DNA of 64,000 nucleotides from a virus. Both the position numbers and the translations under genes were made by a program. The notes under the pieces were generated by a model. It saw only the letters and a program-made list of their open reading frames with translations, was not told the origin of the DNA and made no database searches. How positions within the stretch are numbered: position 1 is the stretch's first letter; every line of letters begins with the position of its first letter. Below are positions 1 through 64,000 of this stretch, one piece after another. The DNA lies in IMG/VR virus record IMGVR_UViG_3300042261_001117, positions 1-64,000 of that record. The stretch is one strand, 5' to 3'.

Positions 1-2
1 CG

Positions 3-590
3 TTCTCGCTGGTGGGCTGGCTGCCGAACGCGGTGGAGTGGGGCTGCGAGCCGTACGACATGCGGACGACGCTGCTGCACGGTCCGAACGCGCAGGTCGT
101 TCCGCGTGGGCAGCCCGGCATCCACGAGGGCAAGAAGGGGCGCTACAGGTCGATCCCGTTCCGCCACTACACGCCGGGGTCGAGCGGGTACGAGGGCTCC
201 GTCATGGGGATGCCGTACGAGCAGATGCTGGGGCCCGACGCCGCGCGAAAGCTCGGTCAGCAGGTCTACAACACGATGCGCGCGCGCGTGGCCGCAGCAA
301 AGGCGAGCGGCTCCGCGAGGACCGTGCGGCTTCCGGCGTCTGCTGGCGGGCCACTGCTTCGCCCGCACCACACGACCGGCATCTACACCGGCATGGTCCG
401 TCCAGAGCGCGCGTACAAGGGCACCACGCAGGGCTTCTACCAGACGTTCCGCACCATCTCGGACGGCAACCCGGTGGGGTGGATGCACCCGGTCATCGAG
501 CCGCAGGGGCTGATGATGGACACGGTGTCGTACCTCGAGCAGACCGCGGGAGCCACGCTCGTGGAGATCATGACCGCAGGTGACGCATGA
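3..590 (+). CDS. Virion morphogenesis protein, 5'-truncated by window edge
   Basis: The reading frame is open from the first bases of the window, so the true start lies upstream; the GTG at position 12 is unlikely to be the start. About 195 residues are visible and I do not recognise the family. The stop overlaps the ATG of the next gene (ATGA), so the two are translationally coupled. Its place just before a tail-terminator-like gene and the sheath gene suggests a neck, head-completion or tail-completion role. That is inference from order only. Confidence 0.6.
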   Translation, partial: FSLVGWLPNAVEWGCEPYDMRTTLLHGPNAQVVPRGQPGIHEGKKGRYRSIPFRHYTPGSSGYEGSVMGMPYEQMLGPDAARKLGQQVYNTMRARVAAAKASGSARTVRLPASAGGPLLRPHHTTGIYTGMVRPERAYKGTTQGFYQTFRTISDGNPVGWMHPVIEPQGLMMDTVSYLEQTAGATLVEIMTAGDA

Positions 591-1279
591 ACGACGGCGT
601 CGACAAGATCGTGGCGGACTACCTCGAGCGCGTGAAGGTCACGCTGCTGACCGACGACGCGCTGTGGACGCGGCTGCTCGGGCGGTCGCTCGACGCGGCA
701 ACGATCGCGGTGGTGCGGGACTCGTTCCGCGGCGCGAAGGAGCACGTGGCCACGCCCACGGTGGTGCTGGCGTACCCGCGCAGCCGCCAGCCGTGGCCCG
801 TGTGGTGCGTGGTCCTGCTCGAGGACACGCCCGACGAGGAACTGCTCGGAGAGAGCGAAGGCATCGAGCGGGACGACGAGACCGGCGAGGACGTCGAGGT
901 GCAGACGATCGTGAGCCGCCAGACGGTGGCGATCATGGTCATCGACAACCGCAACCCGGACATCGCTCGGTGGCAGTCGATGCTGGTGAAGCGCGCGATG
1001 ATGATGGGGCTCAACGAGATCCTCAGCGACGAGGAGAACTCCGTCAGCGGGATGTACTTCAGCGGAATGGGCGACATGCCTCCGATGCCGTGGCTGCCGG
1101 AGGAACTGTACGGGCGCACGCAGCGGTGGTCGTTCGTCGTCGCGGAGAGCGTCGCGAGCGGCTACGACGGGCTGGTGCGCGGGCCTCTGTACGTAGGAGC
1201 GGAAGGCTTCGTCCTCGACGAGGATGGTGAGGTGACCGGCGGCGGGCACGCGTACAGCACCCGCGAGGACGAGGAGTAG
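587..1279 (+). CDS. Putative tail terminator / tail completion protein
   Basis: This is a 230-residue soluble protein with no membrane segment and an acidic loop around residues 83-105. Residues around 165-180 (PMPWLPEELYGRTQRW) resemble the late strand of tail-terminator and neck proteins, which often precede the sheath gene in myoviruses. It starts with an ATG inside the stop of the upstream gene. A hairpin and promoter follow it and separate it from the sheath operon. The assignment rests mainly on position. Confidence 0.5.
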   Translation: MNDGVDKIVADYLERVKVTLLTDDALWTRLLGRSLDAATIAVVRDSFRGAKEHVATPTVVLAYPRSRQPWPVWCVVLLEDTPDEELLGESEGIERDDETGEDVEVQTIVSRQTVAIMVIDNRNPDIARWQSMLVKRAMMMGLNEILSDEENSVSGMYFSGMGDMPPMPWLPEELYGRTQRWSFVVAESVASGYDGLVRGPLYVGAEGFVLDEDGEVTGGGHAYSTREDEE

Positions 1280-1306
1280 GCGCCGGGGCTTGTGCCAAAC
1301 CGGCGC
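1280..1306 (+). other. Inverted repeat overlapping the sheath promoter -35
   Basis: GCGCCGG (1280-1286) and CCGGCGC (1300-1306) form a perfect 7-bp inverted repeat that begins directly after the stop codon of the preceding gene. The 3' arm lies in the promoter spacer and the -35 lies in the loop. It could be a weak terminator without a U-run or an operator. Confidence 0.45.
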
Positions 1307-1318
1307 TGTGGGTAGAAT
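1290..1318 (+). promoter_or_regulatory. Promoter of the sheath/tail operon (TTGTGC-17-TAGAAT)
   Basis: TTGTGC at 1290-1295 and TAGAAT at 1313-1318 are separated by exactly 17 bp, 27 bp upstream of the sheath ATG. The same -35 hexamer with the same spacing recurs at 17884-17912 before another structural gene, which supports a real late/structural promoter class. Confidence 0.65.
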
Positions 1319-1344
1319 CGAGCGGACACGCGGAGGGACAGGCC

Positions 1345-3381
1345 ATGCCGGAGCAGTTCGTCATCAACGGAGTCGGGTCGTACGAAGAGGGCGTGCGCAC
1401 GCGTGCGGACTTCAGCGCTCTCGAGGGCGCGGGCACCGCGACGAAGGGCACGGTCGGGCTGCTCATGGAAACCTCGCGCGGCGGGAAGCCCACCACCGGG
1501 CAGGAGATCACATCGGCTGCGACGCTGCGGCGGCTGATCCCCGAGCCCTACGCGACGTACCTCGAGAAGACGCTGTTCGCGCCGGGCAAGCAGAGCGACC
1601 GCATCCCCATGGGCGCACAGAAAATCATCTTCGTCCGCGTCAACAAGGCGGAGCAGGGGACGCTGACGCTGGTCAACGACGACGGCGACGCGGTCGACCT
1701 CAAGAGCGCGGACTACGGGCTGTACGCCAACGACATCCTCGTGACCGTCGCGAACGGCACCAGCGTCGGCCGCAAGGTCACCGCCGTGCTCGGAAGCGTG
1801 ACCGAGGTGGTCGACGACGCTGGCGACCTCGACGCGCTGCAACTGAAGTTCACGGCGCCGGACACGCCCGGGTACACCGTGCTGGGCATGGTGGCGACGG
1901 TCGACCCGGACGTGGGCGTGCAGGTCGACTTCGACCTGCGGCACGCAGACAACAGCACGTGGGACTGGACCGCCGCCAACAACAAGATGGCCATCGACGG
2001 CCCGCTGACGATCACCATCGAGCACACCGAACTGGCCAACAAGGTGTTCGTGGTGACCGGGCGCAACAAGGCGAACGGCGCGGTCACCGTCGAGAACGTC
2101 CAGATCGACGCTGGGCTGAAGACCGAGACGTCGCTCACCGAGTGGTCGGAGATCACGTCCATCGAACTTCCGGACCTGCTCGACGGCGGCAACAACAACC
2201 GTGCGGAGTTCACCGGGCACGCGTTCGACCTGCCGGTCGCGACGTACGACACCATCAGCAAGGTCGCAGCGCGCGTGGCCACGAAGGCCGCCGCTGGCTT
2301 CACCGCCACGCTCAAGACCGCCAAGACGTCGTTCCTCGTGTCGGACCTCGACAAGGCGAGCGACCAGACCATCGTCGGCGGGCACACGTTCACCGCGGAC
2401 CTCTACGACTTCATCGAGGACGTGAACGCCGGTCTGACGCTGATCACCGCGGAGCGCGCGGCGTCGGTCACCGCCGCGGGGCTGCCGAACACCATCGGCG
2501 AGACCGCCATGGCGGGCGGCAACGACGGGCTGTACGACGACGGCACGTCGTGGACCGACGCGCTGAAGGAACTGAAGAAGTGGGGCAAGTCGCTGCTGCT
2601 CCCGATGACGGCCGACGCGGGCATCCTGGCGTCTTGCCTCGACCACTGCGTCTACATGTGGGGACGCGGGAAGTACGAGTGCGCGATGTTCGCGGCTCCG
2701 CCCGCGCAGACGGACCTGACCGGAGAGGACGACGACAACCTCTACGCGAAGACGAGGGCGTTCAACAGCGAACTGGTGACGTTCACGCCCCAGGAGATCA
2801 AGCTCTACGATCACAACCGCGTGGCGCAGTGGCTGTCGCCGATGTGGACGGCGGCGCTGGCGTGCGGCTGCGAGGCCGGGCGCTCGCCGGACTACGGGCT
2901 GACGCACGCGTACGTCGACGTGGTCGACTACCGCGACAACCCGGACGGCGACTCGCCGTGGACGGTCGAAGACCAGACCGAGGAACTGCTGGGGCACGGG
3001 TGCTTCGTGCTCGAGCGCAACCTGTCGACCGGCGGGGTGCGGTGGAAGCGCGACGTGACCACGTACCAGATCGACTCGAACCCGATCAAGTCGTCGCTGT
3101 TCGCGATGACGCAGTTCGCGCTGTCGACGCGCGACCTTCGCGAGTGGCTGGAGATCCAGATCGGCAAGGCGCAGTGGACGGGGTCGCGCAAGGACGTCGA
3201 GAAGCTCGCGCGCCAGAGGCTGGAGTACCAGATCGGCGCGAAGATGATCAAGGCGTTCAAGCCCCGCACGGTCAAGGCGATCGACCTGGGCAACGGCTTC
3301 CGCGTCGACTGGCACGTGGCGCCCGCGGAGACGACGTACTTCATCGAAGCGGTCGCGCACCCGATGCGCATGCCGTCGTAG
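1345..3381 (+). CDS. Contractile tail sheath protein
   Basis: The 678-residue protein has the organisation of myovirus tail sheaths. The N-terminal domain has the typical pattern of a named end, a GKP..GQEITSAATLRRL segment near residues 48-67 and a beta-rich region (VRVNKAEQGTLTLV). The C-terminal domain has the conserved restart-type segment ERNLSTGGVRWKRDVTTYQI (about 556-575), then a helical run and a closing beta strand. The next gene is tube-sized, as expected for sheath-tube pairs. In virions the sheath polymerises around the tube and contracts to drive it through the envelope. The ATG is preceded by GGAGGGACAG and by a consensus-like promoter. Sheath identity is based on length, terminal motifs and gene order. 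Confidence 0.88.
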   Translation: MPEQFVINGVGSYEEGVRTRADFSALEGAGTATKGTVGLLMETSRGGKPTTGQEITSAATLRRLIPEPYATYLEKTLFAPGKQSDRIPMGAQKIIFVRVNKAEQGTLTLVNDDGDAVDLKSADYGLYANDILVTVANGTSVGRKVTAVLGSVTEVVDDAGDLDALQLKFTAPDTPGYTVLGMVATVDPDVGVQVDFDLRHADNSTWDWTAANNKMAIDGPLTITIEHTELANKVFVVTGRNKANGAVTVENVQIDAGLKTETSLTEWSEITSIELPDLLDGGNNNRAEFTGHAFDLPVATYDTISKVAARVATKAAAGFTATLKTAKTSFLVSDLDKASDQTIVGGHTFTADLYDFIEDVNAGLTLITAERAASVTAAGLPNTIGETAMAGGNDGLYDDGTSWTDALKELKKWGKSLLLPMTADAGILASCLDHCVYMWGRGKYECAMFAAPPAQTDLTGEDDDNLYAKTRAFNSELVTFTPQEIKLYDHNRVAQWLSPMWTAALACGCEAGRSPDYGLTHAYVDVVDYRDNPDGDSPWTVEDQTEELLGHGCFVLERNLSTGGVRWKRDVTTYQIDSNPIKSSLFAMTQFALSTRDLREWLEIQIGKAQWTGSRKDVEKLARQRLEYQIGAKMIKAFKPRTVKAIDLGNGFRVDWHVAPAETTYFIEAVAHPMRMPS

Positions 3382-3405
3382 CGCTGAGAGAGCAGGAGGG
3401 TCACC

Positions 3406-3849
3406 ATGGGACAGACCGCGGGCAAGAAGTTCCTGACCGGCGCGCGCGCGACGGTGAAGGTCAACGGCAACGAGATCGGTCGGGCGGTCGGCATCAACGT
3501 CGACTACCAGATGAACCGCGCGCCGGTGGAGACGCTGGGCGACCCCTACGCGGAGGGCTTCCCGCTGCTCGGCGTGGCGGTGAACTTCACCGTGGATGCG
3601 GTGAAGATCAACATCCTCGACGAGGACTGGGCGGCGAAGGGGTACATCCCCCCCGTCGAAGCCGCGGAACTGCTCGACTGGGACGAGGTCGAGTTCGTGG
3701 TGCAGGACAAGTTCGCCGACGTCACGCTGTTCACGATGAAGCACTGCGCGCCGAACGGCTACGGCTTCAACGTGCAGGCGCGTACCATCGGCCACGAGAA
3801 CGGGCGCTGGGTCGCCCGTGAACTGCACTTCGGCAGCCAGACCGAGTAA
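3406..3849 (+). CDS. Tail tube protein
   Basis: This 147-residue beta-rich protein directly follows the sheath gene with a strong ribosome-binding site (GCAGGAGGG). Its N-terminus (GARATVKVNGNEIGRAVGIN) is typical of myovirus tube proteins, which start with a strand giving a value and then a NEIG/NGKEI turn. Length fits tube proteins of the 140-170 residue class. It should form stacked hexameric rings inside the sheath. No odd features are seen. Confidence 0.82.
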   Translation: MGQTAGKKFLTGARATVKVNGNEIGRAVGINVDYQMNRAPVETLGDPYAEGFPLLGVAVNFTVDAVKINILDEDWAAKGYIPPVEAAELLDWDEVEFVVQDKFADVTLFTMKHCAPNGYGFNVQARTIGHENGRWVARELHFGSQTE

Positions 3850-3869
3850 CGACGCGCCGGGAGGAGCAC

Positions 3870-4391
3870 ATGACGAAGGACCGGGGTGTGGGCGCACCCG
3901 AGACGCCGGACCTGCAGGCGCTGATGCGCAAGCAGACCACCGACCAGAGCGCGGTGAAGGACGCGGAGGACGCCGCGCGTGCGGACCGCTACGCGGTGAA
4001 CGTCGAGTACGAGGCGCGGCACGGCGGCATGACGCTGCGCGGGCTGTTCGAGTTCCGCGCGCTGTCGGTGGCGGACCTGCACGTCGTCGGCATGAACCGT
4101 GCGGGCCTCGCAGGCGGCAACGAGTGGGCGCTGCTCACTCCGGGCGAGCGCGAGATGATCCAGGCGCTGGCCACGCTCGATCGGGCGCTGACGAAGAGCC
4201 CCGCGTGGTACGACCCCAAGGGCCAGAGCATGCTGCTTGGCCGAGACCTCTACGCCGGGCTGTACGAGGCGTACACGGCGTGGGACGCCGGTTTGTTTCG
4301 AGTCGTCGAAGCGCCGGGGGCTGGTGCGGAGAAACGACCCGCTCTGGTCATTGCTCCGGCACTGGGCGAAGTCCACGGGACGGCCGGTTGA
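3870..4391 (+). CDS. Tail assembly chaperone, short form
   Basis: The 173-residue protein sits between the tube and tape measure genes, where tail phages encode the G-type chaperone that coats the tape measure during assembly. It is mostly helical, with a charged N-terminus. A second frame opens near its 3' end and continues to 4539, just before the tape measure, which is the classic G/GT arrangement. If frameshifting occurs around the G5 run at 4316-4320, the last 24 or so residues of the unshifted product would be replaced by the downstream domain. A GGGAGGAG ribosome-binding site precedes the ATG. Confidence 0.72.
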   Translation: MTKDRGVGAPETPDLQALMRKQTTDQSAVKDAEDAARADRYAVNVEYEARHGGMTLRGLFEFRALSVADLHVVGMNRAGLAGGNEWALLTPGEREMIQALATLDRALTKSPAWYDPKGQSMLLGRDLYAGLYEAYTAWDAGLFRVVEAPGAGAEKRPALVIAPALGEVHGTAG

Positions 4392-4539
4392 GAGCGCGGT
4401 GCCTGCGCTCGTCGTGGAGTGGTTCTTCGCGACCGCGACTGACGAGCAGTTCGAGGCCATGGCCGAGGCTGGGCTGATCGACTGGACGCCCAACGGCGGC
4501 AAGACCGGCGACCCGTGGTTCGACGACTTCGGGAAGTAG
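4237..4539 (+). CDS. Tail assembly chaperone frameshift extension (GT-like)
   Basis: This frame is +1 (equivalently -2) relative to the chaperone gene and has no convincing ribosome-binding site of its own. It becomes protein-like only after about 4318 (GLVRRNDPLWSLLRHWAK onward) and ends 11 bp before the tape measure start. The most likely product is a fusion of chaperone residues 1-150 to about 73 residues from this frame. Phage Mu uses a -2 shift on a G-rich slippery site in its tail genes, and the CCGGGGGCT at 4314-4322 is suitable for a similar event. A TTT-CGA pair near 4296 is an alternative +1 site. Confidence 0.6.
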   Translation: MAETSTPGCTRRTRRGTPVCFESSKRRGLVRRNDPLWSLLRHWAKSTGRPVESAVPALVVEWFFATATDEQFEAMAEAGLIDWTPNGGKTGDPWFDDFGK

Positions 4540-4549
4540 GGGGCCCGCC

Positions 4550-6655
4550 GTGGCTGATCGCACCATCCGAACAACGCTGAAGATCGACGCGGACGACAGC
4601 CGCCTCGTGGGGCTGGAGCGCCGCCTCGACTCGATCACGTCCAAGGCAGGCGCGGCGACGAACGCGGTGAGCGACGTCGGCGGCACGGGCGGTGGCGGAA
4701 CGAGCGGCGGAAGTGGCTCAGGAAGCGCGACGACTGGCGGGGTGGCGGTCGGTGATGGCGAGAAGCGCACTGTGCGGCCCACGCGCGAACCTGACGCGTC
4801 TGGTGGCGCATCCGGTGGCGGACCTGCGGGCGGTGGTGCGGCAGGGCGGACAGGCGGTGGCGGCGGCGCAGACCTGCCGATGACCGCGGGGTTCCTCGGG
4901 CGCATGTTCCGCGAGGGCGGGTGGCTGGCACGAACGCTCGGGCTCGATCCCACCGCAGTGCAGCCGGACATCCGACCGCCGGGCTCCGGTCCGGACGACT
5001 GGGGCTACTCCAAGAACGCCATGGCAAGGATCGATCGGATCGAGCGCGCACGTGCTCGACTGCTTGGCAGCGGAGGCGGCGCAGGTCGCGGCGCAGGCGG
5101 GCTCGCGGGGCTCGGGATCGCTGGAGCGCTTGGGTACCAGACGCTCAACACCGTGACGGAGTCGATCGCGGACCTGTACCGCGCCGACGTGCCCATGGCG
5201 CAGGGGCTCTACTCCGGCTCCGCGACGGCGGCTGCGCAGTCGGCTGTCCAGTACCAAGCGCAGCGGGAGATGGCGATCCGGCATGCGGGCATCGGCGGGA
5301 TCGGCGGCGCTGCATCGACCGTAGCCATGGGCGTCGGCGGTGCGTCGGTCGCTGGCGCGGCGGTGGCGGGTGCTGCGATCCCGGGCGTCGGCGTGGCGCT
5401 GCTGGCCATCGGAGCGCTGACGAAGTCGCTCACCGACCTCGCGAACGCGGCGGCAGACTCCAAGACGCAGGTCGAAGCCGCGAGGCGGTCTGCGGCGATC
5501 AGCCTGTTCGAGGAGATCCACGGTCGGCGTGTCGGGCTGGCGCAGAACGAGGCCAGCTTGATGGGGTTCGCGCGGAATGCAGCGGGCGCTGAGATGCTGC
5601 ATGGCAGGTTTGGCGGAGACGAAACCACCAGCCCGGTTGCACGTGCTGCGAAGCGGCTGTTGATGGACCCGAACGTGCTCGCCGGTCGGATGCGGTCGTT
5701 CATCGGCGCTGGCGCACAGGCGGAACACGATCCGTTCCGCGCTGCGGCGCTCGAGGTGCGCGACAAGGTCAGCATGGAGTCGCAGGCGCGCTACCTGCGG
5801 ACGTTCCAGCGCGGCGAGGGCGCGACCATCGGCGGCGGCGGCCCGCAGCAAGAGCAGGCCATGCTCGAGGGCGTGGTCAAGACGGCGTTCGACGCGGGGC
5901 TCACGAAGCACCGCATCGGCGACTACCTGGGAAGGATCGCGCAAACGAACGAGGCCATGGCAGATCGCGGGCTGATCGTCGACGAGCGAGTGGCAGAGCG
6001 GTCCAGACGCGGGCTGATCGGCGCTGGTCTGACCCCCATGCAAGCGCTCGGCGCGCAGACCAACGTGGGCGGTCTCATGCAGGAGGAAATGGGGTCGCTG
6101 GTGGATCTGCGGATGCCCATGTCGCGCGTGAAAGCGTTGATCCGTCAGCAGGCTCTGCGTCAGTTCGGCGGCGTCGACGAGGCCATCGCTGGCATGGAGA
6201 AGCTGAGCGGCGACCGGGACGCATCGCTGACGTTCCTTCGAAACGCTGGTGCTGGTCTCGACGCGACGCAACTCAAGCTGCTGATGTCGCAAGGCGCTGG
6301 CGTGTTCCCGTCGCTCGGCGGCAAGCTCGCAGCGTACACAGCAGGCGCCGATCGCGGAGCGGGCCCGTCCGGAGAAACGATGGTCGGACGTGCGCATCGA
6401 TTCCTGCGTCAATCGCTGGGCTTAGACACAACTGAAATGCTCAGTCAGAAGGTGGTGTCAGAGAACGTCAAGACGTTCGGGCTGACGCCGGAAAAGATCG
6501 CGGAGAACATGGACATGTTCAACAAGATCATACGCATGTCGGTCGAAAACCTGCGCGACTACCCGCCGGAGGAGATGTTCCGCACGCTACGTGAGGCCAT
6601 CGACACGTTCGCCGCGGACAGCCGGTCGCGCCCGCTCGACTACAGGCCGGAGTAG
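4550..6655 (+). CDS. Tail tape measure protein
   Basis: The 701-residue protein follows the frameshifted chaperone, which is the expected place. Residues 30-110 are a Gly/Ser/Thr-rich low-complexity linker. Two hydrophobic Gly/Ala-rich stretches at about 177-190 and 228-285 could be membrane-active segments released during DNA injection, and the C-terminal 350 residues are helical. Tape measure length sets tail length, so this one predicts a fairly short contractile tail. Translation starts at a GTG behind a G-rich site (GTAGGGGG). No lysozyme or peptidase motif is visible inside. Confidence 0.75.
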   Translation: MADRTIRTTLKIDADDSRLVGLERRLDSITSKAGAATNAVSDVGGTGGGGTSGGSGSGSATTGGVAVGDGEKRTVRPTREPDASGGASGGGPAGGGAAGRTGGGGGADLPMTAGFLGRMFREGGWLARTLGLDPTAVQPDIRPPGSGPDDWGYSKNAMARIDRIERARARLLGSGGGAGRGAGGLAGLGIAGALGYQTLNTVTESIADLYRADVPMAQGLYSGSATAAAQSAVQYQAQREMAIRHAGIGGIGGAASTVAMGVGGASVAGAAVAGAAIPGVGVALLAIGALTKSLTDLANAAADSKTQVEAARRSAAISLFEEIHGRRVGLAQNEASLMGFARNAAGAEMLHGRFGGDETTSPVARAAKRLLMDPNVLAGRMRSFIGAGAQAEHDPFRAAALEVRDKVSMESQARYLRTFQRGEGATIGGGGPQQEQAMLEGVVKTAFDAGLTKHRIGDYLGRIAQTNEAMADRGLIVDERVAERSRRGLIGAGLTPMQALGAQTNVGGLMQEEMGSLVDLRMPMSRVKALIRQQALRQFGGVDEAIAGMEKLSGDRDASLTFLRNAGAGLDATQLKLLMSQGAGVFPSLGGKLAAYTAGADRGAGPSGETMVGRAHRFLRQSLGLDTTEMLSQKVVSENVKTFGLTPEKIAENMDMFNKIIRMSVENLRDYPPEEMFRTLREAIDTFAADSRSRPLDYRPE

Positions 6656-6658
6656 TCG

Positions 6659-8176
6659 ATGGCACTTCTGACGCCGGTCACATCGATCAAAGCCATCATT
6701 CGTCCGCACTGGCCACCGACGCGTGCGGTGGACGTCAGCCGGTACGTGACGTTCATGAGCCGGTCGAAGTCGCTGCTCGGCGATACGGTCGGGACGTGGT
6801 CGCTGTCGATGTTGTGCGAGTACCGCGGCGAAACGGATCGCTTCATCGAGTCAACAGTGCGCCCCGACGACTGGATCGACCTGATGATCAAGGTCGACGG
6901 CGTCGAGTCGTGGTGGACGGGCATGGTGGACTCCACTGGACGCGGGAAGGTGACGCAGACCGGCGACGGCGGGCTGGTGCGATCGTGGAGGCTGGCCGGG
7001 CGCGACTGGGCGAAGGCCATGGTGACCGGCTCGGTGAAGGTCGGGTGCATCTTCTCGTCGTCGCTGATCGTGCCGCAGCAAGACGCAAGCGGTGCGCTCA
7101 CTGATTCGATGTTCTCGTTGATCTCCGCATTGCCGAAAATCCCGGCAGCGCTGATGTCGGGCGAGGCGCTGTCGCCCGAACTACAGTCCGCACAGGAATT
7201 CATGACGCACCCGCGCATCCCGGGCGTCATCGACCAGCAGTTGTGGGACCAGATCGTCGCTGCGACGTTCACGATCGGGCGCAGCCCGTGGATTCCGATC
7301 GCGGCGGCGCTGGAGCTAGCGCTCTGGAAGCAGTGGCAAGACCCGGATGGTGTGTCGCTGCTCGAGAAGCTCGGAACCGACTGGCCGCGCTTCGGGAAGT
7401 TCGCGTCGCGCGAGGTCGAAGGCGAGGTGTGGCAGCTTCCGCAGTTGATGGAGCAGCGGGAATTGAGCCCGCACCAGATGCTGCAGAGCTACGGGAACCC
7501 CGCGTTCAACGAGGTGTTCTACGCCTACCGCGAAGACGACCCGCGGCGTCCGGCCATCGTTTTCCGCGAGCGCCCGTACGCCGGAGACGCGTGGCAGTAC
7601 CTCGTGGACCATCGAACGCGCGTCACCACCGTCGCGGAGTGCGATCCCAGCAGGTCTGACTCCGAGCGCATCACATACCGCATGCCCAGGTCGGTGATCG
7701 CGGGCATGAACGGCGTCGACCAACTGATCGACACGCGCGACGGGCGACTGCCCATGGTCGACATGAGCCAGATCTCGCGACACGGGCTGCGCACCGCCGA
7801 GCCCGCCGACGACTACAACATCCCCACCACGAGGGCGGACGCAGACCAACTGGCGTTCTTCATCGACCGTGCGAGGCGCTGGCGCATCTGGACGTTCAAC
7901 GCTCCGGAGTACCTGACCGGTACGGCGTCGCTGTCGCACGCGAACACTGCGGTGCGCATCGGGACCGCCGTCGAGCTACCCGTCGAAGCGACGTTCCGCA
8001 GGTTCGATGGCGTGATCATCGAGGCTCCGACCATCGTCGCGTACGCAGTGGGCGTCGACGAGCAGGTGCGCATCGACCCGCGCGGTGGCGGTGCGACCTC
8101 GAGCATGACGATCAGCTTCACGCGCGGGCAGCCGCTCGGCGGACTGCCGGTACCGAACGAGGACACGTGGCTGTGA
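6659..8176 (+). CDS. Putative baseplate hub protein (gp27/gpD-like)
   Basis: The 505-residue protein starts 3 bp after the tape measure stop. The N-terminal 120 residues show the pattern of phage hub proteins: an opening strand, a segment in which the ligand value is set (IESTVRPDDWIDLMIKVDG) and a WWTGMVDS strand equivalent to the field-correction strand of gpD/gp27-type hubs. The C-terminal half is beta-rich. It would sit at the centre of the baseplate, between tube and spike. The downstream gene overlaps it by 10 bp and encodes a spike-like protein, which supports the role. Confidence 0.55.
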   Translation: MALLTPVTSIKAIIRPHWPPTRAVDVSRYVTFMSRSKSLLGDTVGTWSLSMLCEYRGETDRFIESTVRPDDWIDLMIKVDGVESWWTGMVDSTGRGKVTQTGDGGLVRSWRLAGRDWAKAMVTGSVKVGCIFSSSLIVPQQDASGALTDSMFSLISALPKIPAALMSGEALSPELQSAQEFMTHPRIPGVIDQQLWDQIVAATFTIGRSPWIPIAAALELALWKQWQDPDGVSLLEKLGTDWPRFGKFASREVEGEVWQLPQLMEQRELSPHQMLQSYGNPAFNEVFYAYREDDPRRPAIVFRERPYAGDAWQYLVDHRTRVTTVAECDPSRSDSERITYRMPRSVIAGMNGVDQLIDTRDGRLPMVDMSQISRHGLRTAEPADDYNIPTTRADADQLAFFIDRARRWRIWTFNAPEYLTGTASLSHANTAVRIGTAVELPVEATFRRFDGVIIEAPTIVAYAVGVDEQVRIDPRGGGATSSMTISFTRGQPLGGLPVPNEDTWL

Positions 8177-9405
8177 TCCCGAGCCCTGGCGCCCGGCAAC
8201 GGCGCACCGGAGATGCGAGGCACGGAGCGGATCGCCGCGTGGCCATCGTGCTGGAGTCGTTCGACTCGAACTACTCGGGGCCCAGGTGGTACGACGGACC
8301 GACGTGCACGGTGCTGCTCGTCGACGAGCTATCCGAACTGCCGGGCGTGCTCATCCCGCCCAGGCACTCGGGCCCGCGCAACTGCGAGATGGTGCTGCCG
8401 GACGACACGACGGGGGAGGTGCTGGCGGCGTACCGGCTGGCCAAGGCGGGCGGCGGAGAGATGCCGAAGCTCGACGAGGCTGGCTGGGGCTCGCGCGTGG
8501 TGATCGGGTGGGTCGCGCGCGTGCCCGTCATCGACCAGTACCTGACGCACCCGTCGAGCCCGCGAAACCGCCTGCCGGTCGCGCGGACCGAGGACGCCGC
8601 GTCCAAGCCACGATCGATCATGGACCTGATGGCGGAGGCCGCGCGGCAGTGGACTCCGACCGCGTCGATCACGATCCCTGCGGACAAGATCAACGCGCAG
8701 GCGGTTCCACCGCCGAGGATTCCCGCTGCGTACGTGCGCGACCGAGTGCTGCGCGACATCTACGTGGGCGCGTGGACGTTCGGGTGGCTGAACGGCGCGG
8801 AGCGCGGCTACGTCGACGGCGTCACCGGCTCGACGAGCGAGCAGGAGCAGTACCAGTACGTCAACGCGGAGACGCAGGCGTTTGCAAGCGGCACGCGCGA
8901 CGGCTACGCGGCAGGGTACGATTACGGAAAAAGCATCGCGGCCGGGCGCGACCCGGTGAGCGACGCGCCCACTGCTCCCGCGCCGCCGCCGGAGCAGATC
9001 GAGAGCTACGACGAGGCGTCGGACGTCGACAGCGGACACGCGGTGGCGGCGGTGCCGGACGGGCGTGCGCGGGTGCTCGAGTACGCTGGCGCGCGCGTGC
9101 TCATCAAATCGACCGGCGAGGTGGTGATCGACTCGCAGAACCCCGACCAGCCCATTCGCATCCAGGCAGCATCGTCTGCGGGCGTTGTGATTTCGGCGGG
9201 GTCGAGTAAGATCCACGTGGTCAACGGCGTGGTGTCGATCGGCGATGGAGACGCGACCGAGCACGCGACGAAGTGGGAGTCGCTGAAGACGTACCTCACG
9301 TCGCTCGCGTCGTGGTGCAACACGCAGGTCTATGCATCGACGCCGACGTCGCCGACGCCGCAGCCCACTGACGGGCCGAGCGCTGGCAACACGAAGGTGA
9401 ACTGA
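8167..9405 (+). CDS. Putative baseplate spike protein (gpV-like C-terminus)
   Basis: The 412-residue protein ends with repeated short beta strands (VVIDSQNP, IRIQAASSAGVVISAGSSK, IHVVNGVVSIGDG) followed by a helix, as in the C-terminus of gpV/gp5-type membrane-piercing spikes. The first 140 residues are beta-rich and may be the OB-type shaft base. The middle (about 180-290) is a charged and Pro-rich insertion. The GTG at 8167 has a GAGGA site and overlaps the hub gene; an in-frame GTG at 8240 is a possible alternative start. Confidence 0.5.
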   Translation: MAVIPSPGARQRRTGDARHGADRRVAIVLESFDSNYSGPRWYDGPTCTVLLVDELSELPGVLIPPRHSGPRNCEMVLPDDTTGEVLAAYRLAKAGGGEMPKLDEAGWGSRVVIGWVARVPVIDQYLTHPSSPRNRLPVARTEDAASKPRSIMDLMAEAARQWTPTASITIPADKINAQAVPPPRIPAAYVRDRVLRDIYVGAWTFGWLNGAERGYVDGVTGSTSEQEQYQYVNAETQAFASGTRDGYAAGYDYGKSIAAGRDPVSDAPTAPAPPPEQIESYDEASDVDSGHAVAAVPDGRARVLEYAGARVLIKSTGEVVIDSQNPDQPIRIQAASSAGVVISAGSSKIHVVNGVVSIGDGDATEHATKWESLKTYLTSLASWCNTQVYASTPTSPTPQPTDGPSAGNTKVN

Positions 9406-11051
9406 TGATTCAGCGCGTCTCGACACACTACGTGGTGGCTCTGCCGACCGCGCTTGATCCGATCACGGTCATGCGCGACCAGTCGCAGCAGGGACGCCGC
9501 GTGCAGTCGAACGCGGCGGACTACCAGTCGCTCTACGGCGGCGCGGCCATCGCGACGATCCCGTGGGTGACGTCGGCGCAGTGGCGCCCGCGCATTCCCC
9601 TGGTGCACTCGTTCACATACGACGACTCGGTCATCCAGCGCGGAACGAAGGGCATCCGCGCGTGGGACATCGTGCTGAGCGGCAAGGCGAGCCCGCTGCC
9701 GTTCCGCAAGTACGCGACCAATGAGACGGTGATCTCGCCGTCGTGGGAGCACCTCGAGCGCCTGCGGCTGCTGCTCGAAACGGCGGTTCGCGACTACGGG
9801 TACTGTCACCTCTACGCGCTCGACGAGGGCTGGTCGTGGAAGGTGATGCCCACGGGCGGGCCCGACTACGTGCGCGGGCAGGGGGACAAGCTCGGCGCGC
9901 TGTGGACCATCTCGTTCGAGGCGGTGGCGCCGCTCGATCCTCCGGCGGTTCTCAAGATCGAGCCGCTGATTGACGAAGACATCAAGTCGGACCCGCCTGC
10001 CGTAGCGGCGAAAGCAGCGGAAAAAACGAAGTTTTCGTTGCTGCGCGCTGCTGCTGCAGCCAGAGCCGCCATGCAGAAAGCGATCGGCGTCGTCACCGGA
10101 CCGATCCACGCGGCGCTGAACTACGTTGACGGCGTGGTGTCGGAGATCGAGGCGTTCGAAGCGCTGATCGTGAGCGTCGCGCACATGCCGGAGCGCATGG
10201 TGACGCGGGCGCTGAGCCTCTACAGCCGCACGCGCAACGCGGTCATTGGCGTCTACCGCGGCACGTACAAGTACGCGCGGGACCGGTGGTTCGGCTTCAA
10301 GCGCTTCGACTCTGGAGGCTCGGCGCTGGCGGGAATGGACGAACTCGCGTCGCTGGTGCGCGAGCAGAAGGAAGAGCAGCGTACCGCAGAGTACGAGATG
10401 ATGCGCTCGGCGCTGTCGGTGCGCATGGCAGCCATGCGCACGGGCAACGCGAAGATCCACTCCATCGGCGCGCGCGACTCGCTGGCGTCTATCGCGGCGT
10501 CGACGCTGGGCGATCCGTCGCTGTGGAAGACGCTCGCCGACGAGAACGACCTGCGCTACCCGTTCATCTCCGCCGCGGGCGCACCGGGCACGGTCAAGCC
10601 GGGCGACACGATCCGTGTCCCCGACACCGACGCCGGAGCCTCGGCCAGCGTCGCGCACCCGGACGAGAGCGACGATGAGCGCGTGTTCGGGACCGACTTC
10701 GCCATGGACTCGGACTACGACATCGCGTTCACTGAGTACGCGGACGGCGCAGACTGGGACCTCGCTGTGGGCGTGCCATGCATCGAGCAGTCGGTTCACG
10801 CCCGCATGCGGTGGGAGCGCGGAGAGAACAGGCTGTTCCCGACTCGTGGCGTGGCGCCGCAGATCGGTGCTGCCATGGCGCAGGACAGCGCGGTCACCTT
10901 CGCGATTGCGATGGCGACGGAGATGCGCGCGGACGACCGCGTGGCGCGCGTCGAGAACGCCCGCACGGTGGACGCGGGCAACGGGCTGCGGTGGGAAGGG
11001 ACGGTGGTGCTCGTGAACTCGCAAGGCATCCCGATCGGAGACGCACGATGA
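9405..11051 (+). CDS. Baseplate protein with LysM and gp25/gpW-like C-terminus
   Basis: The 548-residue protein has three parts. Residues 1-190 form a beta-rich domain like those of tail-baseplate adaptor proteins. Residues 195-320 are helical. A LysM-like module follows at about 345-405 (SLASIAASTLGDPSLWKTLA and KPGDTIRVP). The last 125 residues (VFGTDFAMDSDYDIAFT, then a paired helix and strands ending in EGTVVLV) follow the gp25/gpW wedge pattern. LysM domains in baseplate proteins bind peptidoglycan or act as structural adaptors. Here the wedge protein appears fused to the LysM adaptor, whereas many phages encode them separately. It overlaps the J gene by ATGA. Confidence 0.6.
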   Translation: MIQRVSTHYVVALPTALDPITVMRDQSQQGRRVQSNAADYQSLYGGAAIATIPWVTSAQWRPRIPLVHSFTYDDSVIQRGTKGIRAWDIVLSGKASPLPFRKYATNETVISPSWEHLERLRLLLETAVRDYGYCHLYALDEGWSWKVMPTGGPDYVRGQGDKLGALWTISFEAVAPLDPPAVLKIEPLIDEDIKSDPPAVAAKAAEKTKFSLLRAAAAARAAMQKAIGVVTGPIHAALNYVDGVVSEIEAFEALIVSVAHMPERMVTRALSLYSRTRNAVIGVYRGTYKYARDRWFGFKRFDSGGSALAGMDELASLVREQKEEQRTAEYEMMRSALSVRMAAMRTGNAKIHSIGARDSLASIAASTLGDPSLWKTLADENDLRYPFISAAGAPGTVKPGDTIRVPDTDAGASASVAHPDESDDERVFGTDFAMDSDYDIAFTEYADGADWDLAVGVPCIEQSVHARMRWERGENRLFPTRGVAPQIGAAMAQDSAVTFAIAMATEMRADDRVARVENARTVDAGNGLRWEGTVVLVNSQGIPIGDAR

Positions 11052-12421
11052 TCCTCTTCGACACCGACGCCATTCGGCGCAGGCTGTTCGCCGAGATCGT
11101 GTCGCGCACGCGCGTGACGGACTTCCGGGCTGGCGGGCAGGCGGTGCAGTTCCTCGAAAGCTGGGTGCAGCGATTCGACGAGGTGTCCGACGCGATTTGG
11201 GCACTGCGGGACGCAGCGATGATCGGCTCTGCGCGAAGCGACGACCTCGACGCCATCCTCGCGGACGCACTGCCGGACGGCATGCTGCGATCGACGGGCA
11301 CGCGCGGAACCGGCGGCGGCGTAGAGTTCGGGCGGCCATCGTCCGACGCGATGCCGGAAATCATCATCCCCGCGGGGTTCCCGGTGCTGCGCTCTGGCGA
11401 CCGGACGCGCTACGTGACGACCGCGGCTGCGACCATCGCGGAGGACGCGGAGTGGTCGGCGCCGGTGGCGGTCATCGCGGACAGGACCGGCACTGCGGGA
11501 AACTGCGGCGTGGGCGACATCGCCACGCTCGGGGCGTCGAAGCAGGGCGTCACGAAGTGCAGGAACACGATCAGCATCACCAACGGTGCGGACTCCGAGG
11601 ACGACGACTCCGTGCGCGACAGGCTGCGGCGATCGATCCGCGCGGTCGGGAAAGCGGTGCCGAGCGCGCTGGTGCAGGCTGCGCTGGCAGCGTCGGACCC
11701 GACGTACGGCGTGGTGCGCTTCGCGTCGCTGGAGGCGGTCGACGAGGCGCTTCCGGGCATCGCGCGGATGTGGATCGACAACGGCAACGGCGACTGCGAA
11801 GTCGCGGTGGCGGTGGGCGCGGGCGAAGTGCTGGTGCCCGAGGCGGTCGGAGGCGAGCAGTACTGCTACCTCGCGGGGCGCCCGGTCAAGACCGTGCCGC
11901 AGATCCTCGTCGACGACGCGGGCGTGCCGTACACCATCGTGAAGCCGTGGGGGCAGGTGAAGCTCGCGACGGCGCTAGCGGCGGGCGAGGTGTGTACCGC
12001 CGGTGCGTACTCGTCGTACGGCGGGCTGGTGGCGGCGGTGCAGCGCGCCATCGACGGCGAGATCGGAAACTCCAACGACTACCCGGGCGTCGCGGCGCAC
12101 GGGGTGATCGTCTACGTCGGCGCGGCGTCCCGCGTGTCCACGACGCATGGCGACGGGCTCTGCCCGATCAGCGCGAACGTGGTGCGGAAGCCCGGCGCTC
12201 CGGCGACGCTGGACGCCGACCTGACGACAGCCATGGTGGCGTTCGTGAACAACCGCGACATCGGCGAGCACTTGTTCCCAGCGTCGGTGGTCAACATCTG
12301 CATGTCGAACCCGTGGGTGATCAACGTCACCGACGTGCTGATCGACCAGTCGGCGGGTGCGAAGTACTGCGGACCGAACAACGTGATCAGGACGGTCGAC
12401 GCCCTGGTCGACTTCTCGTAG
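11048..12421 (+). CDS. Baseplate J-like wedge protein
   Basis: Starting at the ATG that overlaps the previous stop, the protein has 457 residues. Recognisable J features are the N-terminal helix, the IIIPAGFPVLRS segment near residues 100-111, strands with RYVTTAAATIAEDAEW, the AGNCGVGDIATL loop and the DSEDDDSVRDRLRR segment near residue 182, which leads into the middle domain. gpJ/gp6 proteins join the baseplate periphery and hold the tail fibres. A longer open frame extends upstream to 10778 but covers the gp25-like coding region, so I reject that start. Confidence 0.85.
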   Translation: MILFDTDAIRRRLFAEIVSRTRVTDFRAGGQAVQFLESWVQRFDEVSDAIWALRDAAMIGSARSDDLDAILADALPDGMLRSTGTRGTGGGVEFGRPSSDAMPEIIIPAGFPVLRSGDRTRYVTTAAATIAEDAEWSAPVAVIADRTGTAGNCGVGDIATLGASKQGVTKCRNTISITNGADSEDDDSVRDRLRRSIRAVGKAVPSALVQAALAASDPTYGVVRFASLEAVDEALPGIARMWIDNGNGDCEVAVAVGAGEVLVPEAVGGEQYCYLAGRPVKTVPQILVDDAGVPYTIVKPWGQVKLATALAAGEVCTAGAYSSYGGLVAAVQRAIDGEIGNSNDYPGVAAHGVIVYVGAASRVSTTHGDGLCPISANVVRKPGAPATLDADLTTAMVAFVNNRDIGEHLFPASVVNICMSNPWVINVTDVLIDQSAGAKYCGPNNVIRTVDALVDFS

Positions 12422-12433
12422 CTGGAGGGCGCG

Positions 12434-13612
12434 ATGGCCGACAATCCCAAGATCGTGCAGTGGACGCGGAACCAGCGCGTCGGCAAGGGCGACCTCAACG
12501 CGGTGAGCACGCTGCTGAGCGACGCCGACCGCATGCTGGCGCGGATCATCGGCTGCCCGAACTACGACGAAAGCGCGTCGTCGCTGGCGCGTGGATGCGT
12601 GCTGCGCACGGCGAACGTCACGTTCGATGCAGTGGCTGGCACCTGCACGATCGGCGCAGGCCTGCGCGTGCTGCTCGCGGCTGAAGTCGGGAGTCCGGGG
12701 CCCTACGGCGACGTGGTCGAACTCGAGGCGTCGCAGACCGTGACGGACGGCTGCCCGACCGTTGGGATTCCGTACGTGCTGCTCATGGCGCTGCCTGGAG
12801 CGCTTACCGACACGGATCTGGCGTCGCGCGTGGTCTACGACAGCACATCGACGTCGAAGGAGAAGCTGCAGACGCTGGCGACGCGGAAGTCGCGTGGCAT
12901 GACGATCGTCGCAGTCGACTCGTCGGACACCGCGACCATCGAAGCCAACGAAGCGCTCGGGTACGAGCGCGTGGCTATCCTCGCGTACAATAGCGGGTCG
13001 CCCGCGCTGTCGTCGTGGTACACGCTGTTCCCGCGACCGTCGAACCTCGTGCGGTACCCGGACGGCATCCTCGAGAGCGTCATCCAGACGCTGGTTGCGC
13101 TGGCGTCGGAAATTGCGATCGTCAAAGGGACGTTGTGGGATTCGAACCTCGTTCACTCCGATGCTGCGCTTGATCTGAACTACCTGCGCGTAGCTGCCAT
13201 CAAAGCCATCGTCGAGAACGTCACCACCGGCAACGTGGCGCTCGGCGGCAGGGTGACGACGCTTGAGGCGCTGCGACCATGTCGTGCAGCGTGCGTGCTG
13301 CGATTCAACGGCGGAACGGACGACCCGGACGTCGACGGCTTCTCGACGACCCCGTTCAACATCTCTGGCGCGGTGCGCGAAAGCGCAGGGCTCTACCTCG
13401 TGTCGAAGACGGCCATCACGTCGGGGCAGTTCTACTCGGCGACGTGGCGCGCGATGAACAGCGTCATGCTGAAGTGGTGGCGCGTGCGCGTGCTGTGGGC
13501 GTCCTCGTCGACGTTCTACGTCGAGACGCAGGCGCTCACCGATGGAATCTCGGGCGAGTGGGCGGTGGCTGACCCGGACGACGGCGACGCACTGTTCGTC
13601 GAGGAGTTCTAG
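12434..13612 (+). CDS. Putative baseplate/tail appendage protein
   Basis: The 392-residue protein follows the J gene with a GGAGGGCGCG ribosome-binding site. The N-terminus (MADNPKIVQWTRNQRVGKGD) and the long beta-rich body with helices at 195-270 look structural. The last 100 residues form a small beta domain that may be a fibre or oligomerisation tip. No known family is evident. In myoviruses this slot holds gpI-like proteins or fibre connectors. Confidence 0.5.
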   Translation: MADNPKIVQWTRNQRVGKGDLNAVSTLLSDADRMLARIIGCPNYDESASSLARGCVLRTANVTFDAVAGTCTIGAGLRVLLAAEVGSPGPYGDVVELEASQTVTDGCPTVGIPYVLLMALPGALTDTDLASRVVYDSTSTSKEKLQTLATRKSRGMTIVAVDSSDTATIEANEALGYERVAILAYNSGSPALSSWYTLFPRPSNLVRYPDGILESVIQTLVALASEIAIVKGTLWDSNLVHSDAALDLNYLRVAAIKAIVENVTTGNVALGGRVTTLEALRPCRAACVLRFNGGTDDPDVDGFSTTPFNISGAVRESAGLYLVSKTAITSGQFYSATWRAMNSVMLKWWRVRVLWASSSTFYVETQALTDGISGEWAVADPDDGDALFVEEF

Positions 13613-13615
13613 CGC

Positions 13616-14152
13616 ATGCCGACCTACACGATCGACAACGCGGAGCACCCGTGCTCCGTCTTCCGCCGCAACGACGAGCACCAGGACCGCGGCGGCACGC
13701 CGATGATGATCGAGATCGTGTGGGGCGATGAAGAGACGAAGCACGCGCTGCAGTACCAAGCTCGGGTGTTCGTGCTGGTGGGAGATCCCGACGACACGCT
13801 CGAGAACCTTCGAGACGCGGCGGGCGATCCGATCATGCTCTACAGTGGAGTGCCCGGCGACGGAAACGTGCTCACGCCCGCGTCGCTCGAGCCCGGTCGA
13901 CCGGACTACATGAGCGTGCTGGTGGGGATGATGCCGCGGCTCTACCCGGCGGTCTACTGGCTCGGCGTGCAGTGGCGCGCGACGCCGGACGCCGCGTGGC
14001 CGGTCGACACGGAGTGGACGGTGGTCGACGAACCGCTGTGGGTGCTGCCGCGCGCGCGGCAGCCCGAGGTGTACGAGTTTCGGCGCGACTGGCCGAAGGT
14101 GCATGCGGCGGGCCCGCGCTCGCCGGAGATGGACCCGATGGTGGAGGTGTAG
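13616..14152 (+). CDS. Hypothetical structural protein
   Basis: The 178-residue soluble protein has a GAGGAG site directly before its ATG and sits inside the baseplate/tail appendage operon. It is beta-rich and contains a DPDDTLENLRDAAGDPI turn that may be an exposed loop. I do not recognise it. Position suggests a virion role. Confidence 0.5.
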   Translation: MPTYTIDNAEHPCSVFRRNDEHQDRGGTPMMIEIVWGDEETKHALQYQARVFVLVGDPDDTLENLRDAAGDPIMLYSGVPGDGNVLTPASLEPGRPDYMSVLVGMMPRLYPAVYWLGVQWRATPDAAWPVDTEWTVVDEPLWVLPRARQPEVYEFRRDWPKVHAAGPRSPEMDPMVEV

Positions 14153-14153
14153 G

Positions 14154-14408
14154 ATGGTGCGACCGAGAGGGATGGCGCCTTCGTGGAATGGCTGGGCGGC
14201 GGTGTGCGTGGCGGGAGCGCTGGCCGCGCTGCTGGCTTCGTGCGGTCCGTACCTGTGCCAGAACCTCGACTTCGTACTCGACGACGGCGCCGCGCCCAAG
14301 TCGACGCGGGTGACGCTGGTGTGCGACGGCACCGCGATTCTGCAGGCAGACGTGGACGTTCTGGCGCTGCCGACGTCGGAGCCCTGCGCGTGCGAGGCTC
14401 CGAAGTGA
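14154..14408 (+). CDS. Small lipoprotein
   Basis: The 84-residue protein has a basic N-terminus, a hydrophobic stretch (WAAVCVAGALAALLASC) and a lipobox LLASC with the lipidation cysteine near residue 30. The mature part has further cysteines (C34 region, CDG, EPCACEAPK), which could form disulfides. Its position 1 bp after the upstream gene and overlapping the next small gene suggests coexpression with tail genes. It could be an outer-membrane spanin or a superinfection-exclusion lipoprotein; neither can be decided from sequence. Confidence 0.6.
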   Translation: MVRPRGMAPSWNGWAAVCVAGALAALLASCGPYLCQNLDFVLDDGAAPKSTRVTLVCDGTAILQADVDVLALPTSEPCACEAPK

Positions 14409-14626
14409 ACGCGACCCAGGTGGCGCAGAAGGTCGTCGTCGTGGCGCGTGGGGCAGCGAGCGTCGCTCGCGTGGTGGGCGGTGCGGTGGGTGTCGCGGGC
14501 GAGGTGGCCGGTGCGGTCGCGGAGATCCTTGCGCCGACGCTCGTGAAGCGCGTTCGCGCGGCAAGGCTTCGCATCGTGGACCGGCGCAAGCGCACCGCGC
14601 GGGCAGAAGCGGGCGGGCCGACGTAG
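14405..14626 (+). CDS. Small Val/Ala-rich amphipathic protein
   Basis: This 73-residue product starts at a GTG overlapping the lipoprotein stop (GTGA). The first half is a Val/Ala/Gly-rich hydrophobic segment with few charges. The second half is strongly basic (KRVRAARLRIVDRRKRTARA). It could be a single-pass membrane protein and a partner of the lipoprotein. No family is recognised. Confidence 0.4.
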   Translation: MNATQVAQKVVVVARGAASVARVVGGAVGVAGEVAGAVAEILAPTLVKRVRAARLRIVDRRKRTARAEAGGPT

Positions 14627-14635
14627 GAGGAGCAG

Positions 14636-17600
14636 GTGGCGGTCAAGACGGTCAACAGCGGTGGCGGCGCGACGTACACGTCGCTGACGCAGGCGTTCTC
14701 TGCTGCCAACCTCGCCAACAGCGACGAGATCCACATCACCGGGGGCTCGTCGTACACCGGCCAAGACCTGTCGCACTGGGCGTCGCACTCTAGCGTCAAG
14801 CTTCTGAACTACACCGGCGGCACAGTCACGATCACCACCGCCACCGGCACGTCTGTCTCGGTCGGCGCGAGCGCGCAGATCGGCGACAACAGCGGGCACG
14901 GCTTCATGACGTTCGGGCTCGCTGGGAGCCCCGACGCATCCGGCGCGGTGCTCTACGTCGCCATGGGGAAGTCGCTCACGACGTGGGACTGCAGCTACGT
15001 CGCGCCGTACCAGAAAGCCGGGTGCCGCATCGAAGGGTACACCAGCGACGGCAGCGTCACCGCGACGCGCTGCACGTTCAAAGGGTACTCCAGCGCACCG
15101 AACGGGCCGGGAAGTTCATCGTGCGTCGACCTCGCGGTGAGCGGTGGCAGCACCGGCAAACCGATCATCACCGCCACCGAGTGCGTCTTCGAAGACGTCG
15201 GCGGGTCGGCGGGCACCGGCATCAACGCGTCGGGCGGGTCGCGCGCGACTGCCACGATCGATCGGTGCACGTTCAAGAACCTGTCGTGGGGCATCTACAT
15301 CTACTCCGCTGCCACCATCGACGTGCGCGACAGCGAGTTCTACTCGATGGTCCATTGGGCTGTTCAGCACGCGGACTCGGGGAACCCCACGGTCCGGATC
15401 TACGCGTGCACCATGGACTGCTCGGGCGACGGGTGCTACGGGCAGAACGTCGGCGTCAGCAAGAGCGGCGTGGACGTGCGCGGCAACTGGTTCTCGACCA
15501 TGCGCGTGCAGCAGGGCGCGGGCAACTGGGACTACAACGGGTACGGAACGCTGGCGGACGGAACACCTGGAGCGCACGACTACGATACCGCTGCAGACCC
15601 GGGGTTCACGAACAAGGCGGGACACGACTACTCGCTGACGTGGACCAGCGAGTTGATCAACAAGTGCGGCGCGTGGACGTCGGCGACCGGCGCGGACCGC
15701 GCTGGCAACGGCCGAGTGCGCGGTTCGTCTCAGGACGGTGGAGCGTTCGAGTACCAGTACACCGACTGCACGTTGAACAGCTACGAGTGGGTCAACGCCA
15801 CCACGCTCGACGTCACGCTGATCAGCACCGGCGGAACGAACTACCCGAACCAGACCAGCGCGCAGGAGCCGACCAACTGGCCGATCGACTTCCCGACCGA
15901 TCCCACGATCCAGGTGTCGTCCGCCACGCGCGTCGGCGGTGCGGGGTCGCTCACGTACCGGCTTGTGTTCAACAAGGCGTTCCCCGGGCTGGCGCACTTC
16001 AACATCGACACCGACGCGCTGATCCTCACCGACCCGCTCGGCGGCTACGTAACCCCGCCTCCACTGGCGGTGGTTGCGCTTGCGGCGGACTGCGGGATCG
16101 GCGACATCAACCAGATCGACTACAAGACGTTCCGCGTGACGTTCGTGGCTTCCGGTGGCGGTGGCGCGATGCCCGACGAGACGTCGGCGACAGACCCGGA
16201 CAACTGGTCGGGCGACGTCGAAGGCGATCCGGTGACGATCGTCTCGGTGACGCGGTTCGGTGACTTCAACTACGACGTGACGCTCGCGGAGCACCCCGCC
16301 GGTGCGCAGACGCTGACGCTCGACTCGTCGCTGGTCGAGACGGACCAGGGTGGGCACTGCGACGACCCTGGCACCGGCGCAGTGGAGACCGAAGCGTACG
16401 ACTGCGGGTTCTCGTTGGCGACGAGGCTCTCGTCGCGCGTGGCCAGGGTGACGTTCGCGCCGGAGGCAGGCGTGGGCGCTCCGGTGCCAGCACCTGCGGA
16501 CGCGACGGACGCTGCGAAGTGGACGACGGGCTCGGTGACCGGTGGCGCCGGACGCCCCATCTTCGCGGACCGACCGCCGGAAGAAGTCGACGGTGGCGAC
16601 GGGCTCGTCTACGACGTGCACCTTTCGCGGGTGTGGATGGCGGGCGAGAAGCTGTCGTTTGATGTGAGCGCCATCGGGACCGACACCGGCGGCACGTGCG
16701 GCGCACCTCCGACCGGGACCGCGCTGGCCACTCCACCGTCCGACGTTCCGCCTCCGGAGGGCATGCTTGCAGCGACGACCGCCGCGATCGGGAACTGCCT
16801 CGCTGAGATGGCCGGACGCCCGACGACGCGGCTACGCACGGCGCTGGCACTCAGCGAGACGACCGAGGTCGAGGTCGAGTCGACGCTCAACTTCCCCGAC
16901 GTCGGGACCATCATCGTCGCGGGCGAGCGCATCGCGTACCTGACGCGCACGCCGACGACGTTCCGCGACCTGACGCGCGACCCGGAGCGCGCGGCGCTGT
17001 ACGCACCGTCGATGGAAGCCCGCGCAATCGGAGCGCCGGTGGTCTGCATGACGCCGCGCTGGTCGGTGCTCGAGAGCGCGCTGTCCGACGTGCACATCTC
17101 GACGGCCATCGGCGACGCGGTGGAAGCGGTCGCTGGCGATCGTGGCTTCGCGCGCCCGCTGGTGGAGATGGCGCTTGAGGACGTCCGCGAGTACGCCATG
17201 GCGCAGTACTACCTCGACCGGTCGGTGCTGCCCGCGATCTTCCGCGTGCTGCGCCCGATGTTCCGGTGGGCGGAGACGCCGTCGACGGGCTCGGTGGTGG
17301 TCGACGGCGACGGCGCGTGGCTGGTGATGGCGGGCTGGGACGTCGCGGAGTCGATGCTCGATCGGTGGGTTGAAGTTGACGAACGCATCTGCAGGATCAA
17401 GACCGTGCGCCAGAACGGCGACGACGTCGAAGCGCTGCTCGACGCGGTCGGAGGAGCGCTGCACCAAGGTCATGGGTTCACCGAGGCGTCAGCGTCGGTC
17501 GAGTGGTCGCTGGTGCCATTCCGCGTGACGCTGGCTCGCGGTGGTCACGCAGTGGACGACACGGGCGCGGAGGGTGCGCAGGAAGCTGCCGCGAGCATCG

Positions 17601-17878
17601 ACGTGACGATCTACGCCACCGACCCGGACGTGCCGTTCACGTACCTGCTCGACGACGACGAACTGACGCCGGACGACCGACCGCTCGCTGGCAAGCTGCT
17701 CGACGACGAAGACCCCGGCATGGAGACAGACGAGGGATCACCGAACTTCGGCGAACTGATCGCACCGCTCTACATGCTGGACCCGTTCGCAGACGAGACG
17801 AATGACGTGCTGTTCGACGTGGTCGCCGCTGGCGTCTACGTGCGAGTCAGCGCACTGCCGGGTGACAACCCGCCGTAG
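14636..17878 (+). CDS. Beta-helix tail protein with Ig-like repeats and large C-terminal domain
   Basis: The 1080-residue protein starts at GTG after a GGAGGAGC site. Residues 1-375 have the short repetitive strands of a right-handed parallel beta-helix, with repeated ATECVFED/ATIDRCTFKN/VRIYACTMDC-type turns, as in pectin-lyase-fold tailspikes. Three related beta-sandwich repeats follow (starting about 380, 485 and 585), each with a Cys near the start and a TSA..P.NW motif. Residues 700-1080 form a mixed domain with a VVVDGDGAWLVMAGWDV strand pair. The helix may bind or degrade surface polysaccharide. The C-terminal domain resembles a baseplate-attached module more than a fibre tip, so domain order is unusual. 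Confidence 0.7.
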   Translation: MAVKTVNSGGGATYTSLTQAFSAANLANSDEIHITGGSSYTGQDLSHWASHSSVKLLNYTGGTVTITTATGTSVSVGASAQIGDNSGHGFMTFGLAGSPDASGAVLYVAMGKSLTTWDCSYVAPYQKAGCRIEGYTSDGSVTATRCTFKGYSSAPNGPGSSSCVDLAVSGGSTGKPIITATECVFEDVGGSAGTGINASGGSRATATIDRCTFKNLSWGIYIYSAATIDVRDSEFYSMVHWAVQHADSGNPTVRIYACTMDCSGDGCYGQNVGVSKSGVDVRGNWFSTMRVQQGAGNWDYNGYGTLADGTPGAHDYDTAADPGFTNKAGHDYSLTWTSELINKCGAWTSATGADRAGNGRVRGSSQDGGAFEYQYTDCTLNSYEWVNATTLDVTLISTGGTNYPNQTSAQEPTNWPIDFPTDPTIQVSSATRVGGAGSLTYRLVFNKAFPGLAHFNIDTDALILTDPLGGYVTPPPLAVVALAADCGIGDINQIDYKTFRVTFVASGGGGAMPDETSATDPDNWSGDVEGDPVTIVSVTRFGDFNYDVTLAEHPAGAQTLTLDSSLVETDQGGHCDDPGTGAVETEAYDCGFSLATRLSSRVARVTFAPEAGVGAPVPAPADATDAAKWTTGSVTGGAGRPIFADRPPEEVDGGDGLVYDVHLSRVWMAGEKLSFDVSAIGTDTGGTCGAPPTGTALATPPSDVPPPEGMLAATTAAIGNCLAEMAGRPTTRLRTALALSETTEVEVESTLNFPDVGTIIVAGERIAYLTRTPTTFRDLTRDPERAALYAPSMEARAIGAPVVCMTPRWSVLESALSDVHISTAIGDAVEAVAGDRGFARPLVEMALEDVREYAMAQYYLDRSVLPAIFRVLRPMFRWAETPSTGSVVVDGDGAWLVMAGWDVAESMLDRWVEVDERICRIKTVRQNGDDVEALLDAVGGALHQGHGFTEASASVEWSLVPFRVTLARGGHAVDDTGAEGAQEAAASIDVTIYATDPDVPFTYLLDDDELTPDDRPLAGKLLDDEDPGMETDEGSPNFGELIAPLYMLDPFADETNDVLFDVVAAGVYVRVSALPGDNPP

Positions 17879-17883
17879 CGGTC

Positions 17884-17912
17884 TTGTGCGCGGCGGTGGC
17901 GTTTGGTACTAT
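17884..17912 (+). promoter_or_regulatory. Promoter TTGTGC-17-TACTAT
   Basis: TTGTGC at 17884-17889 and TACTAT at 17907-17912 with a 17-bp spacer lie 22 bp upstream of the next ATG, which has a CGGAGGA ribosome-binding site. The -35 matches that of the sheath promoter. Confidence 0.65.
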
Positions 17913-17933
17913 CGGACCGACACGGAGGATCAT

Positions 17934-19178
17934 ATGAGCAGCACCGCGTGGCGTGAGAAGAATCTCCTGAACGCTGGCAACCAGTACACGACCGCTGCGC
18001 TGCGCGGCGCGCTGGAAGCGATCCGCGCAGGCCAGAGCGTCGATGCCGCGCTGCAGATCGCGATCGACTCACTGCAGGCGGCGCTGCATCCTCCTGTCGA
18101 CGACATCTCCGGACTCACCGCGCTGACCACGCTTGGAGACGAAGCGGACTTGCGCGACGGCGAGACGGTGCTCGTGCAGATCGGCGTCGCAGACAAGCCG
18201 CAGGAGTGGATGTACGACGCGGAATCGGAGGCGGAGCCCGACGATGCGACGGTGCTGATGCCCGACGATCACGACCCCGAGACGCCCGAGGCTGGACGGC
18301 TACTGATCGTCGGCGGCGGGGGATCTGGTGGAGTCACGCTCGACGACGTGCACGCCGACCAGGACGCGAAGGGCGTGAACGGCTACCGCAAGGTGCTGGG
18401 GTTCGTCTCCAACGAGGCGGCACTGTCCGAAGATCCATCCCTGGACGACGCCTACATCGCCAACGACAGCCACCGCGTCTACTACTGCGTAGCCGAAGCG
18501 GTCAACGAGACTCCCGCCGAGTGGAACTACCTCACGGCAGGCACGCAGGCGTTCGTGGTGCGCGACACGGTGGCGGGCAAGACCTACGCCTTCATCCTCG
18601 GCGTGTGGCGCGAGATCCCGCACACCATCGGCGACTCGCTGTACTTCCGCGTGGCCGACGAGGCGTTCAGCGGCGCGTGGAACGAGTCTGGAAAGGACAC
18701 CACGAAGTCGTACCTGTCGCTCGACAACAGCGTGATCTGGTACTACAACGTCGACCAGTGGACGTTGGCGGATTCCGCCGACTGGGCGTTCTGCTACGTC
18801 AAGAACACGATGGTCTACGTGTCGGGTGGCGCCGGACACCCCGCCATGACGGTCATCGACGCACTGCTGAAGAATCAGGTCACGTACCAGATCACCTTCG
18901 CCGGTGTCGACGCGAGCGGGGAGTCCGATGTCGAGTCCCCGGTACAGCAGCAGGACCAGGACTTCGCGCCCGCGCAGTACGACGAGATCATCAGCGTCGT
19001 CGGGCAGGACACCGTCCTGAAAACCATCACGGTCCCGACGTTCGGCTCCGAGAGCGGGGCGCTGGCGAAGGCCCTGGTATCGACCGGCGACCCGGCCTCG
19101 GTGAAGGTGGTGTTCCGGCACGGGGACGAAAACGACTTCTCCGACTACATCTTCACGGCGACGGTTCTGCGAACGTAA
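17934..19178 (+). CDS. Putative tail appendage protein, N-terminus shared with next gene
   Basis: Starting at the ATG after CGGAGGATCAT, the protein has 414 residues. The N-terminal 40 residues (WREKNLLNAGNQYTTAALR) are of the same type as those of the next gene (YEEENLIRTGNGFTDDVIR), so both may attach to the same virion site. Residues 45-130 carry a spacer, 135-280 a small beta domain and the C-terminal 100 residues an Ig/fibronectin-like beta domain with an acidic linker (VESPVQQQDQDF). This suggests a modular fibre or decoration protein. It begins a new transcription unit. Confidence 0.5.
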   Translation: MSSTAWREKNLLNAGNQYTTAALRGALEAIRAGQSVDAALQIAIDSLQAALHPPVDDISGLTALTTLGDEADLRDGETVLVQIGVADKPQEWMYDAESEAEPDDATVLMPDDHDPETPEAGRLLIVGGGGSGGVTLDDVHADQDAKGVNGYRKVLGFVSNEAALSEDPSLDDAYIANDSHRVYYCVAEAVNETPAEWNYLTAGTQAFVVRDTVAGKTYAFILGVWREIPHTIGDSLYFRVADEAFSGAWNESGKDTTKSYLSLDNSVIWYYNVDQWTLADSADWAFCYVKNTMVYVSGGAGHPAMTVIDALLKNQVTYQITFAGVDASGESDVESPVQQQDQDFAPAQYDEIISVVGQDTVLKTITVPTFGSESGALAKALVSTGDPASVKVVFRHGDENDFSDYIFTATVLRT

Positions 19179-19200
19179 GCGCTATGTAGAGGAGTGAACC

Positions 19201-19752
19201 ATGGCACCTCGACTTCCGACCGCGTACGAAGAGGAGAACCTGATCCGCACGGGGAACGGGTTCACCGACGACGTCATCCGCGCGATCCTGTACCGACTCC
19301 GGTCGGTCGCTCCGAAGTGGCACACCGGCAGTGGTGCGCCGTCGTCGGAACTCGGAGAGGATGGCGACCTGTACCTGCGCACGACCAACGGCGCGGTGTA
19401 CGGGCCCAAGGCCGATGGCGCGTGGGGTCTGCCCGCGTGCAACATCACCGGGCCCAAGGGCTTGACGGGCGCGGACGGCAGCACGGTCGTCGGGCAGATC
19501 CGGTTCTCCGGCGCGGACGCCAGCGAAGATCCGTTCAACGTCGGCTTCACGCTGATCGCTCCGGACGATGCGGTCCCCGCGATCGGCGACAAGCTCGTCT
19601 GGCTGCAGGCGTTCGGAGCGGACCTGCCGGTGGCGGGTACCGACGTGGCCACGGCGCTCGTCGACGACGACGGAGATCCGAAAGTGCAGTGGCTGGCGGG
19701 CAACACCTCTGGCAACGTGTACGTCGGGCTGCTGATGCGTCCGGCGGTGTAA
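19201..19752 (+). CDS. Small fibre-like protein with collagen-type turn
   Basis: The 183-residue protein has the attachment-like N-terminus described for its neighbour, then a beta-rich segment, a short Gly-Pro stretch (GPKGLTGADGS) and a beta C-terminus. Gly-X-Y stretches are common in phage fibres as flexible or trimerising elements. A GAGGAG site precedes the ATG. A hairpin follows the stop, so the unit probably ends here. Confidence 0.5.
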   Translation: MAPRLPTAYEEENLIRTGNGFTDDVIRAILYRLRSVAPKWHTGSGAPSSELGEDGDLYLRTTNGAVYGPKADGAWGLPACNITGPKGLTGADGSTVVGQIRFSGADASEDPFNVGFTLIAPDDAVPAIGDKLVWLQAFGADLPVAGTDVATALVDDDGDPKVQWLAGNTSGNVYVGLLMRPAV

Positions 19753-19763
19753 CCGCGCTCACC

Positions 19764-19782
19764 CGCCCGCACCGAGCGGGCG
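19764..19782 (+). terminator. Possible terminator after fibre genes
   Basis: CGCCCGC (19764-19770) and GCGGGCG (19776-19782) make a perfect 7-bp stem with a 5-nt loop, followed by TTGTGCTC. The U-run is weak, so it may be a partial or Rho-assisted terminator. Confidence 0.45.
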
Positions 19783-19805
19783 TTGTGCTCTGAGCGGAGT
19801 GGAGC

Positions 19806-20255
19806 ATGATGCTGCTTCGGCGCTTGTCGTGGCCAGTTCGAATCTTCACCGGTGTGGTCGTTTTGGCGGTGCTGCTCCTGTGCGGAGCGCTGCTGGCGCA
19901 GGGTGCTGAAGCGGTTGATGCGGCGAACCATTGGTCTGCGCTCAACGCCATCGTCAACGTTGCCAGTCTCGTCGGCGGAGTGATCACTGCTGCTGTCGCG
20001 TGGGTCGTCCGGTCGATCAACGCTCGGCTGAAGCGCATGGCGGACTGTCTCGACGCGTTCGTCGAGTGGCAACGCGAACAGTCGGAAGCGACCCGGACAA
20101 ACCTCCAACTACTGGCGACGAAGCAAAACGGGCACGAGGTGGCGTGCGTCGTCGCGCACGGGCCGATGCCTGGACGCCCGGCGGTGCCCGAGGTGCCGTC
20201 GTTCGAGTGGCCGTCTCCTCCGCAGCGAAGATCGACCGACCGAAAGACGTTCTAG
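19806..20255 (+). CDS. Membrane protein, possible holin or spanin-like
   Basis: The 149-residue protein has two predicted membrane segments (about 11-32 and 48-68: FTGVVVLAVLLLCGALLAQG and NAIVNVASLVGGVITAAVAW), a short helical charged stretch (70-100) and a Pro-rich tail. A second membrane gene follows with an 8-bp gap. Paired small membrane genes after the tail genes are often lysis genes, but no lysin is adjacent here. I call it holin-like only by topology and position. Confidence 0.45.
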   Translation: MMLLRRLSWPVRIFTGVVVLAVLLLCGALLAQGAEAVDAANHWSALNAIVNVASLVGGVITAAVAWVVRSINARLKRMADCLDAFVEWQREQSEATRTNLQLLATKQNGHEVACVVAHGPMPGRPAVPEVPSFEWPSPPQRRSTDRKTF

Positions 20256-20263
20256 GAGGCCTC

Positions 20264-20677
20264 ATGCAGATCAAGACCATCGCGCAGATCGTCGCGCTCG
20301 TGTTGTACTTCGCGGCGTGGCTGGCCAAGAAGTCGCTGGGGTGGGAGATCCCGCCTTCGGTGCTCGTGGCGGTGGGCGGGCTGCTCACAACGCTGGTGAT
20401 GCACTCGCAGCCAGTCAGCGGGACGTGGGGCCTGCGCGTCACGAAGCTGCTGGGCGTCGTGTTCGCGGTGGTGGCGGTGGCGTTCTCAGTGGCGCCGACC
20501 GAAACTGCCAGCGCGCTGAAGCTTTCGAATGACATCGTCTCCGTCGTGCCCGCGATCGACATCGCCGTTCCGCCTGCGTCGCTCCCCACGCAGGAACCCG
20601 TGGCAGAACCCCCGGCAGCCGACACCACCCCCTCGGATGCCGGGGGCGCCACGGATTCGTTCGACCTCGACCAGTAG
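20264..20677 (+). CDS. Membrane protein, possible holin
   Basis: Starting at the ATG after TAGGAGGCCTC, the protein has 137 residues. Hydrophobic segments lie at about 7-20, 33-46 and 60-78 (LLGVVFAVVAVAFSVA), followed by a long Ala/Pro/acid-rich tail. Three short membrane spans and a hydrophilic C-terminus are compatible with class I holins or a phage inner-membrane protein. No family match is claimed. Confidence 0.45.
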   Translation: MQIKTIAQIVALVLYFAAWLAKKSLGWEIPPSVLVAVGGLLTTLVMHSQPVSGTWGLRVTKLLGVVFAVVAVAFSVAPTETASALKLSNDIVSVVPAIDIAVPPASLPTQEPVAEPPAADTTPSDAGGATDSFDLDQ

Positions 20678-20761
20678 CCGCTCGCAATACAAGTTGACAA
20701 CCAGCGCGATCCGCGCGAAGCTTTGCTCTGGCGGCACCCACGCCGCCGAAAGGAGCAGGCT

Positions 20762-21547
20762 ATGCATGCGATCCAGTGGGCTCTGATCCCGATCGAAGAC
20801 CGCGTGATGGTCAAGCGGCCGTTCTGCGGCGTGGAGCAGGCGCGCCGCTACCGCCAGCACGACGGGACGCCGCTCGAGCAGATCGTGAGCGAGGAGCGCG
20901 CGGATGAGCTTCGCCGGACGTTCCCGGGCTGCGGTCGCCGCGCGGGGCGGTACGTCGGCGTCACGCTCGAGACGGGCTTCGCGATGGTGCACGAGAGCGA
21001 GGTGGTCGGCGAGGGCGTGGTCGACGTGCCCGACGATCTGCCTGAGCGTCGGAAGATGGAGACGCCGGACGGCGCGGTGCTGGTGAAGCCCAAGAAGGTG
21101 CGCGCCAAGCGAGCGCCGCAGGAAACGGCGTCGCTCAGTACGCCGGACGACTACGCCATAGGGTACGGCGATCCGAACGATTGTGGGGCATCCTCGCGCG
21201 TCAATGCGATGCCGCTGCGGCTCGACTCGACGCCGCACGACGAGCCGCAGCCGTTTTACGAGGCGTACGAGCGCGTGCAGCCGGTCCCGGTCCATCACGC
21301 GTGCCGGTGCGCGGTCGAACCCACGGCGCGCGACCCGCGGCTCCCGGTGGCTGGCACTCCGATCCGCCGCGAGTTCCACGGGGCGATCGTCGAGGTCATC
21401 GAGCAGCCGGACGGGCAGTTCGCGTGCGGGATCGTCGGGGACGACAACAGCGTCGGGCTCTACTCGTCGCTGTCGCGCGCGGCCTCGGCCGTTGCTGGCA
21501 GCAGCCAGAACGGGTTCGTGTGGTTCAAGCTGGGCAAGAAGGAGTAG
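20762..21547 (+). CDS. Hypothetical protein with RAMA/DUF2924-like C-terminus
   Basis: The ATG at 20762 follows an AAAGGAGCAGGCT site; protein length is 261. The N-terminal 130 residues are not recognised. The C-terminal 65 residues (GTPIRREFHGAIVEVIEQPD to NGFVWFKLG) follow the pattern of RAMA/DUF2924 modules: a basic strand, a G-x-x-Y/S-SLS-AA helix and an NG-x-x-F-W end. RAMA modules are winged-helix-like and are found with adenine methylases and restriction genes. A similar module occurs in the protein at 26252-27790. No function is assigned. Confidence 0.5.
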   Translation: MHAIQWALIPIEDRVMVKRPFCGVEQARRYRQHDGTPLEQIVSEERADELRRTFPGCGRRAGRYVGVTLETGFAMVHESEVVGEGVVDVPDDLPERRKMETPDGAVLVKPKKVRAKRAPQETASLSTPDDYAIGYGDPNDCGASSRVNAMPLRLDSTPHDEPQPFYEAYERVQPVPVHHACRCAVEPTARDPRLPVAGTPIRREFHGAIVEVIEQPDGQFACGIVGDDNSVGLYSSLSRAASAVAGSSQNGFVWFKLGKKE

Positions 21548-21550
21548 CAG

Positions 21551-21928
21551 ATGGACTGGTTCACGATCGCGCTCTTGGTGCTGGTCCTTGCGCTCGGGAT
21601 CGCGCTGACGGTCGTGCGGACGATGGCAGCGCGGCGGGAGTTCGATCTGGAGACGAAGCTCGACGCGGTCCAAGCCGGTAGGAATTCCGCGCACGCGATG
21701 CTCGACGCTGCTTACGCAAAGGTCCGATCGCTCGAGGCGGATCTTGATGCCGAGCGCGACCGGTGCCGCATGCTGGAGACGGGCATCCGAAACGCGACCG
21801 CGGCGGCCAAGAAGGAGCGCGAGGCTCGAGACGCGGCCCAGCTTCTCGCTGCGAAGCGAGCGGAGGAGAACGCGAACCTTCGGCGGCAGATCCGGCACGA
21901 GGCTGCCACGACAGCGCACGGGGTGTGA
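21551..21928 (+). CDS. Inner-membrane coiled-coil protein (i-spanin-like)
   Basis: The 125-residue protein has an N-terminal membrane anchor (residues 4-24) and then an almost continuous charged helix to the end, probably a coiled coil. That is the architecture of Rz-type i-spanins, which join with an outer-membrane lipoprotein to fuse the envelopes at lysis. A lipoprotein partner is not encoded inside or next to it; the lipoproteins at 14154 and 35408 are distant. The call is by architecture only. Confidence 0.45.
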   Translation: MDWFTIALLVLVLALGIALTVVRTMAARREFDLETKLDAVQAGRNSAHAMLDAAYAKVRSLEADLDAERDRCRMLETGIRNATAAAKKEREARDAAQLLAAKRAEENANLRRQIRHEAATTAHGV

Positions 21929-22173
21929 TGATGGCGATGCGCGACTATCTGGAGCGTCCTGCGGTGTTCGACGAGCACTGCGACGGACCGAAGTGCACCG
22001 GCGCGCGCTGTCCGGCGTACGTGGCCGCGACCTGTTCCACGCTGTTTCCGTCATCGGTCCATCATGGACGGGGCAGATGCGACGAGCCCGGCTGCATTGC
22101 GCTGACGGTGGCGGCGGGAGAAACGTGCACGCCGGAAGCGATTCGGCGCTGCTTCGGGAGGCCACGACCATGA
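21928..22173 (+). CDS. Small Cys-rich protein
   Basis: The 81-residue product starts at ATG overlapping the previous stop (TGATG). It has seven cysteines in pairs (HCDGPKC, RCPAYVAATC, RCDEPGC, TCTPEAIRRC), suggesting one or two zinc sites. It is coupled to the next gene by an ATGA overlap. No family is recognised. Confidence 0.45.
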   Translation: MMAMRDYLERPAVFDEHCDGPKCTGARCPAYVAATCSTLFPSSVHHGRGRCDEPGCIALTVAAGETCTPEAIRRCFGRPRP

Positions 22174-22412
22174 ACGACGGCATGGGCTGGAGCGGCGACG
22201 TGAACCAGATGCTCTACGCGCTCGACACGTTCGGCTGCGACCGGGATGCGGACGGGAAGCGTCTCGTGGCGGGGACGATCGTGCTGTTCCTCGGCGTCGG
22301 GCCCGACGTGGTTGTTGGCGCGGACGCTGTCTACTTCCGCAACGGCAAGCCGTGTTCGATCGCAGCGGCGATGCGATCGACGTCCTACGGGCATGCCGCG
22401 ACGGTGATCTGA
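22170..22412 (+). CDS. Hypothetical small protein
   Basis: The 80-residue protein overlaps the preceding stop by ATGA and closes this operon. It contains a hydrophobic strand pair (VAGTIVLFLGVGPDVVVG) and a C-terminal helix. Nothing else can be said. Confidence 0.4.
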   Translation: MNDGMGWSGDVNQMLYALDTFGCDRDADGKRLVAGTIVLFLGVGPDVVVGADAVYFRNGKPCSIAAAMRSTSYGHAATVI

Positions 22413-22464
22413 GCGGCCACTGTGGCGGCGCCGGTCGATTGACAAAAATAGTTGGCGAAAAGAG

Positions 22465-22493
22465 TTGAAGCGACCGCGCGCCGGGCGTACTGT
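22465..22493 (+). promoter_or_regulatory. Promoter of the MoxR unit (AAAAGAG-TTGAAG-17-TACTGT)
   Basis: TTGAAG at 22465-22470 and TACTGT at 22488-22493 are 17 bp apart. The -35 is preceded by GAAAAGAG, the same upstream tract as in the promoters at 24122, 26161 and 61678. Transcription would start near 22500, which excludes the longer frame opening at 22465 for the next gene. Confidence 0.65.
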
Positions 22494-22501
22494 CCAGTCA
22501 C

Positions 22502-22529
22502 GAGGCGCGGATGACCCGCAGCCGGAGGA
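22502..22529 (+). repeat. 28-nt 5' UTR repeat, copy 1
   Basis: These 28 bases, from GAGGCGCGGATG to the ribosome-binding site, are identical to 24159-24186. Both copies lie between a promoter of the same class and the first ATG of the transcript. A related but diverged GAGGCGC stretch is present in the third leader (about 26215). A shared regulator or translational control element is possible. Confidence 0.7.
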
Positions 22530-22533
22530 ACGG

Positions 22534-22815
22534 ATGGCACGGAAGACGCTGATCGATAGCGACCTGATCGAGTTGCTCGAGAGCGCGGCTCTCACGAACG
22601 GGAAGAGCGCCGCGAGGCGCGGCGACGTCGACGCGCAGTCGTGGTGGCACATGTGCGCTGGGCACCTCGGCGACGCGGTCCAGAGCGCGGACTCGATCGG
22701 GTTCGCGGGCATTGCCCGTCGCGCGATCGGGCTGGCGCGCTACTGCGCGGAGACCGCGATGCTGTACGAGGAGTGCACGATGGAGATGAAGATCAGCCGC
22801 CGCCGCGCGGCGTGA
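22534..22815 (+). CDS. Hypothetical helical protein preceding MoxR
   Basis: The start at 22534 is chosen because GGAGGA lies 4 bp upstream and the promoter -10 excludes an earlier start. The 93-residue product is almost entirely helical (DSDLIELLESAALTNGKSAA and RAIGLARYCAETAMLYEECT) and ends in a basic tail. It is the first gene of the transcript that contains the MoxR ATPase, 13 bp before it. It could be an accessory subunit; no family is known to me. Confidence 0.5.
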   Translation: MARKTLIDSDLIELLESAALTNGKSAARRGDVDAQSWWHMCAGHLGDAVQSADSIGFAGIARRAIGLARYCAETAMLYEECTMEMKISRRRAA

Positions 22816-22828
22816 AAGGAGCACGACC

Positions 22829-24067
22829 ATGACGAACGCCCGAGACAAGATCGTCGCCGCGGAGACGGCGCTGAGCCAGCGCTTCTTCGAGCGCGAGAAC
22901 CTGATCCGCGGGCTGATGATCGGGCTGATCTACCCGCGCGGCGGGAACCTGCTGGTCATCGGGCCGCCCGGCAGCGCCAAGACAGCCATCGCCAAGGCGC
23001 TCTGCCGCGGCATCGACGGCGCCGAGTTCTTCACCCGGCTGGTCAAGAAGGACGCGCCCCCCGGCGACTACTTCGGCAAGACGAACCCCGCCGCGCTCAC
23101 GCAGGGGCGCTGGGAACTCGAACTGACCGGCTCGGTGCAGAACGCCAATGTCGCGCTGCTCGACGAGGTGTACAAGGGCTCGGCCACCGTGCTCAATCGC
23201 GTCCTCGACCTGATGGAAGAGCGCGTGATGGACCACGACGGTCGGGTGTTCGACCTGCGCGGCAAGCTCCGGCTGATCATCGGCTGCTCGAACGAACTCC
23301 CGGCTGACCCGGACGTGCTGCGCGCGTTCGACGACCGATGGCACTGGCGCGTGGTCGCGGACTACCTCGAGCAGAAGGACAACTTCCTCGCGATGCTGCG
23401 CGGCGCGGTCGGGAGCGCGGCGTCGGTGTACGACCAGCAGGCGCTGCTGACGCTCAACGACCTCGCCATCGCGGAGCACGAGGCCTCGGCGACGACGGTG
23501 GGCGAGGAGATCCTCGACCTCGACTGGGAGATCCGCAACGAACTGCTCGGGAAGGGCATGCGACCGAGCGACCGTAAGCTGGCGAGGCTGCCCGAGGTGG
23601 CGAAGGTGTACGCGTACCTCGACGGGTCGACGACGGTGGAGCCCGAGCACATCGCGGCGTGCGCGGAGTGCATGCTCTGGCTGGAGCCGAAGCAGATCCC
23701 GATGATCCGCGAGGTGGTGGGGCGGCTGGCGGACCCGGTGGGCACGAAGGCGCTGGAGATCCTGGACGCGGCGAAGGCGGCGCTCAGCGAGTACCACACG
23801 GCGTTCGGAACGGCGGTGGACCGCAAGGGCAAGATGGCGCTGGGCGGCGAGTGCAACGCGGCGCTGATCCGCGCGCGGAAGGAACTGGCGCTGCTCAGCG
23901 GCACCGCCAGCGTGACGTCGCAGCGCAAGGTGCAGGCGGCGGCGGCGGAGATCGAGAACTACTACGTCGACGTGGTCACCGCGACGCGGACGCTCTACGG
24001 GAACAAGACCTACCGCGACGAAGTCTTGCGCGATATGCACGAGGCGATGGTCAAGACGGACGCGTGA
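22829..24067 (+). CDS. MoxR-family AAA+ ATPase
   Basis: The 412-residue ATPase has Walker A GPPGSAKT (45-52), Walker B VALLDE (108-113), sensor-1 Asn in IIGCSNELP (about 150-158) and an arginine-finger-like FDDRWHW segment near 167. A helical C-terminal lid follows. MoxR/RavA ATPases form hexamers that remodel or activate proteins and normally work with a VWA-domain partner; such a protein is encoded at 24655. In phages, related pairs are sometimes annotated CobS/CobT-like. Its client here is unknown. A GAAAGGAGC site precedes the ATG. Confidence 0.88.
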   Translation: MTNARDKIVAAETALSQRFFERENLIRGLMIGLIYPRGGNLLVIGPPGSAKTAIAKALCRGIDGAEFFTRLVKKDAPPGDYFGKTNPAALTQGRWELELTGSVQNANVALLDEVYKGSATVLNRVLDLMEERVMDHDGRVFDLRGKLRLIIGCSNELPADPDVLRAFDDRWHWRVVADYLEQKDNFLAMLRGAVGSAASVYDQQALLTLNDLAIAEHEASATTVGEEILDLDWEIRNELLGKGMRPSDRKLARLPEVAKVYAYLDGSTTVEPEHIAACAECMLWLEPKQIPMIREVVGRLADPVGTKALEILDAAKAALSEYHTAFGTAVDRKGKMALGGECNAALIRARKELALLSGTASVTSQRKVQAAAAEIENYYVDVVTATRTLYGNKTYRDEVLRDMHEAMVKTDA

Positions 24068-24121
24068 GACCGGCCACGGGAGCGGGCCACGAGAATCCTT
24101 CCATACTGCTCACAAAAAGAG

Positions 24122-24150
24122 TTGCCAAACGGACGCAGCGCGAGTAACGT
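24122..24150 (+). promoter_or_regulatory. Promoter of the VWA unit (AAAAAGAG-TTGCCA-17-TAACGT)
   Basis: TTGCCA at 24122-24127 and TAACGT at 24145-24150 with a 17-bp spacer, preceded by CAAAAAGAG. Followed at 24159-24186 by the second copy of the 28-nt leader repeat. Confidence 0.7.
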
Positions 24151-24158
24151 CCAGCACT

Positions 24159-24186
24159 GAGGCGCGGATGACCCGCAGCCGGAGGA
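24159..24186 (+). repeat. 28-nt 5' UTR repeat, copy 2
   Basis: Identical to 22502-22529, again between the -10 element and the ribosome-binding site of the first gene. Confidence 0.7.
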
Positions 24187-24193
24187 GACGACG

Positions 24194-24424
24194 ATGGCCA
24201 GCACGATGAGCAAGACGGACTTGGTGGCGAAGGCGAATGCGCTGGTCGCCAACCGCAACGACTGGCACTGCAACCGCATCAGCTACTACACGTTCAAGGA
24301 TCGGTCTGATGACCTGTGGCTTGGCATCGACGAGCCCACTAAGAAGCGAATCCAGCGTGAGATCGCCTGCATCGACGCTGCGAGTCGGAATGCATGCGCC
24401 ACTGGCACCACGAAGGGAGCGTAG
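24194..24424 (+). CDS. Hypothetical small protein of the VWA unit
   Basis: The 76-residue product has a GGAGGAG site and is the first gene of its transcript. It has a helical N-terminus, a YYTFKDRSDDLWLGID core and a C-terminal helix. It is unrecognised and lies 2 bp before the next small gene. Confidence 0.45.
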   Translation: MASTMSKTDLVAKANALVANRNDWHCNRISYYTFKDRSDDLWLGIDEPTKKRIQREIACIDAASRNACATGTTKGA

Positions 24425-24426
24425 CG

Positions 24427-24645
24427 ATGGACCGCATCCCCGACCACATCAAGCCGATGATCAAGCGCCACAGCTTCGCGGAGTTCCGCGACCTGTCGCT
24501 CGCGCGCCACTACGCCGCGTCCTGCACCAAGTCCCACTGGGTGGTGCTGGGCGATATCGACGACGACGGCGAGAACGGGCGCTACTGGGTGGTCCTGCCC
24601 GCGGACGCCGCGCGGCTCGAGCGCGCTGGCTACCAGATCGACTGA
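24427..24645 (+). CDS. Hypothetical small protein
   Basis: The start at 24427 follows a GAAGGGAGCGTAGCG site. The 72-residue product pairs a helical N-terminus (IKPMIKRHSFAEFRDLSLAR) with beta strands carrying an acidic turn (GDIDDDGENG). Similar small proteins are seen in phage operons, but I know no function. Confidence 0.4.
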   Translation: MDRIPDHIKPMIKRHSFAEFRDLSLARHYAASCTKSHWVVLGDIDDDGENGRYWVVLPADAARLERAGYQID

Positions 24646-24654
24646 GGAGGTTCC

Positions 24655-26106
24655 ATGCGCGCTCCGACGCCGCTCTACGATCGCATCTCCAATCCCGACC
24701 TCGTCTACAAGACCGGCGCGTGGGACCGCTACCAGTGGCGCTCGGTCAGCAGCGCGCTCCCCGACGCCGCCCAGGTTCTGGCGACCGGCACCGCGCGGAC
24801 GGAGGACTTCGACGCGTTCCCGCGCGAGGCGTTCGCTCGGCTCTACAGCGAGGCGGCGCGGCTCGACGAGCCCGGCGCTGGCGCGGAGTGGGCCACGCGC
24901 ATGCACGACGCGATGGACGCCCTGCCGGAGTGGCAGCGCATGCGGGACACGGTGCGCGGCGACGCGTTCCTCGCGGGCGTCGCGGCGGTGTCGATGGCGG
25001 AGCACCTGCTCGGAGACCTGCCGACGCCCGCGCAGCAGGCGCCCAGCTTCGCGCGGGCGCGATCAGTCGCTCGCGCGGCGGCACGGATGGGGTGTGGCGA
25101 GCAGGAAGCGCAGGAATGCCTCGCGCGCGCCGAAAACGAGGCCTCCGCGCTGGAGATGCCGGAGCAGGAGACGCGCATCGCGGTCCGCGCGGCGATCGAG
25201 AGCGCGGCAAAGGCGGTCGAGGAAGCGGCGAAGGCCCAGGCGGTGTTCGGGCTCGGAGCGGGCTCCGGCGCGGGCAGCGACGGCACCGGCTCGCCGATGC
25301 TGCAGAAGGCCCGGCTGCGCGACGCGATGAAGCGCTCGGACAAGGTCCGCAAGATCGCAGACCTCGCTGGCAAGATGGTGTCGATCGCGGCGCAGAAGCG
25401 CGCCAGCCGCGTGCGCCCGCAGCGCGAGGAGATCGTCGACGTGGTGTGCGGCGACGACATCGACCGCGCGCTCCCCGGACAGTTGGCGCTGCTGGCCACG
25501 GACGCCGGACGCGCGGAGTTCGCGCGCCTGCTCTGCGGAGGAGAACTCCAGTGCTACGAGTACGACGCCAGCGAGCCGAAGGGACGCGGGCCCATGGTGC
25601 TGTGCGTCGACAACAGCGGTTCGATGAGCGGCTTCCCCGAGTGCTGGTCGAAGGCGCTGGCGTTCGGGCTGGCTGAGATCGCCGCCAAGGACAAGCGCGA
25701 CGTGGTGATGGTGCACTTCGACGGGCGGGTGCAGCGGGTCGCGCGCTGGACGCGCGGCGCGATCGACGCGGCCACCGCGCTCGATATGATCGAGTTCTTC
25801 AGCGGCGGCGGGACGGAGTTCGAGCCACCGCTGCGTGAGGCCGTCAGCCAGATCGCTGGCGGGCTCGACGGTGCGGACGTGGTGTTCATCACGGACGGCT
25901 ACGGACGGGTGAGCGCGGGCTTCGAAGCCGAGTGGGCGGCGGTGCGGAAGAGCCAGAAGGTCGTCGGGTACGGCATCCTCATCGGCTACGACCACTGCGA
26001 CGATACGATGCGCCGCCTGTTCGATCGGACGTGGGCGGTCGACGAGCGAAAGCTCGACGGCATGGAGGACGGGCTGCTGGAGGAGATCGCTGCACGGTCG
26101 GCGTAG
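24655..26106 (+). CDS. VWA-domain protein, probable MoxR partner
   Basis: The 483-residue protein has a long helical N-terminal region (1-260) and a VWA domain at about 312-480. MIDAS residues are visible: DNSGSMSG (about 317-324), a Thr/Glu loop (GGGTEFEPPL, about 382-391) and FITDGYG (about 410-416). VWA proteins of the CoxE/YehP/CobT kind bind metal through this site and act as adaptors for MoxR ATPases. The middle (255-300) is basic and may contact nucleic acid. The ATG follows GAGGAGG. Together with the genes at 22829 and 26252 it forms a three-part system. Confidence 0.8.
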   Translation: MRAPTPLYDRISNPDLVYKTGAWDRYQWRSVSSALPDAAQVLATGTARTEDFDAFPREAFARLYSEAARLDEPGAGAEWATRMHDAMDALPEWQRMRDTVRGDAFLAGVAAVSMAEHLLGDLPTPAQQAPSFARARSVARAAARMGCGEQEAQECLARAENEASALEMPEQETRIAVRAAIESAAKAVEEAAKAQAVFGLGAGSGAGSDGTGSPMLQKARLRDAMKRSDKVRKIADLAGKMVSIAAQKRASRVRPQREEIVDVVCGDDIDRALPGQLALLATDAGRAEFARLLCGGELQCYEYDASEPKGRGPMVLCVDNSGSMSGFPECWSKALAFGLAEIAAKDKRDVVMVHFDGRVQRVARWTRGAIDAATALDMIEFFSGGGTEFEPPLREAVSQIAGGLDGADVVFITDGYGRVSAGFEAEWAAVRKSQKVVGYGILIGYDHCDDTMRRLFDRTWAVDERKLDGMEDGLLEEIAARSA

Positions 26107-26160
26107 AAGCCGCTGTGGTGGCCAGCGTGCACGTCTATGAAAAATGGTTGTCGAAAAGAG

Positions 26161-26189
26161 TTGCCAGCGCGGAACGAGTCGCGTAACGT
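26161..26189 (+). promoter_or_regulatory. Promoter of the RAMA-like gene (GAAAAGAG-TTGCCA-17-TAACGT)
   Basis: TTGCCA at 26161-26166 and TAACGT at 26184-26189, spacer 17 bp, with GAAAAGAG immediately upstream. Both hexamers are identical to those of the promoter at 24122. Confidence 0.7.
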
Positions 26190-26251
26190 CCACGATGCCA
26201 GCGACGCCCACGGTTGAGGCGCCGCGCCAACGGTCCGACAGGAGGTGCTTC

Positions 26252-27790
26252 ATGGCCAGCAAGATCACGGTCGCGGGTCGCGAGAACACGTTCAAGCTGC
26301 CCACCGCGGGGCAGCACATCGGCGACATCGTCGCGTGGAACCTCCGCAAGGTGGTGGTCGACGAGCGCACGCTGAAGTCGCTCGCCGACGCCAACGGCGT
26401 GTCGCACGACGCGCTGCCCAAGATGCCCAGCCACGCGCTGACCTTCAGCCGCGTGGCCAAGCGCCCCACCATCGCGCCGAAGGGCGTGCTGGTGCGCGCG
26501 ATCCACGGCACCGAGGGCAACGTCAGCGCGTTCGCGATCGTCGAGGAGACCTACGACGGCGCCGGGCGCAGGGTGGGCCACCAGCAGATCGCGACGATCG
26601 AGTACGACACGAAGTCCGACGCGATCAGCATCGACGCCAGCGGGTCCAGCAAGGGCGCGGAGGTCGCGCAGGCCATCCGCGAGGTGTACGGCGCGGAGAC
26701 GGACAAGTGCACCACGCTCGACGTCAGCCAGTGGCTGGCGGACACGCTGAAGGGCGCGTGCCGGGGCTTCGTGATGCGCGAGAACGGCGGGCTCTACTGG
26801 GTCACCGCCGAGCACGCGGAGGAACTGCGCGCGCTCAAGAAGCTGGTCGAAGGCCTGACGACGAACCAGGGGCGCGCCGAGTTCAACCTGATCCCGGTGC
26901 ACGACTCCGACGAGGCGCTCGAGGCCGCGCAGCGCGCCGCCCGCGACGCGCTGACGGAGGAGATCCGCGCGCTGGCGGAGGAGATCGACGGCTTCAACGA
27001 CCGCACGCAGAAGCGCACGCTCGAGGACCGCATCGAGGCGGCGGACGAACTGGCCGCGCGCGCGGACCTGTACCACAGCACGCTCAAGATGATGGCCGAC
27101 GACCTGCTGGGCCAGATCGGCGGCATGCGCGACAACATCGACCGCATGCTGAGCGGGCGCCCGCTCAAGCCGGTGCGCGAGCACCGCGGGCGCGACACCC
27201 GCCTGCCGCCGAAGGGCACGGTGCTCACCGCGAAGTACAAGGGCCACGCGATCGAGGCGGTCGAGGCCGACGACGGCACGTTCACCTGCACGGTCGACGG
27301 GCAGCAGGCGATGGACGGCGACGCGCCCTTCAAGTTCCGCACGCTGAGCGGCGTCGGGCAGTGGGCGGTCGGGCACGCGGTCAACGGCTACCTGCTGTTC
27401 GGGCTCGGATCGGACGAGCCCGTCGCGACGCCCGCGCCGGAGCCCACGATCGAGACGACGGAGACGGAGCCCGGCCACCTCGAGACGACGGTCGAGTTCC
27501 AGCCCGCGCAGGTTCCCGCGAACGACCCGGCGCCCGACGCGCAGACGGTGCCCACGGTCGCCACGCCGATGACGGACTTCGGGCGCTCGATCCTGATGGT
27601 GATCGGCGACAACGACGGCAGCGCGACCGCCAAGACGATCGCGACGACGCTCGGCAAGAGCACGGTCAACGTGCTCAACAGCGCCAAGAAGCTGGTGGCG
27701 AGCGGGCTGGTCAGCGTCTCCGGCGCGTCGGACGACGCGGTCCTGGCGCTGCTGCCCACCGGCTGGACCGAGTTCAACACCAGCAACTAG
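26252..27790 (+). CDS. Third component of the MoxR-VWA cluster: DUF6744-like with RAMA-like module and winged helix
   Basis: The start at 26252 has an ACAGGAGG site; length is 512 residues. The first 230 residues resemble, from memory, DUF6744-type proteins found with phage MoxR/VWA genes (beta-rich, then GGLYWVTAEHAEELRALKKL and an NLIPVHDS strand). Residues 230-300 are a coiled coil. Residues 325-392 are a RAMA/DUF2924-like module (GTVLTAKYKGHAIEAVEADD, then NGYLLFGLG). An acid/Pro-rich linker and a C-terminal winged helix (445-505, ILMVIGDNDGSATAKTIATT) follow. Two possible DNA-binding modules suggest it targets the AAA+ machine to DNA. That is inference. Confidence 0.6.
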   Translation: MASKITVAGRENTFKLPTAGQHIGDIVAWNLRKVVVDERTLKSLADANGVSHDALPKMPSHALTFSRVAKRPTIAPKGVLVRAIHGTEGNVSAFAIVEETYDGAGRRVGHQQIATIEYDTKSDAISIDASGSSKGAEVAQAIREVYGAETDKCTTLDVSQWLADTLKGACRGFVMRENGGLYWVTAEHAEELRALKKLVEGLTTNQGRAEFNLIPVHDSDEALEAAQRAARDALTEEIRALAEEIDGFNDRTQKRTLEDRIEAADELAARADLYHSTLKMMADDLLGQIGGMRDNIDRMLSGRPLKPVREHRGRDTRLPPKGTVLTAKYKGHAIEAVEADDGTFTCTVDGQQAMDGDAPFKFRTLSGVGQWAVGHAVNGYLLFGLGSDEPVATPAPEPTIETTETEPGHLETTVEFQPAQVPANDPAPDAQTVPTVATPMTDFGRSILMVIGDNDGSATAKTIATTLGKSTVNVLNSAKKLVASGLVSVSGASDDAVLALLPTGWTEFNTSN

Positions 27791-27818
27791 AACGGCCGCG
27801 AGCGGGGATGGTCCTCGC

Positions 27819-27860
27819 AGCCCCAGCGCTACCGGTAACCGTGACGGTGGCGCTGGGGCT
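27819..27860 (+). terminator. Strong hairpin after the MoxR-VWA cluster
   Basis: An 11-bp perfect stem (27819-27829 with 27850-27860) continues through a T-G pair and three more pairs (ACC 27831-27833 with GGT 27846-27848), enclosing GGTAACC. It lies between the stop at 27790 and the next ribosome-binding site. No U-run follows, so it may be an intrinsic terminator variant, an RNA-processing site or an insulator. Confidence 0.55.
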
Positions 27861-27881
27861 TCGCGGCTTCAGGAGTACGCG

Positions 27882-29567
27882 ATGACCATGGTCTGCACCG
27901 TCGATCGCGGGCGCCTGCTGGTGCGCTACGACACAGAGAGCGAGCGTGGAGCACTGCGGACGGTGCTGGGCGCTGCGCTGGACCACGAGGCGGGCGGCTA
28001 CCGCGTCCCGCGCGACCGGCGCGTGTTCGCAGCGCTCGAGCGCATCGGCGTGAGCGTCGACGGTCGCGCGGGCGATGCCGCTGGCGCGGTGGTGCTCGAG
28101 GAGACGCCGCAGGACGCCGCGCGACGCCTGCGCGCGGTGGCCACTGTGCGCTCTGCGCCGCTCGAGTGGACTCCGCCGGACGGACTCGCGCTCTACCCGT
28201 ACCAGGAGGAGGGCGCGGCGTCGATCGCTGCGCACCGCCGCCTGCTACTGGCTGACGCGCCGGGTGTCGGGAAGACCATCCAGGTGCTGGCGTGGCTGGC
28301 GACGAACGCCGACGTGCGTCCCGTGCTGGTGCTGTGCCCGAGCAGCGTGCGACTGAACTGGTGCCGCGAGGCTGCGCGCTGGATACCGTGCGCGGTCGTG
28401 GCGACGTGGCGATCCGCTGCGGAAGCTCCCGCGCGCGTGGACGCCAGCGCGATCACCGTGTTGAGCTACGACCTCGCGGTTCGGTGCGAGACGCTGCTCA
28501 AGCGCCAGCGCTGGGCTGCCGTCGTCTACGACGAGGCACACCGCATCTCGAACACCGAGACGAAGCGCGGGAAGCTGGCCATCTCGCTGGCCAAGACCGC
28601 ATCGCACGTGGTGGCGCTGACGGGGACGCCCGTGGTCAACCGGCCAGCGGAGCTATACCCCGTGCTGCGCGTGGTGGCGCCGGACGTGTTCCGGTCGTCG
28701 TGGGACTTCCGGCTGCTCTACTGCGGGATGGAGCAGCGTCGCATCTTCGCTGGCGGACAGCCTCGCTACGTGTGGCAGGCGAAAGGGCTGGCCCGTGCGG
28801 ATGAACTCCGCGAGTTGCTCTCGTGCTGCATGCTTCGCAGGACGAAGGACGAGGTACTGGCACAGCTTCCGTCGAAGCGTCGCGTGGTGGTCGACGTCGA
28901 GATCGATCGCGAGGCCTACGACAGAGCAGAGGACGGGTGCTTCGCGCGCGCGGACGCCGCGCCGTCCGGTGCTGCAGCGCTGGAACGCACGGGGCGTCTC
29001 CGGCGCGAGATCGGACGAGCGAAGGCGGCGGCGGCGGCGGAGTGGATCGACGACTTCTGCGCGTCGGGGGAGTCGCTGGTGGTGTTCGCGCACCACCGCG
29101 AGGTGATCGAAGCGCTGACGAGCGCAATCGGTGTGTCGTGGGTCAGCATCACCGGCGAGACGGCGTCTGGCGATCGACTGCAGCGCGTGGATGCGTTCCA
29201 GCGTCGCGACGCCCAGGTCATGGTTGCCAGCCTGCGCGCGGCTGGCGAGGGCATCACGCTTACACGGGCCAGCGACGTTCTGTTCGTGGAGCGCGACTGG
29301 ACGGCCGCAGCGGAAGAGCAGGCAGAGGATCGCTGCCACCGCATCGGGCAGGAGCGACCGGTCACCGCGTGGTACCTGCGAGCGGCGGGCACCATCGACG
29401 ACGAGATCGCGGCGCTGGTGGAGCAGAAGCGCGCATTCGCAGGCCGCATGCTGGACGGAGCGCCAGACGAGCAACTGACGCTGCAATCCGACGCGGACGT
29501 GGTGTGCAAGTTGATAACGGAGCGGCGTTGTCGGTCGCGTTTGACAACCACGGTTGATGCGCGGTAG
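27882..29567 (+). CDS. SNF2/SWI2-family DEAH helicase
   Basis: The 561-residue protein has an N-terminal region of about 95 residues (HARP/DUF-like), then a Q/entry motif LYPYQEEGAASIAAH (about 104-118), Walker A APGVGKT (about 124-130), DEAH box (about 216-219), GTPVVNRP motif III region and C-terminal motifs V/VI (EGITLTRASDVLFVERDWT to DRCHRIGQ, about 455-490). That is the complete order of an SMARCAL1/SNF2-like ATPase. In phages such helicases may act in replication fork restart or recombination. A promoter for the next gene lies inside the final codons. Confidence 0.88.
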   Translation: MTMVCTVDRGRLLVRYDTESERGALRTVLGAALDHEAGGYRVPRDRRVFAALERIGVSVDGRAGDAAGAVVLEETPQDAARRLRAVATVRSAPLEWTPPDGLALYPYQEEGAASIAAHRRLLLADAPGVGKTIQVLAWLATNADVRPVLVLCPSSVRLNWCREAARWIPCAVVATWRSAAEAPARVDASAITVLSYDLAVRCETLLKRQRWAAVVYDEAHRISNTETKRGKLAISLAKTASHVVALTGTPVVNRPAELYPVLRVVAPDVFRSSWDFRLLYCGMEQRRIFAGGQPRYVWQAKGLARADELRELLSCCMLRRTKDEVLAQLPSKRRVVVDVEIDREAYDRAEDGCFARADAAPSGAAALERTGRLRREIGRAKAAAAAEWIDDFCASGESLVVFAHHREVIEALTSAIGVSWVSITGETASGDRLQRVDAFQRRDAQVMVASLRAAGEGITLTRASDVLFVERDWTAAAEEQAEDRCHRIGQERPVTAWYLRAAGTIDDEIAALVEQKRAFAGRMLDGAPDEQLTLQSDADVVCKLITERRCRSRLTTTVDAR

Positions 29568-29570
29568 GAT
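29541..29570 (+). promoter_or_regulatory. Promoter TTGACA-18-TAGGAT
   Basis: TTGACA at 29541-29546 matches consensus; TAGGAT at 29565-29570 follows after 18 bp. It overlaps the 3' end of the helicase gene and would drive the XRE gene and the SbcDC operon. Confidence 0.65.
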
Positions 29571-29595
29571 CGCGCGTGGATGGAGAGGAGACGCC

Positions 29596-29850
29596 ATGAG
29601 CATCGCAAGACGGTTCAAAGGAGACGTGCTGCGCAGCCTGATCGAGGAGGCGAACTACCGGACGTACCACGAGTTCGCGGTCGAGATGATCCAGCGCGGG
29701 TACCTGCGCTGCTCGGGCTCGCACGTCGGAGCGTGGATCGGCGGCAAGCGCCCGCAGGAGGACACGCTGCGGATGATCTGTGCGGCGCTGACGGAGCGGC
29801 TCGGCCGCCGCGTGAGCGCGGACGAGATGCTGCACCCGATCGAGGAGTAG
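29596..29850 (+). CDS. XRE-like helix-turn-helix regulator
   Basis: The start at 29596 follows GAGAGGAGACGCC and lies 26 bp after the -10. The 84-residue protein has the five-helix Cro/CI pattern: YHEFAVEMIQ as helix 2 region, SGSHVGAWIGGKRPQEDT as the recognition helix and turn, and LRMICAALTERLG as helix 4. Such small proteins repress or time phage promoters. It is first in the recombination operon. A short GCGCA/TGCGC hairpin lies in the following 70-bp gap. Confidence 0.65.
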   Translation: MSIARRFKGDVLRSLIEEANYRTYHEFAVEMIQRGYLRCSGSHVGAWIGGKRPQEDTLRMICAALTERLGRRVSADEMLHPIEE

Positions 29851-29920
29851 CGGCGAGCCGCTAGCGCATGGGCGTGCGCTGGCGGCGGGTGCGGTTCCAG
29901 ATCGCAACAGGGAGGAGCAC

Positions 29921-31306
29921 ATGAACGGCGGAGAGGCTCGCGCGTTCGACGCCAACCAGATGGCGGCGTACCTGGAGTTCGTCAACGAGATCAGCAAGAC
30001 GGCCATCATCGTGGGCAACGTGATGGTCCCGAGCATCCCGGCGGGGCACCGCGTGATGCTGGCCACGCTCAAGATCGACGAGCGCGACCTGTTCCCCACG
30101 CAGTGGTTCCCCGACGACCGCGCGCAGGAGTACGCGGCGAAGGCCATTTGGGGCTGGAGCGCCACGGTCCTCGACCAGATCGCCCGCGCCGCGGGCGTGC
30201 GGTGGGACGTGGACCGCTGCAGGCGGCTCGACGACGGCAGCGACGACAACCGATTCGAGTACCGCGTCGAGGGCGAGTGGATGGACCTCGGCGGACGCAA
30301 GGTCGCGCTGGTGGGCACGTACGAGATCGACTTCTTCGAGTACCGCGCGGAGGAGCGCCAGAAGAAGCTGGACCAGTGGGACAAGGCGGTCAACCACGAG
30401 AATCCTAGCTGGCGCCGCCCGCCCAAGGACGCGCTGCCGGGCGAGTCGCGCGAGGTCTACGCGGACCGCAAGGCCGACGCGGCGGAGCGCGCGCTCCGCA
30501 AGATGAAGCTCCGGCGCGGCGAGACGGGCGCGCGCAACCGCGCCATCGCCAAGGCGTTCGGGCTGCGTCGCGGCGGGTGGGTCAAAACCGAGGTGCTGGC
30601 CAAGGTGCTGCTGGTCGCGCGGCTGGAGCCGATCATCGACTTCGACCGCAACCCGGAACTGGCTCGCGCGCTGGCGCTCGACACGCTGGGCATCCTGGGC
30701 ACGCTGGCCAAGACAGGGCAAGGCGACACGCTGCGGGCGCTGATCATGGGAACGCCGGACACGCCGCGCCGGACGACGACGGCGCTGCCCGCTGCGCCGC
30801 AGCCGCAGGTCGTTCAGTTGCCGCCGCCCGAGCGCCTCGAAGATGTCGACGACGCGGACGACACGATCGACCACGACGTCGCGGAGGCGGAGGGCGATGG
30901 AGCGGTTGCGCCCGAGGATGTCGTCGTCGAGCACGGGACGCAGACGGTGGCGGACAAGCAGCAGCCGATCGCGCAGCCGGTGGTGCGCGAGAAGGAGCCC
31001 GTCGCGCAGCCCGAGCCCGCGCAGGGGTCGCTGCTGCAGCCCGAGCCCGCGGCCAAGCGTGCTCCCGCCCGCAAGCCCGACTCTCCCGCTGCGAAGCCCG
31101 CCGCCACCTCGTCGCAGACGCCGCCGGACGTCGACACGTTCCGCGCCATCCCGCTGCACGAGAAGAAGGCATGGGTCTGCGACATGATCGATCGCAAGAA
31201 GCCGTACCCGGCGGACCGCATCGCGAAGTCGGACGTCGAGTCGCTGACGAGCACGGTGCTCGACGACCTGTACGGAGCGCTGATCCTGCGCGCGGACCGG
31301 AAGTAG
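29921..31306 (+). CDS. Unrecognised DNA-metabolism protein (possible annealing protein)
   Basis: The 461-residue protein lies directly upstream of SbcD/SbcC with an AGGGAGGAG site. Residues 1-150 are globular and beta-rich (GNVMVPSIPAGHRVMLATLK). Residues 155-260 contain KMKLRRGETGARNRAIAKAF and FGLRRGGWVKTEV, similar in look to the ETKAR.RAIR..LGL segments of phage single-strand annealing proteins. Residues 285-400 are an acid/Pro/Gln-rich linker, and 410-461 a small helical domain. Tail linkers that end in a small domain often recruit SSB or a nuclease. Function is a guess from context. Confidence 0.5.
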   Translation: MNGGEARAFDANQMAAYLEFVNEISKTAIIVGNVMVPSIPAGHRVMLATLKIDERDLFPTQWFPDDRAQEYAAKAIWGWSATVLDQIARAAGVRWDVDRCRRLDDGSDDNRFEYRVEGEWMDLGGRKVALVGTYEIDFFEYRAEERQKKLDQWDKAVNHENPSWRRPPKDALPGESREVYADRKADAAERALRKMKLRRGETGARNRAIAKAFGLRRGGWVKTEVLAKVLLVARLEPIIDFDRNPELARALALDTLGILGTLAKTGQGDTLRALIMGTPDTPRRTTTALPAAPQPQVVQLPPPERLEDVDDADDTIDHDVAEAEGDGAVAPEDVVVEHGTQTVADKQQPIAQPVVREKEPVAQPEPAQGSLLQPEPAAKRAPARKPDSPAAKPAATSSQTPPDVDTFRAIPLHEKKAWVCDMIDRKKPYPADRIAKSDVESLTSTVLDDLYGALILRADRK

Positions 31307-31315
31307 GTGGTTGCC

Positions 31316-32470
31316 ATGATCGCCAAGTTCCTGCACCTCGCGGACCTGCACATCAACGCGCAGGCCACGCTGGCCGGGCAAGTGCGCGTCGGACCCAACG
31401 GCATCAACCTCCGCACCGCGGACCTGCTGCGCGCGATCGGCGCGGTGGCTGCGGAGGCGTCTCGCGACGGCGACCTGTTCGGCGCCGTCATCGCGGGAGA
31501 CCTGTACGACCACGACCGCCCGACGCCGCTCGAGGAGGAGATCGCGGCGACGATCATCGAGACGCTCAGCGGCGCGTGCGCGGGCTGCAGTACGAAGGTG
31601 CTGGTGATCGATGGCAACCACGACATCCCGCGCGGGACGGGCCCGAGCGCACCGACGTCGCTGAACTGGCACCCGCTGGCGATGATGATTCACGATCCGG
31701 AGGTGGTCTGCTACTACGGGCTGCGGATCGGGTGTCTGCCGTACCCGCGCATCGGCGGCAACGCGGAGTTGCTGCGCGCGGGCGCGGTCGATGCGATTGC
31801 CGCGGGGCTGCGAGCGGGCGGCGCGGATGTGCTTGTCGCGCATGCGAACACAGGGCAGGCGGTGGCGGGCAAGCAGCCCCGCCCACTGGACGACGCGGTC
31901 ACGCTCTCGCACGCTGTCCTGGCGCAGTTCCCGTGCGTGATGCTCGGGCATATCCACCGCCCGCAGGAGTGGGGCCCGGTCGCGTACTGCGGATCGCCGA
32001 TGGTCGAGGACTGGGGCGAAGCAAACGACGGTACGGTGCGCGGCGCGGCGCTGTGGACGCTGGAGTGCGACGCAGATCTGGCGTCGTCGCCGCCGGACTA
32101 CACGGTGCGCTCCGCGACGCTGCGGAGACTCTCCGCTCCGGACAGGACGTGGATCGACATCCCGGCGGACCAGTGGTGCGAGGATTCCGTTGACCCGTCG
32201 TCGGGCGCGGTCCATCGTGTCAAGGGGCGGCTGCGGGCGACGGACGCCGCCGCGGTGCACGCGGAGATCAGATCGCTACGGGCGAAGGGCGCTCTGATCC
32301 AGGCGGAGATCACGATCGAGCAGGAGGACCGGCGCCGCAGCGAGGACGTGGCGCGTGCGCTGACCGACGATCAGATCCTGCTGGGCGCGATCAAGCTGCG
32401 GCAGACCGATCCTGCGATCGTCGACGGCGCCATGGCGGTTGTGCAGGACATACTCGGGGGTGGAGCATGA
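31316..32470 (+). CDS. sbcD: SbcD/Mre11-like nuclease subunit
   Basis: The ATG at 31316 is preferred over GTG 31307 because GTAGGTGG lies at the right distance; length is 384. Metallophosphatase motifs are complete: HLADLH (about 6-11), GDLYDHDRP (about 62-70), GNHDIPRG (about 98-105), VAHANTG (about 176-182) and MLGHIHRPQ (about 206-214). It forms the nuclease half of the SbcCD/gp46-47 complex, which trims DNA ends and hairpins during phage recombination and replication. The stop overlaps the ATG of the ATPase partner. Confidence 0.9.
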   Translation: MIAKFLHLADLHINAQATLAGQVRVGPNGINLRTADLLRAIGAVAAEASRDGDLFGAVIAGDLYDHDRPTPLEEEIAATIIETLSGACAGCSTKVLVIDGNHDIPRGTGPSAPTSLNWHPLAMMIHDPEVVCYYGLRIGCLPYPRIGGNAELLRAGAVDAIAAGLRAGGADVLVAHANTGQAVAGKQPRPLDDAVTLSHAVLAQFPCVMLGHIHRPQEWGPVAYCGSPMVEDWGEANDGTVRGAALWTLECDADLASSPPDYTVRSATLRRLSAPDRTWIDIPADQWCEDSVDPSSGAVHRVKGRLRATDAAAVHAEIRSLRAKGALIQAEITIEQEDRRRSEDVARALTDDQILLGAIKLRQTDPAIVDGAMAVVQDILGGGA

Positions 32471-34800
32471 TCCCAGTTCGAATCGCGGTTCAGAACTTCA
32501 ACAGCTACACCGGAGCGGAGATCGACTTCACCGGCGTGCGATCGGCGATGGTGGTCGGCGACACCGGCGCGGGCAAGAGCACGCTGTTCGTCGACGCGTT
32601 CCTGTGGGCGACCACCGGCCAGTGCCGGGCGCCCGGGATCGACGACGTCATCCGCCTGGGCGCGGACGAGTGCGGCGTCGATTACACGTACCTCGCGGAC
32701 GGGCAGATGCGGCGCGTCGTGCGTACCCGGTCGCGGAAGGGCCGTGGAAGCGGCACGCTCGAGTACTACGTCGACGGCCAGTCGCGCAACGGCGCCAACG
32801 TGAGCGAGACGCAGAAGGCGATCCTCGCGGACCTGCGCGTCGACTACGCGACCATGGTGACGACGAGCTTCCTGGTCCAGGGCAAGAGCGGGGCGTTTGC
32901 GGAGGCGCCCAGGCGTGAGCGCATGGCGCTGGTGGCGCGGATGATCGGCTGCGACCGCTTCAAAATCTACGCGGAGACCGGTCGCGAGATGGCCCGCAAC
33001 ACGAAGGCGGAGATCGCCGCTCGCGAGACGAACGCCGCGGCTCTGGAAGGACAGACCAGCGACGAGTTGCTCGAGCGGCTGCGGGTTGCGTGGGCGGATG
33101 CGACGGCGCTGCACCAGCGCTCGGCAGACCGCGAGGCGGAGATCGCGGTTGAGATGCTCAACGCCCGCAACCTCGTGGCCATGTGCGAGGACGGTGCCCG
33201 GCGCAACGCGGAGACCAGGGCTGCGCTCAACGCCGAACTCGGCAAGGGTGCGGACCTGCGACTGCGGCGCCGGTCGCTGGATGCGGAAAGCGAGCGACTC
33301 GACCGGGCGATGATCGATCTGCGGGCGCAGGTCGACGCGGATGCGCCAGATCTGGATGCGCTTCGAGCGGCGGCGGAGCTTGCCACGTCGGCAGCTACTG
33401 CTGCACGCGAAGCGGAGGTGGCGGCGCGAACCACGGCGGCGAACGCAGAGCGCGAAGCGGATGCTGCTCGACACGCGCACCAGATGGCAGAGCAGGAGGC
33501 GCTGGCGGAGTACCGCGCGAAAACGGCAGACCTGACCACTCGCACCGAGCGCGCCACCGCGGAGTGCAGGGCGCTGGCAGATCGCCTGCAGCAATCACGC
33601 GACGCGCGGAAGCGCATCTCGCAGGTGCCATGCGGAGGACTCGGCGACTACGCGACGTGCCCGCTGATCGAGGTCGCTGTCTCCAGCCAGTGCGACGAGG
33701 GTGCTCTGGCGGAGATGCTTTCCGCAGCGAACGCGGCGCTGTCTGCGCTGCAGTCGGAACGAATGTCCATGCCGTATGCGGTGCAAGAGACGCAGAAGAC
33801 GATCGAGACGAAGAGCACTCGTGTTGCGGCAGCAAAGACGCGCGACGATGCCACGGCGTCTGCCACGGAACGCCAAGCCGATGCACAGCGTGCGCTGCGC
33901 GCGCTCTCCGACGCGCAGTCGGCGCTTTCCAGCGCGGAGGCGCGCGCTACCGCGCAGGCGTCCGCCCGCGCGACCATGGACGCAACGTCGGCCAACGTCG
34001 CGCGCGTGCGTGGCGATCTGGCCGCCATCGACGATGCCATCGCTGTGTCGGATCGCGAATGCGCGGTCTTGCGTGGTGCCATCGACGCGGAGGTCGACGC
34101 CCGGCTGGCGGCTTGCCGCGCGAACGTCGAGCGGCTGTCCACCGAGGCCGCGCAAGCGGCGCGCGCCACGGCGACCGCTGCTGGCGCAGTCGCGAACGCC
34201 GCGCGGGCCATCGACGACGTCGGCGCGATGCGCAAGCGGCTCGCGTCGGAGCGCGCTGAGATCCAGACGCGCGCCAAGCATCTCGCGCACATCGAGGTGG
34301 CGGTCGCGGCGTGTAAGGACGCGCCGCAGCTACTGATCGAATCCATCGTTCCCAGCATCGAGATGAAGGCGAACGAACTGCTCTCGCGCGTCTCGAACAC
34401 CAGCATGCAGGTGCAGCTACGGACGCAGGCGGAGTTGAAGTCGCGCGAGGCCATGGCGGAGACGCTGGACGTGATCGTGGTCGACGAGATCGGCGAGCGT
34501 CCGTACGAGATGTACTCCGGAGGCGAGCGCTTCCGCATCGACTTCGCGCTGCGGGTGGCGCTGTCGTGGGCGCTGTCGATCCGCGCGGGCGCTCCGCTCG
34601 AGATGCTGGTCATCGACGAGGGCTTCGGCACGCAGGACGCGGCGGGGAAGCAGGCCTTCGCGGAGTGCTTGAACTCGGTCAACGACTTGTTCGAGAAGGT
34701 GATCGTGATCTCGCACGTGCCCGAGATGGAGAGCGCGTTTCCTGCGCGCTTCCGCGTGACGAAGGGCCCGAGCGGCAGCACCATCGCGCGGGAGGTGTGA
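32467..34800 (+). CDS. sbcC: SbcC/Rad50-like SMC ATPase
   Basis: The 777-residue protein has Walker A GDTGAGKST (31-39) at the N-terminus, two long Ala/Arg/Glu-rich coiled coils and, at the C-terminus, the ABC signature YSGGERFRID (about 679-688), Walker B LEMLVIDEGFGTQD (about 707-720) and the following D-loop. The hook region near residues 383-401 (VPCGGLGDYATCPLIEV) has two cysteines, but they are not in the usual CxxC form; this variant is common among phage proteins. With SbcD it makes an ATP-dependent nuclease. It is much shorter than bacterial SbcC, as expected for phage gp46-like proteins. Confidence 0.9.
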   Translation: MIPVRIAVQNFNSYTGAEIDFTGVRSAMVVGDTGAGKSTLFVDAFLWATTGQCRAPGIDDVIRLGADECGVDYTYLADGQMRRVVRTRSRKGRGSGTLEYYVDGQSRNGANVSETQKAILADLRVDYATMVTTSFLVQGKSGAFAEAPRRERMALVARMIGCDRFKIYAETGREMARNTKAEIAARETNAAALEGQTSDELLERLRVAWADATALHQRSADREAEIAVEMLNARNLVAMCEDGARRNAETRAALNAELGKGADLRLRRRSLDAESERLDRAMIDLRAQVDADAPDLDALRAAAELATSAATAAREAEVAARTTAANAEREADAARHAHQMAEQEALAEYRAKTADLTTRTERATAECRALADRLQQSRDARKRISQVPCGGLGDYATCPLIEVAVSSQCDEGALAEMLSAANAALSALQSERMSMPYAVQETQKTIETKSTRVAAAKTRDDATASATERQADAQRALRALSDAQSALSSAEARATAQASARATMDATSANVARVRGDLAAIDDAIAVSDRECAVLRGAIDAEVDARLAACRANVERLSTEAAQAARATATAAGAVANAARAIDDVGAMRKRLASERAEIQTRAKHLAHIEVAVAACKDAPQLLIESIVPSIEMKANELLSRVSNTSMQVQLRTQAELKSREAMAETLDVIVVDEIGERPYEMYSGGERFRIDFALRVALSWALSIRAGAPLEMLVIDEGFGTQDAAGKQAFAECLNSVNDLFEKVIVISHVPEMESAFPARFRVTKGPSGSTIAREV

Positions 34801-34803
34801 TCC

Positions 34804-35013
34804 ATGGAACTGACCATCCGATGCGCCAAGCATCCAGCGCAAAAGCTCGACGCGAAGATCGTCTGCCTCGCCAGCGGTGCGCACACGATCGAAGTCGAGC
34901 CGTGCTACGAGTGCCACACGACCGACGAGTGGGCGGGCTACCAAGACGGGCTGCACGACCGCCCGCGTAAGCGCGGCGGCAAGAAGCCGAACGGTGATCC
35001 GCATGAAGCGTGA
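34804..35013 (+). CDS. Hypothetical small protein with paired cysteines
   Basis: The 69-residue product starts 3 bp after SbcC. It has two beta strands, EPCYECHTTDEWAGYQDG with a CxxC pair, another Cys/His near the N-terminus (RCAKH), and a basic C-terminal tail. A zinc-ribbon-like fold is possible. It overlaps the next gene by 11 bp. Confidence 0.45.
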   Translation: MELTIRCAKHPAQKLDAKIVCLASGAHTIEVEPCYECHTTDEWAGYQDGLHDRPRKRGGKKPNGDPHEA

Positions 35014-35398
35014 GCACAAGGCCATCACCACGAAGGGCGTCTCCATCGGCGGCGGGTGGTGGGAGTTGACTGCGAGCGCGCTGGACGACGACCGAAAGCC
35101 GCCGTTTCTGGCGCGCGTGTACGCGAACTCCTGGCTGATGGTCATGTGCTACGAGCGCTTCGGCGTCGAGTACGTCGGGCTGCGGCGGCATGACCGGAAG
35201 GAGTTCCAGTCCCCGTGGAGCGTGGTGCAGGAGATCAAGGAGCGCTTCTTCGCGGGCCGGTGCGCGGTGGAGTTCTACCCCGCGCAGGACGACCTCGTGG
35301 ACGACGCTCCGATGCGGTGGCTGTGGATGCTGCCGGATGACGCGCGACTCGGAGCGCTCGGGCTCGGGTGGGCAAGGGGTGGCGGAAGTCTCATGTAG
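35003..35398 (+). CDS. Hypothetical protein, DUF7694-like
   Basis: The ATG at 35003 lies within the end of the previous gene; length is 131. The sequence VEYVGLRRHDRKEFQSPWSV, IKERFFAGRCAVEFYPAQ and MRWLWMLP follows the pattern of a small phage family often placed with DNA-modification or recombination genes (DUF7694, from memory). Role unknown. Confidence 0.5.
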   Translation: MKREHKAITTKGVSIGGGWWELTASALDDDRKPPFLARVYANSWLMVMCYERFGVEYVGLRRHDRKEFQSPWSVVQEIKERFFAGRCAVEFYPAQDDLVDDAPMRWLWMLPDDARLGALGLGWARGGGSLM

Positions 35399-35407
35399 GG
35401 GGCGACC

Positions 35408-35689
35408 ATGCGGATCGCGATTCTCTGCGTGCTGGTGGTGCTGGCTGCGTGCTCGCGCGGCAACTACTGCAAGGAAGCGAAGACCATCATGGACGACTGC
35501 GGCTTCGGGCCGTCGTCGGAATCGTCGACGGCGCTGCGGTCGGCGTGCGACGCCGGAGCGGCGGACGCGGTGATGCTCGCGAAGTGCTTGATCGTGGCGG
35601 ACCGCTACGAGCAGACGCGCGGGTGCTCGCAGATGCGGTTCATGACGTGCGTCGAACTGGTGTCGCGAGCACGATCCGGCAGGCTGTGA
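35408..35689 (+). CDS. Small lipoprotein
   Basis: The 93-residue protein has a classic lipoprotein signal, MRIAILCVLVVLAACSRG, with lipobox LAAC and Cys15. The mature part has six cysteines and is helical. The ATG follows TAGGGGGCGACC. Phage lipoproteins may serve in superinfection exclusion or lysis; the sequence does not decide. Confidence 0.6.
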   Translation: MRIAILCVLVVLAACSRGNYCKEAKTIMDDCGFGPSSESSTALRSACDAGAADAVMLAKCLIVADRYEQTRGCSQMRFMTCVELVSRARSGRL

Positions 35690-35707
35690 TGGCCGGTCGA
35701 AACGGGC

Positions 35708-35737
35708 TTGACGGGAGCGGCGCGAACGGCGTAGCGT
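35708..35737 (+). promoter_or_regulatory. Promoter of the replication unit (TTGACG-18-TAGCGT)
   Basis: TTGACG at 35708-35713 and TAGCGT at 35732-35737 with an 18-bp spacer. The predicted transcription start falls at about 35744, directly at the first arm of the interlocked inverted repeats. Confidence 0.55.
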
Positions 35738-35742
35738 GTTCG

Positions 35743-35827
35743 TGCAACCGGCTCTGTTCACCAATCAAGCTCTCGCGCCCCCCGGTGGTGGCGACTCTTC
35801 GGAGCCGGTTGCACCCACCACCGGGGG
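35743..35827 (+). ncRNA. Two interlocked long inverted repeats in the replication leader
   Basis: Arm A (35743-35754, TGCAACCGGCTC) is perfectly complementary to A' (35802-35813). Arm B (35779-35791, CCCCCGGTGGTGG) is perfectly complementary to B' (35815-35827). The order A-B-A'-B' means the two hairpins cannot both form fully, since only 1 nt separates A' from B'. A further CCACGC/GCGTGG pair (35828-35833 with 35855-35860) frames the region before the ribosome-binding site. The 135 bp are noncoding. They could be a two-state RNA leader, a small RNA or a DNA element at the replication origin. Confidence 0.6.
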
Positions 35828-35872
35828 CCACGCGAGTTTTGTGCGCTGGGCGTAGCGTGGCGAGGAGTGCGC

Positions 35873-36985
35873 ATGGGCGGCACTAGCTGGGTACGCATGG
35901 ACGCAGCGTACGACGACCATCCGGACGTTCGGCGCGCTGGGCTTGAGGGTAGCGTGGTGTTTCAGGCGCTCGTGCGCAGATCGAAGCTGTTTGGCCTCGA
36001 CGGCATCGTCAGCAAGAAGTACCTCGACGTGGAGTACCTAGCGGACGTGCTGAAAGCTCCACAGGACTTCATCCAGCGCGGGCTGGTGGCGTGCTTGCGC
36101 GTTGGACTGATCCGCGACGGCGATGGCGGCGTGACGATACCAGGGTGGGATCGCTTCCAGAGTCCCGACACGTTGCGGAAGCAGCGCTACACGGAACGGC
36201 ACGGACGAGACGCAGCAGATGGTGCGCAGCAGGTTGATCCGTTCCTGTCCGTTCCAAGAACGGACGAGAACGGACGAGAACGGATTGGAACGGATTGTCC
36301 GTCTGACGTGACGGTACGTGACGAGACAGGACGTGACGAGACGCACGAGCACTGCGCGCGCGCGCGTACGCACGAGGATTCGACCCCAGCACCCGCCGCA
36401 CCGACCACGCCGCCGCCTGATCCCGCGCGGCTCGCTGCGATCCGAAACGAGATGGCCATGGCGGACGCGCAGCGAGAAGCCGAGAGCGGCGTGCGTGTGC
36501 GCCCACTTCGCGTCGATCCGGAGCGCGAGGCCCGTGACGCCGCGTGGGCGGAAGAGATGGCGCTAGCGGCCAACGTCGCGCACGACGACGGCAAGATCCT
36601 CTCGGTCTACCAGCACTGGCTCGACTCCGCGGGTTTGCCTCCGCGCTGCATGTGCCCCGACGACCTGTACATGGGCAAGACGTTCCGACTGCTGGTGCTG
36701 GAGCGGCTGAGAGACGGGCTGACCTACGACGACATGAAGCGGGCGATCACGTCGTGCCACGGAAGCAAGCGGCATCAGGAGCGCGGCGTGTCGGGGTGGG
36801 GCGCTATCCTGCGGTCGCTCTCGACGGTGCAGGAGTTCATGGCAATCGCCAACGCGAAGGCCAAGCCGCAGCAGCGATCGGGTAGGCTGTCTGACGAGGA
36901 ATTCGCGAAGCGGTACGAGGAGCGCAAGGCGGAGAAGGCGCGGAACGAGGCGCTGCTGGCACAACACGGTCGGGGTCCGAGATGA
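35873..36985 (+). CDS. Putative replication initiator (DnaD/O-like)
   Basis: The ATG at 35873 has a GAGGAG site 5 bp upstream; length is 370. Residues 1-110 (VRMDAAYDDHPDVRRAGLEG to GWDRFQSPDTLRKQR) match the winged-helix N-terminus of phage replisome organisers. Residues 225-345 form a helical domain (WLDSAGLPPRCMCPDDLYMG to GAILRSLSTVQEFMA) like DnaD-type C-termini. The linker between them is coded by repeated DNA described separately and gives an odd RDETGRDETHEH peptide. The next gene is helicase-loader-like. The pair corresponds to lambda O and P in layout. Confidence 0.65.
   Translation: MGGTSWVRMDAAYDDHPDVRRAGLEGSVVFQALVRRSKLFGLDGIVSKKYLDVEYLADVLKAPQDFIQRGLVACLRVGLIRDGDGGVTIPGWDRFQSPDTLRKQRYTERHGRDAADGAQQVDPFLSVPRTDENGRERIGTDCPSDVTVRDETGRDETHEHCARARTHEDSTPAPAAPTTPPPDPARLAAIRNEMAMADAQREAESGVRVRPLRVDPEREARDAAWAEEMALAANVAHDDGKILSVYQHWLDSAGLPPRCMCPDDLYMGKTFRLLVLERLRDGLTYDDMKRAITSCHGSKRHQERGVSGWGAILRSLSTVQEFMAIANAKAKPQQRSGRLSDEEFAKRYEERKAEKARNEALLAQHGRGPR
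36239..36342 (+). repeat. Iteron-like repeats inside the initiator gene, candidate replication origin
   Basis: CCGTTC occurs at 36239-36244 and 36249-36254, and its complement GAACGG starts at 36258, 36268, 36278 and 36288, giving four tandem 10-bp units (two GAACGGACGA, two GAACGGATTG) in helical phase. GTCCGTTC and GAACGGAC (36247-36254, 36258-36265) form a perfect palindrome around CAA. Then ACGTGACG occurs at 36306, 36316 and 36331, the last two as 12-bp ACGTGACGAGAC repeats. Lambda and related phages keep initiator-binding iterons inside the O gene, so an origin is a reasonable inference. Confidence 0.6.
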
Positions 36986-37683
36986 ACCAGACTCAATGGC
37001 GCACCCACTGGAACAGTTTGCTGATCGGGTACCAGCGACGAGACGCCAGCGAGGAAGAGGAGCTTCTGTACCTGGAGCACCTCGAGAAGTGGCAGCCGGA
37101 GATCGTCGCGGCTGCGGTAAACGCTGCACTGGAGGAGGAGTCGTACTTCCCGCGCATCCAGTCTCTGGTGTCGCGATGCCAGCAGATCGAGCACGACGCC
37201 CGGCGGGAAGCTGCGAACTCAAGGCCACGACCGGCGGAGGAGTACGACGCGAACGCGCGCACGTACGCGTGCAGGAACTGCCTCGACACGGGCATGATCG
37301 ACTGCACGATTCCGCGCGGGAAGCATCTGATCGTCGGCATGGACGGGCGGCTGCGGTTCCGAGACGCGCGGTCGACGTCGGTGACGTTCTACTCGAACTG
37401 CCGCGTGCGCTGCACGTGCGATCGTGGGCTGGCGAAGCCCGCGTCGTTCGGCGCGCTGTTCTCGCCGGTGATGTTCCGAGCGCTGGGCTGGTGGGCGAAC
37501 AGGCAGCACGCGCACATCAACGCCATCCACGGCTTCCGGGTGTTCGCGTCGTCGGAGGAATACGTCGCGTGGGCGGAGGAGCAGGTTGGCAGGGTGGTGC
37601 CGGGCTCGCATCGAGCGCCGGATCGAGCGCCGGAGTATCAGGATCGGCGCGTGACCGACTTCGACAGCGAGGTGAACTTCTGA
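36982..37683 (+). CDS. Putative helicase loader with zinc-binding cysteines
   Basis: The 233-residue protein overlaps the initiator stop by ATGA. Residues 1-70 (RTHWNSLLIGYQRRDASEEE, LEKWQPEIVAAAVNAAL, FPRIQSLVSRCQ) have the helical pattern of phage P-type helicase loader N-termini. Residues 92-155 contain ACRNCLDTG and CRVRCTCDRG, four or more cysteines suited to a zinc site. No AAA+ motif is present, so it is not DnaC-like. Role inferred from order after the initiator. Confidence 0.55.
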   Translation: MNQTQWRTHWNSLLIGYQRRDASEEEELLYLEHLEKWQPEIVAAAVNAALEEESYFPRIQSLVSRCQQIEHDARREAANSRPRPAEEYDANARTYACRNCLDTGMIDCTIPRGKHLIVGMDGRLRFRDARSTSVTFYSNCRVRCTCDRGLAKPASFGALFSPVMFRALGWWANRQHAHINAIHGFRVFASSEEYVAWAEEQVGRVVPGSHRAPDRAPEYQDRRVTDFDSEVNF

Positions 37684-38240
37684 TGGACACGCTGGTGGTG
37701 TCGGTTGACCCTGGAACGGTCGGAGCGGTGGCGGTCGTGCGCTATCCGCACGCGGCGGACGTCGCGTCGATCCGCAAGGCGGTGGTCGGCGTGATCGAGT
37801 GGGGGCGTCGTGCAGGACAGACGCTCGAGACGGGGTCGCTGGCAGGTGCGTGCGCGGCGGTGAGCGAGATCGAGAAGCTGATCGCCACGACGGGCGTCGA
37901 GCGGGTGTTCGTGCGCTGCGAGACGGTGTGGGTTCCCCGCGGTGGAGCAAAGCGCCCGACGTCTCCGAAGAGCTTCCTCGGGCCCGCGATGGCGCTGGGC
38001 TGCTTCCTGCCGCTGGCGAGACCGATCGGGTTCTACGAACTGATGGCGCCGGACGAGTGGCGCAAGCTGCAGGGATGGACGTGGCCGCGCGGGAAGTCGC
38101 ACCGCGAGCAGGCAAAGGCCTACGCCGAGCAGCGGGCACTGGCGTTCATGGGTGATTGGGGCATGTCAGACCACGCTGCGGAGGCGCTGTGCATGGGGCT
38201 GGTGCCGCCGCCGATGGAAGTCGCGCGGGGGAAGCGATGA
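37683..38240 (+). CDS. RuvC-like Holliday junction resolvase
   Basis: The 185-residue protein has the RNase H-like resolvase pattern: VVSVDPGTVGAVAVVR at the N-terminus with the first catalytic Asp (about D9), FVRCETVWVPRGG with the second acid (Glu, about 80), and SDHAAEALCMGL near residue 164 with the final Asp/His pair. It should cut four-way junctions in replicating phage DNA. It begins at the stop of the loader gene and overlaps the next ATG, so the operon is tight. Confidence 0.75.
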   Translation: MDTLVVSVDPGTVGAVAVVRYPHAADVASIRKAVVGVIEWGRRAGQTLETGSLAGACAAVSEIEKLIATTGVERVFVRCETVWVPRGGAKRPTSPKSFLGPAMALGCFLPLARPIGFYELMAPDEWRKLQGWTWPRGKSHREQAKAYAEQRALAFMGDWGMSDHAAEALCMGLVPPPMEVARGKR

Positions 38241-38659
38241 AGATCGTCCGCGTCTACTGCACGCACTGCGCGGGCAAGCACTCGCTGAATGGAAAGCGCG
38301 GTCGTCTGCGCTTCACGCCGACCGGGATCGGATTCCGACCGGACGGCGCGACGGAGTACATCGCGCTGAACGCCAAGACCGTCGAGGAGGGGCGCGTGAC
38401 GATCGTGCTGAACGGCGGGCGCGACGAGCGCAGCGTGTCGGTGTTCGTTCGACAGCCGCTTCCGCCGGACCCCGATCGCGCGCTTCGCGAGGTGCGCTCG
38501 GCTGCTGAAGCTCGCAACGGCAAGAAGCCGTCGCGGTGGACGGACGTCGAGCCACCTGCGGACGCTGACAGCGACTACGGCATCGACCGTGCGCAGACCG
38601 GCGTCGATGCAGACGACCTGGGCATCGAGGAGTTCAACGACTCGAACGGGGATGAGTAG
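38237..38659 (+). CDS. Hypothetical protein
   Basis: The 140-residue protein starts within the stop of the resolvase gene. The N-terminus carries CTHCAGKH, a possible half zinc site, followed by beta strands; the C-terminal third is acidic (DADSDYGIDRAQ, EEFNDSNGDE). Acidic tails of this sort occur in DNA-mimic or protein-interaction regions. Not recognised. Confidence 0.45.
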   Translation: MKIVRVYCTHCAGKHSLNGKRGRLRFTPTGIGFRPDGATEYIALNAKTVEEGRVTIVLNGGRDERSVSVFVRQPLPPDPDRALREVRSAAEARNGKKPSRWTDVEPPADADSDYGIDRAQTGVDADDLGIEEFNDSNGDE

Positions 38660-39143
38660 CGCCATGGGGTTTCCTCTGGATGCAGGGACACGCGCGTCGA
38701 TGGTTGGCAGGAGGATCGTCGCCCTACCTGCCAGGACTGCAGCGGGCGTTGTGATGAGCGTCGACCTGATGTTCGCGACGTGTCTGGTCGACGAGGACGA
38801 ATACGGGCGCGCGCTGCCGCCGATGGAGCACCGGCGCGCGCGCTACACGATCCCGCACTCTGGCGCGCAGCCGTGGGCGTTCGATCTTGAGCGGCCGGAG
38901 GATCGAGCGCGGTGGGCGCTGGAGATCGCCAACGCGGGATCCGCGGAGTACGCGCTGCGAGACGCGGTCGAGGTCGTTGCGAACTGCGGTGTGACGAACG
39001 ACCAGATCGCGGACGCAGCACGCATGGCGCTGGTGTTTGACGGCAGCACGACGGCGTGGAACCTGCAGGGGCTGCTCGTGCTCGAGAACCTGCTGCGGAA
39101 GCAGCGCGGGATGCCGCCGCACGAGTTCGGCGGGAAGGAGTAG
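38652..39143 (+). CDS. Hypothetical protein
   Basis: I start it at ATG 38652, which overlaps the previous gene by 8 bp; ATG 38664 is equally possible. The 163-residue product has a short beta region and two helical regions (ALRDAVEVVANCGVTNDQIA, NLQGLLVLENLLRKQ). Nothing identifies it. It lies 3 bp before the radical SAM gene. Confidence 0.45.
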   Translation: MSSAMGFPLDAGTRASMVGRRIVALPARTAAGVVMSVDLMFATCLVDEDEYGRALPPMEHRRARYTIPHSGAQPWAFDLERPEDRARWALEIANAGSAEYALRDAVEVVANCGVTNDQIADAARMALVFDGSTTAWNLQGLLVLENLLRKQRGMPPHEFGGKE

Positions 39144-39146
39144 ACG

Positions 39147-39965
39147 ATGGCTGGGATCTACGAGCCTCGCGGGCGCGCACTGGAGTACAGCCCGCTGGCG
39201 CTCAACCTGTACAACGGCTGTGACCACGCGTGCTCGTACTGCTACAACCGGCGCATTTACCGGTCGAACTGGACGGCCGACGCGAAGCCCATGGCGTGGC
39301 TCACGCTCGACGCGCTGCAGAAGACGTGCGAGAAGTACGCGGGCAGCCTCGATCAGGTGCTGCTGTCCTTCGTCGGCGACCCGTACTGCGCGGCGGACGA
39401 ACGCGAGCGCTGGACGCGCGTGGCGCTGGAAGCGCTGCTGCACAACCGCATTCCCGCTGCGGTGCTGACGAAGGGCGGCAATCGCTGTCTGCGGGACGTG
39501 GACCTGTTCCGCGCGTTCGGTCGGTCGATCATGGTCGGTGCGACCATCACCGGCATGGACGACCTCGAGTCCGGCGCCGCGACGAACCAGCATCGCTGCG
39601 ACGTGCTCGATGAACTGGCTCGGTGCGGTGTGCCCACCTGGGCGTCGTTTGAGCCGGTCATCGACCCGGAGAAGTCGTTGGCGTGGCTGGCGTACGTGCT
39701 TGATCGCGGTGCGGTGTGGATGGTCAAGATCGGCAAGTGCAACCAGTGGGGCGGGTGCGACGACTCGAAGATCGACTGGGCCAAGTTCCTGGCCAACGCG
39801 GTCGGCATCTGCGAGGAGTCGACGGTGCGGTACTACATCAAGGACTCGCTGTGGATCGCGGCGGGGCGGCCGGAGTTCGTGTACGTCAACCACGCGGTGG
39901 CGATGGACGACGGCCACCGCAACCCGCGGCTGTTCCAATCGGAGCCGTTCGGAAAGGTGGCATGA
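39147..39965 (+). CDS. Radical SAM protein, SPL-like
   Basis: The 272-residue protein has the cluster motif CDHACSYCY (about 28-36, CxxxCxxC), which binds the [4Fe-4S] cluster that cleaves S-adenosylmethionine. A GDPYCAADERERW segment (about 78-90) and alternating strand/helix pattern complete the partial TIM barrel, as in spore photoproduct lyase-like and Rv2578c-like proteins. Phages carry relatives of unknown substrate; repair of DNA lesions or base modification are options. It is coupled to a small gene and a DNA methylase, which favours DNA as the target. Confidence 0.8.
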   Translation: MAGIYEPRGRALEYSPLALNLYNGCDHACSYCYNRRIYRSNWTADAKPMAWLTLDALQKTCEKYAGSLDQVLLSFVGDPYCAADERERWTRVALEALLHNRIPAAVLTKGGNRCLRDVDLFRAFGRSIMVGATITGMDDLESGAATNQHRCDVLDELARCGVPTWASFEPVIDPEKSLAWLAYVLDRGAVWMVKIGKCNQWGGCDDSKIDWAKFLANAVGICEESTVRYYIKDSLWIAAGRPEFVYVNHAVAMDDGHRNPRLFQSEPFGKVA

Positions 39966-40261
39966 TGGCTGGCATCGCGATTCACTGCGGGCTGTCGGTG
40001 CGTGGCGCCATCCACCGCGCGTCTGCCACGAAGAAGCGCTCGTACCTGAAGGGCATGTTCAAGCACCCGAGCGGCACGCGGTCTATGACGCCCGACGAGG
40101 CGTTCGAACTGCTGCTCGACGAGTTGTCGAAGGGACACGAGGTGCTTCCGTTCAGCGACTCGTGCAAGAACTGGGACTGGAAGCACGGGTGCAGGTGCGC
40201 GCAAGTGGCGCGAGCGCAGGCAGAGCAGGTGTCCGGAAATTCCGGAGACGTGACGCCGTGA
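39962..40261 (+). CDS. Hypothetical small phage protein
   Basis: The 99-residue protein begins at ATG 39962 or 39965, overlapping the radical SAM stop. The stretch KKRSYLKGMFKHPSGTRSMT and LLDELSKGHEVLPFSDSC is typical of a small phage family often beside methylase genes; the C-terminus has CKNWDWKHGCRC. Possibly metal-binding. No function known. Confidence 0.5.
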   Translation: MMAGIAIHCGLSVRGAIHRASATKKRSYLKGMFKHPSGTRSMTPDEAFELLLDELSKGHEVLPFSDSCKNWDWKHGCRCAQVARAQAEQVSGNSGDVTP

Positions 40262-41145
40262 AGTCGCCAATCGTGTACTTCGGCAAGAAGGCCTCGGTGG
40301 CCGACGTCATATGGGCGCGGCTCGGCGACGTGCGCCGGTACGTGGAGCCGTTCTTCGGGAGCGGCTCCGTGCTGCTCTCGCGCCCGGCGCTGCCGACGCG
40401 CGTCGAGATCGCCAACGACGACTCGGTCTACGTGGCGAACTTCTTCCGCGCGATGCAGTCAGACCCGGACGGCGTCGCGCGCGCTGCTCGATGGCCGAAG
40501 CACGAGTGCGAGATCGCCGCGCGACACCGCTGGCTGCTGGCCCGGCACGACGAACTGAAGCGCGACCTCATGGACAACGCAGAGAAGTACGACGCGCAGG
40601 CGGCTGGATGGTGGCTGTGGGGCAACGCGGCGTGGCTCGGGAGCGGCTGGTGCACAGTCGGGCGGAACTGCAACCGGACGCAGGTTCCGCATCCGACGCC
40701 ACAGGGGTACTGGGCCATCGACGACTTTGAGAGCTACGCCCGCGAGATGCAGGAGCGGCTGTTGCGGGTGATGTTCATGTGCGGCGACTGGACGCGCGCG
40801 GTGACGACAGCGATGCTCGGGCTCCATGCTTCCAACTGCGTCACCGGCGTGCTGCTTGACCCGCCGTACGACGCTGGGACGGGCGCGTTCTACACGAGCG
40901 ACCAGCGGTCGGTCTGGCACGACGCGCAGCGGTGGGCAATCGAGCACGGCGACGACCCCGGACTGCGGATCGTGCTCTGCGGGTACGACGGCGTCGGCGA
41001 GGCGATGCCGCCAGAATGGGAAACGGTGCACTGGGACACCGGAGGAGCCTACGGCACGGCAGAGAGCACCGCGAACAAGGAGAACGGGAAACGCGAGGTG
41101 CTGTACTTCTCGCCGCACTGCAACCGCCAGATGGCGCTGTTGTGA
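40258..41145 (+). CDS. Dam-type N6-adenine DNA methyltransferase
   Basis: Starting at the GTG within the previous stop, the protein has 295 residues. Motif I is VEPFFGSGSVLL (about 28-39) and motif IV is LLDPPYDAGTG (about 200-210), in the alpha-class order (SAM-binding first). The N-terminus PIVYFGKKASVADVI is the usual D12-class opening. It should methylate adenine, perhaps to protect phage DNA from host restriction. The target site cannot be predicted. A promoter follows the gene. Confidence 0.85.
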   Translation: MKSPIVYFGKKASVADVIWARLGDVRRYVEPFFGSGSVLLSRPALPTRVEIANDDSVYVANFFRAMQSDPDGVARAARWPKHECEIAARHRWLLARHDELKRDLMDNAEKYDAQAAGWWLWGNAAWLGSGWCTVGRNCNRTQVPHPTPQGYWAIDDFESYAREMQERLLRVMFMCGDWTRAVTTAMLGLHASNCVTGVLLDPPYDAGTGAFYTSDQRSVWHDAQRWAIEHGDDPGLRIVLCGYDGVGEAMPPEWETVHWDTGGAYGTAESTANKENGKREVLYFSPHCNRQMALL

Positions 41146-41183
41146 TGTCGCGATGCGAAAGCAAGACGCGCACCGGAACGGCA

Positions 41184-41213
41184 TTGACGCCGTTGGCAAC
41201 CTGTGTTGAGAAT
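41184..41213 (+). promoter_or_regulatory. Possible promoter TTGACG-18-GAGAAT
   Basis: TTGACG at 41184-41189 is good; the best -10 is GAGAAT at 41208-41213, which is poor. A new transcript upstream of the 41252 gene is plausible because 106 bp here are noncoding. Confidence 0.35.
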
Positions 41214-41251
41214 GGGCGCGACGGTAGCACACGATGAAAGGAGCACCTCCC

Positions 41252-42646
41252 ATGCCGCGACACCGAACGACCACCCCCGACGAGCGCAAGCGCAAAGCGC
41301 TCGAGGCGAGGCGCGAGCCGATCAAGCTCGCGTCGCTCGTTAGCACGCTCAAGCTTCAGATCGACGACCTGCAGCGCAAGCTCGCGTCGGCGGACGCGCG
41401 GACGGCGCAGGCCGTCGGCATCGCCACGCACGAGCTTCGCGACGAACTCGAGCGCTTCCGCGCGGCGAAGGCGGTCCACGTGCCGCACCAGTTCGCGGAC
41501 GAGGCTCGCAGCGCGGTCGAGAAGCTCGCGACGGACTTCCTCGCGCCGCTCTCGGAGCGGTGGAACGCGCTCGATCAGACCAACGTCCGCATGCGCGAGG
41601 AACTGAGCGCCGCGCTGGACCGCGAGCAAGCGCTGCTCGAGCGTGTCGAGTCGTCCGCCCGCGACGACGCGGCACTGATCGGTGAGATGAACGCGGCGAA
41701 GGCCGCGCAGATGGAACTGCTACTGGCGCTCCGCAACGCGTACGAGGACGGCGTCGCGCCGCCGTGGCTGGTGCGGTTCGCCAAGGCGTTCCACGACGCG
41801 CCGAATGGCAAGCTGAAGGACGAGCAGGCGACGGCGCTGTTCAACCGCGTCTACCGCTGGGCGATGGAGCAGGCGCGCGACGCCGCGCGCGACGTCAAGT
41901 CCGCGCTGGAGCGCGCGCGCGACGCGGCGTCCAAGAGCCCGCAGCCGCTGCAGGTCGGAACGTCGGCGGATGCAGGGCCGGGCTCTGCCGACAACGCGAA
42001 GGTGATCGAGGTCGCGGACGCGCTCGGCGTCCGGCTGGTCGATCCGGTCGCGGAGGAGTGGGAGTTGCGCTGGGTGGACGAGGACGGCAACCTCGCCATC
42101 GAGGTCGTGAGCGCGAGCCCCGCCGCAGTGGCGCAGGAGATCGCGGCGATCGTCCGCAAGCGGCCGATGCTCCGCAACGTGATGGTCGAGACCAACGGCG
42201 TGGGCTCGATCGTGTACGAGACGCTGCGTCAGGAAGACCTGCAGGTGTGGGTGGAAGCGCACGTGACGACGAACGCCTCGCCGTTCCCGGAGCCCGCGCT
42301 GATGCGTCTGCCCGCGTGCGGGCACCGCAAGATGAAGGAGCCGGGCGAGTGCGACAACACCGCGACGCAGGAGCGCGACGGCGGGCTGGCGGTGTGCGGG
42401 CAACTGAAGCCGGGCGTGATCGACGGCAAGCCGGTCCCTCCCGCCGGGTGCGCGCACTACGAGATGCTGAACGCCGCGTCGAAGTCCGCTGGCGCCATCC
42501 GCGAAGCGCTCGAGCACACGGTCGGAGAAGAGCCCGGCGTCCCGATGCCCGGCGACAAGCCGAACTGCCACATCCCCGTCTCGTTCCGCGTGGTGAAGGA
42601 CGACGAGGCGGTCGACGAGCAGCACCAGAACGGGGTGACGCCATGA
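41252..42646 (+). CDS. Hypothetical coiled-coil protein with zinc-binding C-terminus
   Basis: The ATG at 41252 is chosen because AAAGGAG (41237-41243) fits it better than the ATG at 41234. The 464-residue protein has a basic N-terminus, long coiled coil (20-235) and a C-terminal globular half (255-430) with ACGHRKMKEPGECDN and CGQL..GCAHY cysteines and histidines. It ends by overlapping the HD gene. It may be a scaffold or a DNA-binding factor. No family is recognised. Confidence 0.5.
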   Translation: MPRHRTTTPDERKRKALEARREPIKLASLVSTLKLQIDDLQRKLASADARTAQAVGIATHELRDELERFRAAKAVHVPHQFADEARSAVEKLATDFLAPLSERWNALDQTNVRMREELSAALDREQALLERVESSARDDAALIGEMNAAKAAQMELLLALRNAYEDGVAPPWLVRFAKAFHDAPNGKLKDEQATALFNRVYRWAMEQARDAARDVKSALERARDAASKSPQPLQVGTSADAGPGSADNAKVIEVADALGVRLVDPVAEEWELRWVDEDGNLAIEVVSASPAAVAQEIAAIVRKRPMLRNVMVETNGVGSIVYETLRQEDLQVWVEAHVTTNASPFPEPALMRLPACGHRKMKEPGECDNTATQERDGGLAVCGQLKPGVIDGKPVPPAGCAHYEMLNAASKSAGAIREALEHTVGEEPGVPMPGDKPNCHIPVSFRVVKDDEAVDEQHQNGVTP

Positions 42647-43584
42647 AGCTCGCCAACTGCCAGACGGGCGCGGCGTTCGGGCTCGATCTGCTCGTGACCG
42701 ACGTGTCGACTGGCAAGACCAAGAAGGGCTCCCCGTACCTGTCGTTGATGCTGAGCGACGGTGTGGATCGGATCAGCGCGCGCTGGTGGGACTGCGACAA
42801 CGCGGACGGCGCGGTGCAGAAGGGCTCGATCTACTACGTGACCGGCAACATCAACGAGTACCAGGGCGAGCGGCAGGCGATCGTGGCGAGCATGGCGCCC
42901 AGCGACGCGGCGCCCGAGGACTTCATGCCCCGCAGCGCGACGACGCCGGAGCTTCTGTTCGGGCGCATCGACCACTACATCCGCACGATCGCATCGGAGC
43001 CGCTGCGCGAGGCGGTGGCGACGCTGGTGCAGGGGCTGTGGCACGATCGTTTCTACGCGGCACCCGCGGCGTCGTCCAACCACCACGCCCGCGTCGGCGG
43101 GCTGGCGGAGCACACGCTGTCGATGCTCGACGAGTGGGCGGCGCTGGCGCCGGTGCTGGACCGCTGGCACCCGGACCTGCTGGACCACGACGTGATGGTC
43201 GCGGGCATCGTGCTGCACGACCTCGGCAAGGCGGTGGAGATCGAGTCGACGCCGGGGTTCCCGTACAGCACGCACGGGCAGATGCTCGGGCACATCCCGA
43301 TGGCAGCCATCGCGGTGCGAGGTGCGCTCGGCGACTACGCGAACACGGAGCGCGGGCTCCGCGTGCTCAACTGCATCCTGTCCCACCACGGCAAGCTGGA
43401 GTGGGGCAGCCCGGTGGTGCCGCGGTGCCCCGAGGCGGTGTTGCTCCACGAGATCGACATGCTCGACAGCAGGATGGAGCACTTCGCGCAGTTGGTCGCG
43501 AATGGCGTGGGCCAGGACGGATGGACGGAGCGCGACAAGCTGTTCGACGGGGCCATGCGCGGTCCCATGCAGCGGGAGGACTGA
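42643..43584 (+). CDS. OB-fold plus HD-domain protein, YhaM-like exonuclease
   Basis: The 313-residue protein has an N-terminal OB-like domain (1-95, LLVTDVSTGKTKKGSPYLSL to YYVTGNINEYQG) and an HD domain at about 140-280. Metal ligands are visible: SSNHHARVGGLAEHT (His pair), VLHDLGKAVE (the HD pair), GHIPMAA and ILSHHGKLEWG. This order is that of YhaM/CBF1 3'-5' exoribonucleases. In a phage it may degrade RNA or hydrolyse nucleotides; the substrate is open. It overlaps its upstream neighbour by ATGA. Confidence 0.8.
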   Translation: MKLANCQTGAAFGLDLLVTDVSTGKTKKGSPYLSLMLSDGVDRISARWWDCDNADGAVQKGSIYYVTGNINEYQGERQAIVASMAPSDAAPEDFMPRSATTPELLFGRIDHYIRTIASEPLREAVATLVQGLWHDRFYAAPAASSNHHARVGGLAEHTLSMLDEWAALAPVLDRWHPDLLDHDVMVAGIVLHDLGKAVEIESTPGFPYSTHGQMLGHIPMAAIAVRGALGDYANTERGLRVLNCILSHHGKLEWGSPVVPRCPEAVLLHEIDMLDSRMEHFAQLVANGVGQDGWTERDKLFDGAMRGPMQRED

Positions 43585-43587
43585 CCG

Positions 43588-44010
43588 ATGGACCAGAACG
43601 ATCGTTTATGGACGCTGGACGAGTTCGGCTGCTCGTGGATGACGCGCGAGGACGGGTCGCTCGCGCAGGTGGTGCTGCTGGACCGCCGCAACGAGGTGCT
43701 CGCGCGCTTCTACGCGCAGTCGCACGGCGGCAAGATCCGCTTCCCCGGCTTCGTGATCAACGAGGAGCAGGAGGAGGCCTACGTCGACGAGTACAAGACC
43801 GAGTCGGCGGCGAAGAAGGAACTGCTCGGCGTGGCGCTGCTCTGCCGCATCGCGCGGCTCGAGGAGACCGTGCGCGTGGCCACCGCCAAGCTCCGCCACA
43901 CCGACCTGATCGGCGACGCCGCCATTGCCAAAGACCTGCTCGACAGCGCGCTCGCGCCGAAGTCGCAGGCCTTCGACGACGGGCTCGACGAGCCCCCCAC
44001 GGAAGTCTGA
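43588..44010 (+). CDS. Hypothetical protein
   Basis: The 140-residue protein has a beta N-terminus and a charged helical C-terminus (YVDEYKTESAAKKELLGVAL and RIARLEETVRVATAKLRH), likely coiled. It is the last gene before a terminator. Not recognised. Confidence 0.45.
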   Translation: MDQNDRLWTLDEFGCSWMTREDGSLAQVVLLDRRNEVLARFYAQSHGGKIRFPGFVINEEQEEAYVDEYKTESAAKKELLGVALLCRIARLEETVRVATAKLRHTDLIGDAAIAKDLLDSALAPKSQAFDDGLDEPPTEV

Positions 44011-44013
44011 GGA

Positions 44014-44043
44014 TTGCGCTGGGCGCAGACGACGTGGTAATCT
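44014..44043 (+). promoter_or_regulatory. Possible promoter ahead of a terminator (TTGCGC-18-TAATCT)
   Basis: TTGCGC at 44014-44019 and TAATCT at 44038-44043. Its transcript would meet the terminator at 44062-44106 within about 60 nt, which would give a short RNA or an attenuated leader for the methyltransferase genes. Confidence 0.35.
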
Positions 44044-44061
44044 CCGACCGCTCCTTCCCCG

Positions 44062-44106
44062 CCCCTGCAGGACGTGACGCCCCACGACACCGCAGGGGTT
44101 CTTTTT
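44062..44106 (+). terminator. Intrinsic terminator before the ParB-methyltransferase genes
   Basis: CCCCTGC (44062-44068) and GCAGGGG (44092-44098) form a stem with an inner CGTG/CACG pairing, followed directly by TTCTTTTT (44099-44106). It is the clearest intrinsic terminator in the window. The ribosome-binding site of the next gene follows at once. Confidence 0.75.
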
Positions 44107-44119
44107 GAGGAGGCATCCC

Positions 44120-45568
44120 ATGGCACGAAAGCGATCGGCAGCGGACCAGACGCCGCTGACCATCGACGACCTCGCATCCGACCCCCGCAACCCTCGCACC
44201 ATCTCGGAGACCGCGCTGGCTGGGCTTGACGTGTCGGTGACGACGTGGGGCGACCTGTCGGGCATCACGTTCAACCGCAGCAACGGGCAGTTGATCGGCG
44301 GGCACCAGCGGGTTCGTCTGCTGCGCGCAGCCGGAGCGCAGGTGCAGTACGACGAGCGGGGCCCGTTCCTGGTCGACCCGCGCACCGACGAGCGCTTCCC
44401 GATCCGCGTGGTGGACTTCGACGAGGAGAACCACCTCGCGGCCAACCTCGCAGCGAACGCGCCAAACCTGCAGGGTGAGTTCTCGGTCGACGCGTTGCCG
44501 ATCTTGGAGTCTCTGTCCGAAGACCTGCCGGACCTCTACGGGTCGCTCGGGTTTGACGCGCTGGCGGAGACGCTCGGCGCGCAGTTCAAAGAGCCCGACG
44601 CCGGTGGCCCGCGCACGACCACGCCCGGTGAGCACGACGACGACGTCCCGCCAGCGCCCAAGAATGTCGTCAGCCGGACGGGAGACATCTGGTGCATCGG
44701 GAAGCACAAGCTGATCGTCGCGGACGCGGGAGATCGCGCGGCCATCGCGAAGCTGATGGGGGGGGGCGTCGCGGATCTGTGCTTCACCAGCCCGCCGTAT
44801 GGCCAGCAGCGCGAGTACAAGAGCGGTGGCATCAACGACTGGGACAAGCTCATGCAGTCGGTGTGCGCGGCTCTTCCGATGGCGCAGGACGGGCAGGTGC
44901 TGGTGAACCTGGGGCTGATCCACCGCGACAACGAGTACATCCCGTACTGGGAGCGGTGGATCGAGTGGATGCGGTCGGAGGGGTGGCGGCGATTCGCGTG
45001 GTACGTGTGGGACCAGGGAGCGGGCATGCCCGGCGACTGGGGCGGTCGGCTGGCTCCGGCGTTCGAGTTCGTGTTCCACTTCAACAAGGCGTCGAAGCAT
45101 CCGAACAAAATTGTGGAGTGCAAGAACGCGGGAAAGGTGTCGCATGGCGTGGGCGGCGACGGTCTTCGCGGCAAGGACGGCGAGTTCGGGACGTGGCAGC
45201 ATGGCGGATCGCCGACGCAGTCGCATCGCATTCCAGACTCTACGATCCGCATCGAGCGACACCACGGAGCGATCGGCGACGACATCAGCCACCCCGCGGT
45301 GTTCCCGGTGGCGCTTCCGATGCACGTGATCGAGGCATACTCGCAGCACGGAGACGTGCTGTACGAGCCGTTCTGTGGCTCCGGGACCACGATCATCGCG
45401 GCGGAGCGCACGGGTCGCGTCTGCCGCGCTGTCGAGCTAGCGCCGGAGTACGCGGACGTGACGCTGGCGCGGTTGTCGCAGGTGTTCGAGAACATCCAGA
45501 TCACGCTCGAGTCGACAGGCGAGGCGTACGAGGTGGTCGCGGCTCAACGGGACGGAGGTGACGCGTGA
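44120..45568 (+). CDS. ParB-like/DNA methyltransferase fusion 1 (SPPY type)
   Basis: The ATG at 44120 follows GAGGAGG; length is 482. Residues 1-155 are a ParB/Srx-like domain (LASDPRNPRTI, QLIGGHQRVRLLRAAG, IRVVDFDEENHLAANL). A linker and an amino-methyltransferase domain follow, with motif IV LCFTSPPYGQQREY (about 220-233) before motif I EPFCGSGTTIIAAE (about 415-428), the beta-class order. SPPY is typical of N4-cytosine enzymes but not restricted to them. The ParB part often guides or regulates the methylase. The next gene has the same plan. Confidence 0.85.
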   Translation: MARKRSAADQTPLTIDDLASDPRNPRTISETALAGLDVSVTTWGDLSGITFNRSNGQLIGGHQRVRLLRAAGAQVQYDERGPFLVDPRTDERFPIRVVDFDEENHLAANLAANAPNLQGEFSVDALPILESLSEDLPDLYGSLGFDALAETLGAQFKEPDAGGPRTTTPGEHDDDVPPAPKNVVSRTGDIWCIGKHKLIVADAGDRAAIAKLMGGGVADLCFTSPPYGQQREYKSGGINDWDKLMQSVCAALPMAQDGQVLVNLGLIHRDNEYIPYWERWIEWMRSEGWRRFAWYVWDQGAGMPGDWGGRLAPAFEFVFHFNKASKHPNKIVECKNAGKVSHGVGGDGLRGKDGEFGTWQHGGSPTQSHRIPDSTIRIERHHGAIGDDISHPAVFPVALPMHVIEAYSQHGDVLYEPFCGSGTTIIAAERTGRVCRAVELAPEYADVTLARLSQVFENIQITLESTGEAYEVVAAQRDGGDA

Positions 45569-46890
45569 GCGAGCAGAAGTTGCTGAGCATCGACGAACTG
45601 GCAAGCGCTCCATGGAACCCACGGACCATCAGTGATGCGGCACTGAGTGGGCTCGGCGGTTCGATCAAGGCGTTCGGCGACCTCGCTGGGATCGTCTGGA
45701 ACGCTTCCAACGGGCAGTTGGTCTGTGGCCACCAGCGCATCAAGGTGCTGCGCGCCAAGGGTGCGACCATCGAGCACGACGAACGCGGGCCGTTCATCGT
45801 GGACCCGGAGACCGGCGAGCGCTTCGGAATCCGCGTGGTCGAGTGGTCGGAGGATCGCCACGTGGCAGCATGCATCGCGGCCAACAACACCGCGATCACC
45901 GGCGAGTTCACCGCGGACACACTCCCCATGCTCCAGTCGATCGCGGACGACGATCCCGCGCTGTTCGCTGGTGCGGGCTTCGCACCGCTGCTCGAAGCGC
46001 TCGGGATGCAGTTCTCGGACACGCGGAAGGCCGGGCAGAGCGATCCGGACCAGGACGTCGCGCCACCTGCGCCCGAGGAGACCATCACCAAGACGGGCGA
46101 CATCTGGCTGTGTGGGCCCCACCGCGTGGCGTGCGGCGACTCGCTGAAGGACGAAGACCTTGTGCGCCGCCTGTTCAACGGAGGGCTGGCGGACATGACC
46201 TTCACCGATCCGCCATACAATGTGAACTACGGCGAGACGATGAAAGACAAGCTTCGCGGGCCGAAGCACAAGAAGATCGCCAACGACAACCTCGGCGCGG
46301 ACTTCCCGGCGTTCCTGCTGGACGCGTGCAAGGTGATCATCGCGTGGACGAAGGGCGCGTGCTACGTCTGCATGTCGTCGTCGGAGTTGCACTCGCTGCA
46401 GAAGGCGTGGCTGGACGCCGGAGGGCACTGGTCGACGTTCATCATCTGGAAGAAGCACACGTTCACGATCGGCCACGCTGACTACCAACGGCAGTTCGAG
46501 CCGATCCTCTACGGATGGGGCGAGGGCACGAAGCACTTCTGGTGCGGGGCCCGGGACCAGGGCGACGTGTGGGAGATCGACAAGCCGAGCCGCAGCCCGC
46601 TGCACGCGACGACGAAACCGGTGGCGCTGGCGGAACGCGCGATCGTGAACTCCTCGAAGAGCCGCGACACGGTGTTCGAGCCATTCTGCGGGTCGGGCAG
46701 CACGCTGATCGCGTGCGAACGTACCGGGCGCATGGCGCGCACGTGCGAACTCGATCCCAGCTACGTGGACGCGCAGGTGGCGCGGTGGATGGCGTACTGC
46801 GGCGGGCAGGCGGTGCGCGAGTCGGACGGCTACAAGTTCCCGCTGGACGCTCCGGTGTTCAAAAAGGTCGCGGAGCAGAAGGATAAGTAA
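45565..46890 (+). CDS. ParB-like/DNA methyltransferase fusion 2 (DPPY type)
   Basis: It starts at GTG inside the stop of fusion 1; length is 441. The ParB-like part (1-150: ELASAPWNPRTI, QLVCGHQRIKVLRAKG, RHVAACIAANNT) is clearly homologous to that of fusion 1. The methylase has MTFTDPPYNVNYG (about 211-223) and EPFCGSGSTLIACERTGRMA (about 371-390). DPPY points to N6-adenine. A gene duplication followed by change of specificity explains the tandem pair. Confidence 0.87.
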   Translation: MSEQKLLSIDELASAPWNPRTISDAALSGLGGSIKAFGDLAGIVWNASNGQLVCGHQRIKVLRAKGATIEHDERGPFIVDPETGERFGIRVVEWSEDRHVAACIAANNTAITGEFTADTLPMLQSIADDDPALFAGAGFAPLLEALGMQFSDTRKAGQSDPDQDVAPPAPEETITKTGDIWLCGPHRVACGDSLKDEDLVRRLFNGGLADMTFTDPPYNVNYGETMKDKLRGPKHKKIANDNLGADFPAFLLDACKVIIAWTKGACYVCMSSSELHSLQKAWLDAGGHWSTFIIWKKHTFTIGHADYQRQFEPILYGWGEGTKHFWCGARDQGDVWEIDKPSRSPLHATTKPVALAERAIVNSSKSRDTVFEPFCGSGSTLIACERTGRMARTCELDPSYVDAQVARWMAYCGGQAVRESDGYKFPLDAPVFKKVAEQKDK

Positions 46891-46918
46891 GCTCTCGCGC
46901 ATCGGGTCACAATTCTTT

Positions 46919-46947
46919 TTGACAACGCGCGTGGCGCGGGCTACGCT
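46919..46947 (+). promoter_or_regulatory. Promoter TTGACA-17-TACGCT
   Basis: A consensus -35 at 46919-46924 preceded by ATTCTTTT, and TACGCT at 46942-46947, spacer 17 bp. It starts the accessory gene region. Confidence 0.65.
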
Positions 46948-46982
46948 CTCCATCGACAGCAGACCACCAGGGCGAGGTGGCG

Positions 46983-47480
46983 ATGGACCAGGACTTCCGC
47001 GGCAGCACCTACGATCCGAACCAGGACCGCGACCGCCTCATGAACTACACGCAGCGGGTGTTCTCGCTGCTGCTCGATGGTGCGTGGCACACGCCCGCGC
47101 AGTTGCGCGAGGTCGGCGGCGGTGAGTGGTCGCGGCGCGTGCGGAACCTCCGCGAGCCGCGCTTCGGGGGCTTCTCTGTCGACACCTCGCGCGACCCGGA
47201 CAAGCCGGGCAAGTGGCTTTACCGGCTGCTGGACGTGGACCAGATCTCGCAGGCTCAGATCGACGCGGTGATGCGCGGCGACGTGGACGACCGCAATCCG
47301 CTCGCGCCCAGCACGCAGAAGGACCGCGAGACGCGGCTGCGGAAGTGCATCAACCGCCGCGTGGGCCGCATGCCGGAGGACTGGCTGCGGATGCTCGAGC
47401 AGTGGATGACGCACGGGCTTCCGGTGGAGATGGCAAAGCGGCAGGCTGCGAGCGCGCAGCAGGCCGCGCTGAGGTTGTAG
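46983..47480 (+). CDS. Winged-helix DNA-binding-like protein
   Basis: ATG 46983 is preferred over GTG 46977. The 165-residue protein has a wHTH at about 20-75 (YTQRVFSLLLDGAWHTPAQL, GEWSRRVRNLREPRFGGFSV, then a wing with KWLYRLL), a pattern shared by small phage regulators. The rest is helical and basic. It is the first gene after a strong promoter and may control the accessory region. Confidence 0.55.
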   Translation: MDQDFRGSTYDPNQDRDRLMNYTQRVFSLLLDGAWHTPAQLREVGGGEWSRRVRNLREPRFGGFSVDTSRDPDKPGKWLYRLLDVDQISQAQIDAVMRGDVDDRNPLAPSTQKDRETRLRKCINRRVGRMPEDWLRMLEQWMTHGLPVEMAKRQAASAQQAALRL

Positions 47481-47489
47481 GGGGTGACG

Positions 47490-47720
47490 ATGGACCGCGC
47501 ACCGGAGCCGTTGCTGGACGAGTACAAGGGCTTCAAGCTCAAGCACAACTGGCAGAACCCATCGCCCATGGGCTGGACGACGAAGGCCTACTACGACGGC
47601 GTCCTGATCACGCTGGACCGCGACGCGAACGATCCGCTGAAGTCGCAGGCGGGCGTGCTCATGGTGCTCGACACACTGTGCTACTGGGCGGACAACGAGC
47701 GGAAGCACAGGGAGAAGTAG
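47490..47720 (+). CDS. Hypothetical small protein
   Basis: The 76-residue product after a TAGGGGGTG site has strands around GFKLKHNWQNP and VLITLDRD and a helix ending in ADNERKHREK. It is unrecognised and followed at once by the next ATG. Confidence 0.4.
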   Translation: MDRAPEPLLDEYKGFKLKHNWQNPSPMGWTTKAYYDGVLITLDRDANDPLKSQAGVLMVLDTLCYWADNERKHREK

Positions 47721-48023
47721 ATGCGCCTCCAGATCGAGATCCCCGACGAAGAACTGGCGCGGTCGATCGCGGCGAACCTACTGTCGCGGCGCGATGGCAG
47801 AGCGCTGCTAGACGACGTGCTTCGCCGCATCGGGCCAGCACTCGACGCCGCAGTGCTGAACGCCGCTCTCCCTCTGGTCGAACGCGCGACGCGCACGTCG
47901 GTTTCGCAGATCGTTGAAGTGCGCGCTCGGCGGATGATGGGTAAGGACCAGCCGCTCAAGACGGCTGTCGACGAAGCGGTGCGGAAGCGCGTCGAGCAGC
48001 TTCGGATCGGAGGTGGGCTGTGA
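47721..48023 (+). CDS. Hypothetical helical protein
   Basis: The 100-residue protein starts directly after the previous stop. Beta N-terminus (MRLQIEIPDEEL), then helices with a basic C-terminus. Overlaps the next GTG. No identity. Confidence 0.4.
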   Translation: MRLQIEIPDEELARSIAANLLSRRDGRALLDDVLRRIGPALDAAVLNAALPLVERATRTSVSQIVEVRARRMMGKDQPLKTAVDEAVRKRVEQLRIGGGL

Positions 48024-48682
48024 CCGAGTTCGTGAGCCCGCAGCACCTGCGCGACCTGTGGGACTGGTACGTGCGCGAGTGCCCCGACGTGAAGATCGAC
48101 GGCAACCAGATGACCACGCCGGAGGGGTGGGTGCTGGTGCGACCGCCGGAGCCCGTCATCCCCGTCGTCGAGAGCGACGCCATGCCGTTCGACGCGCTGC
48201 TGGCGATCTGTAGCGGTGGCCAGCCGGTGGGAGCGATCAAGAACCTCAAGTCGCCCAAGTTCGATCCGGAGACGGAAGCGGCGCTCGCCGCCATGGCGCG
48301 CGATGCCGACGAGCACTGCGACCGCACGGAACGACAGCGCTCCGCGGTGATGAGAGCGCTGTGGATGGAGTTCGGCGCGAACACGTGCACGCTCAACTAC
48401 CTCGGCGGCCATGACTGCGGGCGGTCGATCATGGTGACGCCCGGTGGTGAACTCGCGTTCGACACGAGCGGGAAGTACGCGCTGCGCCCGAAGATGACCA
48501 CGACCAGCCGACAGGTCTTTGCCATCGCGAAAACCGCGCTCGAAGTGTTCCCGCGAGCGGAGATCGTCTGGTCGCTCGAGTGGTCGATGTCGGCGTACGA
48601 GCGCCGCGGGTTCGAAGAGATGCACGAAGTGCAGATGCGCGACCAGTTGTTCGACGCGATCGGAACGGAGGACCCGAAGTGA
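48020..48682 (+). CDS. Hypothetical protein
   Basis: The 220-residue protein starts at GTG within the previous stop (GTGA). A helical opening (LRDLWDWYVRECPD) is followed by an alpha/beta body with a DCGRSIMVTPGGELAF strand and RAEIVWSLEWSM near the end. No family is recognised. It is coupled to the transglycosylase gene. Confidence 0.4.
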   Translation: MTEFVSPQHLRDLWDWYVRECPDVKIDGNQMTTPEGWVLVRPPEPVIPVVESDAMPFDALLAICSGGQPVGAIKNLKSPKFDPETEAALAAMARDADEHCDRTERQRSAVMRALWMEFGANTCTLNYLGGHDCGRSIMVTPGGELAFDTSGKYALRPKMTTTSRQVFAIAKTALEVFPRAEIVWSLEWSMSAYERRGFEEMHEVQMRDQLFDAIGTEDPK

Positions 48683-49164
48683 TCTCATCCTTCCTCGCGC
48701 TCCCGTCCGTCGCTCTGGCGTTGCTGCTGGCGCCGGACGCACGGGTGTCCACGTACCGCGCACTCGAGGTCGCGCTGGCGTGCGAGGCGTCGTGCCGCGG
48801 GACGCTGGTGCGCCCGGATGAGTGTGTAGCGCTCGCGTACGTCGAGACGCGGTTCAGACCGGAGCGCGTGAGCGCGAAGGGGTGCATTGGTGTCGTCCAG
48901 GTTTCGGTCTGCAACTTGCTGGTCGCAGGTCGTCGCGTGAACGCACCGGCAGCGGGGCCATGGGACGTCCACTGCATCGCTGGCGGGATCGATGCGGGTG
49001 TCCTGGCGGCAGATGCACTGAAACGCGCGCACGGGGCATTGTGGCCCCGATTTTACGGCTGTGGCACGAAGGCGGCGCGCAGGGGCGACAGAGCGTGTGT
49101 GCAGCACGAGATGCGCGTCTACCGCGCCATGAAGCGACTTGCTAGTACGGCGCCGGTGTCGTAA
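48679..49164 (+). CDS. Lytic transglycosylase (SLT-like) with signal peptide
   Basis: It starts at GTG in the previous stop; length is 161. A hydrophobic signal-like N-terminus ([17 protein letters not shown]) precedes an SLT domain with [20 protein letters not shown], where the Glu after VALAYV is the catalytic acid and the GxIGVVQV turn is the GLMQ-type motif. Extra cysteines may form disulfides, fitting export. It should cleave peptidoglycan glycan strands at lysis or entry. The next 1.0 kb holds a mobile gene. Confidence 0.7.
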
Positions 49165-49173
49165 AATGATCCC

Positions 49174-49279
49174 GCTTGTGACCGCTTGCTTCGGCAAGCA
49201 CGACAACTTGGTTCCTCACGGTGGCGGTGGGCATCTTCCCTTCGGGGCAAGCGGCACAAGCAACCACCGCCCCGTGGGG
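49174..49279 (+). ncRNA. Structured, pseudoknotted leader of the HNH gene
   Basis: Four pairings are seen: GCTTGTG 49174-49180 with CACAAGC 49255-49261; a UUCG-capped hairpin, GCTTGC/GCAAGC, at 49184-49199; a second UUCG hairpin, CTTCCC/GGG-C-AAG, at 49235-49251; and GGCGGTGG 49223-49230 with CCACCGCC 49264-49271. The last crosses the first, so a pseudoknot results. CCCC-GT-GGGG (49270-49279) closes the region. It lies between the transglycosylase stop and the HNH start and is GC-rich, unlike the gene it precedes. Family unknown. Confidence 0.5.
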
Positions 49280-49300
49280 AGCCTCGCTTACGGTGCTGAA

Positions 49301-49966
49301 ATGCCACGAAAAGCGCTATATGGTGACGATCGCCTGGGCGCTATCATAAACATGATTGCAGTAAAGTCGATTGTTAAAGACGGATGTCTGATATACACTG
49401 GTTGTAAGGATGGTAGGTACCCATACGCGGAGGTGGATGGTCGCCATATTGCATTAAGCAGACTGATATACGCGATTGTTTTTGGCAACATACCGGATGG
49501 TATGTACGTATGCCATAGATGCGACAACAAGCGCTGTGTAAACCCGGATCACCTGTTCATTGGCACACCGGCAGACAACACGCACGACATGATGAACAAA
49601 GGGCGTCAAAGATTCGATTTGTCGCGTCCCGGGCGGGCGGCGGAGGTCGGGAATATAGGGTGGAGCGGAAAAACGACAAGGGGACAACGCATCGTTGAGT
49701 TATTACGCGACGGAGTTGAGCGAACAACGCGTAATGTTGCAGAGCATCTTGGGTGCGATGTGTCTGCGGCAAAGCAAAGTTTGAAACTAGAACAAGAACA
49801 TGGGAGAATCAATGTAAGGAAAGTCGCGCTTGTTACAATAAAAACCGGCGCAGTGCCAATATCACGCACAAAAAAACGCTATCGCGAGTCCAGTAGGCGC
49901 TTGGTTAGTATGTGGTCAATACACTGCAATACGCTTGCCATCCTACGACACCGGAAGGAGACCTGA
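49301..49966 (+). CDS. HNH homing-type endonuclease, low-GC insertion
   Basis: The 221-residue protein has an HNH_3-type core, [20 protein letters not shown] (about 71-90), then [11 protein letters not shown], with two CxxC-like pairs and the HNH His residues. A helix-turn-helix follows at about 125-165 ([20 protein letters not shown]). Codons are AT-richer than in all neighbours, a sign of recent transfer. The frame is open upstream to 49139, but that part is the structured leader. No ribosome-binding site is clear. It inserts between intact genes, so it is a free-standing homing gene. Confidence 0.82.
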
Positions 49967-49967
49967 C

Positions 49968-50306
49968 GTGGAGTGCACGCGCTGCGGGAACTGTTGCAAG
50001 ACCTACCCGTGCCATCTCTGGCTTTATCAGTGGACGATGGACGGGGGTTCACCGCCGAAAGCTCCGCACGCGTGTCCGGATCTCCGCCCGATGGACGACG
50101 GCACGTGGATCTGCGGCGTGCTGGAGAACGCGCGGTTCCACGTCCAGATTGGCATGCGACCCGGCGGCTGGGACGGGCTGGTCGCTCGGCTGCTGCTGGT
50201 CGGAGACGGCTGCACCGCGACGGATCGCGTGCGGCGCGGGGAGCTTCTGCGCGAGGTTCCCGCTGACACGTTGCGGGCGATGACGATCGAAAGGGACGAG
50301 CCATGA
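49968..50306 (+). CDS. YkgJ-like Cys-cluster protein
   Basis: The GTG at 49968 has a GGAAGGAGACC site. The 112-residue protein opens with MECTRCGNCCKTYPC and has further ACPDL and ICGVL cysteines, the pattern of YkgJ/CxxCxxCC proteins, thought to bind zinc or an iron-sulfur cluster. Function unknown. It is coupled to the next gene. Confidence 0.6.
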   Translation: MECTRCGNCCKTYPCHLWLYQWTMDGGSPPKAPHACPDLRPMDDGTWICGVLENARFHVQIGMRPGGWDGLVARLLLVGDGCTATDRVRRGELLREVPADTLRAMTIERDEP

Positions 50307-50665
50307 CCGACGACGAACTGTTTGCGATGGACCCCGTCGACCGCGCGTGGGCGGTGCTGGACATCACGTACCGCGGGCGCCACCACCTCCCGAGCGGCGG
50401 GCGCAACGTGACCGTCCACCGGAACGGCAACTGGACGTACCTCGAGGCCAACGTCATCGCGCAGTTGGCCACGTTCGACTACGACGAGTTGTCGCGGCTG
50501 GTGTTCGCGGCGCACGACTACTGCGTGCGCGTGGAGATCGCGCAGTCGGGACGCGGGATGGTCAAGCTGCTGCTGCACCCGAGGAACACGCGCGAGGGAT
50601 CGACGATGGTGCGGCACCCCGGGCTGACCGACGCGTACACGGCGTACAAGGAGCGAGGAAACTGA
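50303..50665 (+). CDS. Hypothetical protein
   Basis: The 120-residue protein overlaps the previous stop. It has a helix-strand pattern with LEANVIAQLATFDYDELSRL and VRVEIAQSGRGMVKLLL. It resembles small phage proteins of unknown role. No identity. Confidence 0.4.
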   Translation: MTDDELFAMDPVDRAWAVLDITYRGRHHLPSGGRNVTVHRNGNWTYLEANVIAQLATFDYDELSRLVFAAHDYCVRVEIAQSGRGMVKLLLHPRNTREGSTMVRHPGLTDAYTAYKERGN

Positions 50666-50667
50666 CC

Positions 50668-51381
50668 ATGGGCGATCGAACGTGGGACCAGGAGTTCGAC
50701 GAGTGGGACGGCGTACTGGAAGAGCATGCTCGCGTGCGAACCGGATCGCCGCTGGTCGTTGAGAAGCTGCGCGACTTCCTGCGCCGCGCGAAGGCCAACC
50801 TCGCGGAGTGCGTGAAGCTCGCAGACCGGCTGCAGGACCGCGCGGAGAAAGCGGAGAGCGCACTGGACATCGCACCGGCGTCGTTCGCGGTGCAGAAGCG
50901 GATCGTGCGCTGCCCGCACTGCTACACGCCGATGGAAGTGTGGGCGAAGGAGCCGGACGAGCCGTTCTCGACGACTTGCCCGCGCTGCACGTATTCGTTC
51001 GACGTGGTGTTCCGCGAGCGCGCGGTGGCGGTCGACGCGGAAAGGGCGGAGAACGAACTGGCTCGTGGCAACATGCACGAGGCGACGTACCATCCCGGCG
51101 GTCTGCTGGAGTGGGCGGCGCAGCAGATCGGGTCGCTCGGCGCACGGCTGAAGCTCCGCGAGGAGGTCATCGAGCGCTTCGAACTGGAGCGCGCGGGCAT
51201 GCGCGCGGACATCAACCGGCTGTGCGATGCTCGCGAGCGGGTGGCGATGCTGATTCCGCTCGGAGAGGACTCGGGAACTGTCGAGGACAACCTCGAGCGC
51301 TACATTGCTCGGCTGAAGGCGCTGTTGGAAGAGCAGCGCGCGTGTCTGGAGAGCTACGCTGCTACGCGGGAGGAACCATGA
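50668..51381 (+). CDS. Coiled-coil protein with zinc ribbon
   Basis: The start at 50668 follows GAGGAAACTGACC; length is 237. Two coiled-coil stretches (30-68, 120-235) flank a zinc ribbon, RCPHCYTPMEVW with TTCPRCTYSFDV (about 81-113). Such proteins are common in phage accessory regions. Overlaps the next gene. Confidence 0.5.
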   Translation: MGDRTWDQEFDEWDGVLEEHARVRTGSPLVVEKLRDFLRRAKANLAECVKLADRLQDRAEKAESALDIAPASFAVQKRIVRCPHCYTPMEVWAKEPDEPFSTTCPRCTYSFDVVFRERAVAVDAERAENELARGNMHEATYHPGGLLEWAAQQIGSLGARLKLREEVIERFELERAGMRADINRLCDARERVAMLIPLGEDSGTVEDNLERYIARLKALLEEQRACLESYAATREEP

Positions 51382-51905
51382 CGCCCAGTGACAAGTGCCC
51401 GGTGTGCGGCGCGCGGTCGGTCGATGATATCGTGGCGCTGTACGAGTGCGGAAAAGGAGGACGCGCAGACCCGTGTCCGCACGCGGAGGGCATGCTGTTC
51501 GAAGCGCGCGCGGAGATCGCGCGGCTGGAATCCAAGCTCAACGAATCGTGCGGGATGATGGTGCTCCAGACGATGGAGACCGGAAAGCTTCGGCTGGCGC
51601 TGACCGGGCTGGCCGGTCTTGATCCGCTCGATCCAGCGGTCACCATCGAATCCTGCGTGAAGCGCATCGAACAGCGCGAGCGCAACACGAAACTGGTGGC
51701 GGTGGAAGAGGCATCGAAGCTGATCGACAAGCGCATCGCGGAGGAAGTCGAACCGCGCATCCGGCATGCAGCGGATGAACTTGGCGCACTTCGCGCAGAG
51801 GTCGACCGACTCAACGCCGAGGCCAACCGTCTCGTGCTGCTCGCGGTCAAGCACGGCGTGCCGGAGAAAGAGATCCAGTCGATCATCGTCGGATGGAACC
51901 CATGA
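51378..51905 (+). CDS. Coiled-coil protein with N-terminal zinc knuckle
   Basis: The 175-residue protein has KCPVCGARS and a CGKGGRADPCPHAE segment at the N-terminus and a charged helical body. The arrangement echoes that of the gene before it, so the two may be a related pair. Overlaps its neighbours by ATGA on both sides. Confidence 0.45.
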   Translation: MTPSDKCPVCGARSVDDIVALYECGKGGRADPCPHAEGMLFEARAEIARLESKLNESCGMMVLQTMETGKLRLALTGLAGLDPLDPAVTIESCVKRIEQRERNTKLVAVEEASKLIDKRIAEEVEPRIRHAADELGALRAEVDRLNAEANRLVLLAVKHGVPEKEIQSIIVGWNP

Positions 51906-52537
51906 ATCCCCGCAAGCCTCGCTACCGCCACGCGCCCGGCGAACCGCTCGAGCTTCACTGGGACGAGACGCCAGACGAGTGGTACTGCCACGGACACGTC
52001 ACGAAGGAGCAGTGGCTGGAGTCGTGCCTGTTCATGGTCAACGAGCACTTCGTGGTGGACGGCAACGATCCGGACAACGAGCCCGACGACCCGGACGACC
52101 TCGTCGAGGTGTCGACGGACCCGCGCGACTGGGTCATCCGCCACGTGTGGGCGCGGTGGGAAATCTGTGCGGGCGACACGGAGTACACGGACGACTCGTG
52201 GTACCGGGAGTTCCGCGAGTACCGAGATCGCGAGCGCGGAGCGTTTCCGGTGACGTGCGGGACGCCTGTCGACTGGCTGGTCGAGGATCAGAACGACCGC
52301 ATCGACCGCGAAGTGCAGGAGATCACCGAAGCGCGGCTGCTGGAGAGCCTGTTTCCCGGTGCGGAGGTGCGAACGAAGCCGTGGCCGGAGGCTCGCTACC
52401 CGGGGTGGTTCGGCTGGACGCAGATCGAAGCCACGGACCACGGGCGGCGCTACGTCGTGGACGGGAAGGACTACTTCGCGCGGATCAGCAAAGGCGACAT
52501 CGGCTACTGGCTGGCGACGAAGATCGGAAGAGTGTGA
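51902..52537 (+). CDS. Hypothetical acidic protein
   Basis: The start at 51902 overlaps the previous stop. The 211-residue protein is rich in Trp, Asp and Glu (DGNDPDNEPDDPDDLVEV). It could be a DNA mimic, but this is only a composition argument. Not recognised. Confidence 0.4.
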   Translation: MNPRKPRYRHAPGEPLELHWDETPDEWYCHGHVTKEQWLESCLFMVNEHFVVDGNDPDNEPDDPDDLVEVSTDPRDWVIRHVWARWEICAGDTEYTDDSWYREFREYRDRERGAFPVTCGTPVDWLVEDQNDRIDREVQEITEARLLESLFPGAEVRTKPWPEARYPGWFGWTQIEATDHGRRYVVDGKDYFARISKGDIGYWLATKIGRV

Positions 52538-52547
52538 GGAGCAGACG

Positions 52548-53258
52548 ATGAGAACGATCCGCATGCCGTTCAAGATCGAGATGGTCTGCGCGGTGCTCGG
52601 GCTGCCAGACCCCGCCGGACGTGCGCGCCCGCTCAAGCGCGTGACGCGCCGCCCGATCAACACCCGCAACAGCGAGAGCGGCTCGTGCCCGACGAACTGG
52701 TGTGACCTCGAGCACCCGATCGCCGCCGACCCCAACAGCCCGTTCGGAGCGCACTGGAAGTGCAAGCTCACGCCGGAGGCCGCGCGGTTCTACGGCGACG
52801 ACTCCACGGTGCACCGCGTGCGCCCGCGCATGCAGCCCGGCGACGCGATGATCCTCTGCGAGCCGCTGGTGAAGCGGTTCATCGCTGGCAACGTCGCGTG
52901 CTACGAGTCGGACGGATCGATGGTGTTGTGCAACGACGAGACGGTCGACTGGCGCTGGCGTCACGATCGCCTTTCGGGCATGTACATGCCGCGGTCCATG
53001 GTGCGCTACGTGCTTCCGATCGAGAGCGTGCTGCCATCGGTGGTCGGCGACGTCACCGACGCGGAAGCGTGGATGGAGGGCTTCGAGTCGCGCGAGGAGT
53101 TCCTGGCGCTCTGGAGCACCATCCACCCCGGCGGGCGAGACGACACGCCGCTGTGGCGATACCAGTTCGGAGACCCCGTGCTGGTGAAGACCGGCTTCCA
53201 CAAGTACACGGGGCTGGCGATCGACCCGCTGCTGCGCGACGAACAAGAAGCGGACTGA
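52548..53258 (+). CDS. ASCH/PUA-like domain protein
   Basis: The 236-residue protein follows GTGAGGAGCAGACG. LKRVTRRPINTRN near residues 29-41, RMQPGDAMILCEPLVKRF, GMYMPRSMVRYVLPIES and a final EAWMEGFESREEFLALWSTI fit the layout of phage ASCH-like proteins (KTVTRRP...PGD...REPW...MPRWASR...AEGF...W). These are RNA- or modified-base-binding folds. Role unknown. Confidence 0.6.
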   Translation: MRTIRMPFKIEMVCAVLGLPDPAGRARPLKRVTRRPINTRNSESGSCPTNWCDLEHPIAADPNSPFGAHWKCKLTPEAARFYGDDSTVHRVRPRMQPGDAMILCEPLVKRFIAGNVACYESDGSMVLCNDETVDWRWRHDRLSGMYMPRSMVRYVLPIESVLPSVVGDVTDAEAWMEGFESREEFLALWSTIHPGGRDDTPLWRYQFGDPVLVKTGFHKYTGLAIDPLLRDEQEAD

Positions 53259-53266
53259 GGTGATCG

Positions 53267-53398
53267 ATGAACGAGTACGGCGCCGAGTGGTTGCTGGGAT
53301 GGTGCGTCGGGACGTTCGTCTGCCTCGCGCTGTACGGTGCGTGGCTGAAGTACGGCTGGCGCATCGGCGAGTGGCTCAAGCGGCTCAAGCGGAGGTGA
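53267..53398 (+). CDS. Small membrane protein
   Basis: A 43-residue product, MNEYGAEWLLGWCVGTFVCL then a basic end LKRLKRR, with one membrane span at about 8-25. A GGTG site precedes the ATG. Typical of small phage membrane proteins; function unknown. Confidence 0.45.
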   Translation: MNEYGAEWLLGWCVGTFVCLALYGAWLKYGWRIGEWLKRLKRR

Positions 53399-53402
53399 CG
53401 CG

Positions 53403-53675
53403 ATGGATCTGCAAGAGCGTTGTTCCTGTGACCGTGAGCCATGCGAGTGCGTCGTGACCAAGAAGCAGGCGTCCAGGTTCAAGCGTGCCATTCGCGCGCT
53501 GAACGACTTGATGGCAGAGGTCAACAAAACGCATCCAAACGCCTGCTGGTATCTGGACGGGACGGGGAACATGAACTTGATGTCTGGCGTCAGCCATGTC
53601 GGTGGAGGACGTCAGCGTCAGGATAGGATCATGGAGAGCGTCGTGCTGTGCGGGTCGAGTGGCGGGGACTGGTGA
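53403..53675 (+). CDS. Hypothetical small protein with cysteines
   Basis: The 90-residue protein has CSCDREPCEC near the N-terminus and a helix-beta core. The ATG follows GGAGGTGACG. Possible metal site. Not recognised. Confidence 0.4.
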   Translation: MDLQERCSCDREPCECVVTKKQASRFKRAIRALNDLMAEVNKTHPNACWYLDGTGNMNLMSGVSHVGGGRQRQDRIMESVVLCGSSGGDW

Positions 53676-53679
53676 CGCC

Positions 53680-54168
53680 ATGGCCCACGAATGTCCGGAC
53701 TGCGGGCAGGTCTGCCACTGCTCCGGAGACATCGACGACTGCGTGTTCAACGTCGACTCCTACGTCGAGGCGTGCGTCCATTGCATGGGCGTGGACGAGC
53801 CACCGGACGATGGAGACGACTGCGGGCAGTGCGGAACGTGCGCAGAGTGCGCGGAAGCAACGCGCGAGTACGTGGAAGGAGTCGGCATGAACGCAGTGAA
53901 GCGGTACACGCTCGATACGACGATCGGAATCCTCCGCGAGGCGGAAGACGGGTGGCTGGTGCGGCTCGAGGACGTCCAGCACCTGCTGGACCGCAATCGC
54001 GACCTCGAGGACGACGCTGCGAAGTGGAAGCTCTTCATGCACCACGTCGCGCAGGCAGCGGGCGTGACCGGCGTCATGGAGCACGACGCGGGCGGCATCG
54101 TCTACGCGGTGCGGCGTCTCGCGGAGGACTCGCTGCGTCTGCGGAAGTTCGAAGAGGCGTACGAATGA
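53680..54168 (+). CDS. Cys-rich N-terminus plus helical protein, possible internal start
   Basis: From ATG 53680 the product has 162 residues: an N-terminal 65 residues with four Cys pairs (CPDCGQVCHC, CVHCMG, CGQCGTCAEC) and a helical remainder. A GAAGGAG site sits before an in-frame ATG at 53887 (MNAVKRYTLDTT), which would yield a 93-residue shorter protein without the zinc region. Both may be made. Overlaps the next ATG. Confidence 0.5.
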   Translation: MAHECPDCGQVCHCSGDIDDCVFNVDSYVEACVHCMGVDEPPDDGDDCGQCGTCAECAEATREYVEGVGMNAVKRYTLDTTIGILREAEDGWLVRLEDVQHLLDRNRDLEDDAAKWKLFMHHVAQAAGVTGVMEHDAGGIVYAVRRLAEDSLRLRKFEEAYE

Positions 54169-54482
54169 AGCCCGTGTTCTCCAGCGTTCGGTGCGTGGGC
54201 GGCGTGCTCGACGGCCACTTCATTGACCTGACCGGTACGGTACTGGAGCCCGTGCGCGGCCACGTCTACCTGCTGCGGTGCGCGAAGATCATCGCGGCTG
54301 ACGGCGGCGGCGGCCCGTGCGGAGATGACTCGTACGTGTACTTCATGTCGCCGTACCGCAACGACCAGACGCCAGAAGACGCGACCCATGAAGCGCTGCA
54401 TACGCTGTTCGGCGGCGCGGTGATCACGAAGGCGGAAGCAGACAGCTACAGGAACCCGTTGACAGGGGGCGACCGATGTTGA
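54165..54482 (+). CDS. Hypothetical protein
   Basis: The 105-residue beta-rich protein starts in the stop of its neighbour. SVRCVGGVLDGHFIDLTGTV and HVYLLRCAKIIA are its core strands. Small phage proteins of this kind are frequent; no function is known. Overlaps the next gene by 7 bp. Confidence 0.4.
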   Translation: MKPVFSSVRCVGGVLDGHFIDLTGTVLEPVRGHVYLLRCAKIIAADGGGGPCGDDSYVYFMSPYRNDQTPEDATHEALHTLFGGAVITKAEADSYRNPLTGGDRC

Positions 54483-55006
54483 AACGGTACGACGGTGCGG
54501 TGTTGGAGGAGTGCGCGACGGGCGACTACGTGCTCTACCGGCACGCGCAGAAGGAGATCGACTGCTTGAACGCGCTGGTCGCGAAGCAAGCGGATGCCAT
54601 CCGTGCCAGCGACGCGCTGGTGAACGACTGCGAAGGCCTCCGCGGCGCGCTGCAGATGCTCTACGCGGAGCGCGATGCGCTGAAGGACGACGCGGTGTGT
54701 CTCAGCGAGTTGATCCACGAGGCCGTCGATCGCCTCTGCGAGTCGCTGCACGCTCTCCGTCCGCTGCCCGGCTGGCACGAGTGGGCGGTCGGAGTGGAGG
54801 AGTTGATCGACCGGCTGAACTTCGCGCCGCGGCACAAGCGGGACGTCATCGATCGCCCGCCGGACGGCATGGACGGGCTTCGAGACGTGGACCATGCGTG
54901 CTACGAGTTCAAGCGCGGCACGCCGAGCGGCGACTGCGAGAGCGACGGGCACCACCTGTGCAGCGAGTGCGCAGAGATGAAACCGGAGGAGGAGCACCAT
55001 GGGTGA
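54476..55006 (+). CDS. Coiled-coil protein with C-terminal cysteines
   Basis: The 176-residue protein has a helical body (KEIDCLNALVAKQADAIRAS) and a cysteine cluster near the end (CESDGHHLCSECAEM) that could bind zinc. The N-terminus MLKRYDGAVLEECATGDYVL resembles small phage proteins that start with such a tag. No identity. Confidence 0.4.
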   Translation: MLKRYDGAVLEECATGDYVLYRHAQKEIDCLNALVAKQADAIRASDALVNDCEGLRGALQMLYAERDALKDDAVCLSELIHEAVDRLCESLHALRPLPGWHEWAVGVEELIDRLNFAPRHKRDVIDRPPDGMDGLRDVDHACYEFKRGTPSGDCESDGHHLCSECAEMKPEEEHHG

Positions 55007-55586
55007 CAGGAAGTTCAAGACGATCATCAAGCACGGGCTGCCGGTGTGCAACTGCGAGAACGGCGACTGCCCCGGATGCGAAGGGTACGCGGACGAGGTG
55101 CGCGCGACCTGCCTCGCGGACATCAAGCTGGCCATCGCGGAGCGCGAGGACGCCGCCCGCGTTCGCGACGCCGCGCTCGACGCCATCGACGCGGAGCCCG
55201 AATTCCCCGGTGACCTGCGCGATGTGCACCCGGAGATGGCTGCCGCGCTCGAGAATGCGTTGCGGGAGAACGACCTCGATCTGCTCGTGCACGCGATGCG
55301 CGTGGCGGTGCGGCTGACGAAGGCAGGAATCCGCGAGCGGTTCCTGGCGGCGAGCCCGCGGCGCCCGGTGGCGGTGGAGTGGACGACGCTCGGAGCGGGC
55401 GATCCGGTCAGCGTCCACGTCGCGACTCGTTGCGGAGACGTGGTGGCGGTGGTCTTCGACCAGGACCATGACTGCTTGGCGATCACGGCTGGCGGCTGCA
55501 CGAAGTTCGGGCCACATGCGACGAAGATGCGCGAGTGGGCGGAGCACCAGTTGTGCTCCGGCGAGAACCAGACGGACGGGCGGTGA
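54999..55586 (+). CDS. Hypothetical protein with N-terminal zinc knuckle
   Basis: The 195-residue protein follows GAGGAGGAGCACC. CNCENGDCPGCEG near residues 17-29 looks like a metal site; a helical middle and a beta C-terminus follow. The number of such zinc-knuckle proteins in this region is striking. Not recognised. Confidence 0.4.
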   Translation: MGDRKFKTIIKHGLPVCNCENGDCPGCEGYADEVRATCLADIKLAIAEREDAARVRDAALDAIDAEPEFPGDLRDVHPEMAAALENALRENDLDLLVHAMRVAVRLTKAGIRERFLAASPRRPVAVEWTTLGAGDPVSVHVATRCGDVVAVVFDQDHDCLAITAGGCTKFGPHATKMREWAEHQLCSGENQTDGR

Positions 55587-55588
55587 CC

Positions 55589-56317
55589 ATGGCGAAGGAC
55601 GCGGCCATCAACGCACTGGACGACATCGCGAAGCTCTGCGGCTGCGCGGAATGGGAATACCCCGGGCAGGTCGTTCGCGACGTCGAGGTGATCGTTCGCG
55701 AACGTGAACGGACGCTGCGCTCGCTCTACGCGACACGGGCCCGCGACGTCCCGTGGCGCGAGGCACTCGCGGGTATCGTCGGCAAGCGCGTCGTCATGGC
55801 GCTGCCCGAGCGGTTCCGCCACCGAAAGCTGATCTGCGCGCGATGCGGAACGGAGACGCGCTACATCGTCGGCGACGAGGACAGCGAGTGGAACGCGTGG
55901 AGAAAGTCGTTCGAGCACGACGCCCACTGCCCGGTGCACCCACTGGCCACGAAGCGCCGCGTGTTCGTGTGCACGCCGCTGCGCGCCGACACGCTCGACG
56001 GCCGCTGCTACAACGTCAACTTCGCCCGCCGCGTCTGCCACGAGGCCATCGTCCGAGGCTACGTGCCGTTCGCGCCCCACCTGCTCTACACGCAGATGCT
56101 CGACGACGGAGACGCCGCCGAGCGGGAGCTTGGGATCGACTGCGGGCTGCAGATGCTGCACGCCTGCCACGAACTCTGGTGGGCCATGCCGCGCAACACG
56201 CTGGAGCACTCGGACGGCATGAAGACGGAGATCGCACTGGCCCAACGCATCGGCATCCCCGTCAAGCGCGTGCTGATGCCCGATGGTCCGACCGACAACC
56301 CACAGCAGGAGGAGTGA
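55589..56317 (+). CDS. DUF4406-like (nucleoside deoxyribosyltransferase-like) protein
   Basis: ATG 55589 is chosen; length is 242. Residues 1-55 are helical, 60-115 hold a zinc-like ICARCGTETRYIV with a later HCPVH, and 125-235 form a DUF4406/DUF7768-type domain: RVFVCTPLRADTLDGRCYNV, YVPFAPHLLYTQMLDD, GLQML and SDGMKTEIALAQRIGIPVKR. These have the Rossmann-like fold of nucleoside 2-deoxyribosyltransferases. Whether it is catalytic is unclear. Confidence 0.65.
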   Translation: MAKDAAINALDDIAKLCGCAEWEYPGQVVRDVEVIVRERERTLRSLYATRARDVPWREALAGIVGKRVVMALPERFRHRKLICARCGTETRYIVGDEDSEWNAWRKSFEHDAHCPVHPLATKRRVFVCTPLRADTLDGRCYNVNFARRVCHEAIVRGYVPFAPHLLYTQMLDDGDAAERELGIDCGLQMLHACHELWWAMPRNTLEHSDGMKTEIALAQRIGIPVKRVLMPDGPTDNPQQEE

Positions 56318-56321
56318 GACC

Positions 56322-56816
56322 ATGGCCGAATCCCTTCGCGACTTTGCGGTGCGCTACGCGGAGCGCTTCATCGGGCGCCCGTACCGGTGGGGCGGCGACG
56401 ACCCTTCAGGCTTCGACTGCAGCGGGCTCTGCGTCGAGGTGCTTCAGGCGTGCGGGCTGTTCGACCGCAAGAGCGACGCGACGGCGGACACGCTCTGGCG
56501 CACGTTCGCGCGGCTGCAGACCACGGACGTCGTGCGGCCCGGGTGCCTCGTGCTCTTCGGCACGCCCGAGCGCGCCACGCACGTCGAGATCGTGTGCCGC
56601 GTGGACCAGCGCAACGCGCCGGTGCCGGGCGGCGTCCGGCAGACCGTGATCACCACGATCGGCGCCAGCGGGGGCGGCTCGAAGACGCTCACCGATGCCG
56701 ACGCGTGGGCGCAGAACGCCTACGTGAAGGTGCGTCCGATCCGCATCGCCGGTGCCCGTCAGGACGTGCTCGGGTTTGTGGACCCGTTCGTGGGGGTGGA
56801 AGCATGCCCCGCCTGA
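56322..56816 (+). CDS. NlpC/P60-family peptidase, probable endolysin
   Basis: The ATG at 56322 has a strong AGGAGGAG site; length is 164. The catalytic Cys is in GFDCSGLCVEVLQACGLF (about 30-47) and the His in RATHVEIVC (about 85-93). The fold is complete for the small phage class. It has no signal peptide, so it needs a holin or acts in the virion. It cleaves peptide stems of peptidoglycan. Distant from the transglycosylase gene at 48679. Confidence 0.8.
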   Translation: MAESLRDFAVRYAERFIGRPYRWGGDDPSGFDCSGLCVEVLQACGLFDRKSDATADTLWRTFARLQTTDVVRPGCLVLFGTPERATHVEIVCRVDQRNAPVPGGVRQTVITTIGASGGGSKTLTDADAWAQNAYVKVRPIRIAGARQDVLGFVDPFVGVEACPA

Positions 56817-57466
56817 CGCTGGTGGTCGAGTACGACGATGCCGCTCCGATCGAAGTCGGGTACGGTACGGAGGTGGTCGTTCGCACGCCGAAGCGCTCGG
56901 CGGAAGGTGCGCTGCGGATCATCGAGGGCACCGGCAAGCTGGTGAGCGTCGAGTTCGGAGACGCGCTGCACGATGCGGATGACGACGAGTCGACGGGTGT
57001 CGGTGTGCGCAGAGTCGCCGCAGATGGCAACGTCACGGAGATGGATTTCGACGCGCCGGAGCGCGTTGTGGCGCTGTTCGTCCACTCGTTCTCCAAGCTG
57101 TTCGAACAGCATCCGACCGCAGAGAACTACGTGCAGTTGGAGGTCAGGCGCGCGGGCGAGGACGCAGGCTACATCGTGACGGTCCAGCGATCGGACAGGA
57201 AGTCGCCGCACGAACTGCGCGTCGCGGCGGAAGCGCAACGCGACGAAGCGGAGATCCTGCTGCGAGAGATGGTCGCGCAGCACTGCGCGGACGACGGCAC
57301 GATCCACGGGAGTCCGTACACGCTGCAGGCGTTCTGCCTGTCGACGAACGCTGACGCGCTCCAGTACCTCGTCGGACGCGGGCAGGCGGTCGAGGTGTAC
57401 GACGGGCTCGGACGCCAGTACTACGCGAGGTGGCCGGAGCCCGTGGCGGACGACGCGAAGGAGTAG
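56804..57466 (+). CDS. Hypothetical protein
   Basis: The 220-residue protein overlaps the peptidase gene by 13 bp. An N-terminal beta domain with an acidic loop (ALHDADDDESTGVGVRR) and a helical part (RVAAEAQRDEAEILLREMVA) are seen. Not recognised. Confidence 0.4.
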   Translation: MPRLTLVVEYDDAAPIEVGYGTEVVVRTPKRSAEGALRIIEGTGKLVSVEFGDALHDADDDESTGVGVRRVAADGNVTEMDFDAPERVVALFVHSFSKLFEQHPTAENYVQLEVRRAGEDAGYIVTVQRSDRKSPHELRVAAEAQRDEAEILLREMVAQHCADDGTIHGSPYTLQAFCLSTNADALQYLVGRGQAVEVYDGLGRQYYARWPEPVADDAKE

Positions 57467-57468
57467 CC

Positions 57469-57633
57469 ATGTGCGACGGAAACCCCATCTACGCCACCGC
57501 GATCGGGATGAGCATCGGCGTGGTGCTCATGCTGGCCACGATCGGAGCGGTGTTGGTGGCGCGAGAGGTGGTGCGCTGGTGGCGCTGCGGTCGCCTGTTG
57601 CGGAACCTACGCGGCATCGGTGGTCCGTTCTGA
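57469..57633 (+). CDS. Small single-pass membrane protein
   Basis: The 54-residue product has one membrane span (ATAIGMSIGVVLMLATIGAV) and a basic tail (RWWRCGRLLRNLR). The C-terminus is probably cytoplasmic. It ends the operon. Confidence 0.45.
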   Translation: MCDGNPIYATAIGMSIGVVLMLATIGAVLVAREVVRWWRCGRLLRNLRGIGGPF

Positions 57634-57638
57634 CAGTC

Positions 57639-57771
57639 CAAAGTCGAAAGTCTCGATACTCGCGCGCGCGCGAGTAGCCATCCTCCGCAAACGCAAGACG
57701 GCCATGGATGCAGAGATGCAGAAGCGGTCGTTTTCGTGCTGGTCGTGACGACCGGTCGCCGCAAAGTCGAA
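57639..57771 (+). other. Noncoding region with direct repeat and 18-bp palindrome
   Basis: Between 57634 and 57889 I see no gene. CAAAGTCGAA occurs at 57639-57648 and 57762-57771. A perfect palindrome, TACT(CG)5AGTA, lies at 57657-57674. The promoter at 57805 follows. These may be operator sites or a terminator for the upstream operon. Confidence 0.5.
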
Positions 57772-57804
57772 CCGAACGGTTACATGCGTGGTTGAGAAAT
57801 AGCG

Positions 57805-57832
57805 TTGACAACGACGCGTGCCGGGGTACGAT
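57805..57832 (+). promoter_or_regulatory. Promoter TTGACA-16-TACGAT
   Basis: A consensus -35 at 57805-57810 and TACGAT at 57827-57832, spacer 16 bp, 57 bp upstream of the next ATG. It closely resembles the promoter at 46919 (shared TTGACAACG start). Confidence 0.7.
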
Positions 57833-57889
57833 GGCGTCGTGTGCATCGGTCGGGCGACCGGTGTGGGTCTACCATCGCGGAGGAGCATC

Positions 57890-58174
57890 ATGACGGACAA
57901 GGTGATCGTGCGGACCGTGAACGCGGGCGTCCACTACGGCACGCTCGACAGCCGCGACGGCGGCGAGGTGGTGCTGACGGGAACGCGCAGGATGTGGTAC
58001 TGGGACGGCGCCGCGTCCCTGTCGCAGTTGGCGCGCGACGGCGTGTCGAAGCCGAAGACGTGCAAGTTCTCGGTGACGCTCGACAAGATCACGGTGCTCG
58101 GAGCCATCGAGATCATTCCGTGCACCGAGAAGGCCGTGGCGTGCATCGAGGCGGTGCCCGAATGGACCGCGTGA
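57890..58174 (+). CDS. DUF6948-like protein
   Basis: The ATG at 57890 has a GGAGGAGCATC site; length is 94. The sequence VNAGVHYGTLDSRDGGEVVL, TRRMWYWDGAASLSQLARDG and IEIIPCTEKAVACIEAV is close to the DUF6948 family (name from memory), a small beta domain common in phages and in metagenomic contigs. Its function is unknown. The downstream repeat gene overlaps it, so they are coexpressed. Confidence 0.7.
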   Translation: MTDKVIVRTVNAGVHYGTLDSRDGGEVVLTGTRRMWYWDGAASLSQLARDGVSKPKTCKFSVTLDKITVLGAIEIIPCTEKAVACIEAVPEWTA

Positions 58175-58488
58175 GCGGCTCCGGCTCCGGCTACGGCGAC
58201 GGCTCCGGCTCCGGCTCCGGCTCCGGCGACGGCTACGGCTCCGGCGACGGCTACGGCGACGGCTACGGCTACGGCGACGGCGACGGCTACGGCGACGGCG
58301 ACGGCTACGGCTCCGGCGACGGCTACGGCTCCGGCGACGGCTACGGCGACGGCTACGGCTACGGCGACGGCGACGGCTACGGCGACGGCTCCGGCGACGG
58401 CTACGGCTCCGGCGACGGCTACGGCGACGGCTACGGCTACGGCGACGGCGACGGCTACGGCGACGGCTCCGGCTCCGGCGACGGCTAG
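58162..58488 (+). CDS. Gly-X repeat protein (GSGYGDG low complexity)
   Basis: Starting at ATG 58162 inside the preceding gene, the 108-residue product is MDRVS followed by strict alternation of Gly with Ser, Tyr or Asp. A larger unit of about 26 residues (SGDGYGSGDGYGDGYGYG and onward) recurs two to three times. All Gly codons are GGC and the others TCC, TAC or GAC. Such sequences resemble phase-separating or adhesive low-complexity proteins. No ribosome-binding site is evident apart from coupling. The stop overlaps that of the minus-strand gene (CTAG). Confidence 0.6.
   Translation: MDRVSGSGSGYGDGSGSGSGSGDGYGSGDGYGDGYGYGDGDGYGDGDGYGSGDGYGSGDGYGDGYGYGDGDGYGDGSGDGYGSGDGYGDGYGYGDGDGYGDGSGSGDG
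58175..58488 (+). repeat. GGC-NNC hexanucleotide tandem repeat
   Basis: The DNA is a run of GGC followed by TAC, GAC or TCC, about fifty 6-bp units with higher-order blocks of about 78 bp. Slippage or unequal exchange would change the length in whole-codon steps. Confidence 0.8.
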
Positions 58489-58883
58489 ATCGTAGGATCG
58501 TGCACGTCCGGCCCGTCATCCACCGGCAGCGTGATGTCCGGCGGCAGCGGATCGAGCCCTAGCTCCGCTCGCAGCACGCGCACCGACCCCAGCGGATCTT
58601 CCTCGTCCTGTCGCCGCCACCACGGTGCGTCGGCGTACCGCCGGTGCATCTCGGTCGCGTAGTCGGTGTACTCAAGTAGCTCGATCGGCGTGATGCCGAG
58701 TGCGTCGGACAGCGCGCACAGGGTTCGCAGCGACGGCCAGCGGGTGCCCGCTTCGTACTCCGTGATCCACCGCCCGAACGGCGTGGTCTGCCCGACGACG
58801 GACGCGCGGCGGGCAAGCTCGCGCTGCGAGAGCCCCATCTCGGTGCGGGCGGCTAGCAGTTTCGCTGGTGAGAACCGCCACAC
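58485..58883 (-). CDS. XRE-family repressor-like regulator
   Basis: The 132-residue protein, on the minus strand, has an N-terminal HTH (6-70): FSPAKLLAARTEMGLSQREL, RRASVVGQTTPFGRWITEYE as the recognition region, and LRTLCALSDALGITPIELL. A C-terminal region (75-132) with an acidic Pro-rich tail is not a known cleavable repressor domain. Read with the next gene from the divergent promoter, it may control the terminase-side operon. Confidence 0.75.
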   Translation of the reverse strand: MWRFSPAKLLAARTEMGLSQRELARRASVVGQTTPFGRWITEYEAGTRWPSLRTLCALSDALGITPIELLEYTDYATEMHRRYADAPWWRRQDEEDPLGSVRVLRAELGLDPLPPDITLPVDDGPDVHDPTI

Positions 58884-58885
58884 TG

Positions 58886-59125
58886 CTACTCCTTGAGCGG
58901 CACGGCGAACGCGGCCAGCACCTCGGCGATGGAGCGGTCGACGACGTCCGGTGAGCCGGACACGTCGCGCAGGTGGTCAGACCAGCGCCGGACCTCGCGT
59001 TCGATGCGCTTGGCGGCTTCCGGCTCAGCGTTCGCCCAAAGTTCGGACAGGTCCACCCCCAGCAGCGCTCTGGACGCGATTGCTGCTGCAGCGTCTCTGG
59101 TTCGCTCGACGGGTCGACCGGACAT
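58886..59125 (-). CDS. Hypothetical helical protein upstream of the repressor
   Basis: I start it at the minus-strand ATG at 59125, because the promoter -10 lies at 59167-59172 and an upstream TTG start at 59182 would be before the transcript. The 79-residue product is helical (DAAAAIASRALLGVDLSELW and AKRIEREVRRWSDHLRDV). It is 2 bp from the repressor gene. No family. A co-regulator is possible. Confidence 0.5.
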   Translation of the reverse strand: MSGRPVERTRDAAAAIASRALLGVDLSELWANAEPEAAKRIEREVRRWSDHLRDVSGSPDVVDRSIAEVLAAFAVPLKE

Positions 59126-59166
59126 GGGCGGTAACGCTTGCGTCGGTGGTTGTTGAACCTTCTTGA

Positions 59167-59195
59167 ATTCTACGGTCGCCAATCGAAATCAGCAA
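59167..59195 (-). promoter_or_regulatory. Minus-strand promoter (TTGCTG-17-TAGAAT)
   Basis: On the minus strand TTGCTG (59195-59190) and TAGAAT (59172-59167) are 17 bp apart. It is divergent from the plus-strand promoter at 59216, leaving about 20 bp between the -35 elements. Confidence 0.6.
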
Positions 59196-59215
59196 GGCCG
59201 GAACGCCAAACGCAG

Positions 59216-59243
59216 TTGTGAGCGGAAACGAGTGGTGTACAAT
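59216..59243 (+). promoter_or_regulatory. Terminase operon promoter (TTGTGA-16-TACAAT)
   Basis: TTGTGA at 59216-59221 and TACAAT at 59238-59243. Its -35 shares TTGTG with the two tail-gene promoters, so TTGTG may mark late genes. Confidence 0.65.
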
Positions 59244-59261
59244 GAACGGCGGAGGGCGACC

Positions 59262-59927
59262 ATGACCGGCAGACACGCAGGACCAGACGGGAAGAAGCGC
59301 GCGACCAGCAAGGAGAAGAAGACCTCGCCACGACTTGGCAAGCCTGGGCCGCACATCACCGTCGACCTCGCGCTCTACCGCAGGGCGTGGGAGATCTACA
59401 AACTGCGGCCGTACCCGAACGCGATCTACGAGGGCATCCCGGAGATCGGGCGCACGTACGCGAAGCAGCTTGTCGAGCGCGGCGTGCCGGAGATTGGGCT
59501 GCCGCCGCTCTCGATCAAGATGCAGGTCGCGATGTCGTTGGCCACGCAGATGGACGTGGACGAGGCCGCGCAGTCGGTGGCGGTGGGGCGCAAGGCGCTT
59601 CGCACCGCGCTGCGCGCGATGCTGCTGCGCATCGATCAGGTGGTGTCGTCGCCGACCGAGCTAGCGCGGCTGTCGCCCGCCGCGTGCATCGCGCTGATCC
59701 CGAAGTCCGTCGAGTTGAACGAGAAGCTGTCGAAGCCGACCGATGAACTGACGATGGACGCGCTGAACCAGTTCAACGACGGCGTCACGGACGTGCTGGG
59801 AGGCCTGTTCGCGTCGCTCCGCGACATCGCTGCCAAGCGTCTACCCAAGACGCCCGACGCCGCGAAGATGAACGCCACCACGCCCGAGCGGCTCGACAAG
59901 CTGGAGAAGACCGGGGCCCTCGAATGA
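59262..59927 (+). CDS. Putative terminase small subunit
   Basis: The ATG at 59262 follows GGCGGAGGGCG; length is 221. It sits directly upstream of the large terminase and overlaps it by ATGA. The basic N-terminus (1-30) and a helical body with AIYEGIPEIGRTYAKQLVER, which looks like a helix-turn-helix, fit a DNA-recognising small subunit; it would bind the packaging site. The C-terminal half is helical and may oligomerise. The family itself is not recognised. Confidence 0.65.
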   Translation: MTGRHAGPDGKKRATSKEKKTSPRLGKPGPHITVDLALYRRAWEIYKLRPYPNAIYEGIPEIGRTYAKQLVERGVPEIGLPPLSIKMQVAMSLATQMDVDEAAQSVAVGRKALRTALRAMLLRIDQVVSSPTELARLSPAACIALIPKSVELNEKLSKPTDELTMDALNQFNDGVTDVLGGLFASLRDIAAKRLPKTPDAAKMNATTPERLDKLEKTGALE

Positions 59928-61681
59928 AGTCCGCCGCACCTCCGCGCGGCGCCCGGCGACCGCAGGCGTCTCCGTCGCCGATCATCGTCCCGCGCATCAC
60001 CGAGCCGCTGCGGGCGGTCGTCCCGCCCGCGGTGCTCCGCCAATCGAAGGAACTCAACCCCGAGCAGCGTACCGCGCTCAAGACCGCGATCGTGTCGGTG
60101 CTCGACGACTGGCTGCGTCCGTACCAGCGCGAGTGGCTGGCGGACACGTCCCAGCACAAGGTGGCCAACTGGTCGCGCCAGATCGGCAAGAGCGAGGTGA
60201 TCTCGCTCGAGGCGATTCTTCAGGGCCTCGAGCCGCCGGAGACGATGGAGAAGTGCGAGATCCTCGTCAGCGCCAGCCAGTCGCAGGCGAACGAGATCAT
60301 GATGAAGGCCGTGCGCTGGAGCCACATCATCGACGAGATCGCGCGCAAGACGCTGGGCGTCTCGATCTACATGAACGGCAAGGGCCCGCAGTCCGCTCAC
60401 CCGGAGCAGATCTGGTTGTACAATTCCGTGCGCGTCATCACGCTGCCCGCGAACCCGTACTCCGCTGCGGGCTACCACGGCGACGTCTTTTGGGATGAGG
60501 TCGCCAAGACTCCCCACGATGACCTGATGTGGGACGCGCTGCACCCGATGATCTCCGGCAACAACTACCGCTTCCGCGCCACCAGCACGCCGTGGGGCGA
60601 CCAGGGGAAGTACTACGAGATCTGGCACAACCTCCCCGACTGGTCGAAGCACCAAGTCACGATCATCGACGCCGTGCGCCAGGGCGTCCCGCGCGACCTG
60701 GAGTCCATGCGACGCCAGTACGACGCGATCACCTGGGCGCAGAACTACCTGTGCCGATTCCTCTCGTCGCTGACGAGCGCGTACCCGCGCGACCTGCTGA
60801 AGGCTGCGATCGAGTTGTACTCCGACCTGCCGGACCTACCGCGCGCGCCAGCTCCGGGCGTCTGGCCGGACGACGTGTACGTGACGCTGGGCATCGACAT
60901 CGGCCGCACCAACGACCGCACCGCGCTGGTGTGGGAGTACGAGTACCCGCAGGGCTGCTACCGCTTTGAGCGCGTGCGGCAACTGGTCAAGATGCCGTTC
61001 GCGCAGCAAGAGCAGGTCATCCGCGAGATCCTGCGCGGCGGCGAAGTTCACAAGTGCCAGATCGACTCGACCGGCATCGGCATGCAGATGGCGGAGAACC
61101 TCTCGAACGAGTTCCCCGAGATCGTGCGACCGGTGACGTTCACGAACCAGCAGAAGGCGCAGATGGTGCTGGCCATGCGCGCGGACTTCGAGCGCGGCGT
61201 GCTGGCCATGGTGCCGGACAACGACCTGCTCAGCGACTTCACCTCGGTGCGGCAGGAGATCCTGGAGTCGTCGCGCACGGTGCGGTTCGGCAGCGCACGC
61301 ACCGCCAGCGGGCACGCGGACGGGCACTGGGCGGCAGGCCTCGCGCACGACGCGCAGGTCAACCGCGCGGAGTGGCAGGTCGGCGACAGCGACGTGGACG
61401 AGCCGGTCATCCGGCGTCGGCAGCAGGGCAAGGGCTTCTCGATCGAGACGCCGCTTCCGGTCGATCCGTACTACGGCGGCATGGGCGGGATGCCGAAGGG
61501 CAGCGACATCACCGGCGGCCCGAGCTACGAGGGCGACCTCGACGACCTGTCGATGCTCGACGACGAGACGCTGGAGATGAAGCTGCTGGGGCTGGACCCG
61601 GACGACTACGACGAGGACCAGGAGAAGCGCACGGCTGGCCGCCGAGCGCAATTGTTCAAAGGCGTTCGCAAAAAGAGTTGA
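59924..61681 (+). CDS. terL: Terminase large subunit (T4 gp17-like)
   Basis: The 585-residue protein has an ATPase domain with the T4-type Walker A NWSRQIGKSE (82-91), Walker B DVFWDEVAK (187-195) and a coupling ATSTPWGD motif (219-226). The nuclease domain starts with GIDIGRTNDRTALVWEY (323-339), where Asp325 is the first metal ligand, and includes KCQIDSTGIG with a second Asp. It cuts concatemers and pumps DNA into the prohead. T4-like enzymes usually package by headful, so terminal redundancy is expected. A promoter overlaps its last codons. Confidence 0.92.
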   Translation: MKSAAPPRGARRPQASPSPIIVPRITEPLRAVVPPAVLRQSKELNPEQRTALKTAIVSVLDDWLRPYQREWLADTSQHKVANWSRQIGKSEVISLEAILQGLEPPETMEKCEILVSASQSQANEIMMKAVRWSHIIDEIARKTLGVSIYMNGKGPQSAHPEQIWLYNSVRVITLPANPYSAAGYHGDVFWDEVAKTPHDDLMWDALHPMISGNNYRFRATSTPWGDQGKYYEIWHNLPDWSKHQVTIIDAVRQGVPRDLESMRRQYDAITWAQNYLCRFLSSLTSAYPRDLLKAAIELYSDLPDLPRAPAPGVWPDDVYVTLGIDIGRTNDRTALVWEYEYPQGCYRFERVRQLVKMPFAQQEQVIREILRGGEVHKCQIDSTGIGMQMAENLSNEFPEIVRPVTFTNQQKAQMVLAMRADFERGVLAMVPDNDLLSDFTSVRQEILESSRTVRFGSARTASGHADGHWAAGLAHDAQVNRAEWQVGDSDVDEPVIRRRQQGKGFSIETPLPVDPYYGGMGGMPKGSDITGGPSYEGDLDDLSMLDDETLEMKLLGLDPDDYDEDQEKRTAGRRAQLFKGVRKKS

Positions 61682-61706
61682 CGATCGTGATGGGCCGTCG
61701 TAACGT
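61678..61706 (+). promoter_or_regulatory. Promoter (CAAAAAGAG-TTGACG-17-TAACGT)
   Basis: TTGACG at 61678-61683 overlaps the terminase stop; TAACGT at 61701-61706. The upstream AAAAAGAG tract and the -10 are shared with the MoxR-VWA cluster promoters, 35 kb away. Confidence 0.7.
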
Positions 61707-61748
61707 GGCACCATGACGCGGACGAACCGCGGCGAGAGGGGGTCGACC

Positions 61749-62042
61749 ATGACGAGCTTCATCCGAGCCAAGTACGAAGGGCGCTGCAGCGACTGCGGGC
61801 GCCGCATGCCGGTCGGAACGCTCATCGCGTGGAAGCACGGTGCATCGCGCGAGGTGCGCTGCATCGAGTGCGAGGACGTGCGCAGCCGCCAGCCGATGTT
61901 CATGGCCCACGCGGATCGCCACGAGCGCGACGACTACTACGCGCGCCGTGCACGCGCGGGCGTCAACCGCGCGCTGGCCGACGCCCGCCGGAACGAGATC
62001 GCCGCGATGACCGCGCAGGCGGTCGCCCACGCGGGTGCGTGA
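61749..62042 (+). CDS. Small zinc-ribbon-like protein
   Basis: ATG 61749 is chosen over 61713 because GAGAGGGGG lies before it and 61713 is at the transcription start. The 97-residue product has GRCSDCGRRMPVGTLIAW and RCIECEDV, a four-Cys zinc site, then a helical basic tail. Similar proteins are widespread in phages; the role is unknown. Overlaps the next ATG. Confidence 0.55.
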   Translation: MTSFIRAKYEGRCSDCGRRMPVGTLIAWKHGASREVRCIECEDVRSRQPMFMAHADRHERDDYYARRARAGVNRALADARRNEIAAMTAQAVAHAGA

Positions 62043-62437
62043 TGGAGCGCAAGAAGCACCTCTCCTGGCGCGGCGTCCTGCGCGAAGCCGCGACGGATAT
62101 CCTGTCCACGGTGCGCTCGTCGCGCGACTGCGGAGCGCTTGACGAGAGCCGAAGCTACCGGCTGGACTGCAACACCGCAGATCGCGTGCGCGCTACGCTC
62201 GAGGAACTGCTCAACGGACCCATCCAGCGCGTGGGCGACGGCAACGCGACGCTGCTGGTGGCGCTGTCCGAAGCGGAGGCGGATGCGCTGCTTCGCGCGT
62301 ACAGACACGCAGAAGCCTCCATCGACTACGACAGAACGAACGCCGCGCAGCACGGGTGGTCGCGTGCTGCCATCCGCTCGATGACCGGCGCCATCAGCCA
62401 GATCTATGACGCCAAGAGGAGGAACGCGCGATGCTGA
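62042..62437 (+). CDS. Hypothetical helical protein
   Basis: The 131-residue protein begins in the previous stop. Helices such as GVLREAATDILSTVRSSRDC and LSEAEADALLRAYRHAEASI dominate. Not recognised. Confidence 0.4.
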   Translation: MERKKHLSWRGVLREAATDILSTVRSSRDCGALDESRSYRLDCNTADRVRATLEELLNGPIQRVGDGNATLLVALSEAEADALLRAYRHAEASIDYDRTNAAQHGWSRAAIRSMTGAISQIYDAKRRNARC

Positions 62438-62565
62438 CGATGCAGACGCTCTGCGACCGCCTGTGCGCCACGAAGGGCGCGGGACGTACCGGGTGGCTTC
62501 ACCCCGACGACGCCGAGCGCGTCGAGCACCTCGTGTGGTGCTTCAGTGAAGGGCTGGTGGCGTGA
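62431..62565 (+). CDS. Very small hypothetical protein
   Basis: A 44-residue product (MLTMQTLCDRLCATKGAG and onward) with a perfect AGGAGGAACGCG ribosome-binding site and ATGA-type overlaps on both sides, which support it as a gene. No function. Confidence 0.4.
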   Translation: MLTMQTLCDRLCATKGAGRTGWLHPDDAERVEHLVWCFSEGLVA

Positions 62566-62918
62566 TGAGGAACGTGGTGGTCGATTGCGCGCTCGGCGCA
62601 GAACTGAACGCACAACTGGAGCAGCTTCGTGTCGCGGCGGCTGCGTGTCTGAAAGCCGCAGCGATGATCGACGCGGAGGACATCGTCGAACTGGCGCTCA
62701 CGCACCGCAGCGACGTGGTGATCGGACGTCTGGCGATGGCGATGGACCTGATCTCGGTCGCTGCGGCCCGGCTCGGCGTCACACAAGCGGTCGCGAACAG
62801 CGAGATCCGGTGCAACGAAGACGCGCTGCTGACGGAAGAAGACCTGCAACGCGTCGGGCTGGTGGCCGTGCAGATGAACGAGAACGGCGACGGGTTCGGT
62901 CCGGTGGGCAACGCGTAG
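62565..62918 (+). CDS. Hypothetical helical protein
   Basis: The ATG at 62565 overlaps the previous stop; the GTG at 62562 is possible. The 117-residue product is an almost all-helical protein rich in Ala and Val. Not recognised. Confidence 0.4.
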   Translation: MRNVVVDCALGAELNAQLEQLRVAAAACLKAAAMIDAEDIVELALTHRSDVVIGRLAMAMDLISVAAARLGVTQAVANSEIRCNEDALLTEEDLQRVGLVAVQMNENGDGFGPVGNA

Positions 62919-62927
62919 GGGGTGGAG

Positions 62928-63068
62928 ATGTTCGACGACCACGGGCGCTACGTGCACGAGGTGAGCGGAGAGATCGGCGTGCTGCTCACGCGCATGCTGC
63001 AGGCTGCGGTGCTGATCGGTGCGTGCGTGATCATGGGCGTCGCCGTGGCCGCGGCGTACGTGGGGTAG
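62928..63068 (+). CDS. Small membrane protein
   Basis: A 46-residue product with a soluble N-terminus and a C-terminal membrane span (AAVLIGACVIMGVAVAAAYV). A GGGGGTGGAG site precedes the ATG. Tail-anchored topology is possible. Confidence 0.45.
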   Translation: MFDDHGRYVHEVSGEIGVLLTRMLQAAVLIGACVIMGVAVAAAYVG

Positions 63069-63117
63069 GCGATCCGGCAGTTGGGCGCGTTGGGACGTCG
63101 GCGGTCGGGTCGCGCAT

Positions 63118-63190
63118 GGGCCAGTAGCTCAGTTGGGTGAGCGCCACCCTTGCAAGGTGGAGGTCGCCGGTTCAATCCCGGTCTGGTCCA
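63118..63190 (+). tRNA. tRNA-Ala (anticodon UGC)
   Basis: All four arms fold. The acceptor is GGGCCAG/CTGGTCC with one G-U pair, D arm GCTC/GAGC, anticodon stem CCACC/GGTGG with loop CTTGCAA (anticodon TGC at positions 34-36), and T arm GCCGG/CCGGT with TTCAATC. Length is 73 with discriminator A. CCA is not encoded (the next bases are CTG), so the host must add it. It would read GCA/GCN Ala codons. It lies among small genes after the terminase. Confidence 0.93.
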
Positions 63191-63210
63191 CTGCGTTGGA
63201 GAGGTAATCG

Positions 63211-63480
63211 ATGGAGTACATCGTTAGAGACGTCACACACAGCCACCGGACGATAGATGTAGGCACGGGCTCGCTGTCGTTCGACAAGAAGACGCAGGCT
63301 GTTCACCTGTTCTCTGACGAGGGACGAGGCCGGTGCGTCGCGCAACTGGATCGAGCCATGGTGACGCAGATGGCGACGGCTGGAATCTGGATTGTCGGGT
63401 ACAAGCCAGACGGAATCGACAAGCATCGACGGCAGCGATTCGTACTGACCGAGTGGTTCTGCGCGTACAAGGAGCACTAG
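63211..63480 (+). CDS. Hypothetical protein
   Basis: The 89-residue beta-rich protein (TGSLSFDKKTQAVHLFSDEG, IWIVGYKPDG) follows the tRNA by 20 bp with a GAGAGGTAATCG site. Not recognised. Confidence 0.45.
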   Translation: MEYIVRDVTHSHRTIDVGTGSLSFDKKTQAVHLFSDEGRGRCVAQLDRAMVTQMATAGIWIVGYKPDGIDKHRRQRFVLTEWFCAYKEH

Positions 63481-63483
63481 ACC

Positions 63484-63678
63484 ATGGAGATGCAACTTCG
63501 AGAGCCCCGCGGAGCGATCGACCCGCGCTTGACCGAGTCAGAGGAGCGCGAGGTGCTCCGCCGCATGGACGCAGACTTTGCGCGGCTGTTCGGCGCTGGC
63601 GGTCTGCCGGAGTGCCGGTGCTGCATGCCGGACCCCGCCACGGAAGAACGCATCCAGCGTTTACGGAGCGCGACGTGA
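63484..63678 (+). CDS. Hypothetical small protein
   Basis: A 64-residue product with a LRRMDADFARLF helix and a CRCCMPD cysteine group. Overlaps the next GTG. No identity. Confidence 0.4.
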   Translation: MEMQLREPRGAIDPRLTESEEREVLRRMDADFARLFGAGGLPECRCCMPDPATEERIQRLRSAT

Positions 63679-63956
63679 CACGACGTCGCCAGCACACCGG
63701 CAAGCGCGTCGACAAGGCCAAGACGCTCGCGGCGCACGCGGGCTCTAGACTGCACGAGCGCTACGGGCTCGCGCACCGCGACGCGGAGGCCATCGCGCAG
63801 TTGATCCGCGACGGGAAGTCGACGCCGGTCGAGAAGCAATCGAACGCCCGGTCTGTCCACGACGTGGTGTACGACGGCGTGACGATTCGCGTGGTCTATG
63901 ACCGCGAGCGGAAGTGCTTGATCACCGCGCTGCCGAAGGAGGCGATCGGCTCATGA
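63675..63956 (+). CDS. Hypothetical basic protein
   Basis: The GTG at 63675 lies in the previous stop (GTGA). The 93-residue product has a basic helical N-terminus and a beta C-terminus (VHDVVYDGVTIRVVYDRERK) resembling small phage proteins that bind their own operators or enzymes. No function claimed. Overlaps the next ATG. Confidence 0.45.
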   Translation: MTRRRQHTGKRVDKAKTLAAHAGSRLHERYGLAHRDAEAIAQLIRDGKSTPVEKQSNARSVHDVVYDGVTIRVVYDRERKCLITALPKEAIGS

Positions 63957-64000
63957 GCGCTACCGGACGATCTGACGTTCGCAGACCGATGGACTGCTAC
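63953..64000 (+). CDS. Start of next gene, cut by the window end
   Basis: ATG 63953 overlaps the previous stop, and 16 codons are open to the window edge. Too short to identify. Confidence 0.35.
   Translation, partial: MSATGRSDVRRPMDCY

What the first reader, a model, noticed from the sequence alone, without database searches (positions are those of the whole stretch)
35743..35827. Interlocked 12- and 13-bp perfect inverted repeats at a transcription start
A-B-A'-B' order of two long perfect inverted repeats in 85 noncoding bases is very unlikely by chance. The predicted start of transcription (about 35744) puts the whole element at the 5' end of the replication transcript. Because A' and B' are 1 nt apart, the two hairpins are nearly exclusive, which suggests a two-state switch, an attenuator, a small RNA or a structured origin element.
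Basis: seen in the sequence. Interest (0 to 1): 0.8.

Follow-up and report, generated by a model that had tools for sequence, protein, structure and literature searches.

The report
Interlocked-hairpin leader of phage replication operon
Just after a predicted phage promoter lie two perfect 13-bp hairpin stems woven through one another, an arrangement chance almost never gives; they probably fold into a knotted RNA at the start of the replication message that decides whether transcription continues, but no related phage was found to confirm it.

Summary
A (35742-35754)/A' (35802-35814) and B (35779-35791)/B' (35815-35827) are two perfect 13-bp inverted repeats in the order A-B-A'-B'. They are the two longest perfect inverted repeats (span up to 140 bases) in the whole 89-kb phage record, and they abut. 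The extrapolated shuffle expectation for such an interlocked pair is about 1e-4 per genome or less. A TTGACG-N18-TAGCGT promoter is one of six such sites in the record, all on the + strand (shuffles: 0.15), and puts the transcript start at about 35744. B/B' continues into a lower stem (CTCGCG/CGCGAG) followed at once by TTTT, a terminator-like end just before the ribosome-binding site of a putative replication-initiator gene.

The "nearly exclusive two-state switch" reading is not supported: the helices share no base, geometry allows both, an H-type pseudoknot scores below either hairpin (z = -9.7), and nested interconversion would cross about 28 kcal/mol. An origin element is unlikely: a 10-bp-phased iteron array sits 400 bp downstream, inside the initiator gene.

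Best reading: a pseudoknotted, attenuator-like leader RNA of the replication operon. Structure and position are well supported by sequence; function is inferred. No homologous region was found, so covariation could not be tested.

The parts
35708..35737 (+). sigma-70-type promoter TTGACG-N18-TAGCGT
   Evidence: One of 6 matches to TTGAC[AG]-N16-18-TA...T, all on the + strand, none on -, shuffle mean 0.15; predicted start about 35744
35742..35754 (+). arm A (GTGCAACCGGCTC); begins within 2 nt of the predicted transcript start
   Evidence: Perfect 13-bp inverted repeat with 35802-35814
35779..35791 (+). arm B (CCCCCGGTGGTGG)
   Evidence: Perfect 13-bp inverted repeat with 35815-35827
35795..35804 (+). 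CTC-TTCG-GAG mini-hairpin inside the B/B' loop; its 3' side overlaps the start of A', so it is exclusive with A/A'
   Evidence: Sequence and fold
35802..35814 (+). arm A' (GAGCCGGTTGCAC)
   Evidence: Pairs with A; abuts B' with 0 nt between
35815..35827 (+). arm B' (CCACCACCGGGGG)
   Evidence: Pairs with B
35771..35776 (+). 5' strand of the lower stem that extends B/B' (CTCGCG)
   Evidence: Extended inverted repeat I1 and fold
35831..35836 (+). 3' strand of the lower stem (CGCGAG)
   Evidence: Extended inverted repeat I1 and fold
35837..35840 (+). T-run directly after the lower stem: terminator-like end
   Evidence: Terminal hairpin -42.6 kcal/mol, best of the + strand T-runs of the record, but two minus-strand T-runs reach similar values
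35862..35867 (+). Shine-Dalgarno-like GAGGAG
   Evidence: 5 nt before ATG 35873
35873..36985 (+). putative replication-initiator gene (370 aa), the gene the leader serves
   Evidence: Weak PHROG 16167 'replication initiation protein' match, E 6e-4, C-terminal part; no Pfam match; contains an iteron array
36238..36294 (+). iteron array: six GAACGGA sites at exact 10-bp spacing (two inverted, then four direct), the probable origin

Best explanation
The element is the 5' leader (about 35744-35841) of the phage's replication-operon transcript. Its RNA folds into an H-type pseudoknot of two unusually long perfect helices: A/A', which forms first and closes the 5' end of the RNA, and B/B' with a lower stem, which forms last and ends in a U-run like an intrinsic terminator. 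The order promoter, structured leader, terminator-like hairpin, ribosome-binding site, initiator gene is that of an attenuator. I propose that transcripts stop or pause at about 35837-35841 unless the B/B' terminator is prevented. A/A' forms while B' is still inside the polymerase and traps B in its loop, so it can delay or hinder closure of B/B' and its lower stem. The balance (kinetic, or set by a protein or RNA that recognises the pseudoknot) meters both initiator synthesis and transcription through the origin-like iterons inside that gene. Shown: the repeats, their significance, the promoter statistics, the gene order, the U-run. Inferred: transcription, the pseudoknot in the RNA, termination, and its control.
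For: Interlocked perfect 13+13 bp, unique in the genome and not expected by chance. Pseudoknot score z = -9.7 against shuffles, best of 4459 windows; nested fold only z = -2.9. Promoter is one of six, all on the + strand, which places the start inside arm A. B/B' extends through a small internal loop to a second stem and then TTTT, an RNA-hairpin feature not expected of a protein operator. TTTT occurs only 21 times on the + strand of 89 kb. Growing-chain folding gives A/A' up to about 35831 and B/B' from 35835. A-form geometry permits both helices. The predicted state of the ribosome-binding site is the same whichever leader helix forms, which points to transcription rather than translation. 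The downstream gene looks like a replication initiator with internal iterons.
Against: No transcript data and no homologous region, so no covariation. The U-run is short (UUUUGUG) and the B loop long (23 nt) for an intrinsic terminator; two other T-runs on the minus strand have comparable hairpins, presumably by chance, and the standard terminator scan finds nothing here. The predicted start (35744) would leave the first two pairs of A/A' outside the RNA. No leader peptide, known riboswitch or other sensor is recognisable. Because A/A' and B/B' share no base, the antitermination step is steric or kinetic and is inferred. With the lower stem formed, loop 1 (16 nt, reach about 102 A against about 93 A needed) is near its limit.
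Confidence: 0.45

Rival explanations
1. A free-standing small RNA of about 97 nt (35744-35841), made by full termination at the U-run, that acts in trans on a host or phage target or protein; the replication gene is served by readthrough or by an upstream promoter.
For: Own promoter and terminator-like end; compact, very stable 5'-closed fold.
Against: No antisense match longer than 11 nt to the + strand anywhere else in the record; no Rfam family; sits directly before a gene's ribosome-binding site, as leaders do.
Confidence: 0.14
2. A put-like cis-acting antitermination RNA: the folded nascent leader stays on RNA polymerase and lets it pass downstream terminators.
For: Position just downstream of a phage promoter and size match HK022 putL, which is about 70 nt and lies just downstream of PL (PMC9378689).
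Against: put is two consecutive stem-loops, not interlocked (PMC9378689); here the second helix ends in a U-run, the opposite of an antiterminator.
Confidence: 0.09
3. A 5'-end protector or ribosome-standby element: the 5'-terminal A/A' stem and the pseudoknot shield the replication mRNA from 5'-end-dependent decay, or help ribosomes to reach a start site that is itself buried in a hairpin.
For: A/A' begins at the predicted 5' end; 5'-terminal stem-loops are reported to stabilise bacterial mRNA (papers cited in PMC3997798); a pseudoknot blocking RNase E scanning and S1 binding to a pseudoknot in the tisB standby site are described in PMC9373788; the initiator's Shine-Dalgarno is predicted paired in a local hairpin in every leader state.
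Against: Does not need two 13-bp interlocked helices, the lower stem or the U-run.
Confidence: 0.13
4. A DNA-level element: paired binding sites for a regulator around the transcript start, or a hairpin-forming origin or processing site (the phage encodes an SbcCD-like hairpin nuclease just upstream).
For: Perfect complementarity extends 2 bp beyond the predicted start; the minus strand also folds strongly as DNA (z = -4.5); SbcD-like gene at 31307-32470 and SbcC-like gene at 32467-34800.
Against: Spacing of the arms (37, 23 and 13 bp) has no regularity; arms are not palindromic and occur nowhere else in the window; internal loop, second stem and T-run are RNA features; the probable origin is an iteron array 400 bp away.
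Confidence: 0.14
5. One reading: A/A' and B/B' as two mutually exclusive, interconverting hairpins.
For: In nested-only folding A/A' is replaced by B/B' as B' and the lower stem emerge.
Against: No shared bases; nested refolding barrier about 28 kcal/mol; both helices can coexist geometrically.
Confidence: 0.05

Closest known systems
Satellite phage P4 immunity leader (CI RNA, seqA, seqC)
   Same: Phage replication genes controlled by premature termination in an untranslated leader that carries mutually complementary segments (described in PMC4825925).
   Different: In P4 a processed antisense RNA pairs with two target copies; here there are two different self-complementary pairs, interlocked within 86 bases, with a terminator-like hairpin of their own. 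No sequence relation was tested.
HK022 put RNA
   Same: Structured RNA of about 70-100 nt just downstream of a phage promoter, with two helical units (PMC9378689).
   Different: put helices are consecutive stem-loops, not interlocked; put suppresses termination, whereas a U-run follows the second helix here.
Pseudoknotted leaders with attached terminators (SAM-II riboswitch leaders; LEU element upstream of leuA in Actinobacteria)
   Same: Leader pseudoknot upstream of a gene, in some cases followed by a predicted terminator that releases a small RNA (PMC9373788; PMC1262725).
   Different: No Rfam match here. The LEU element has a leucine-rich leader peptide and pairs with the Shine-Dalgarno. 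From own knowledge, riboswitch pseudoknot stems are much shorter than 13 bp.
C4 antisense RNA of phages P1 and P7
   Same: Phage RNA control through complementary segments (PMC12197685).
   Different: Acts as an antisense RNA around the ribosome-binding site of ant; the Rfam search of the whole record finds no such family.
Lambda replication region (pR, ori inside O)
   Same: Iterons inside the initiator gene and transcription running through them, which in lambda activates the origin (PMC3985674).
   Different: Lambda is not known to me to have such a leader; no relation of the initiator here to lambda O was detected by the family searches.

Membership tests
H-type RNA pseudoknot | Two helices in A-B-A'-B' order | tested here: met
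H-type RNA pseudoknot | Loops long enough for both helices to form together | tested here: met
   Idealised A-form distances against loop reach; marginal once the lower stem is included
H-type RNA pseudoknot | Both helices present in the RNA, or kept by compensatory changes in relatives | not testable with these tools
   No homologous region returned
Intrinsic terminator / attenuator | GC-rich hairpin directly followed by a U-run | tested here: inconclusive
   -42.6 kcal/mol hairpin ending at TTTT, but short U-run and long loop, and comparable cases on the other strand
Intrinsic terminator / attenuator | Alternative (antiterminator) pairing that shares bases with the terminator | tested here: not met
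   A/A' shares no base with B/B'; any antitermination would have to be steric or kinetic. So it is called attenuator-like, not a classical attenuator
Intrinsic terminator / attenuator | Lies between promoter and gene start | tested here: met
   Promoter 35708-35737, ATG 35873
HK022 put RNA | Two consecutive stem-loops | tested here: not met
   Helices are interlocked
Known RNA families (Rfam 15), including riboswitches and C4 antisense RNA | Covariance-model match at gathering score | tested here: not met
   Only a tRNA in the window; relaxed scan of the element gives only chance-level hits; rest of record none
P4-type immunity leader | Processed CI RNA complementary to two leader targets | not testable with these tools
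   Would need RNA mapping; each arm has only one exact partner in the window
Replication origin | Initiator-binding iterons within the element | tested here: not met
   GAACGGA iterons lie at 36238-36294, none in the arms

The most novel reading that the evidence does not exclude
A new class of phage leader RNA: a pseudoknot of two perfect helices longer than one helical turn, in which the first helix topologically traps one strand of a terminator, so that the timing of transcription (or a factor binding the knot) sets how often the replication operon and its internal origin are transcribed.
Probability: 0.22. Interest if true: 0.75.

Novelty: new variant of a known kind. Interest (0 to 1): 0.52.

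Why it matters
If the leader works as proposed, control of this phage's replication would rest on a topologically knotted nascent RNA, not on competing hairpins that share a strand. That would make a clean test case for whether helices longer than a full turn can thread during transcription. It would also show leader-RNA control placed directly upstream of a lambda-like origin inside the initiator gene, in a phage with almost no sequenced relatives.

Tried and rejected
Relatives: peptide scans of IMG/VR with the initiator, SbcD-like, radical-SAM, terminase and SbcC-like proteins returned nothing. The capsid protein found one 12.7-kb fragment, 69% identical, without the replication region. GTDB genomes, named phages and plasmids gave no relative of the region.

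DNA scan with the A'B' core CGGTTGCACCCACCACC: 26 viral contigs, none showing the element; most belong to one family of near-identical sequences and the matches look coding, without the inverted arms.

Ribozyme, riboswitch and miRNA-like Rfam hits: chance level. An HDV-like ribozyme was considered because it is also interlocked; rejected because there is no P3 or P4 and the first helix is 13 bp (own knowledge of that family).

Direct repeat GGCGTAGCGTG flanking the element (35728, 35849): 180 exact direct repeats of 11 bp or more within 130 bp occur in the record, so it is not remarkable.

Translational switch through the ribosome-binding site: predicted accessibility unchanged in every state.

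AlphaFold of the initiator from one sequence: mean pLDDT 47, not usable.

Full report
What is there. The window is bases 1-64000 of an 89,276-bp uncultivated virus record of about 68% GC. Between the end of a small lipoprotein-like gene (35408-35689) and the ATG at 35873 lies a 183-bp noncoding gap. In it are a promoter-like TTGACG-N18-TAGCGT (35708-35737), then A 35742-35754, B 35779-35791, A' 35802-35814 and B' 35815-35827. A/A' and B/B' are each 13 bp, perfectly complementary. A' and B' abut. B/B' extends through a small internal loop into CTCGCG/CGCGAG and is followed at once by TTTT (35837-35840), then GAGGAG (35862-35867) and the ATG.

Chance. In the whole record these are the two longest perfect inverted repeats with a span up to 140 bases. 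In 60 dinucleotide shuffles, interlocked pairs fall about 14-fold for each added base of arm: 24.6 at 8, 1.6 at 9, 0.117 at 10, 0.017 at 11, none at 12 or 13; the record has one at 13. A simple H-type pseudoknot score (stacking energies plus a 9.6 kcal/mol penalty) is -51.7 for 35744-35843 against a shuffle mean of -16.2, z = -9.7, and the region is the best of 4459 genome windows. The nested minimum (-45.5) is z = -2.9, and over a longer stretch z = -0.7. So the anomaly is the interlocking, not overall stability.

Promoter. The generic scan reports no site in this region because it demands a closer match. The pattern TTGAC[AG]-N16-18-TA...T occurs at 29541, 35708, 46919, 57805, 61678 and 82008, all on the + strand, the strand of the genes examined, and never on the minus strand; shuffles give 0.15. 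This is good evidence that the site at 35708 is a real promoter and that RNA starts at about 35744, within the first bases of arm A. The pattern was drawn up after seeing the 35708 site, so that one match is not independent; the other five and the strand bias are. The two outermost pairs of A/A' would lie outside the RNA, a small misfit.

Downstream gene. The 370-aa product has a weak PHROG match to replication initiation proteins (E 6e-4) and no Pfam match. Its gene contains six GAACGGA sites at exact 10-bp spacing, two inverted then four direct, at 36238-36294. Iterons within the initiator gene are the layout of lambda ori within O, where transcription through the origin activates it (PMC3985674). 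This makes the gene a probable initiator and places the probable origin about 400 bp downstream of the finding, which argues against the finding being the origin itself.

RNA or DNA. The internal loop, second stem and T-run on the 3' side of B/B' are what an RNA hairpin with terminator character has. Arms with spacings of 37, 23 and 13 bp and no recurrence elsewhere are not typical of operators. T-runs of four occur only 21 times on the + strand. Against this, among T-runs of the record two on the minus strand have comparable terminal hairpins, so the terminator reading taken alone is only moderately supported.

Switch or pseudoknot. Folding a growing chain without pseudoknots gives A/A' from about 35807 to 35831, then B/B' once the lower stem emerges. 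But the two helices share no base; a nested path between them climbs to about -9 kcal/mol from -37.7, so they would not interconvert thermally by that route. With idealised A-form helices stacked through the continuous A'B' strand, the 10-nt loop must span about 46 A (reach 66) and the 24-nt loop about 73 A (reach 150). With the lower stem formed, loop 1 is 16 nt and must span about 93 A (reach about 102). Both helices can therefore coexist, with strain once the lower stem is included. That strain suggests one concrete mechanism: a formed A/A' disfavours the last, U-run-proximal stem, and that stem is the one needed for termination. This is inference.

Translation. The ribosome-binding site lies in a local hairpin of its own (35841-35930, z = -2.1), and its predicted accessibility is the same with A/A', B/B' or both. 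The leader is therefore not predicted to act directly on the start site, although standby effects are possible.

Relatives. Only a 12.7-kb fragment sharing the capsid protein at 69% was found, without the replication genes. The scans rely on exact short peptides, so relatives below roughly 70-80% identity can be missed, and near-identical records may be left out by the tools.

Comparison. Functionally the nearest cases are the P4 replication leader, where premature termination depends on complementary leader segments (PMC4825925), and pseudoknotted leaders coupled to terminators such as SAM-II (PMC9373788). Position and size recall HK022 put (PMC9378689), but put has consecutive, not interlocked, stem-loops. 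No Rfam family matches. I file it as a new variant of a known kind: a structured phage leader RNA, attenuator-like, with a pseudoknot of unusually long helices. It is not filed as a classical attenuator, because the shared-base antiterminator that defines one was tested and is absent.

Noticed in passing
window 36238-36294: Six GAACGGA iterons at exact 10-bp spacing (two inverted, four direct) inside the putative initiator gene, a lambda-O-like origin layout; a related GAACGG sits in the promoter spacer at 35724.
   Followed up: partly
window 29541, 35708, 46919, 57805, 61678; record 82008: Six promoter-like sites TTGAC[AG]-N16-18-TA...T, all on the + strand, none on -, shuffle mean 0.15: a promoter map of the phage.
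   Followed up: partly
record 82057-82105 (L029:5057-5105): A second promoter-leader-hairpin layout: TTGACA promoter at 82008 followed by a strong hairpin (leader fold -34.5 kcal/mol) with a T-rich tail, shortly before a 529-aa ORF just upstream of the capsid gene; a possible second attenuator or processing hairpin.
   Followed up: no
window 46919-46985: Promoter whose leader can pair CCATCG/CGATGG and CCACC/GGTGG across the Shine-Dalgarno and start codon of the next gene.
   Followed up: no
window 61678-61713: Promoter whose predicted start coincides with the ATG at 61713: a possible leaderless mRNA.
   Followed up: no
window 27819-27860: 11-bp perfect hairpin AGCCCCAGCGC/GCGCTGGGGCT in an intergenic gap between 27790 and 27882.
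   Followed up: no
window 1-1354 and record 87923-89276: The two ends of the record match over 1354 bp at 96.1% (53 mismatches): either an overlapping circular genome assembled from two strains or a diverged terminal duplication.
   Followed up: partly
window 31307-34800: SbcD-like and SbcC-like genes (hairpin nuclease) lie just upstream of the longest perfect inverted repeats of the record.
   Followed up: no
L028:1461-2003: ORF with LWAS/LRAS short tandem peptide repeats (ASLRASLGASLRASLWASLWASLWASLRDSLRDS).
   Followed up: no
window 57805-58488: A frame encoding long GSGDGYGDG-type repeats; whether that frame is the coding one is open.
   Followed up: no
window 44105-46890: Two adjacent ParB-like/DNA methyltransferase fusion genes of the same family (phrog_498), probably a tandem duplication.
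   Followed up: no

Follow-up and report, generated by a model that had tools for sequence, protein, structure and literature searches.

Why should the gene for a putative replication initiator carry, in the middle of its coding region, an array of short DNA repeats spaced by one helical turn, and could this array be the site where replication of the phage genome starts? We addressed this question in a window of 64,000 nucleotides, the whole stretch of DNA that was analysed, which corresponds to bases 1–64,000 of a virus record of 89,276 bp (IMG/VR). The other 25 kb of the record were also read. The features at and around the array are the following (window coordinates):

35873..36985, + strand: P0001, candidate replication initiator of 370 aa that contains the array (open frame, ATG after AGGAG; family matches)
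35873..36223, + strand: N-terminal domain of P0001 (aa 1–117), probable DNA-binding domain (weak collinear family matches)
36193..36209, + strand: degenerate upstream copy GGAACGGCACGGACGAG (repeat families D1 and D7; the cluster of approximate matches begins here)
36238..36254, − strand: two copies of TCCGTTC, inverted copies of the putative iteron, starting at 36238 and 36248 (sequence, repeat and pattern counts)
36258..36297, + strand: four copies of GAACGGA, direct copies of the putative iteron, GAACGGACGA twice and then GAACGGATTG twice, starting at 36258, 36268, 36278 and 36288 (10-bp pitch)
36304..36343, + strand: second block, 5-bp periodic (TGACG-like), containing three copies of ACGTGACG (Tandem Repeats Finder, pattern positions)
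36677..36943, + strand: C-terminal domain of P0001 (aa 269–357; positions 207–307 of 315 in phrog_16167)
36982..37683, + strand: P0002, 233 aa, candidate helicase loader, in ATGA overlap with the initiator gene (overlap geometry, position)

The repeat array and the gene that contains it

A preliminary description of this DNA had reported six copies of CCGTTC/GAACGG in both orientations with 10-bp phasing, followed by three copies of a second sequence, in the linker of a replication initiator gene. All these elements were found again. The six heptamers are located at 36238–36294, each step being exactly 10 bp, and ACGTGACG is present at 36306, 36316 and 36331. Tandem Repeats Finder assigned periods of 15 and 5 to the second block, which can also be read as eight copies of TGACG. 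We add to that description GGAACGGCACGGACGAG at about 36193, a weaker relative of the array just 5′ of it. The array starts 365 bp into the coding region and encodes residues 122–157, which places it in the linker, between match regions at residues 1–110 (N-terminal) and 269–357 (C-terminal).

P0001 is most likely a replication initiator, as had been proposed, since both of its halves match families of such proteins, each weakly. Residues 269–357, and only these, matched the C-terminal part of phrog_16167, annotated as 'replication initiation protein' (E 1.4e-4), and the C-terminal part of P0001 also matched phrog_18020, 'replication initiation O-like', with an E-value of 0.12. In the N-terminal half, residues 4–109 matched phrog_3926 ('replication initiation protein', E 0.017). 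The N-terminal domain matched PF09681 (Phage_rep_org_N) with an E-value of 0.028 and 14.9 bits, and the whole protein scored 12.2 bits; the curated cut-off of PF09681, 23.3 bits, was not reached. An hhalign comparison of P0001 with a profile of 12 initiator sequences gave a probability of 24%. Among the non-significant tblastn matches of the N-terminal part (E≤10) were several annotated RepA-like initiators, replisome organisers and replication initiation proteins. Pattern-based scans gave no close relatives of the initiator, the terminase or the SbcC-like protein, and a sequence search against solved structures returned nothing relevant. A single-sequence AlphaFold model was too poor to be used (mean pLDDT 46.8).

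The downstream protein P0002 had no significant family match. No DnaB gene was recognisable in the record, and therefore the phage probably depends on the DnaB helicase of its host. From where P0002 lies, and as the record has no DnaB gene of that kind, our guess is that it is a helicase loader.

Just 5′ of the initiator gene, a long GC-rich hairpin is located at 35772–35842 of the window, formed by CCCCCGGTGGTGG/CCACCACCGGGGG, extended by CTCTCGCG/CGCGAG and then followed by TTTT. Its loop side contains GAGCCGGTTG at 35802, for which CAACCGGCTC at 35745 is an alternative partner. The hairpin resembles an attenuator with two alternative pairings; its overall fold was no better than that of shuffled sequences (z −0.73), and it was not among the calls of a simple terminator scan.

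Selection on the DNA or on the protein

Six copies of one 7-mer within 67 bp occurred at the array and at one other site in the 89,276-bp record. In Markov simulations of the genome (n=15), three to five copies of one 7-mer were reached, compared to six in the array. Furthermore, the self-match of the array (0.50 at lag 5 and 0.60 at lag 10) exceeded that of all 17,834 sampled genome windows at both lags. When the 15 most periodic genome stretches were compared, only the array had a period not divisible by three (non-3n), all other strong repeats being 3n. The array is not explained by chance.

The other six-copy site consists of in-frame 12-bp repeats near 65,710 (record 65701–65800; L002 1701–1800) that encode peptide repeats of the ASLR/ASLW type, and it may be regarded as the protein-level counterpart to the DNA-level array. 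A 6-bp unit present 52 times at 58176–58487 of the window encodes a glycine-rich SGSGDGYG repeat protein.

The array was then compared with synonymous versions of itself, in which the protein was kept fixed and the codons were redrawn at genome usage. None of 20,000 recodings equalled the lag-10 self-match of the array (0.59 in this test; recoded mean 0.43, maximum 0.56). The heptamer count after recoding was 0.37 on average and four at most, whereas six are observed. For codon adaptation, the array ranked within the bottom 0.2% of 1,613 genome windows, and its GC3 was 0.53 versus 0.78 for the whole gene. When the 46 longer genes called in the window were all scored for synonymous-recoding periodicity, the initiator candidate reached a z-score of 7.4 and the runner-up 2.0. 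Because the recodings fail to match the periodicity and codon adaptation is poor, the DNA sequence of the array is constrained beyond what the protein needs. The proposal that DNA rather than peptide was selected here is borne out by these recoding and codon-usage tests, and also by arrays on the opposite strand, with a different peptide, in other phage initiators (L012, L043 and L049; see below). If the origin reading given below holds, the array clearly illustrates how one piece of DNA can carry two codes at once, that of binding sites and that of codons, at a cost that can be measured in codon choice.

Repeat arrays in other initiator genes

We searched 2.9 million viral contigs for three copies of GAACGGA at 10-bp spacing. 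Matches were found in 26 contigs, and in 13 of these (about 10 of them distinct) the array was judged by reading to be mid-gene in an initiator-like open reading frame. In L012, it is on the opposite strand of the initiator-like frame and accordingly encodes a different peptide. The scrambled control GACAGGA, also in three copies, likewise matched 26 contigs, 12 of them in initiator-like frames, including L043 and L049 with the array on the opposite strand. As this control was equally frequent and had the same initiator bias, GAACGGA was ruled out as a diagnostic motif. It is the presence of short non-3n arrays in initiator genes, not the heptamer itself, that is the diagnostic design. No viral contig matched a pattern that combined one inverted copy with two direct ones. 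In bacterial genomes, GAACGGA gave many matches in few MAGs, among the matches listed especially in one Lentisphaerae bin; these bacterial matches do not enter the evidence.

Ten array-bearing proteins from both motif sets were compared with PHROGs, and seven of these were replication proteins. The N-terminal part of the array-bearing frame of L013 matched phrog_16167 with an E-value of 4e-36, making it a strong member of this family. By eye, DnaB-like genes could be seen downstream in L012, L013, L031 and L056. The peptides encoded by the arrays of some other initiators are themselves repeated (ERNGT or DRTGQ). In two related large phage contigs, L017 and L029, a DNA methyltransferase gene carries a long array of the pentamer GAACG at its extreme N-terminal end or close to it, and these arrays differ from the initiator cases.

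Since the loci of the motif scans had been selected by their repeats, we also sampled initiators without regard to repeats. To that end, 46 initiator genes were picked from public bacterial genomes by protein family only (phrog_1408, phrog_16167, PF09681 and DUF1376), and about 8 kb were taken on each side; that the DNA in these bacterial contigs is prophage is an assumption. An array was counted where non-3n periodicity reached 0.60 or more across 50 bp; by this measure, 16/46 initiators had one versus 3/279 neighbouring ORFs (Fisher p 1.4e-12). When a synonymous-recoding control was applied (60 recodings per gene, z≥4), the numbers were 13/42 initiators versus 0/153 neighbouring genes (p 4e-10), in a sample where some loci are possibly related, L277 and L278 giving the same array. 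Periodicity at 3n was also raised in the surveyed initiators, but less than non-3n periodicity.

Among the 22 initiators with z≥2, the array was mostly located between codons 77 and 242, and the lag was 11 in 12 cases and 22 in four. About half of the surveyed initiators had no detectable array, so the layout is common but not universal. Lambda O scored only 0.58 on the same detector (lag 24), indicating that the detector favours short pitches and overlooks spacing of the lambda type. In the prophage initiator gene of L248 (about 7169–8170, − strand), the near-palindrome GAACATGTTCC forms a conspicuous 11-bp array, and this gene would be a good model for initiator-binding tests.

We think it somewhat likely that a helically phased protein-binding array (5, 10, 11 or 22 bp) in the initiator linker is a general design of phages and prophages across bacterial phyla. 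If so, this design would not be peculiar to the lambdoid and a few Gram-positive phages, and a non-3n DNA period that the protein does not explain would locate origins directly in unannotated phage genomes, of which the present phage would be an example with 7-bp sites spaced by one turn. We found no general survey of initiator-gene arrays in the non-subscription literature that was searched; the precedents found were lambda and SPP1.

The array as a putative replication origin

The iterons bound by lambda O lie midway in gene O itself; O strains the adjacent AT-rich DNA, after which P brings DnaB (PMC6022878, PMC7466680). In SPP1, the repeats of oriL to which gp38 binds are part of gene 38, and gp39 loads the helicase; of the two SPP1 origins, about 13 kb apart, one is in gene 38 (PMC6316719).

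The array described here is like ori-lambda in that a mid-initiator array encodes the linker between a DNA-binding and a partner-binding domain, both putative in P0001 (PMC6022878, PMC7466680). The preliminary description had pointed to the same relative place in lambdoid phages, and the codon positions agree well with this: the lambda iterons occupy codons 116–144 of O, and the array occupies codons 122–157. In addition, O and P overlap by ATGA (O ends at 39585, P starts at 39582), with the same geometry as P0001 and P0002. The two loci differ in the repeats themselves, as lambda has four 18-bp dyad iterons with starts 20–24 bp apart (PMC6022878), whereas the heptamers here are spaced at 10 bp, occur in two orientations and are joined by a second, 5-bp-periodic block. 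Lambda also has a 39-bp AT-rich region, of which there is no marked counterpart here. Homology to the lambda O and P proteins was not detected beyond the weak C-terminal match to the 'O-like' family. A strict lambda-type origin, with 18-bp dyad iterons and an AT-rich region, was looked for and rejected, as neither was present.

SPP1 oriL is alike in having direct repeats inside the gene of the origin-binding protein and the helicase loader gp39 in the replication module (PMC6316719). By description, SPP1 differs from the present phage in encoding a DnaB-type helicase of its own, in its AT-rich element and in having a second origin. The replisome organisers of the streptococcal phages SM1 (gp19) and Javan584 have weak N-terminal similarity to P0001 (E 0.5–0.8, not significant alone) and likewise carry a mid-gene tandem repeat, in their case a 12-bp unit of the palindrome GTAACGTTACA. 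The palindromic unit and the AT-rich hosts set them apart from the present phage, and their 12-bp period, being 3n, is outside the non-3n statistic. Helically phased linker-coding arrays also occur in about a third to half of the sampled prophage initiators (phrog_1408, phrog_16167, DUF1376); these mostly have a pitch of 11 or 22 bp and other repeat sequences, compared to 10 (and 5) bp here.

The best reading is that the array is an origin embedded in the initiator gene, with the lambda/SPP1 layout, in a variant whose iterons are 7 bp long and one turn apart and which lacks a clear AT-rich element. We consider it very likely that this iteron cluster, lying in the linker-coding part of the phage's own initiator gene, is its main replication origin. 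The heptamers would be bound by the N-terminal domain of the initiator. With one helical turn from site to site, the bound protomers would be aligned on one face of the DNA in an ordered nucleoprotein complex, and this complex might strain the nearby DNA. The C-terminal domain, together with the downstream protein, may then recruit the host replicative helicase. No strong AT-rich element was found at the array, where AT is at most about 43% per 100 bp; the least stable 50 bp in the array rank only within the bottom 1.6% of the genome, and the array should be somewhat easy to melt. GC skew, which had been suggested as a check, showed no turn at 36 kb. It is positive nearly throughout and nearly all called genes share one strand; the check was uninformative and lends the origin reading no support.

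Phased repeats are also typical of operators and autoregulation sites, and the array could be an operator for its own gene or for the replication operon, bound by the initiator or by another regulator, with replication starting elsewhere. None of the sequence tests used here tells whether binding would serve transcription or replication. However, at 365 bp into the coding region the array is farther in than a promoter is likely to lie, no sigma-70-like site turned up near it, and the arrays of other initiators share the mid-gene place, which in lambda and SPP1 is the origin (PMC6022878, PMC6316719). We therefore regard the operator function as unlikely.

It is very unlikely, in our view, that the array is a true initiator-binding site serving a secondary origin or copy control (an incompatibility-type site), with the main origin elsewhere. 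Such an arrangement would fit the lack of a marked AT-rich element, and in SPP1 gene 38 holds just one of two origins (PMC6316719). On the other hand, a search of the record for another cluster of GAACGGA-like sites gave none, with at most three approximate copies per 90 bp outside the array, compared to seven in it.

Finally, linkers tolerate repeats, and some other initiators do encode repeated peptides, but a by-product of slippage or peptide selection in a tolerant linker, with no function of the DNA, is highly improbable, as the periods of 5, 10 and 11 are non-3n, unlike those of all remaining strong repeats in this genome, simple slippage cannot yield inverted copies, the signal is lost on synonymous recoding, arrays on either strand in other initiators lead to unrelated peptides, and the survey excess survives the synonymous control.

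In most sequenced phages, origins are unmapped. If the reading as the main origin holds, the sequence would reveal the origin even of a phage that has no close relatives, through an initiator gene with a DNA period not accounted for by its protein.

Some further observations concern the record as a whole. The first 1,354 bases (window 1–1354) are repeated by the last 1,354 (87923–89276; L003 5923–7276) with 53 mismatches. With this end repeat the record closes to about 87.9 kb, though it is possibly classed as linear, and the assembly may mix two strains. The most AT-rich island of the genome (57–59% AT) is located at window 49250–49900; HNH-like text was seen there by eye and probably belongs to a recently acquired HNH endonuclease gene. 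At window 44120–46890, two similar genes are adjacent to each other; their C-terminal halves match a DNA methylase (N6_N4_Mtase), and a ParB-like N-terminal stretch was seen by eye.

Follow-up and report, generated by a model that had tools for sequence, protein, structure and literature searches.

Two candidate structured RNAs with crossing helices in an orphan phage, one of them preceding an HNH homing endonuclease gene

Introduction

An HNH gene in a GC-rich phage is directly preceded by a leader in which long helices appear to cross, and the question raised by this locus is whether such a leader belongs to the nuclease or to the phage. The preliminary description proposed that it might be an RNA that moves with the nuclease or limits its expression. 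The DNA comes from IMG/VR virus record IMGVR_UViG_3300042261_001117; the window, that is, the whole stretch of DNA analysed here, comprises positions 1-64,000 of this 89-kb record. The phage has a GC content of ~66%. Its terminase large subunit (59924-61681) shows at most 36% identity to anything in the collections searched, and we regard the phage as an orphan. Searches with the upstream gene, the downstream gene, the replication gene and the terminase yielded no close phage relatives, and at the sensitivities used neither the phage nor the two RNA elements had close relatives in IMG/VR, INPHARED, PLSDB or GTDB genomes. Direct similarity searches with both elements also gave no matches.

Results

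The leader before the HNH gene (copy B, Table 1) can pair into two helices in the order P1-P2-P1′-P2′, with 2 bases separating P1′ from P2′. Both UUCG hairpins mentioned in the preliminary description were recovered, as were its 7-bp helix (49174-49180/49255-49261) and 8-bp helix (49223-49230/49264-49271), which are exact and crossing. Both helices extend further: past one bulged A the 7-bp helix extends into a further 8-bp helix (49182-49189/49247-49254) to give the 15 pairs of P1, and the crossing 8-bp helix is the top of the 20-bp stem P2. The two G-U pairs of P2 would become mismatches if the other strand were transcribed. Nested folding, in which the crossing helix is ignored, gave a minimum free energy z-score of -3.2 to -3.9. 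Judged by free energy alone the leader does not stand out, since the GC-rich record has 376 windows among 2840 that are as low; relative to shuffles it is extreme, equalled by only 2 of 474 windows.

On a score built for the P1-P2-P1′-P2′ layout, copy B reached 91.5, a value that neither 4000 dinucleotide shuffles of the leader (the best scoring 59) nor 40 shuffles of the record's entire + strand attained. The presence of a structured RNA before the HNH gene, as first described, is supported. Crossing helices were also scanned for in the window, in the record and, with the same geometry, in ~5.9 Mb of sequence from phages and prophages, counting strands apart. A coding role for the leader was rejected: the HNH frame remains open through it, but for the 45 additional residues no match was found, and their third-position GC is low for the phage. 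A blastn match in Nonomuraea (E 3e-3) lies inside an ABC-transporter-permease-like frame and was taken as chance.

Table 1. Positions of the two elements, their flanking genes and associated sites in the window.
Feature	Position	Strand	Remarks
Promoter-like TTGACG-18-TAGCGT before copy A	35708-35737	+	Consensus match only; missed by stricter scan
GGCGTAGCGTG	35728-35738	+	Overlaps copy A -10; direct repeat at 35849-35859, before next Shine-Dalgarno
Copy A P1 5′ arm	35742-35754	+	13 perfect pairs
Copy A P2 5′ arm	35772-35791	+	Lower 6 bp 35772-35777, upper 13 bp 35779-35791
Copy A UUCG hairpin CUC-UUCG-GAG	35795-35804	+	Sequence
Copy A P1 3′ arm	35802-35814	+	Pairs with 35742-35754
Copy A P2 3′ arm (35815-35827), lower stem (35831-35836), TTTT (35837-35840)	35815-35840	+	Terminator-like
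Gene behind copy A	35873-36985	+	Weakly like phage replication initiation proteins (phrog_16167, E 6e-4)
Upstream phage gene	48679-49164	+	ORF and codon-usage prediction; stop directly before copy B RNA
Sigma-70-like promoter TTGCTA-17-TAAAAT before copy B	49139-49167	+	Promoter scan, consensus match only
Repeat arm CCGGTGTCGTA	49153-49163	+	Overlaps spacer and start of copy B -10
Copy B P1 5′ arm	49174-49189	+	15 bp, one bulged A
Local UUCG hairpin GCUUGC-UUCG-GCAAGC	49184-49199	+	Competes with inner end of P1
Copy B P2 5′ arm	49210-49230	+	20 bp, two G-U pairs, one bulged U
Inner UUCG hairpin CCC-UUCG-GGG	49238-49247	+	Sequence
Copy B P1 3′ arm	49247-49261	+	Pairs with 49174-49189
Copy B P2 3′ arm	49264-49283	+	Pairs with 49210-49230
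HNH_3 homing endonuclease gene	49301-49966	+	221 aa, AT-rich, single copy
Repeat arm CCGGTGTCGTA, inverted	49944-49954	-	Directly before Shine-Dalgarno of next phage gene (49968)
Downstream phage gene, Cys-rich	49968-50306	+	Sequence

A second element occurs in the record (copy A, 35742-35840). Its two crossing helices, each of 13 perfect pairs, again follow the order P1-P2-P1′-P2′; its sequence differs from that of copy B, and there is no HNH gene nearby. Counting its lower stem (CTCGCG/CGCGAG), P2 of copy A has 19 pairs and is followed by TTTT, and no base separates P1′ from P2′. The copies are thus similar in size, with a P1 of 13 bp in A and 15 bp in B and a P2 of 19 and 20 bp, respectively. 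What they have in common is an unusual architecture; since comparing copy A with copy B revealed no clear likeness in sequence, our claim of a shared character is limited to that architecture. A search with a 16-base seed of copy A returned 28 matches, all of them without the structure.

By crossing-helix score, the two copies take the top two places in the 89-kb record; in the ~5.9 Mb of phage and prophage DNA scanned they come first and third, with a single repetitive sequence (L090) between them. None of 4000 shuffles reached the score of copy A either, and in the rest of the window two crossing perfect helices sum to at most 20. The next candidate in the record (L029 4034, score 70) lies inside a coding frame and was rejected. 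Both copies occupy intergenic gaps of more than 95 nt, of which the whole record has ~15. The record's + strand has five cUUCGg hairpins, and three of them fall within the two copies, which points to an RNA on that strand. Read from the letters, then, there are two intergenic elements with the potential to pair in crossing order, and an HNH gene at only one of them. On its + strand the same phage also has short GGGCCTCGCTG-type repeats arranged in a tandem-like way (L028 1730-1895, record ~65629-65794).

The HNH gene proved AT-richer than its surroundings, as had been noted, being about half GC: GC drops from ~66% to 47-53% over 49300-49900 and is back up by ~50000, and the three codon positions of the ORF have a GC of 0.53, 0.44 and 0.50, compared with ~0.8-0.97 at the third position in most phage genes. 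This AT-richness is confined to the ORF, and the leader, correctly described as GC-rich, has the same GC as the phage. The encoded protein matches Pfam HNH_3 (PF13392) at 4.8e-11 (42.5 bits, curated cut-off 24.8), the only HNH_3 match in the record, and no RuvC or IscB domain was matched in it by Pfam. The gene looks like a freestanding homing endonuclease gene that arrived later behind copy B, a reading that fits with the freestanding HNH genes known from intergenic regions of phages, which exploit promoters already in place, such as the T4 mob genes (PMC2988022). The stretch encoding the last residues of the ORF (49936-49966) also contains the ribosome-binding site for the gene that follows, and the C-terminus of HNH may thus have been taken from the phage. 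Among other phage contigs, five HNH genes (L012, L014, L015, L016 and L018) have a similar hairpin, of the form GTTCGTATATTTGTGACTACAAAATATAAGTATATG, at their start, just ahead of the match, and those of L015, L016 and L018 are preceded by an apparent tRNA gene 3′ end and a second long hairpin.

Promoter-like sites precede both elements. The predicted +1 of copy B is 49174, the first base of P1, and that of copy A, at ~35742-35744, is within two bases of the start of P1. The word lying over each -10 recurs before the downstream Shine-Dalgarno, directly in copy A and inverted in copy B. About 0.5% of random placements were as good as the direct repeat of GGCGTAGCGTG, and 3 of 4000 were as good as the inverted repeat of CCGGTGTCGTA; both were noticed post hoc and carry modest weight. 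As the second arm of the inverted repeat lies beyond the HNH gene and before the Cys-rich gene at 49968, it suggests that copy B once preceded this gene and that the HNH gene was inserted between them; the Cys-rich gene is probably the original neighbour of copy B. Neither it nor the gene upstream of copy B has a Pfam or PHROG match. The stem of copy A is followed by TTTT but encloses a loop of 23 nt, P2 of copy B is not followed by a U-run, and a terminator scanner reported no intrinsic terminators on the + strand.

No Rfam 15 family matched either element when the whole window was searched and both elements were searched permissively. The sole match at gathering score in the window was a tRNA at 63118, and weak matches were at chance level. 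The leader is accordingly not a recognised group I, HEARO or omega RNA. HEARO and the omega RNA of IscB are also structured RNAs beside an HNH gene, but in addition to the missing Rfam match the protein here is of the 221-aa HNH_3 homing type. STAXI (RF01728) is likewise a pseudoknot with UUCG loops, located close to genes of phages or genes for DNA handling (PMC2864571); however, it consists of tandem repeats, whereas here two single elements lie 13 kb apart, and its covariance model had no match in the record.

Discussion

The preferred reading of these sequences, to which we give about an even chance, is a phage-owned, promoter-driven, structured leader or attenuator acting in cis, present in two copies, with a freestanding HNH gene inserted behind copy B. 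That the RNA is probably the phage's own follows from copy A, which has the same layout and a different sequence and stands without a nuclease nearby, and from the HNH gene looking like a later arrival. The idea of an RNA moving with the nuclease is not supported, given a copy without an HNH gene and a record with one HNH_3 match, and any limiting of expression would probably concern the phage's own gene rather than the HNH gene. It is accordingly very doubtful that the RNA belongs to the HNH gene, controlling it or travelling with it in the manner of the hairpin-regulated homing genes of T4-like phages (mobE of phage Aeh1, segB, and seg43 of Aeromonas phage 25). These do resemble our locus in having structured RNA just before a homing gene, copy B ends only 17 nt before the HNH start, and precedents exist, such as seg43, whose ribosome-binding site is preceded by a stable hairpin (PMC2988022). 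However, the T4-like regulators are simple hairpins, whereas here two helices cross and are also found without a nuclease gene. The GC of the leader is that of the phage and differs from that of the HNH gene, the leader covers no recognisable ribosome-binding site at 49301, and the regions upstream of 23 related HNH genes showed no leader of this kind.

The main rival is a C4-type antisense RNA, because a blind application of our two-helix descriptor to contigs of unrelated phages recovered a genuine C4 RNA (L063 2401-2590, RF01695, 60.8 bits). That RNA has an upstream a1/b1 target together with an isrK-like match. C4 antisense RNA undergoes RNase P processing to ~77 nt. On such a model, the P2 hairpin would be the antisense RNA and P1′ would bind an upstream target in the same transcript, and by extension other transcripts, shutting off the downstream gene. 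C4 with its a1/b1 target (RF01695, RF03163; phages P1 and P7) indeed shares with our elements the interleaved complementary segments in one transcript, a long outer stem, an inner UUCG hairpin, an antisense segment followed by the closing strand, the phage setting and the upstream promoter. An upstream complementary target is present in both copies through the P1 arm, with none of 500 shuffled targets pairing as well in either. We nevertheless consider a C4-type RNA unlikely, since a search of the record with RF01695 at up to E 10 returned nothing, the elements lack C4's second inner hairpin, and no ANT antirepressor domain was found. Moreover, the uninterrupted P1 is far longer here, and no second target is present near the downstream starts (396 of 500 and 142 of 500 shuffles were as good). 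In C4 the a′ and b′ loops bind their targets so that ribosome-binding sites become covered (PMC5320573), and nothing of that sort was found for copies A and B. It is also quite unlikely that the elements work as DNA, as an origin, recombination site or protein-binding site made of interleaved palindromes. Copy A consists of perfect Watson-Crick repeats adjoining a possible replication initiator gene, and, as might be seen with an operator, each word at a -10 has a second occurrence ahead of the next Shine-Dalgarno; against this, the G-U pairs of copy B and the UUCG loops, readable on one strand only, favour RNA.

Returning to the phage-owned leader, transcription of the elements, their switching and the later arrival of the HNH gene are inferred, as is attenuation or antisense control as the mechanism. 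An RNA of ~110 nt would be transcribed from its own promoter, present twice in the phage and each time before a gene, with its first base opening the long helix P1, which is crossed by the long P2. The small UUCG hairpins would fold first and P1 would close next; because these local hairpins overlap the inner end of P1, P1 must displace them. Whether P2 then forms may set the output of the downstream gene. In copy A, P2 would be a terminator-like stem with TTTT whose loop contains P1′, and readthrough depending on the folding order is the best fit to both copies. The HNH gene would have entered between copy B and 49968, the gene that originally followed this copy, and would now ride the copy B promoter.

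Crossing helices that each exceed one helical turn are unusual in natural RNA. We tentatively entertain the possibility that the two elements represent a new class of phage non-coding RNA, with two crossing helices of 13-20 bp, its own +1 and more than one copy, acting as a knot-based switch or a trans-acting RNA. If confirmed, they would constitute a new phage RNA class and make it possible to ask if a knot of this kind arises while the RNA is being transcribed or serves as a switch, with two diverged copies in one phage as built-in replicates. They also illustrate that a structured RNA adjoining a homing gene need not be that gene's own.
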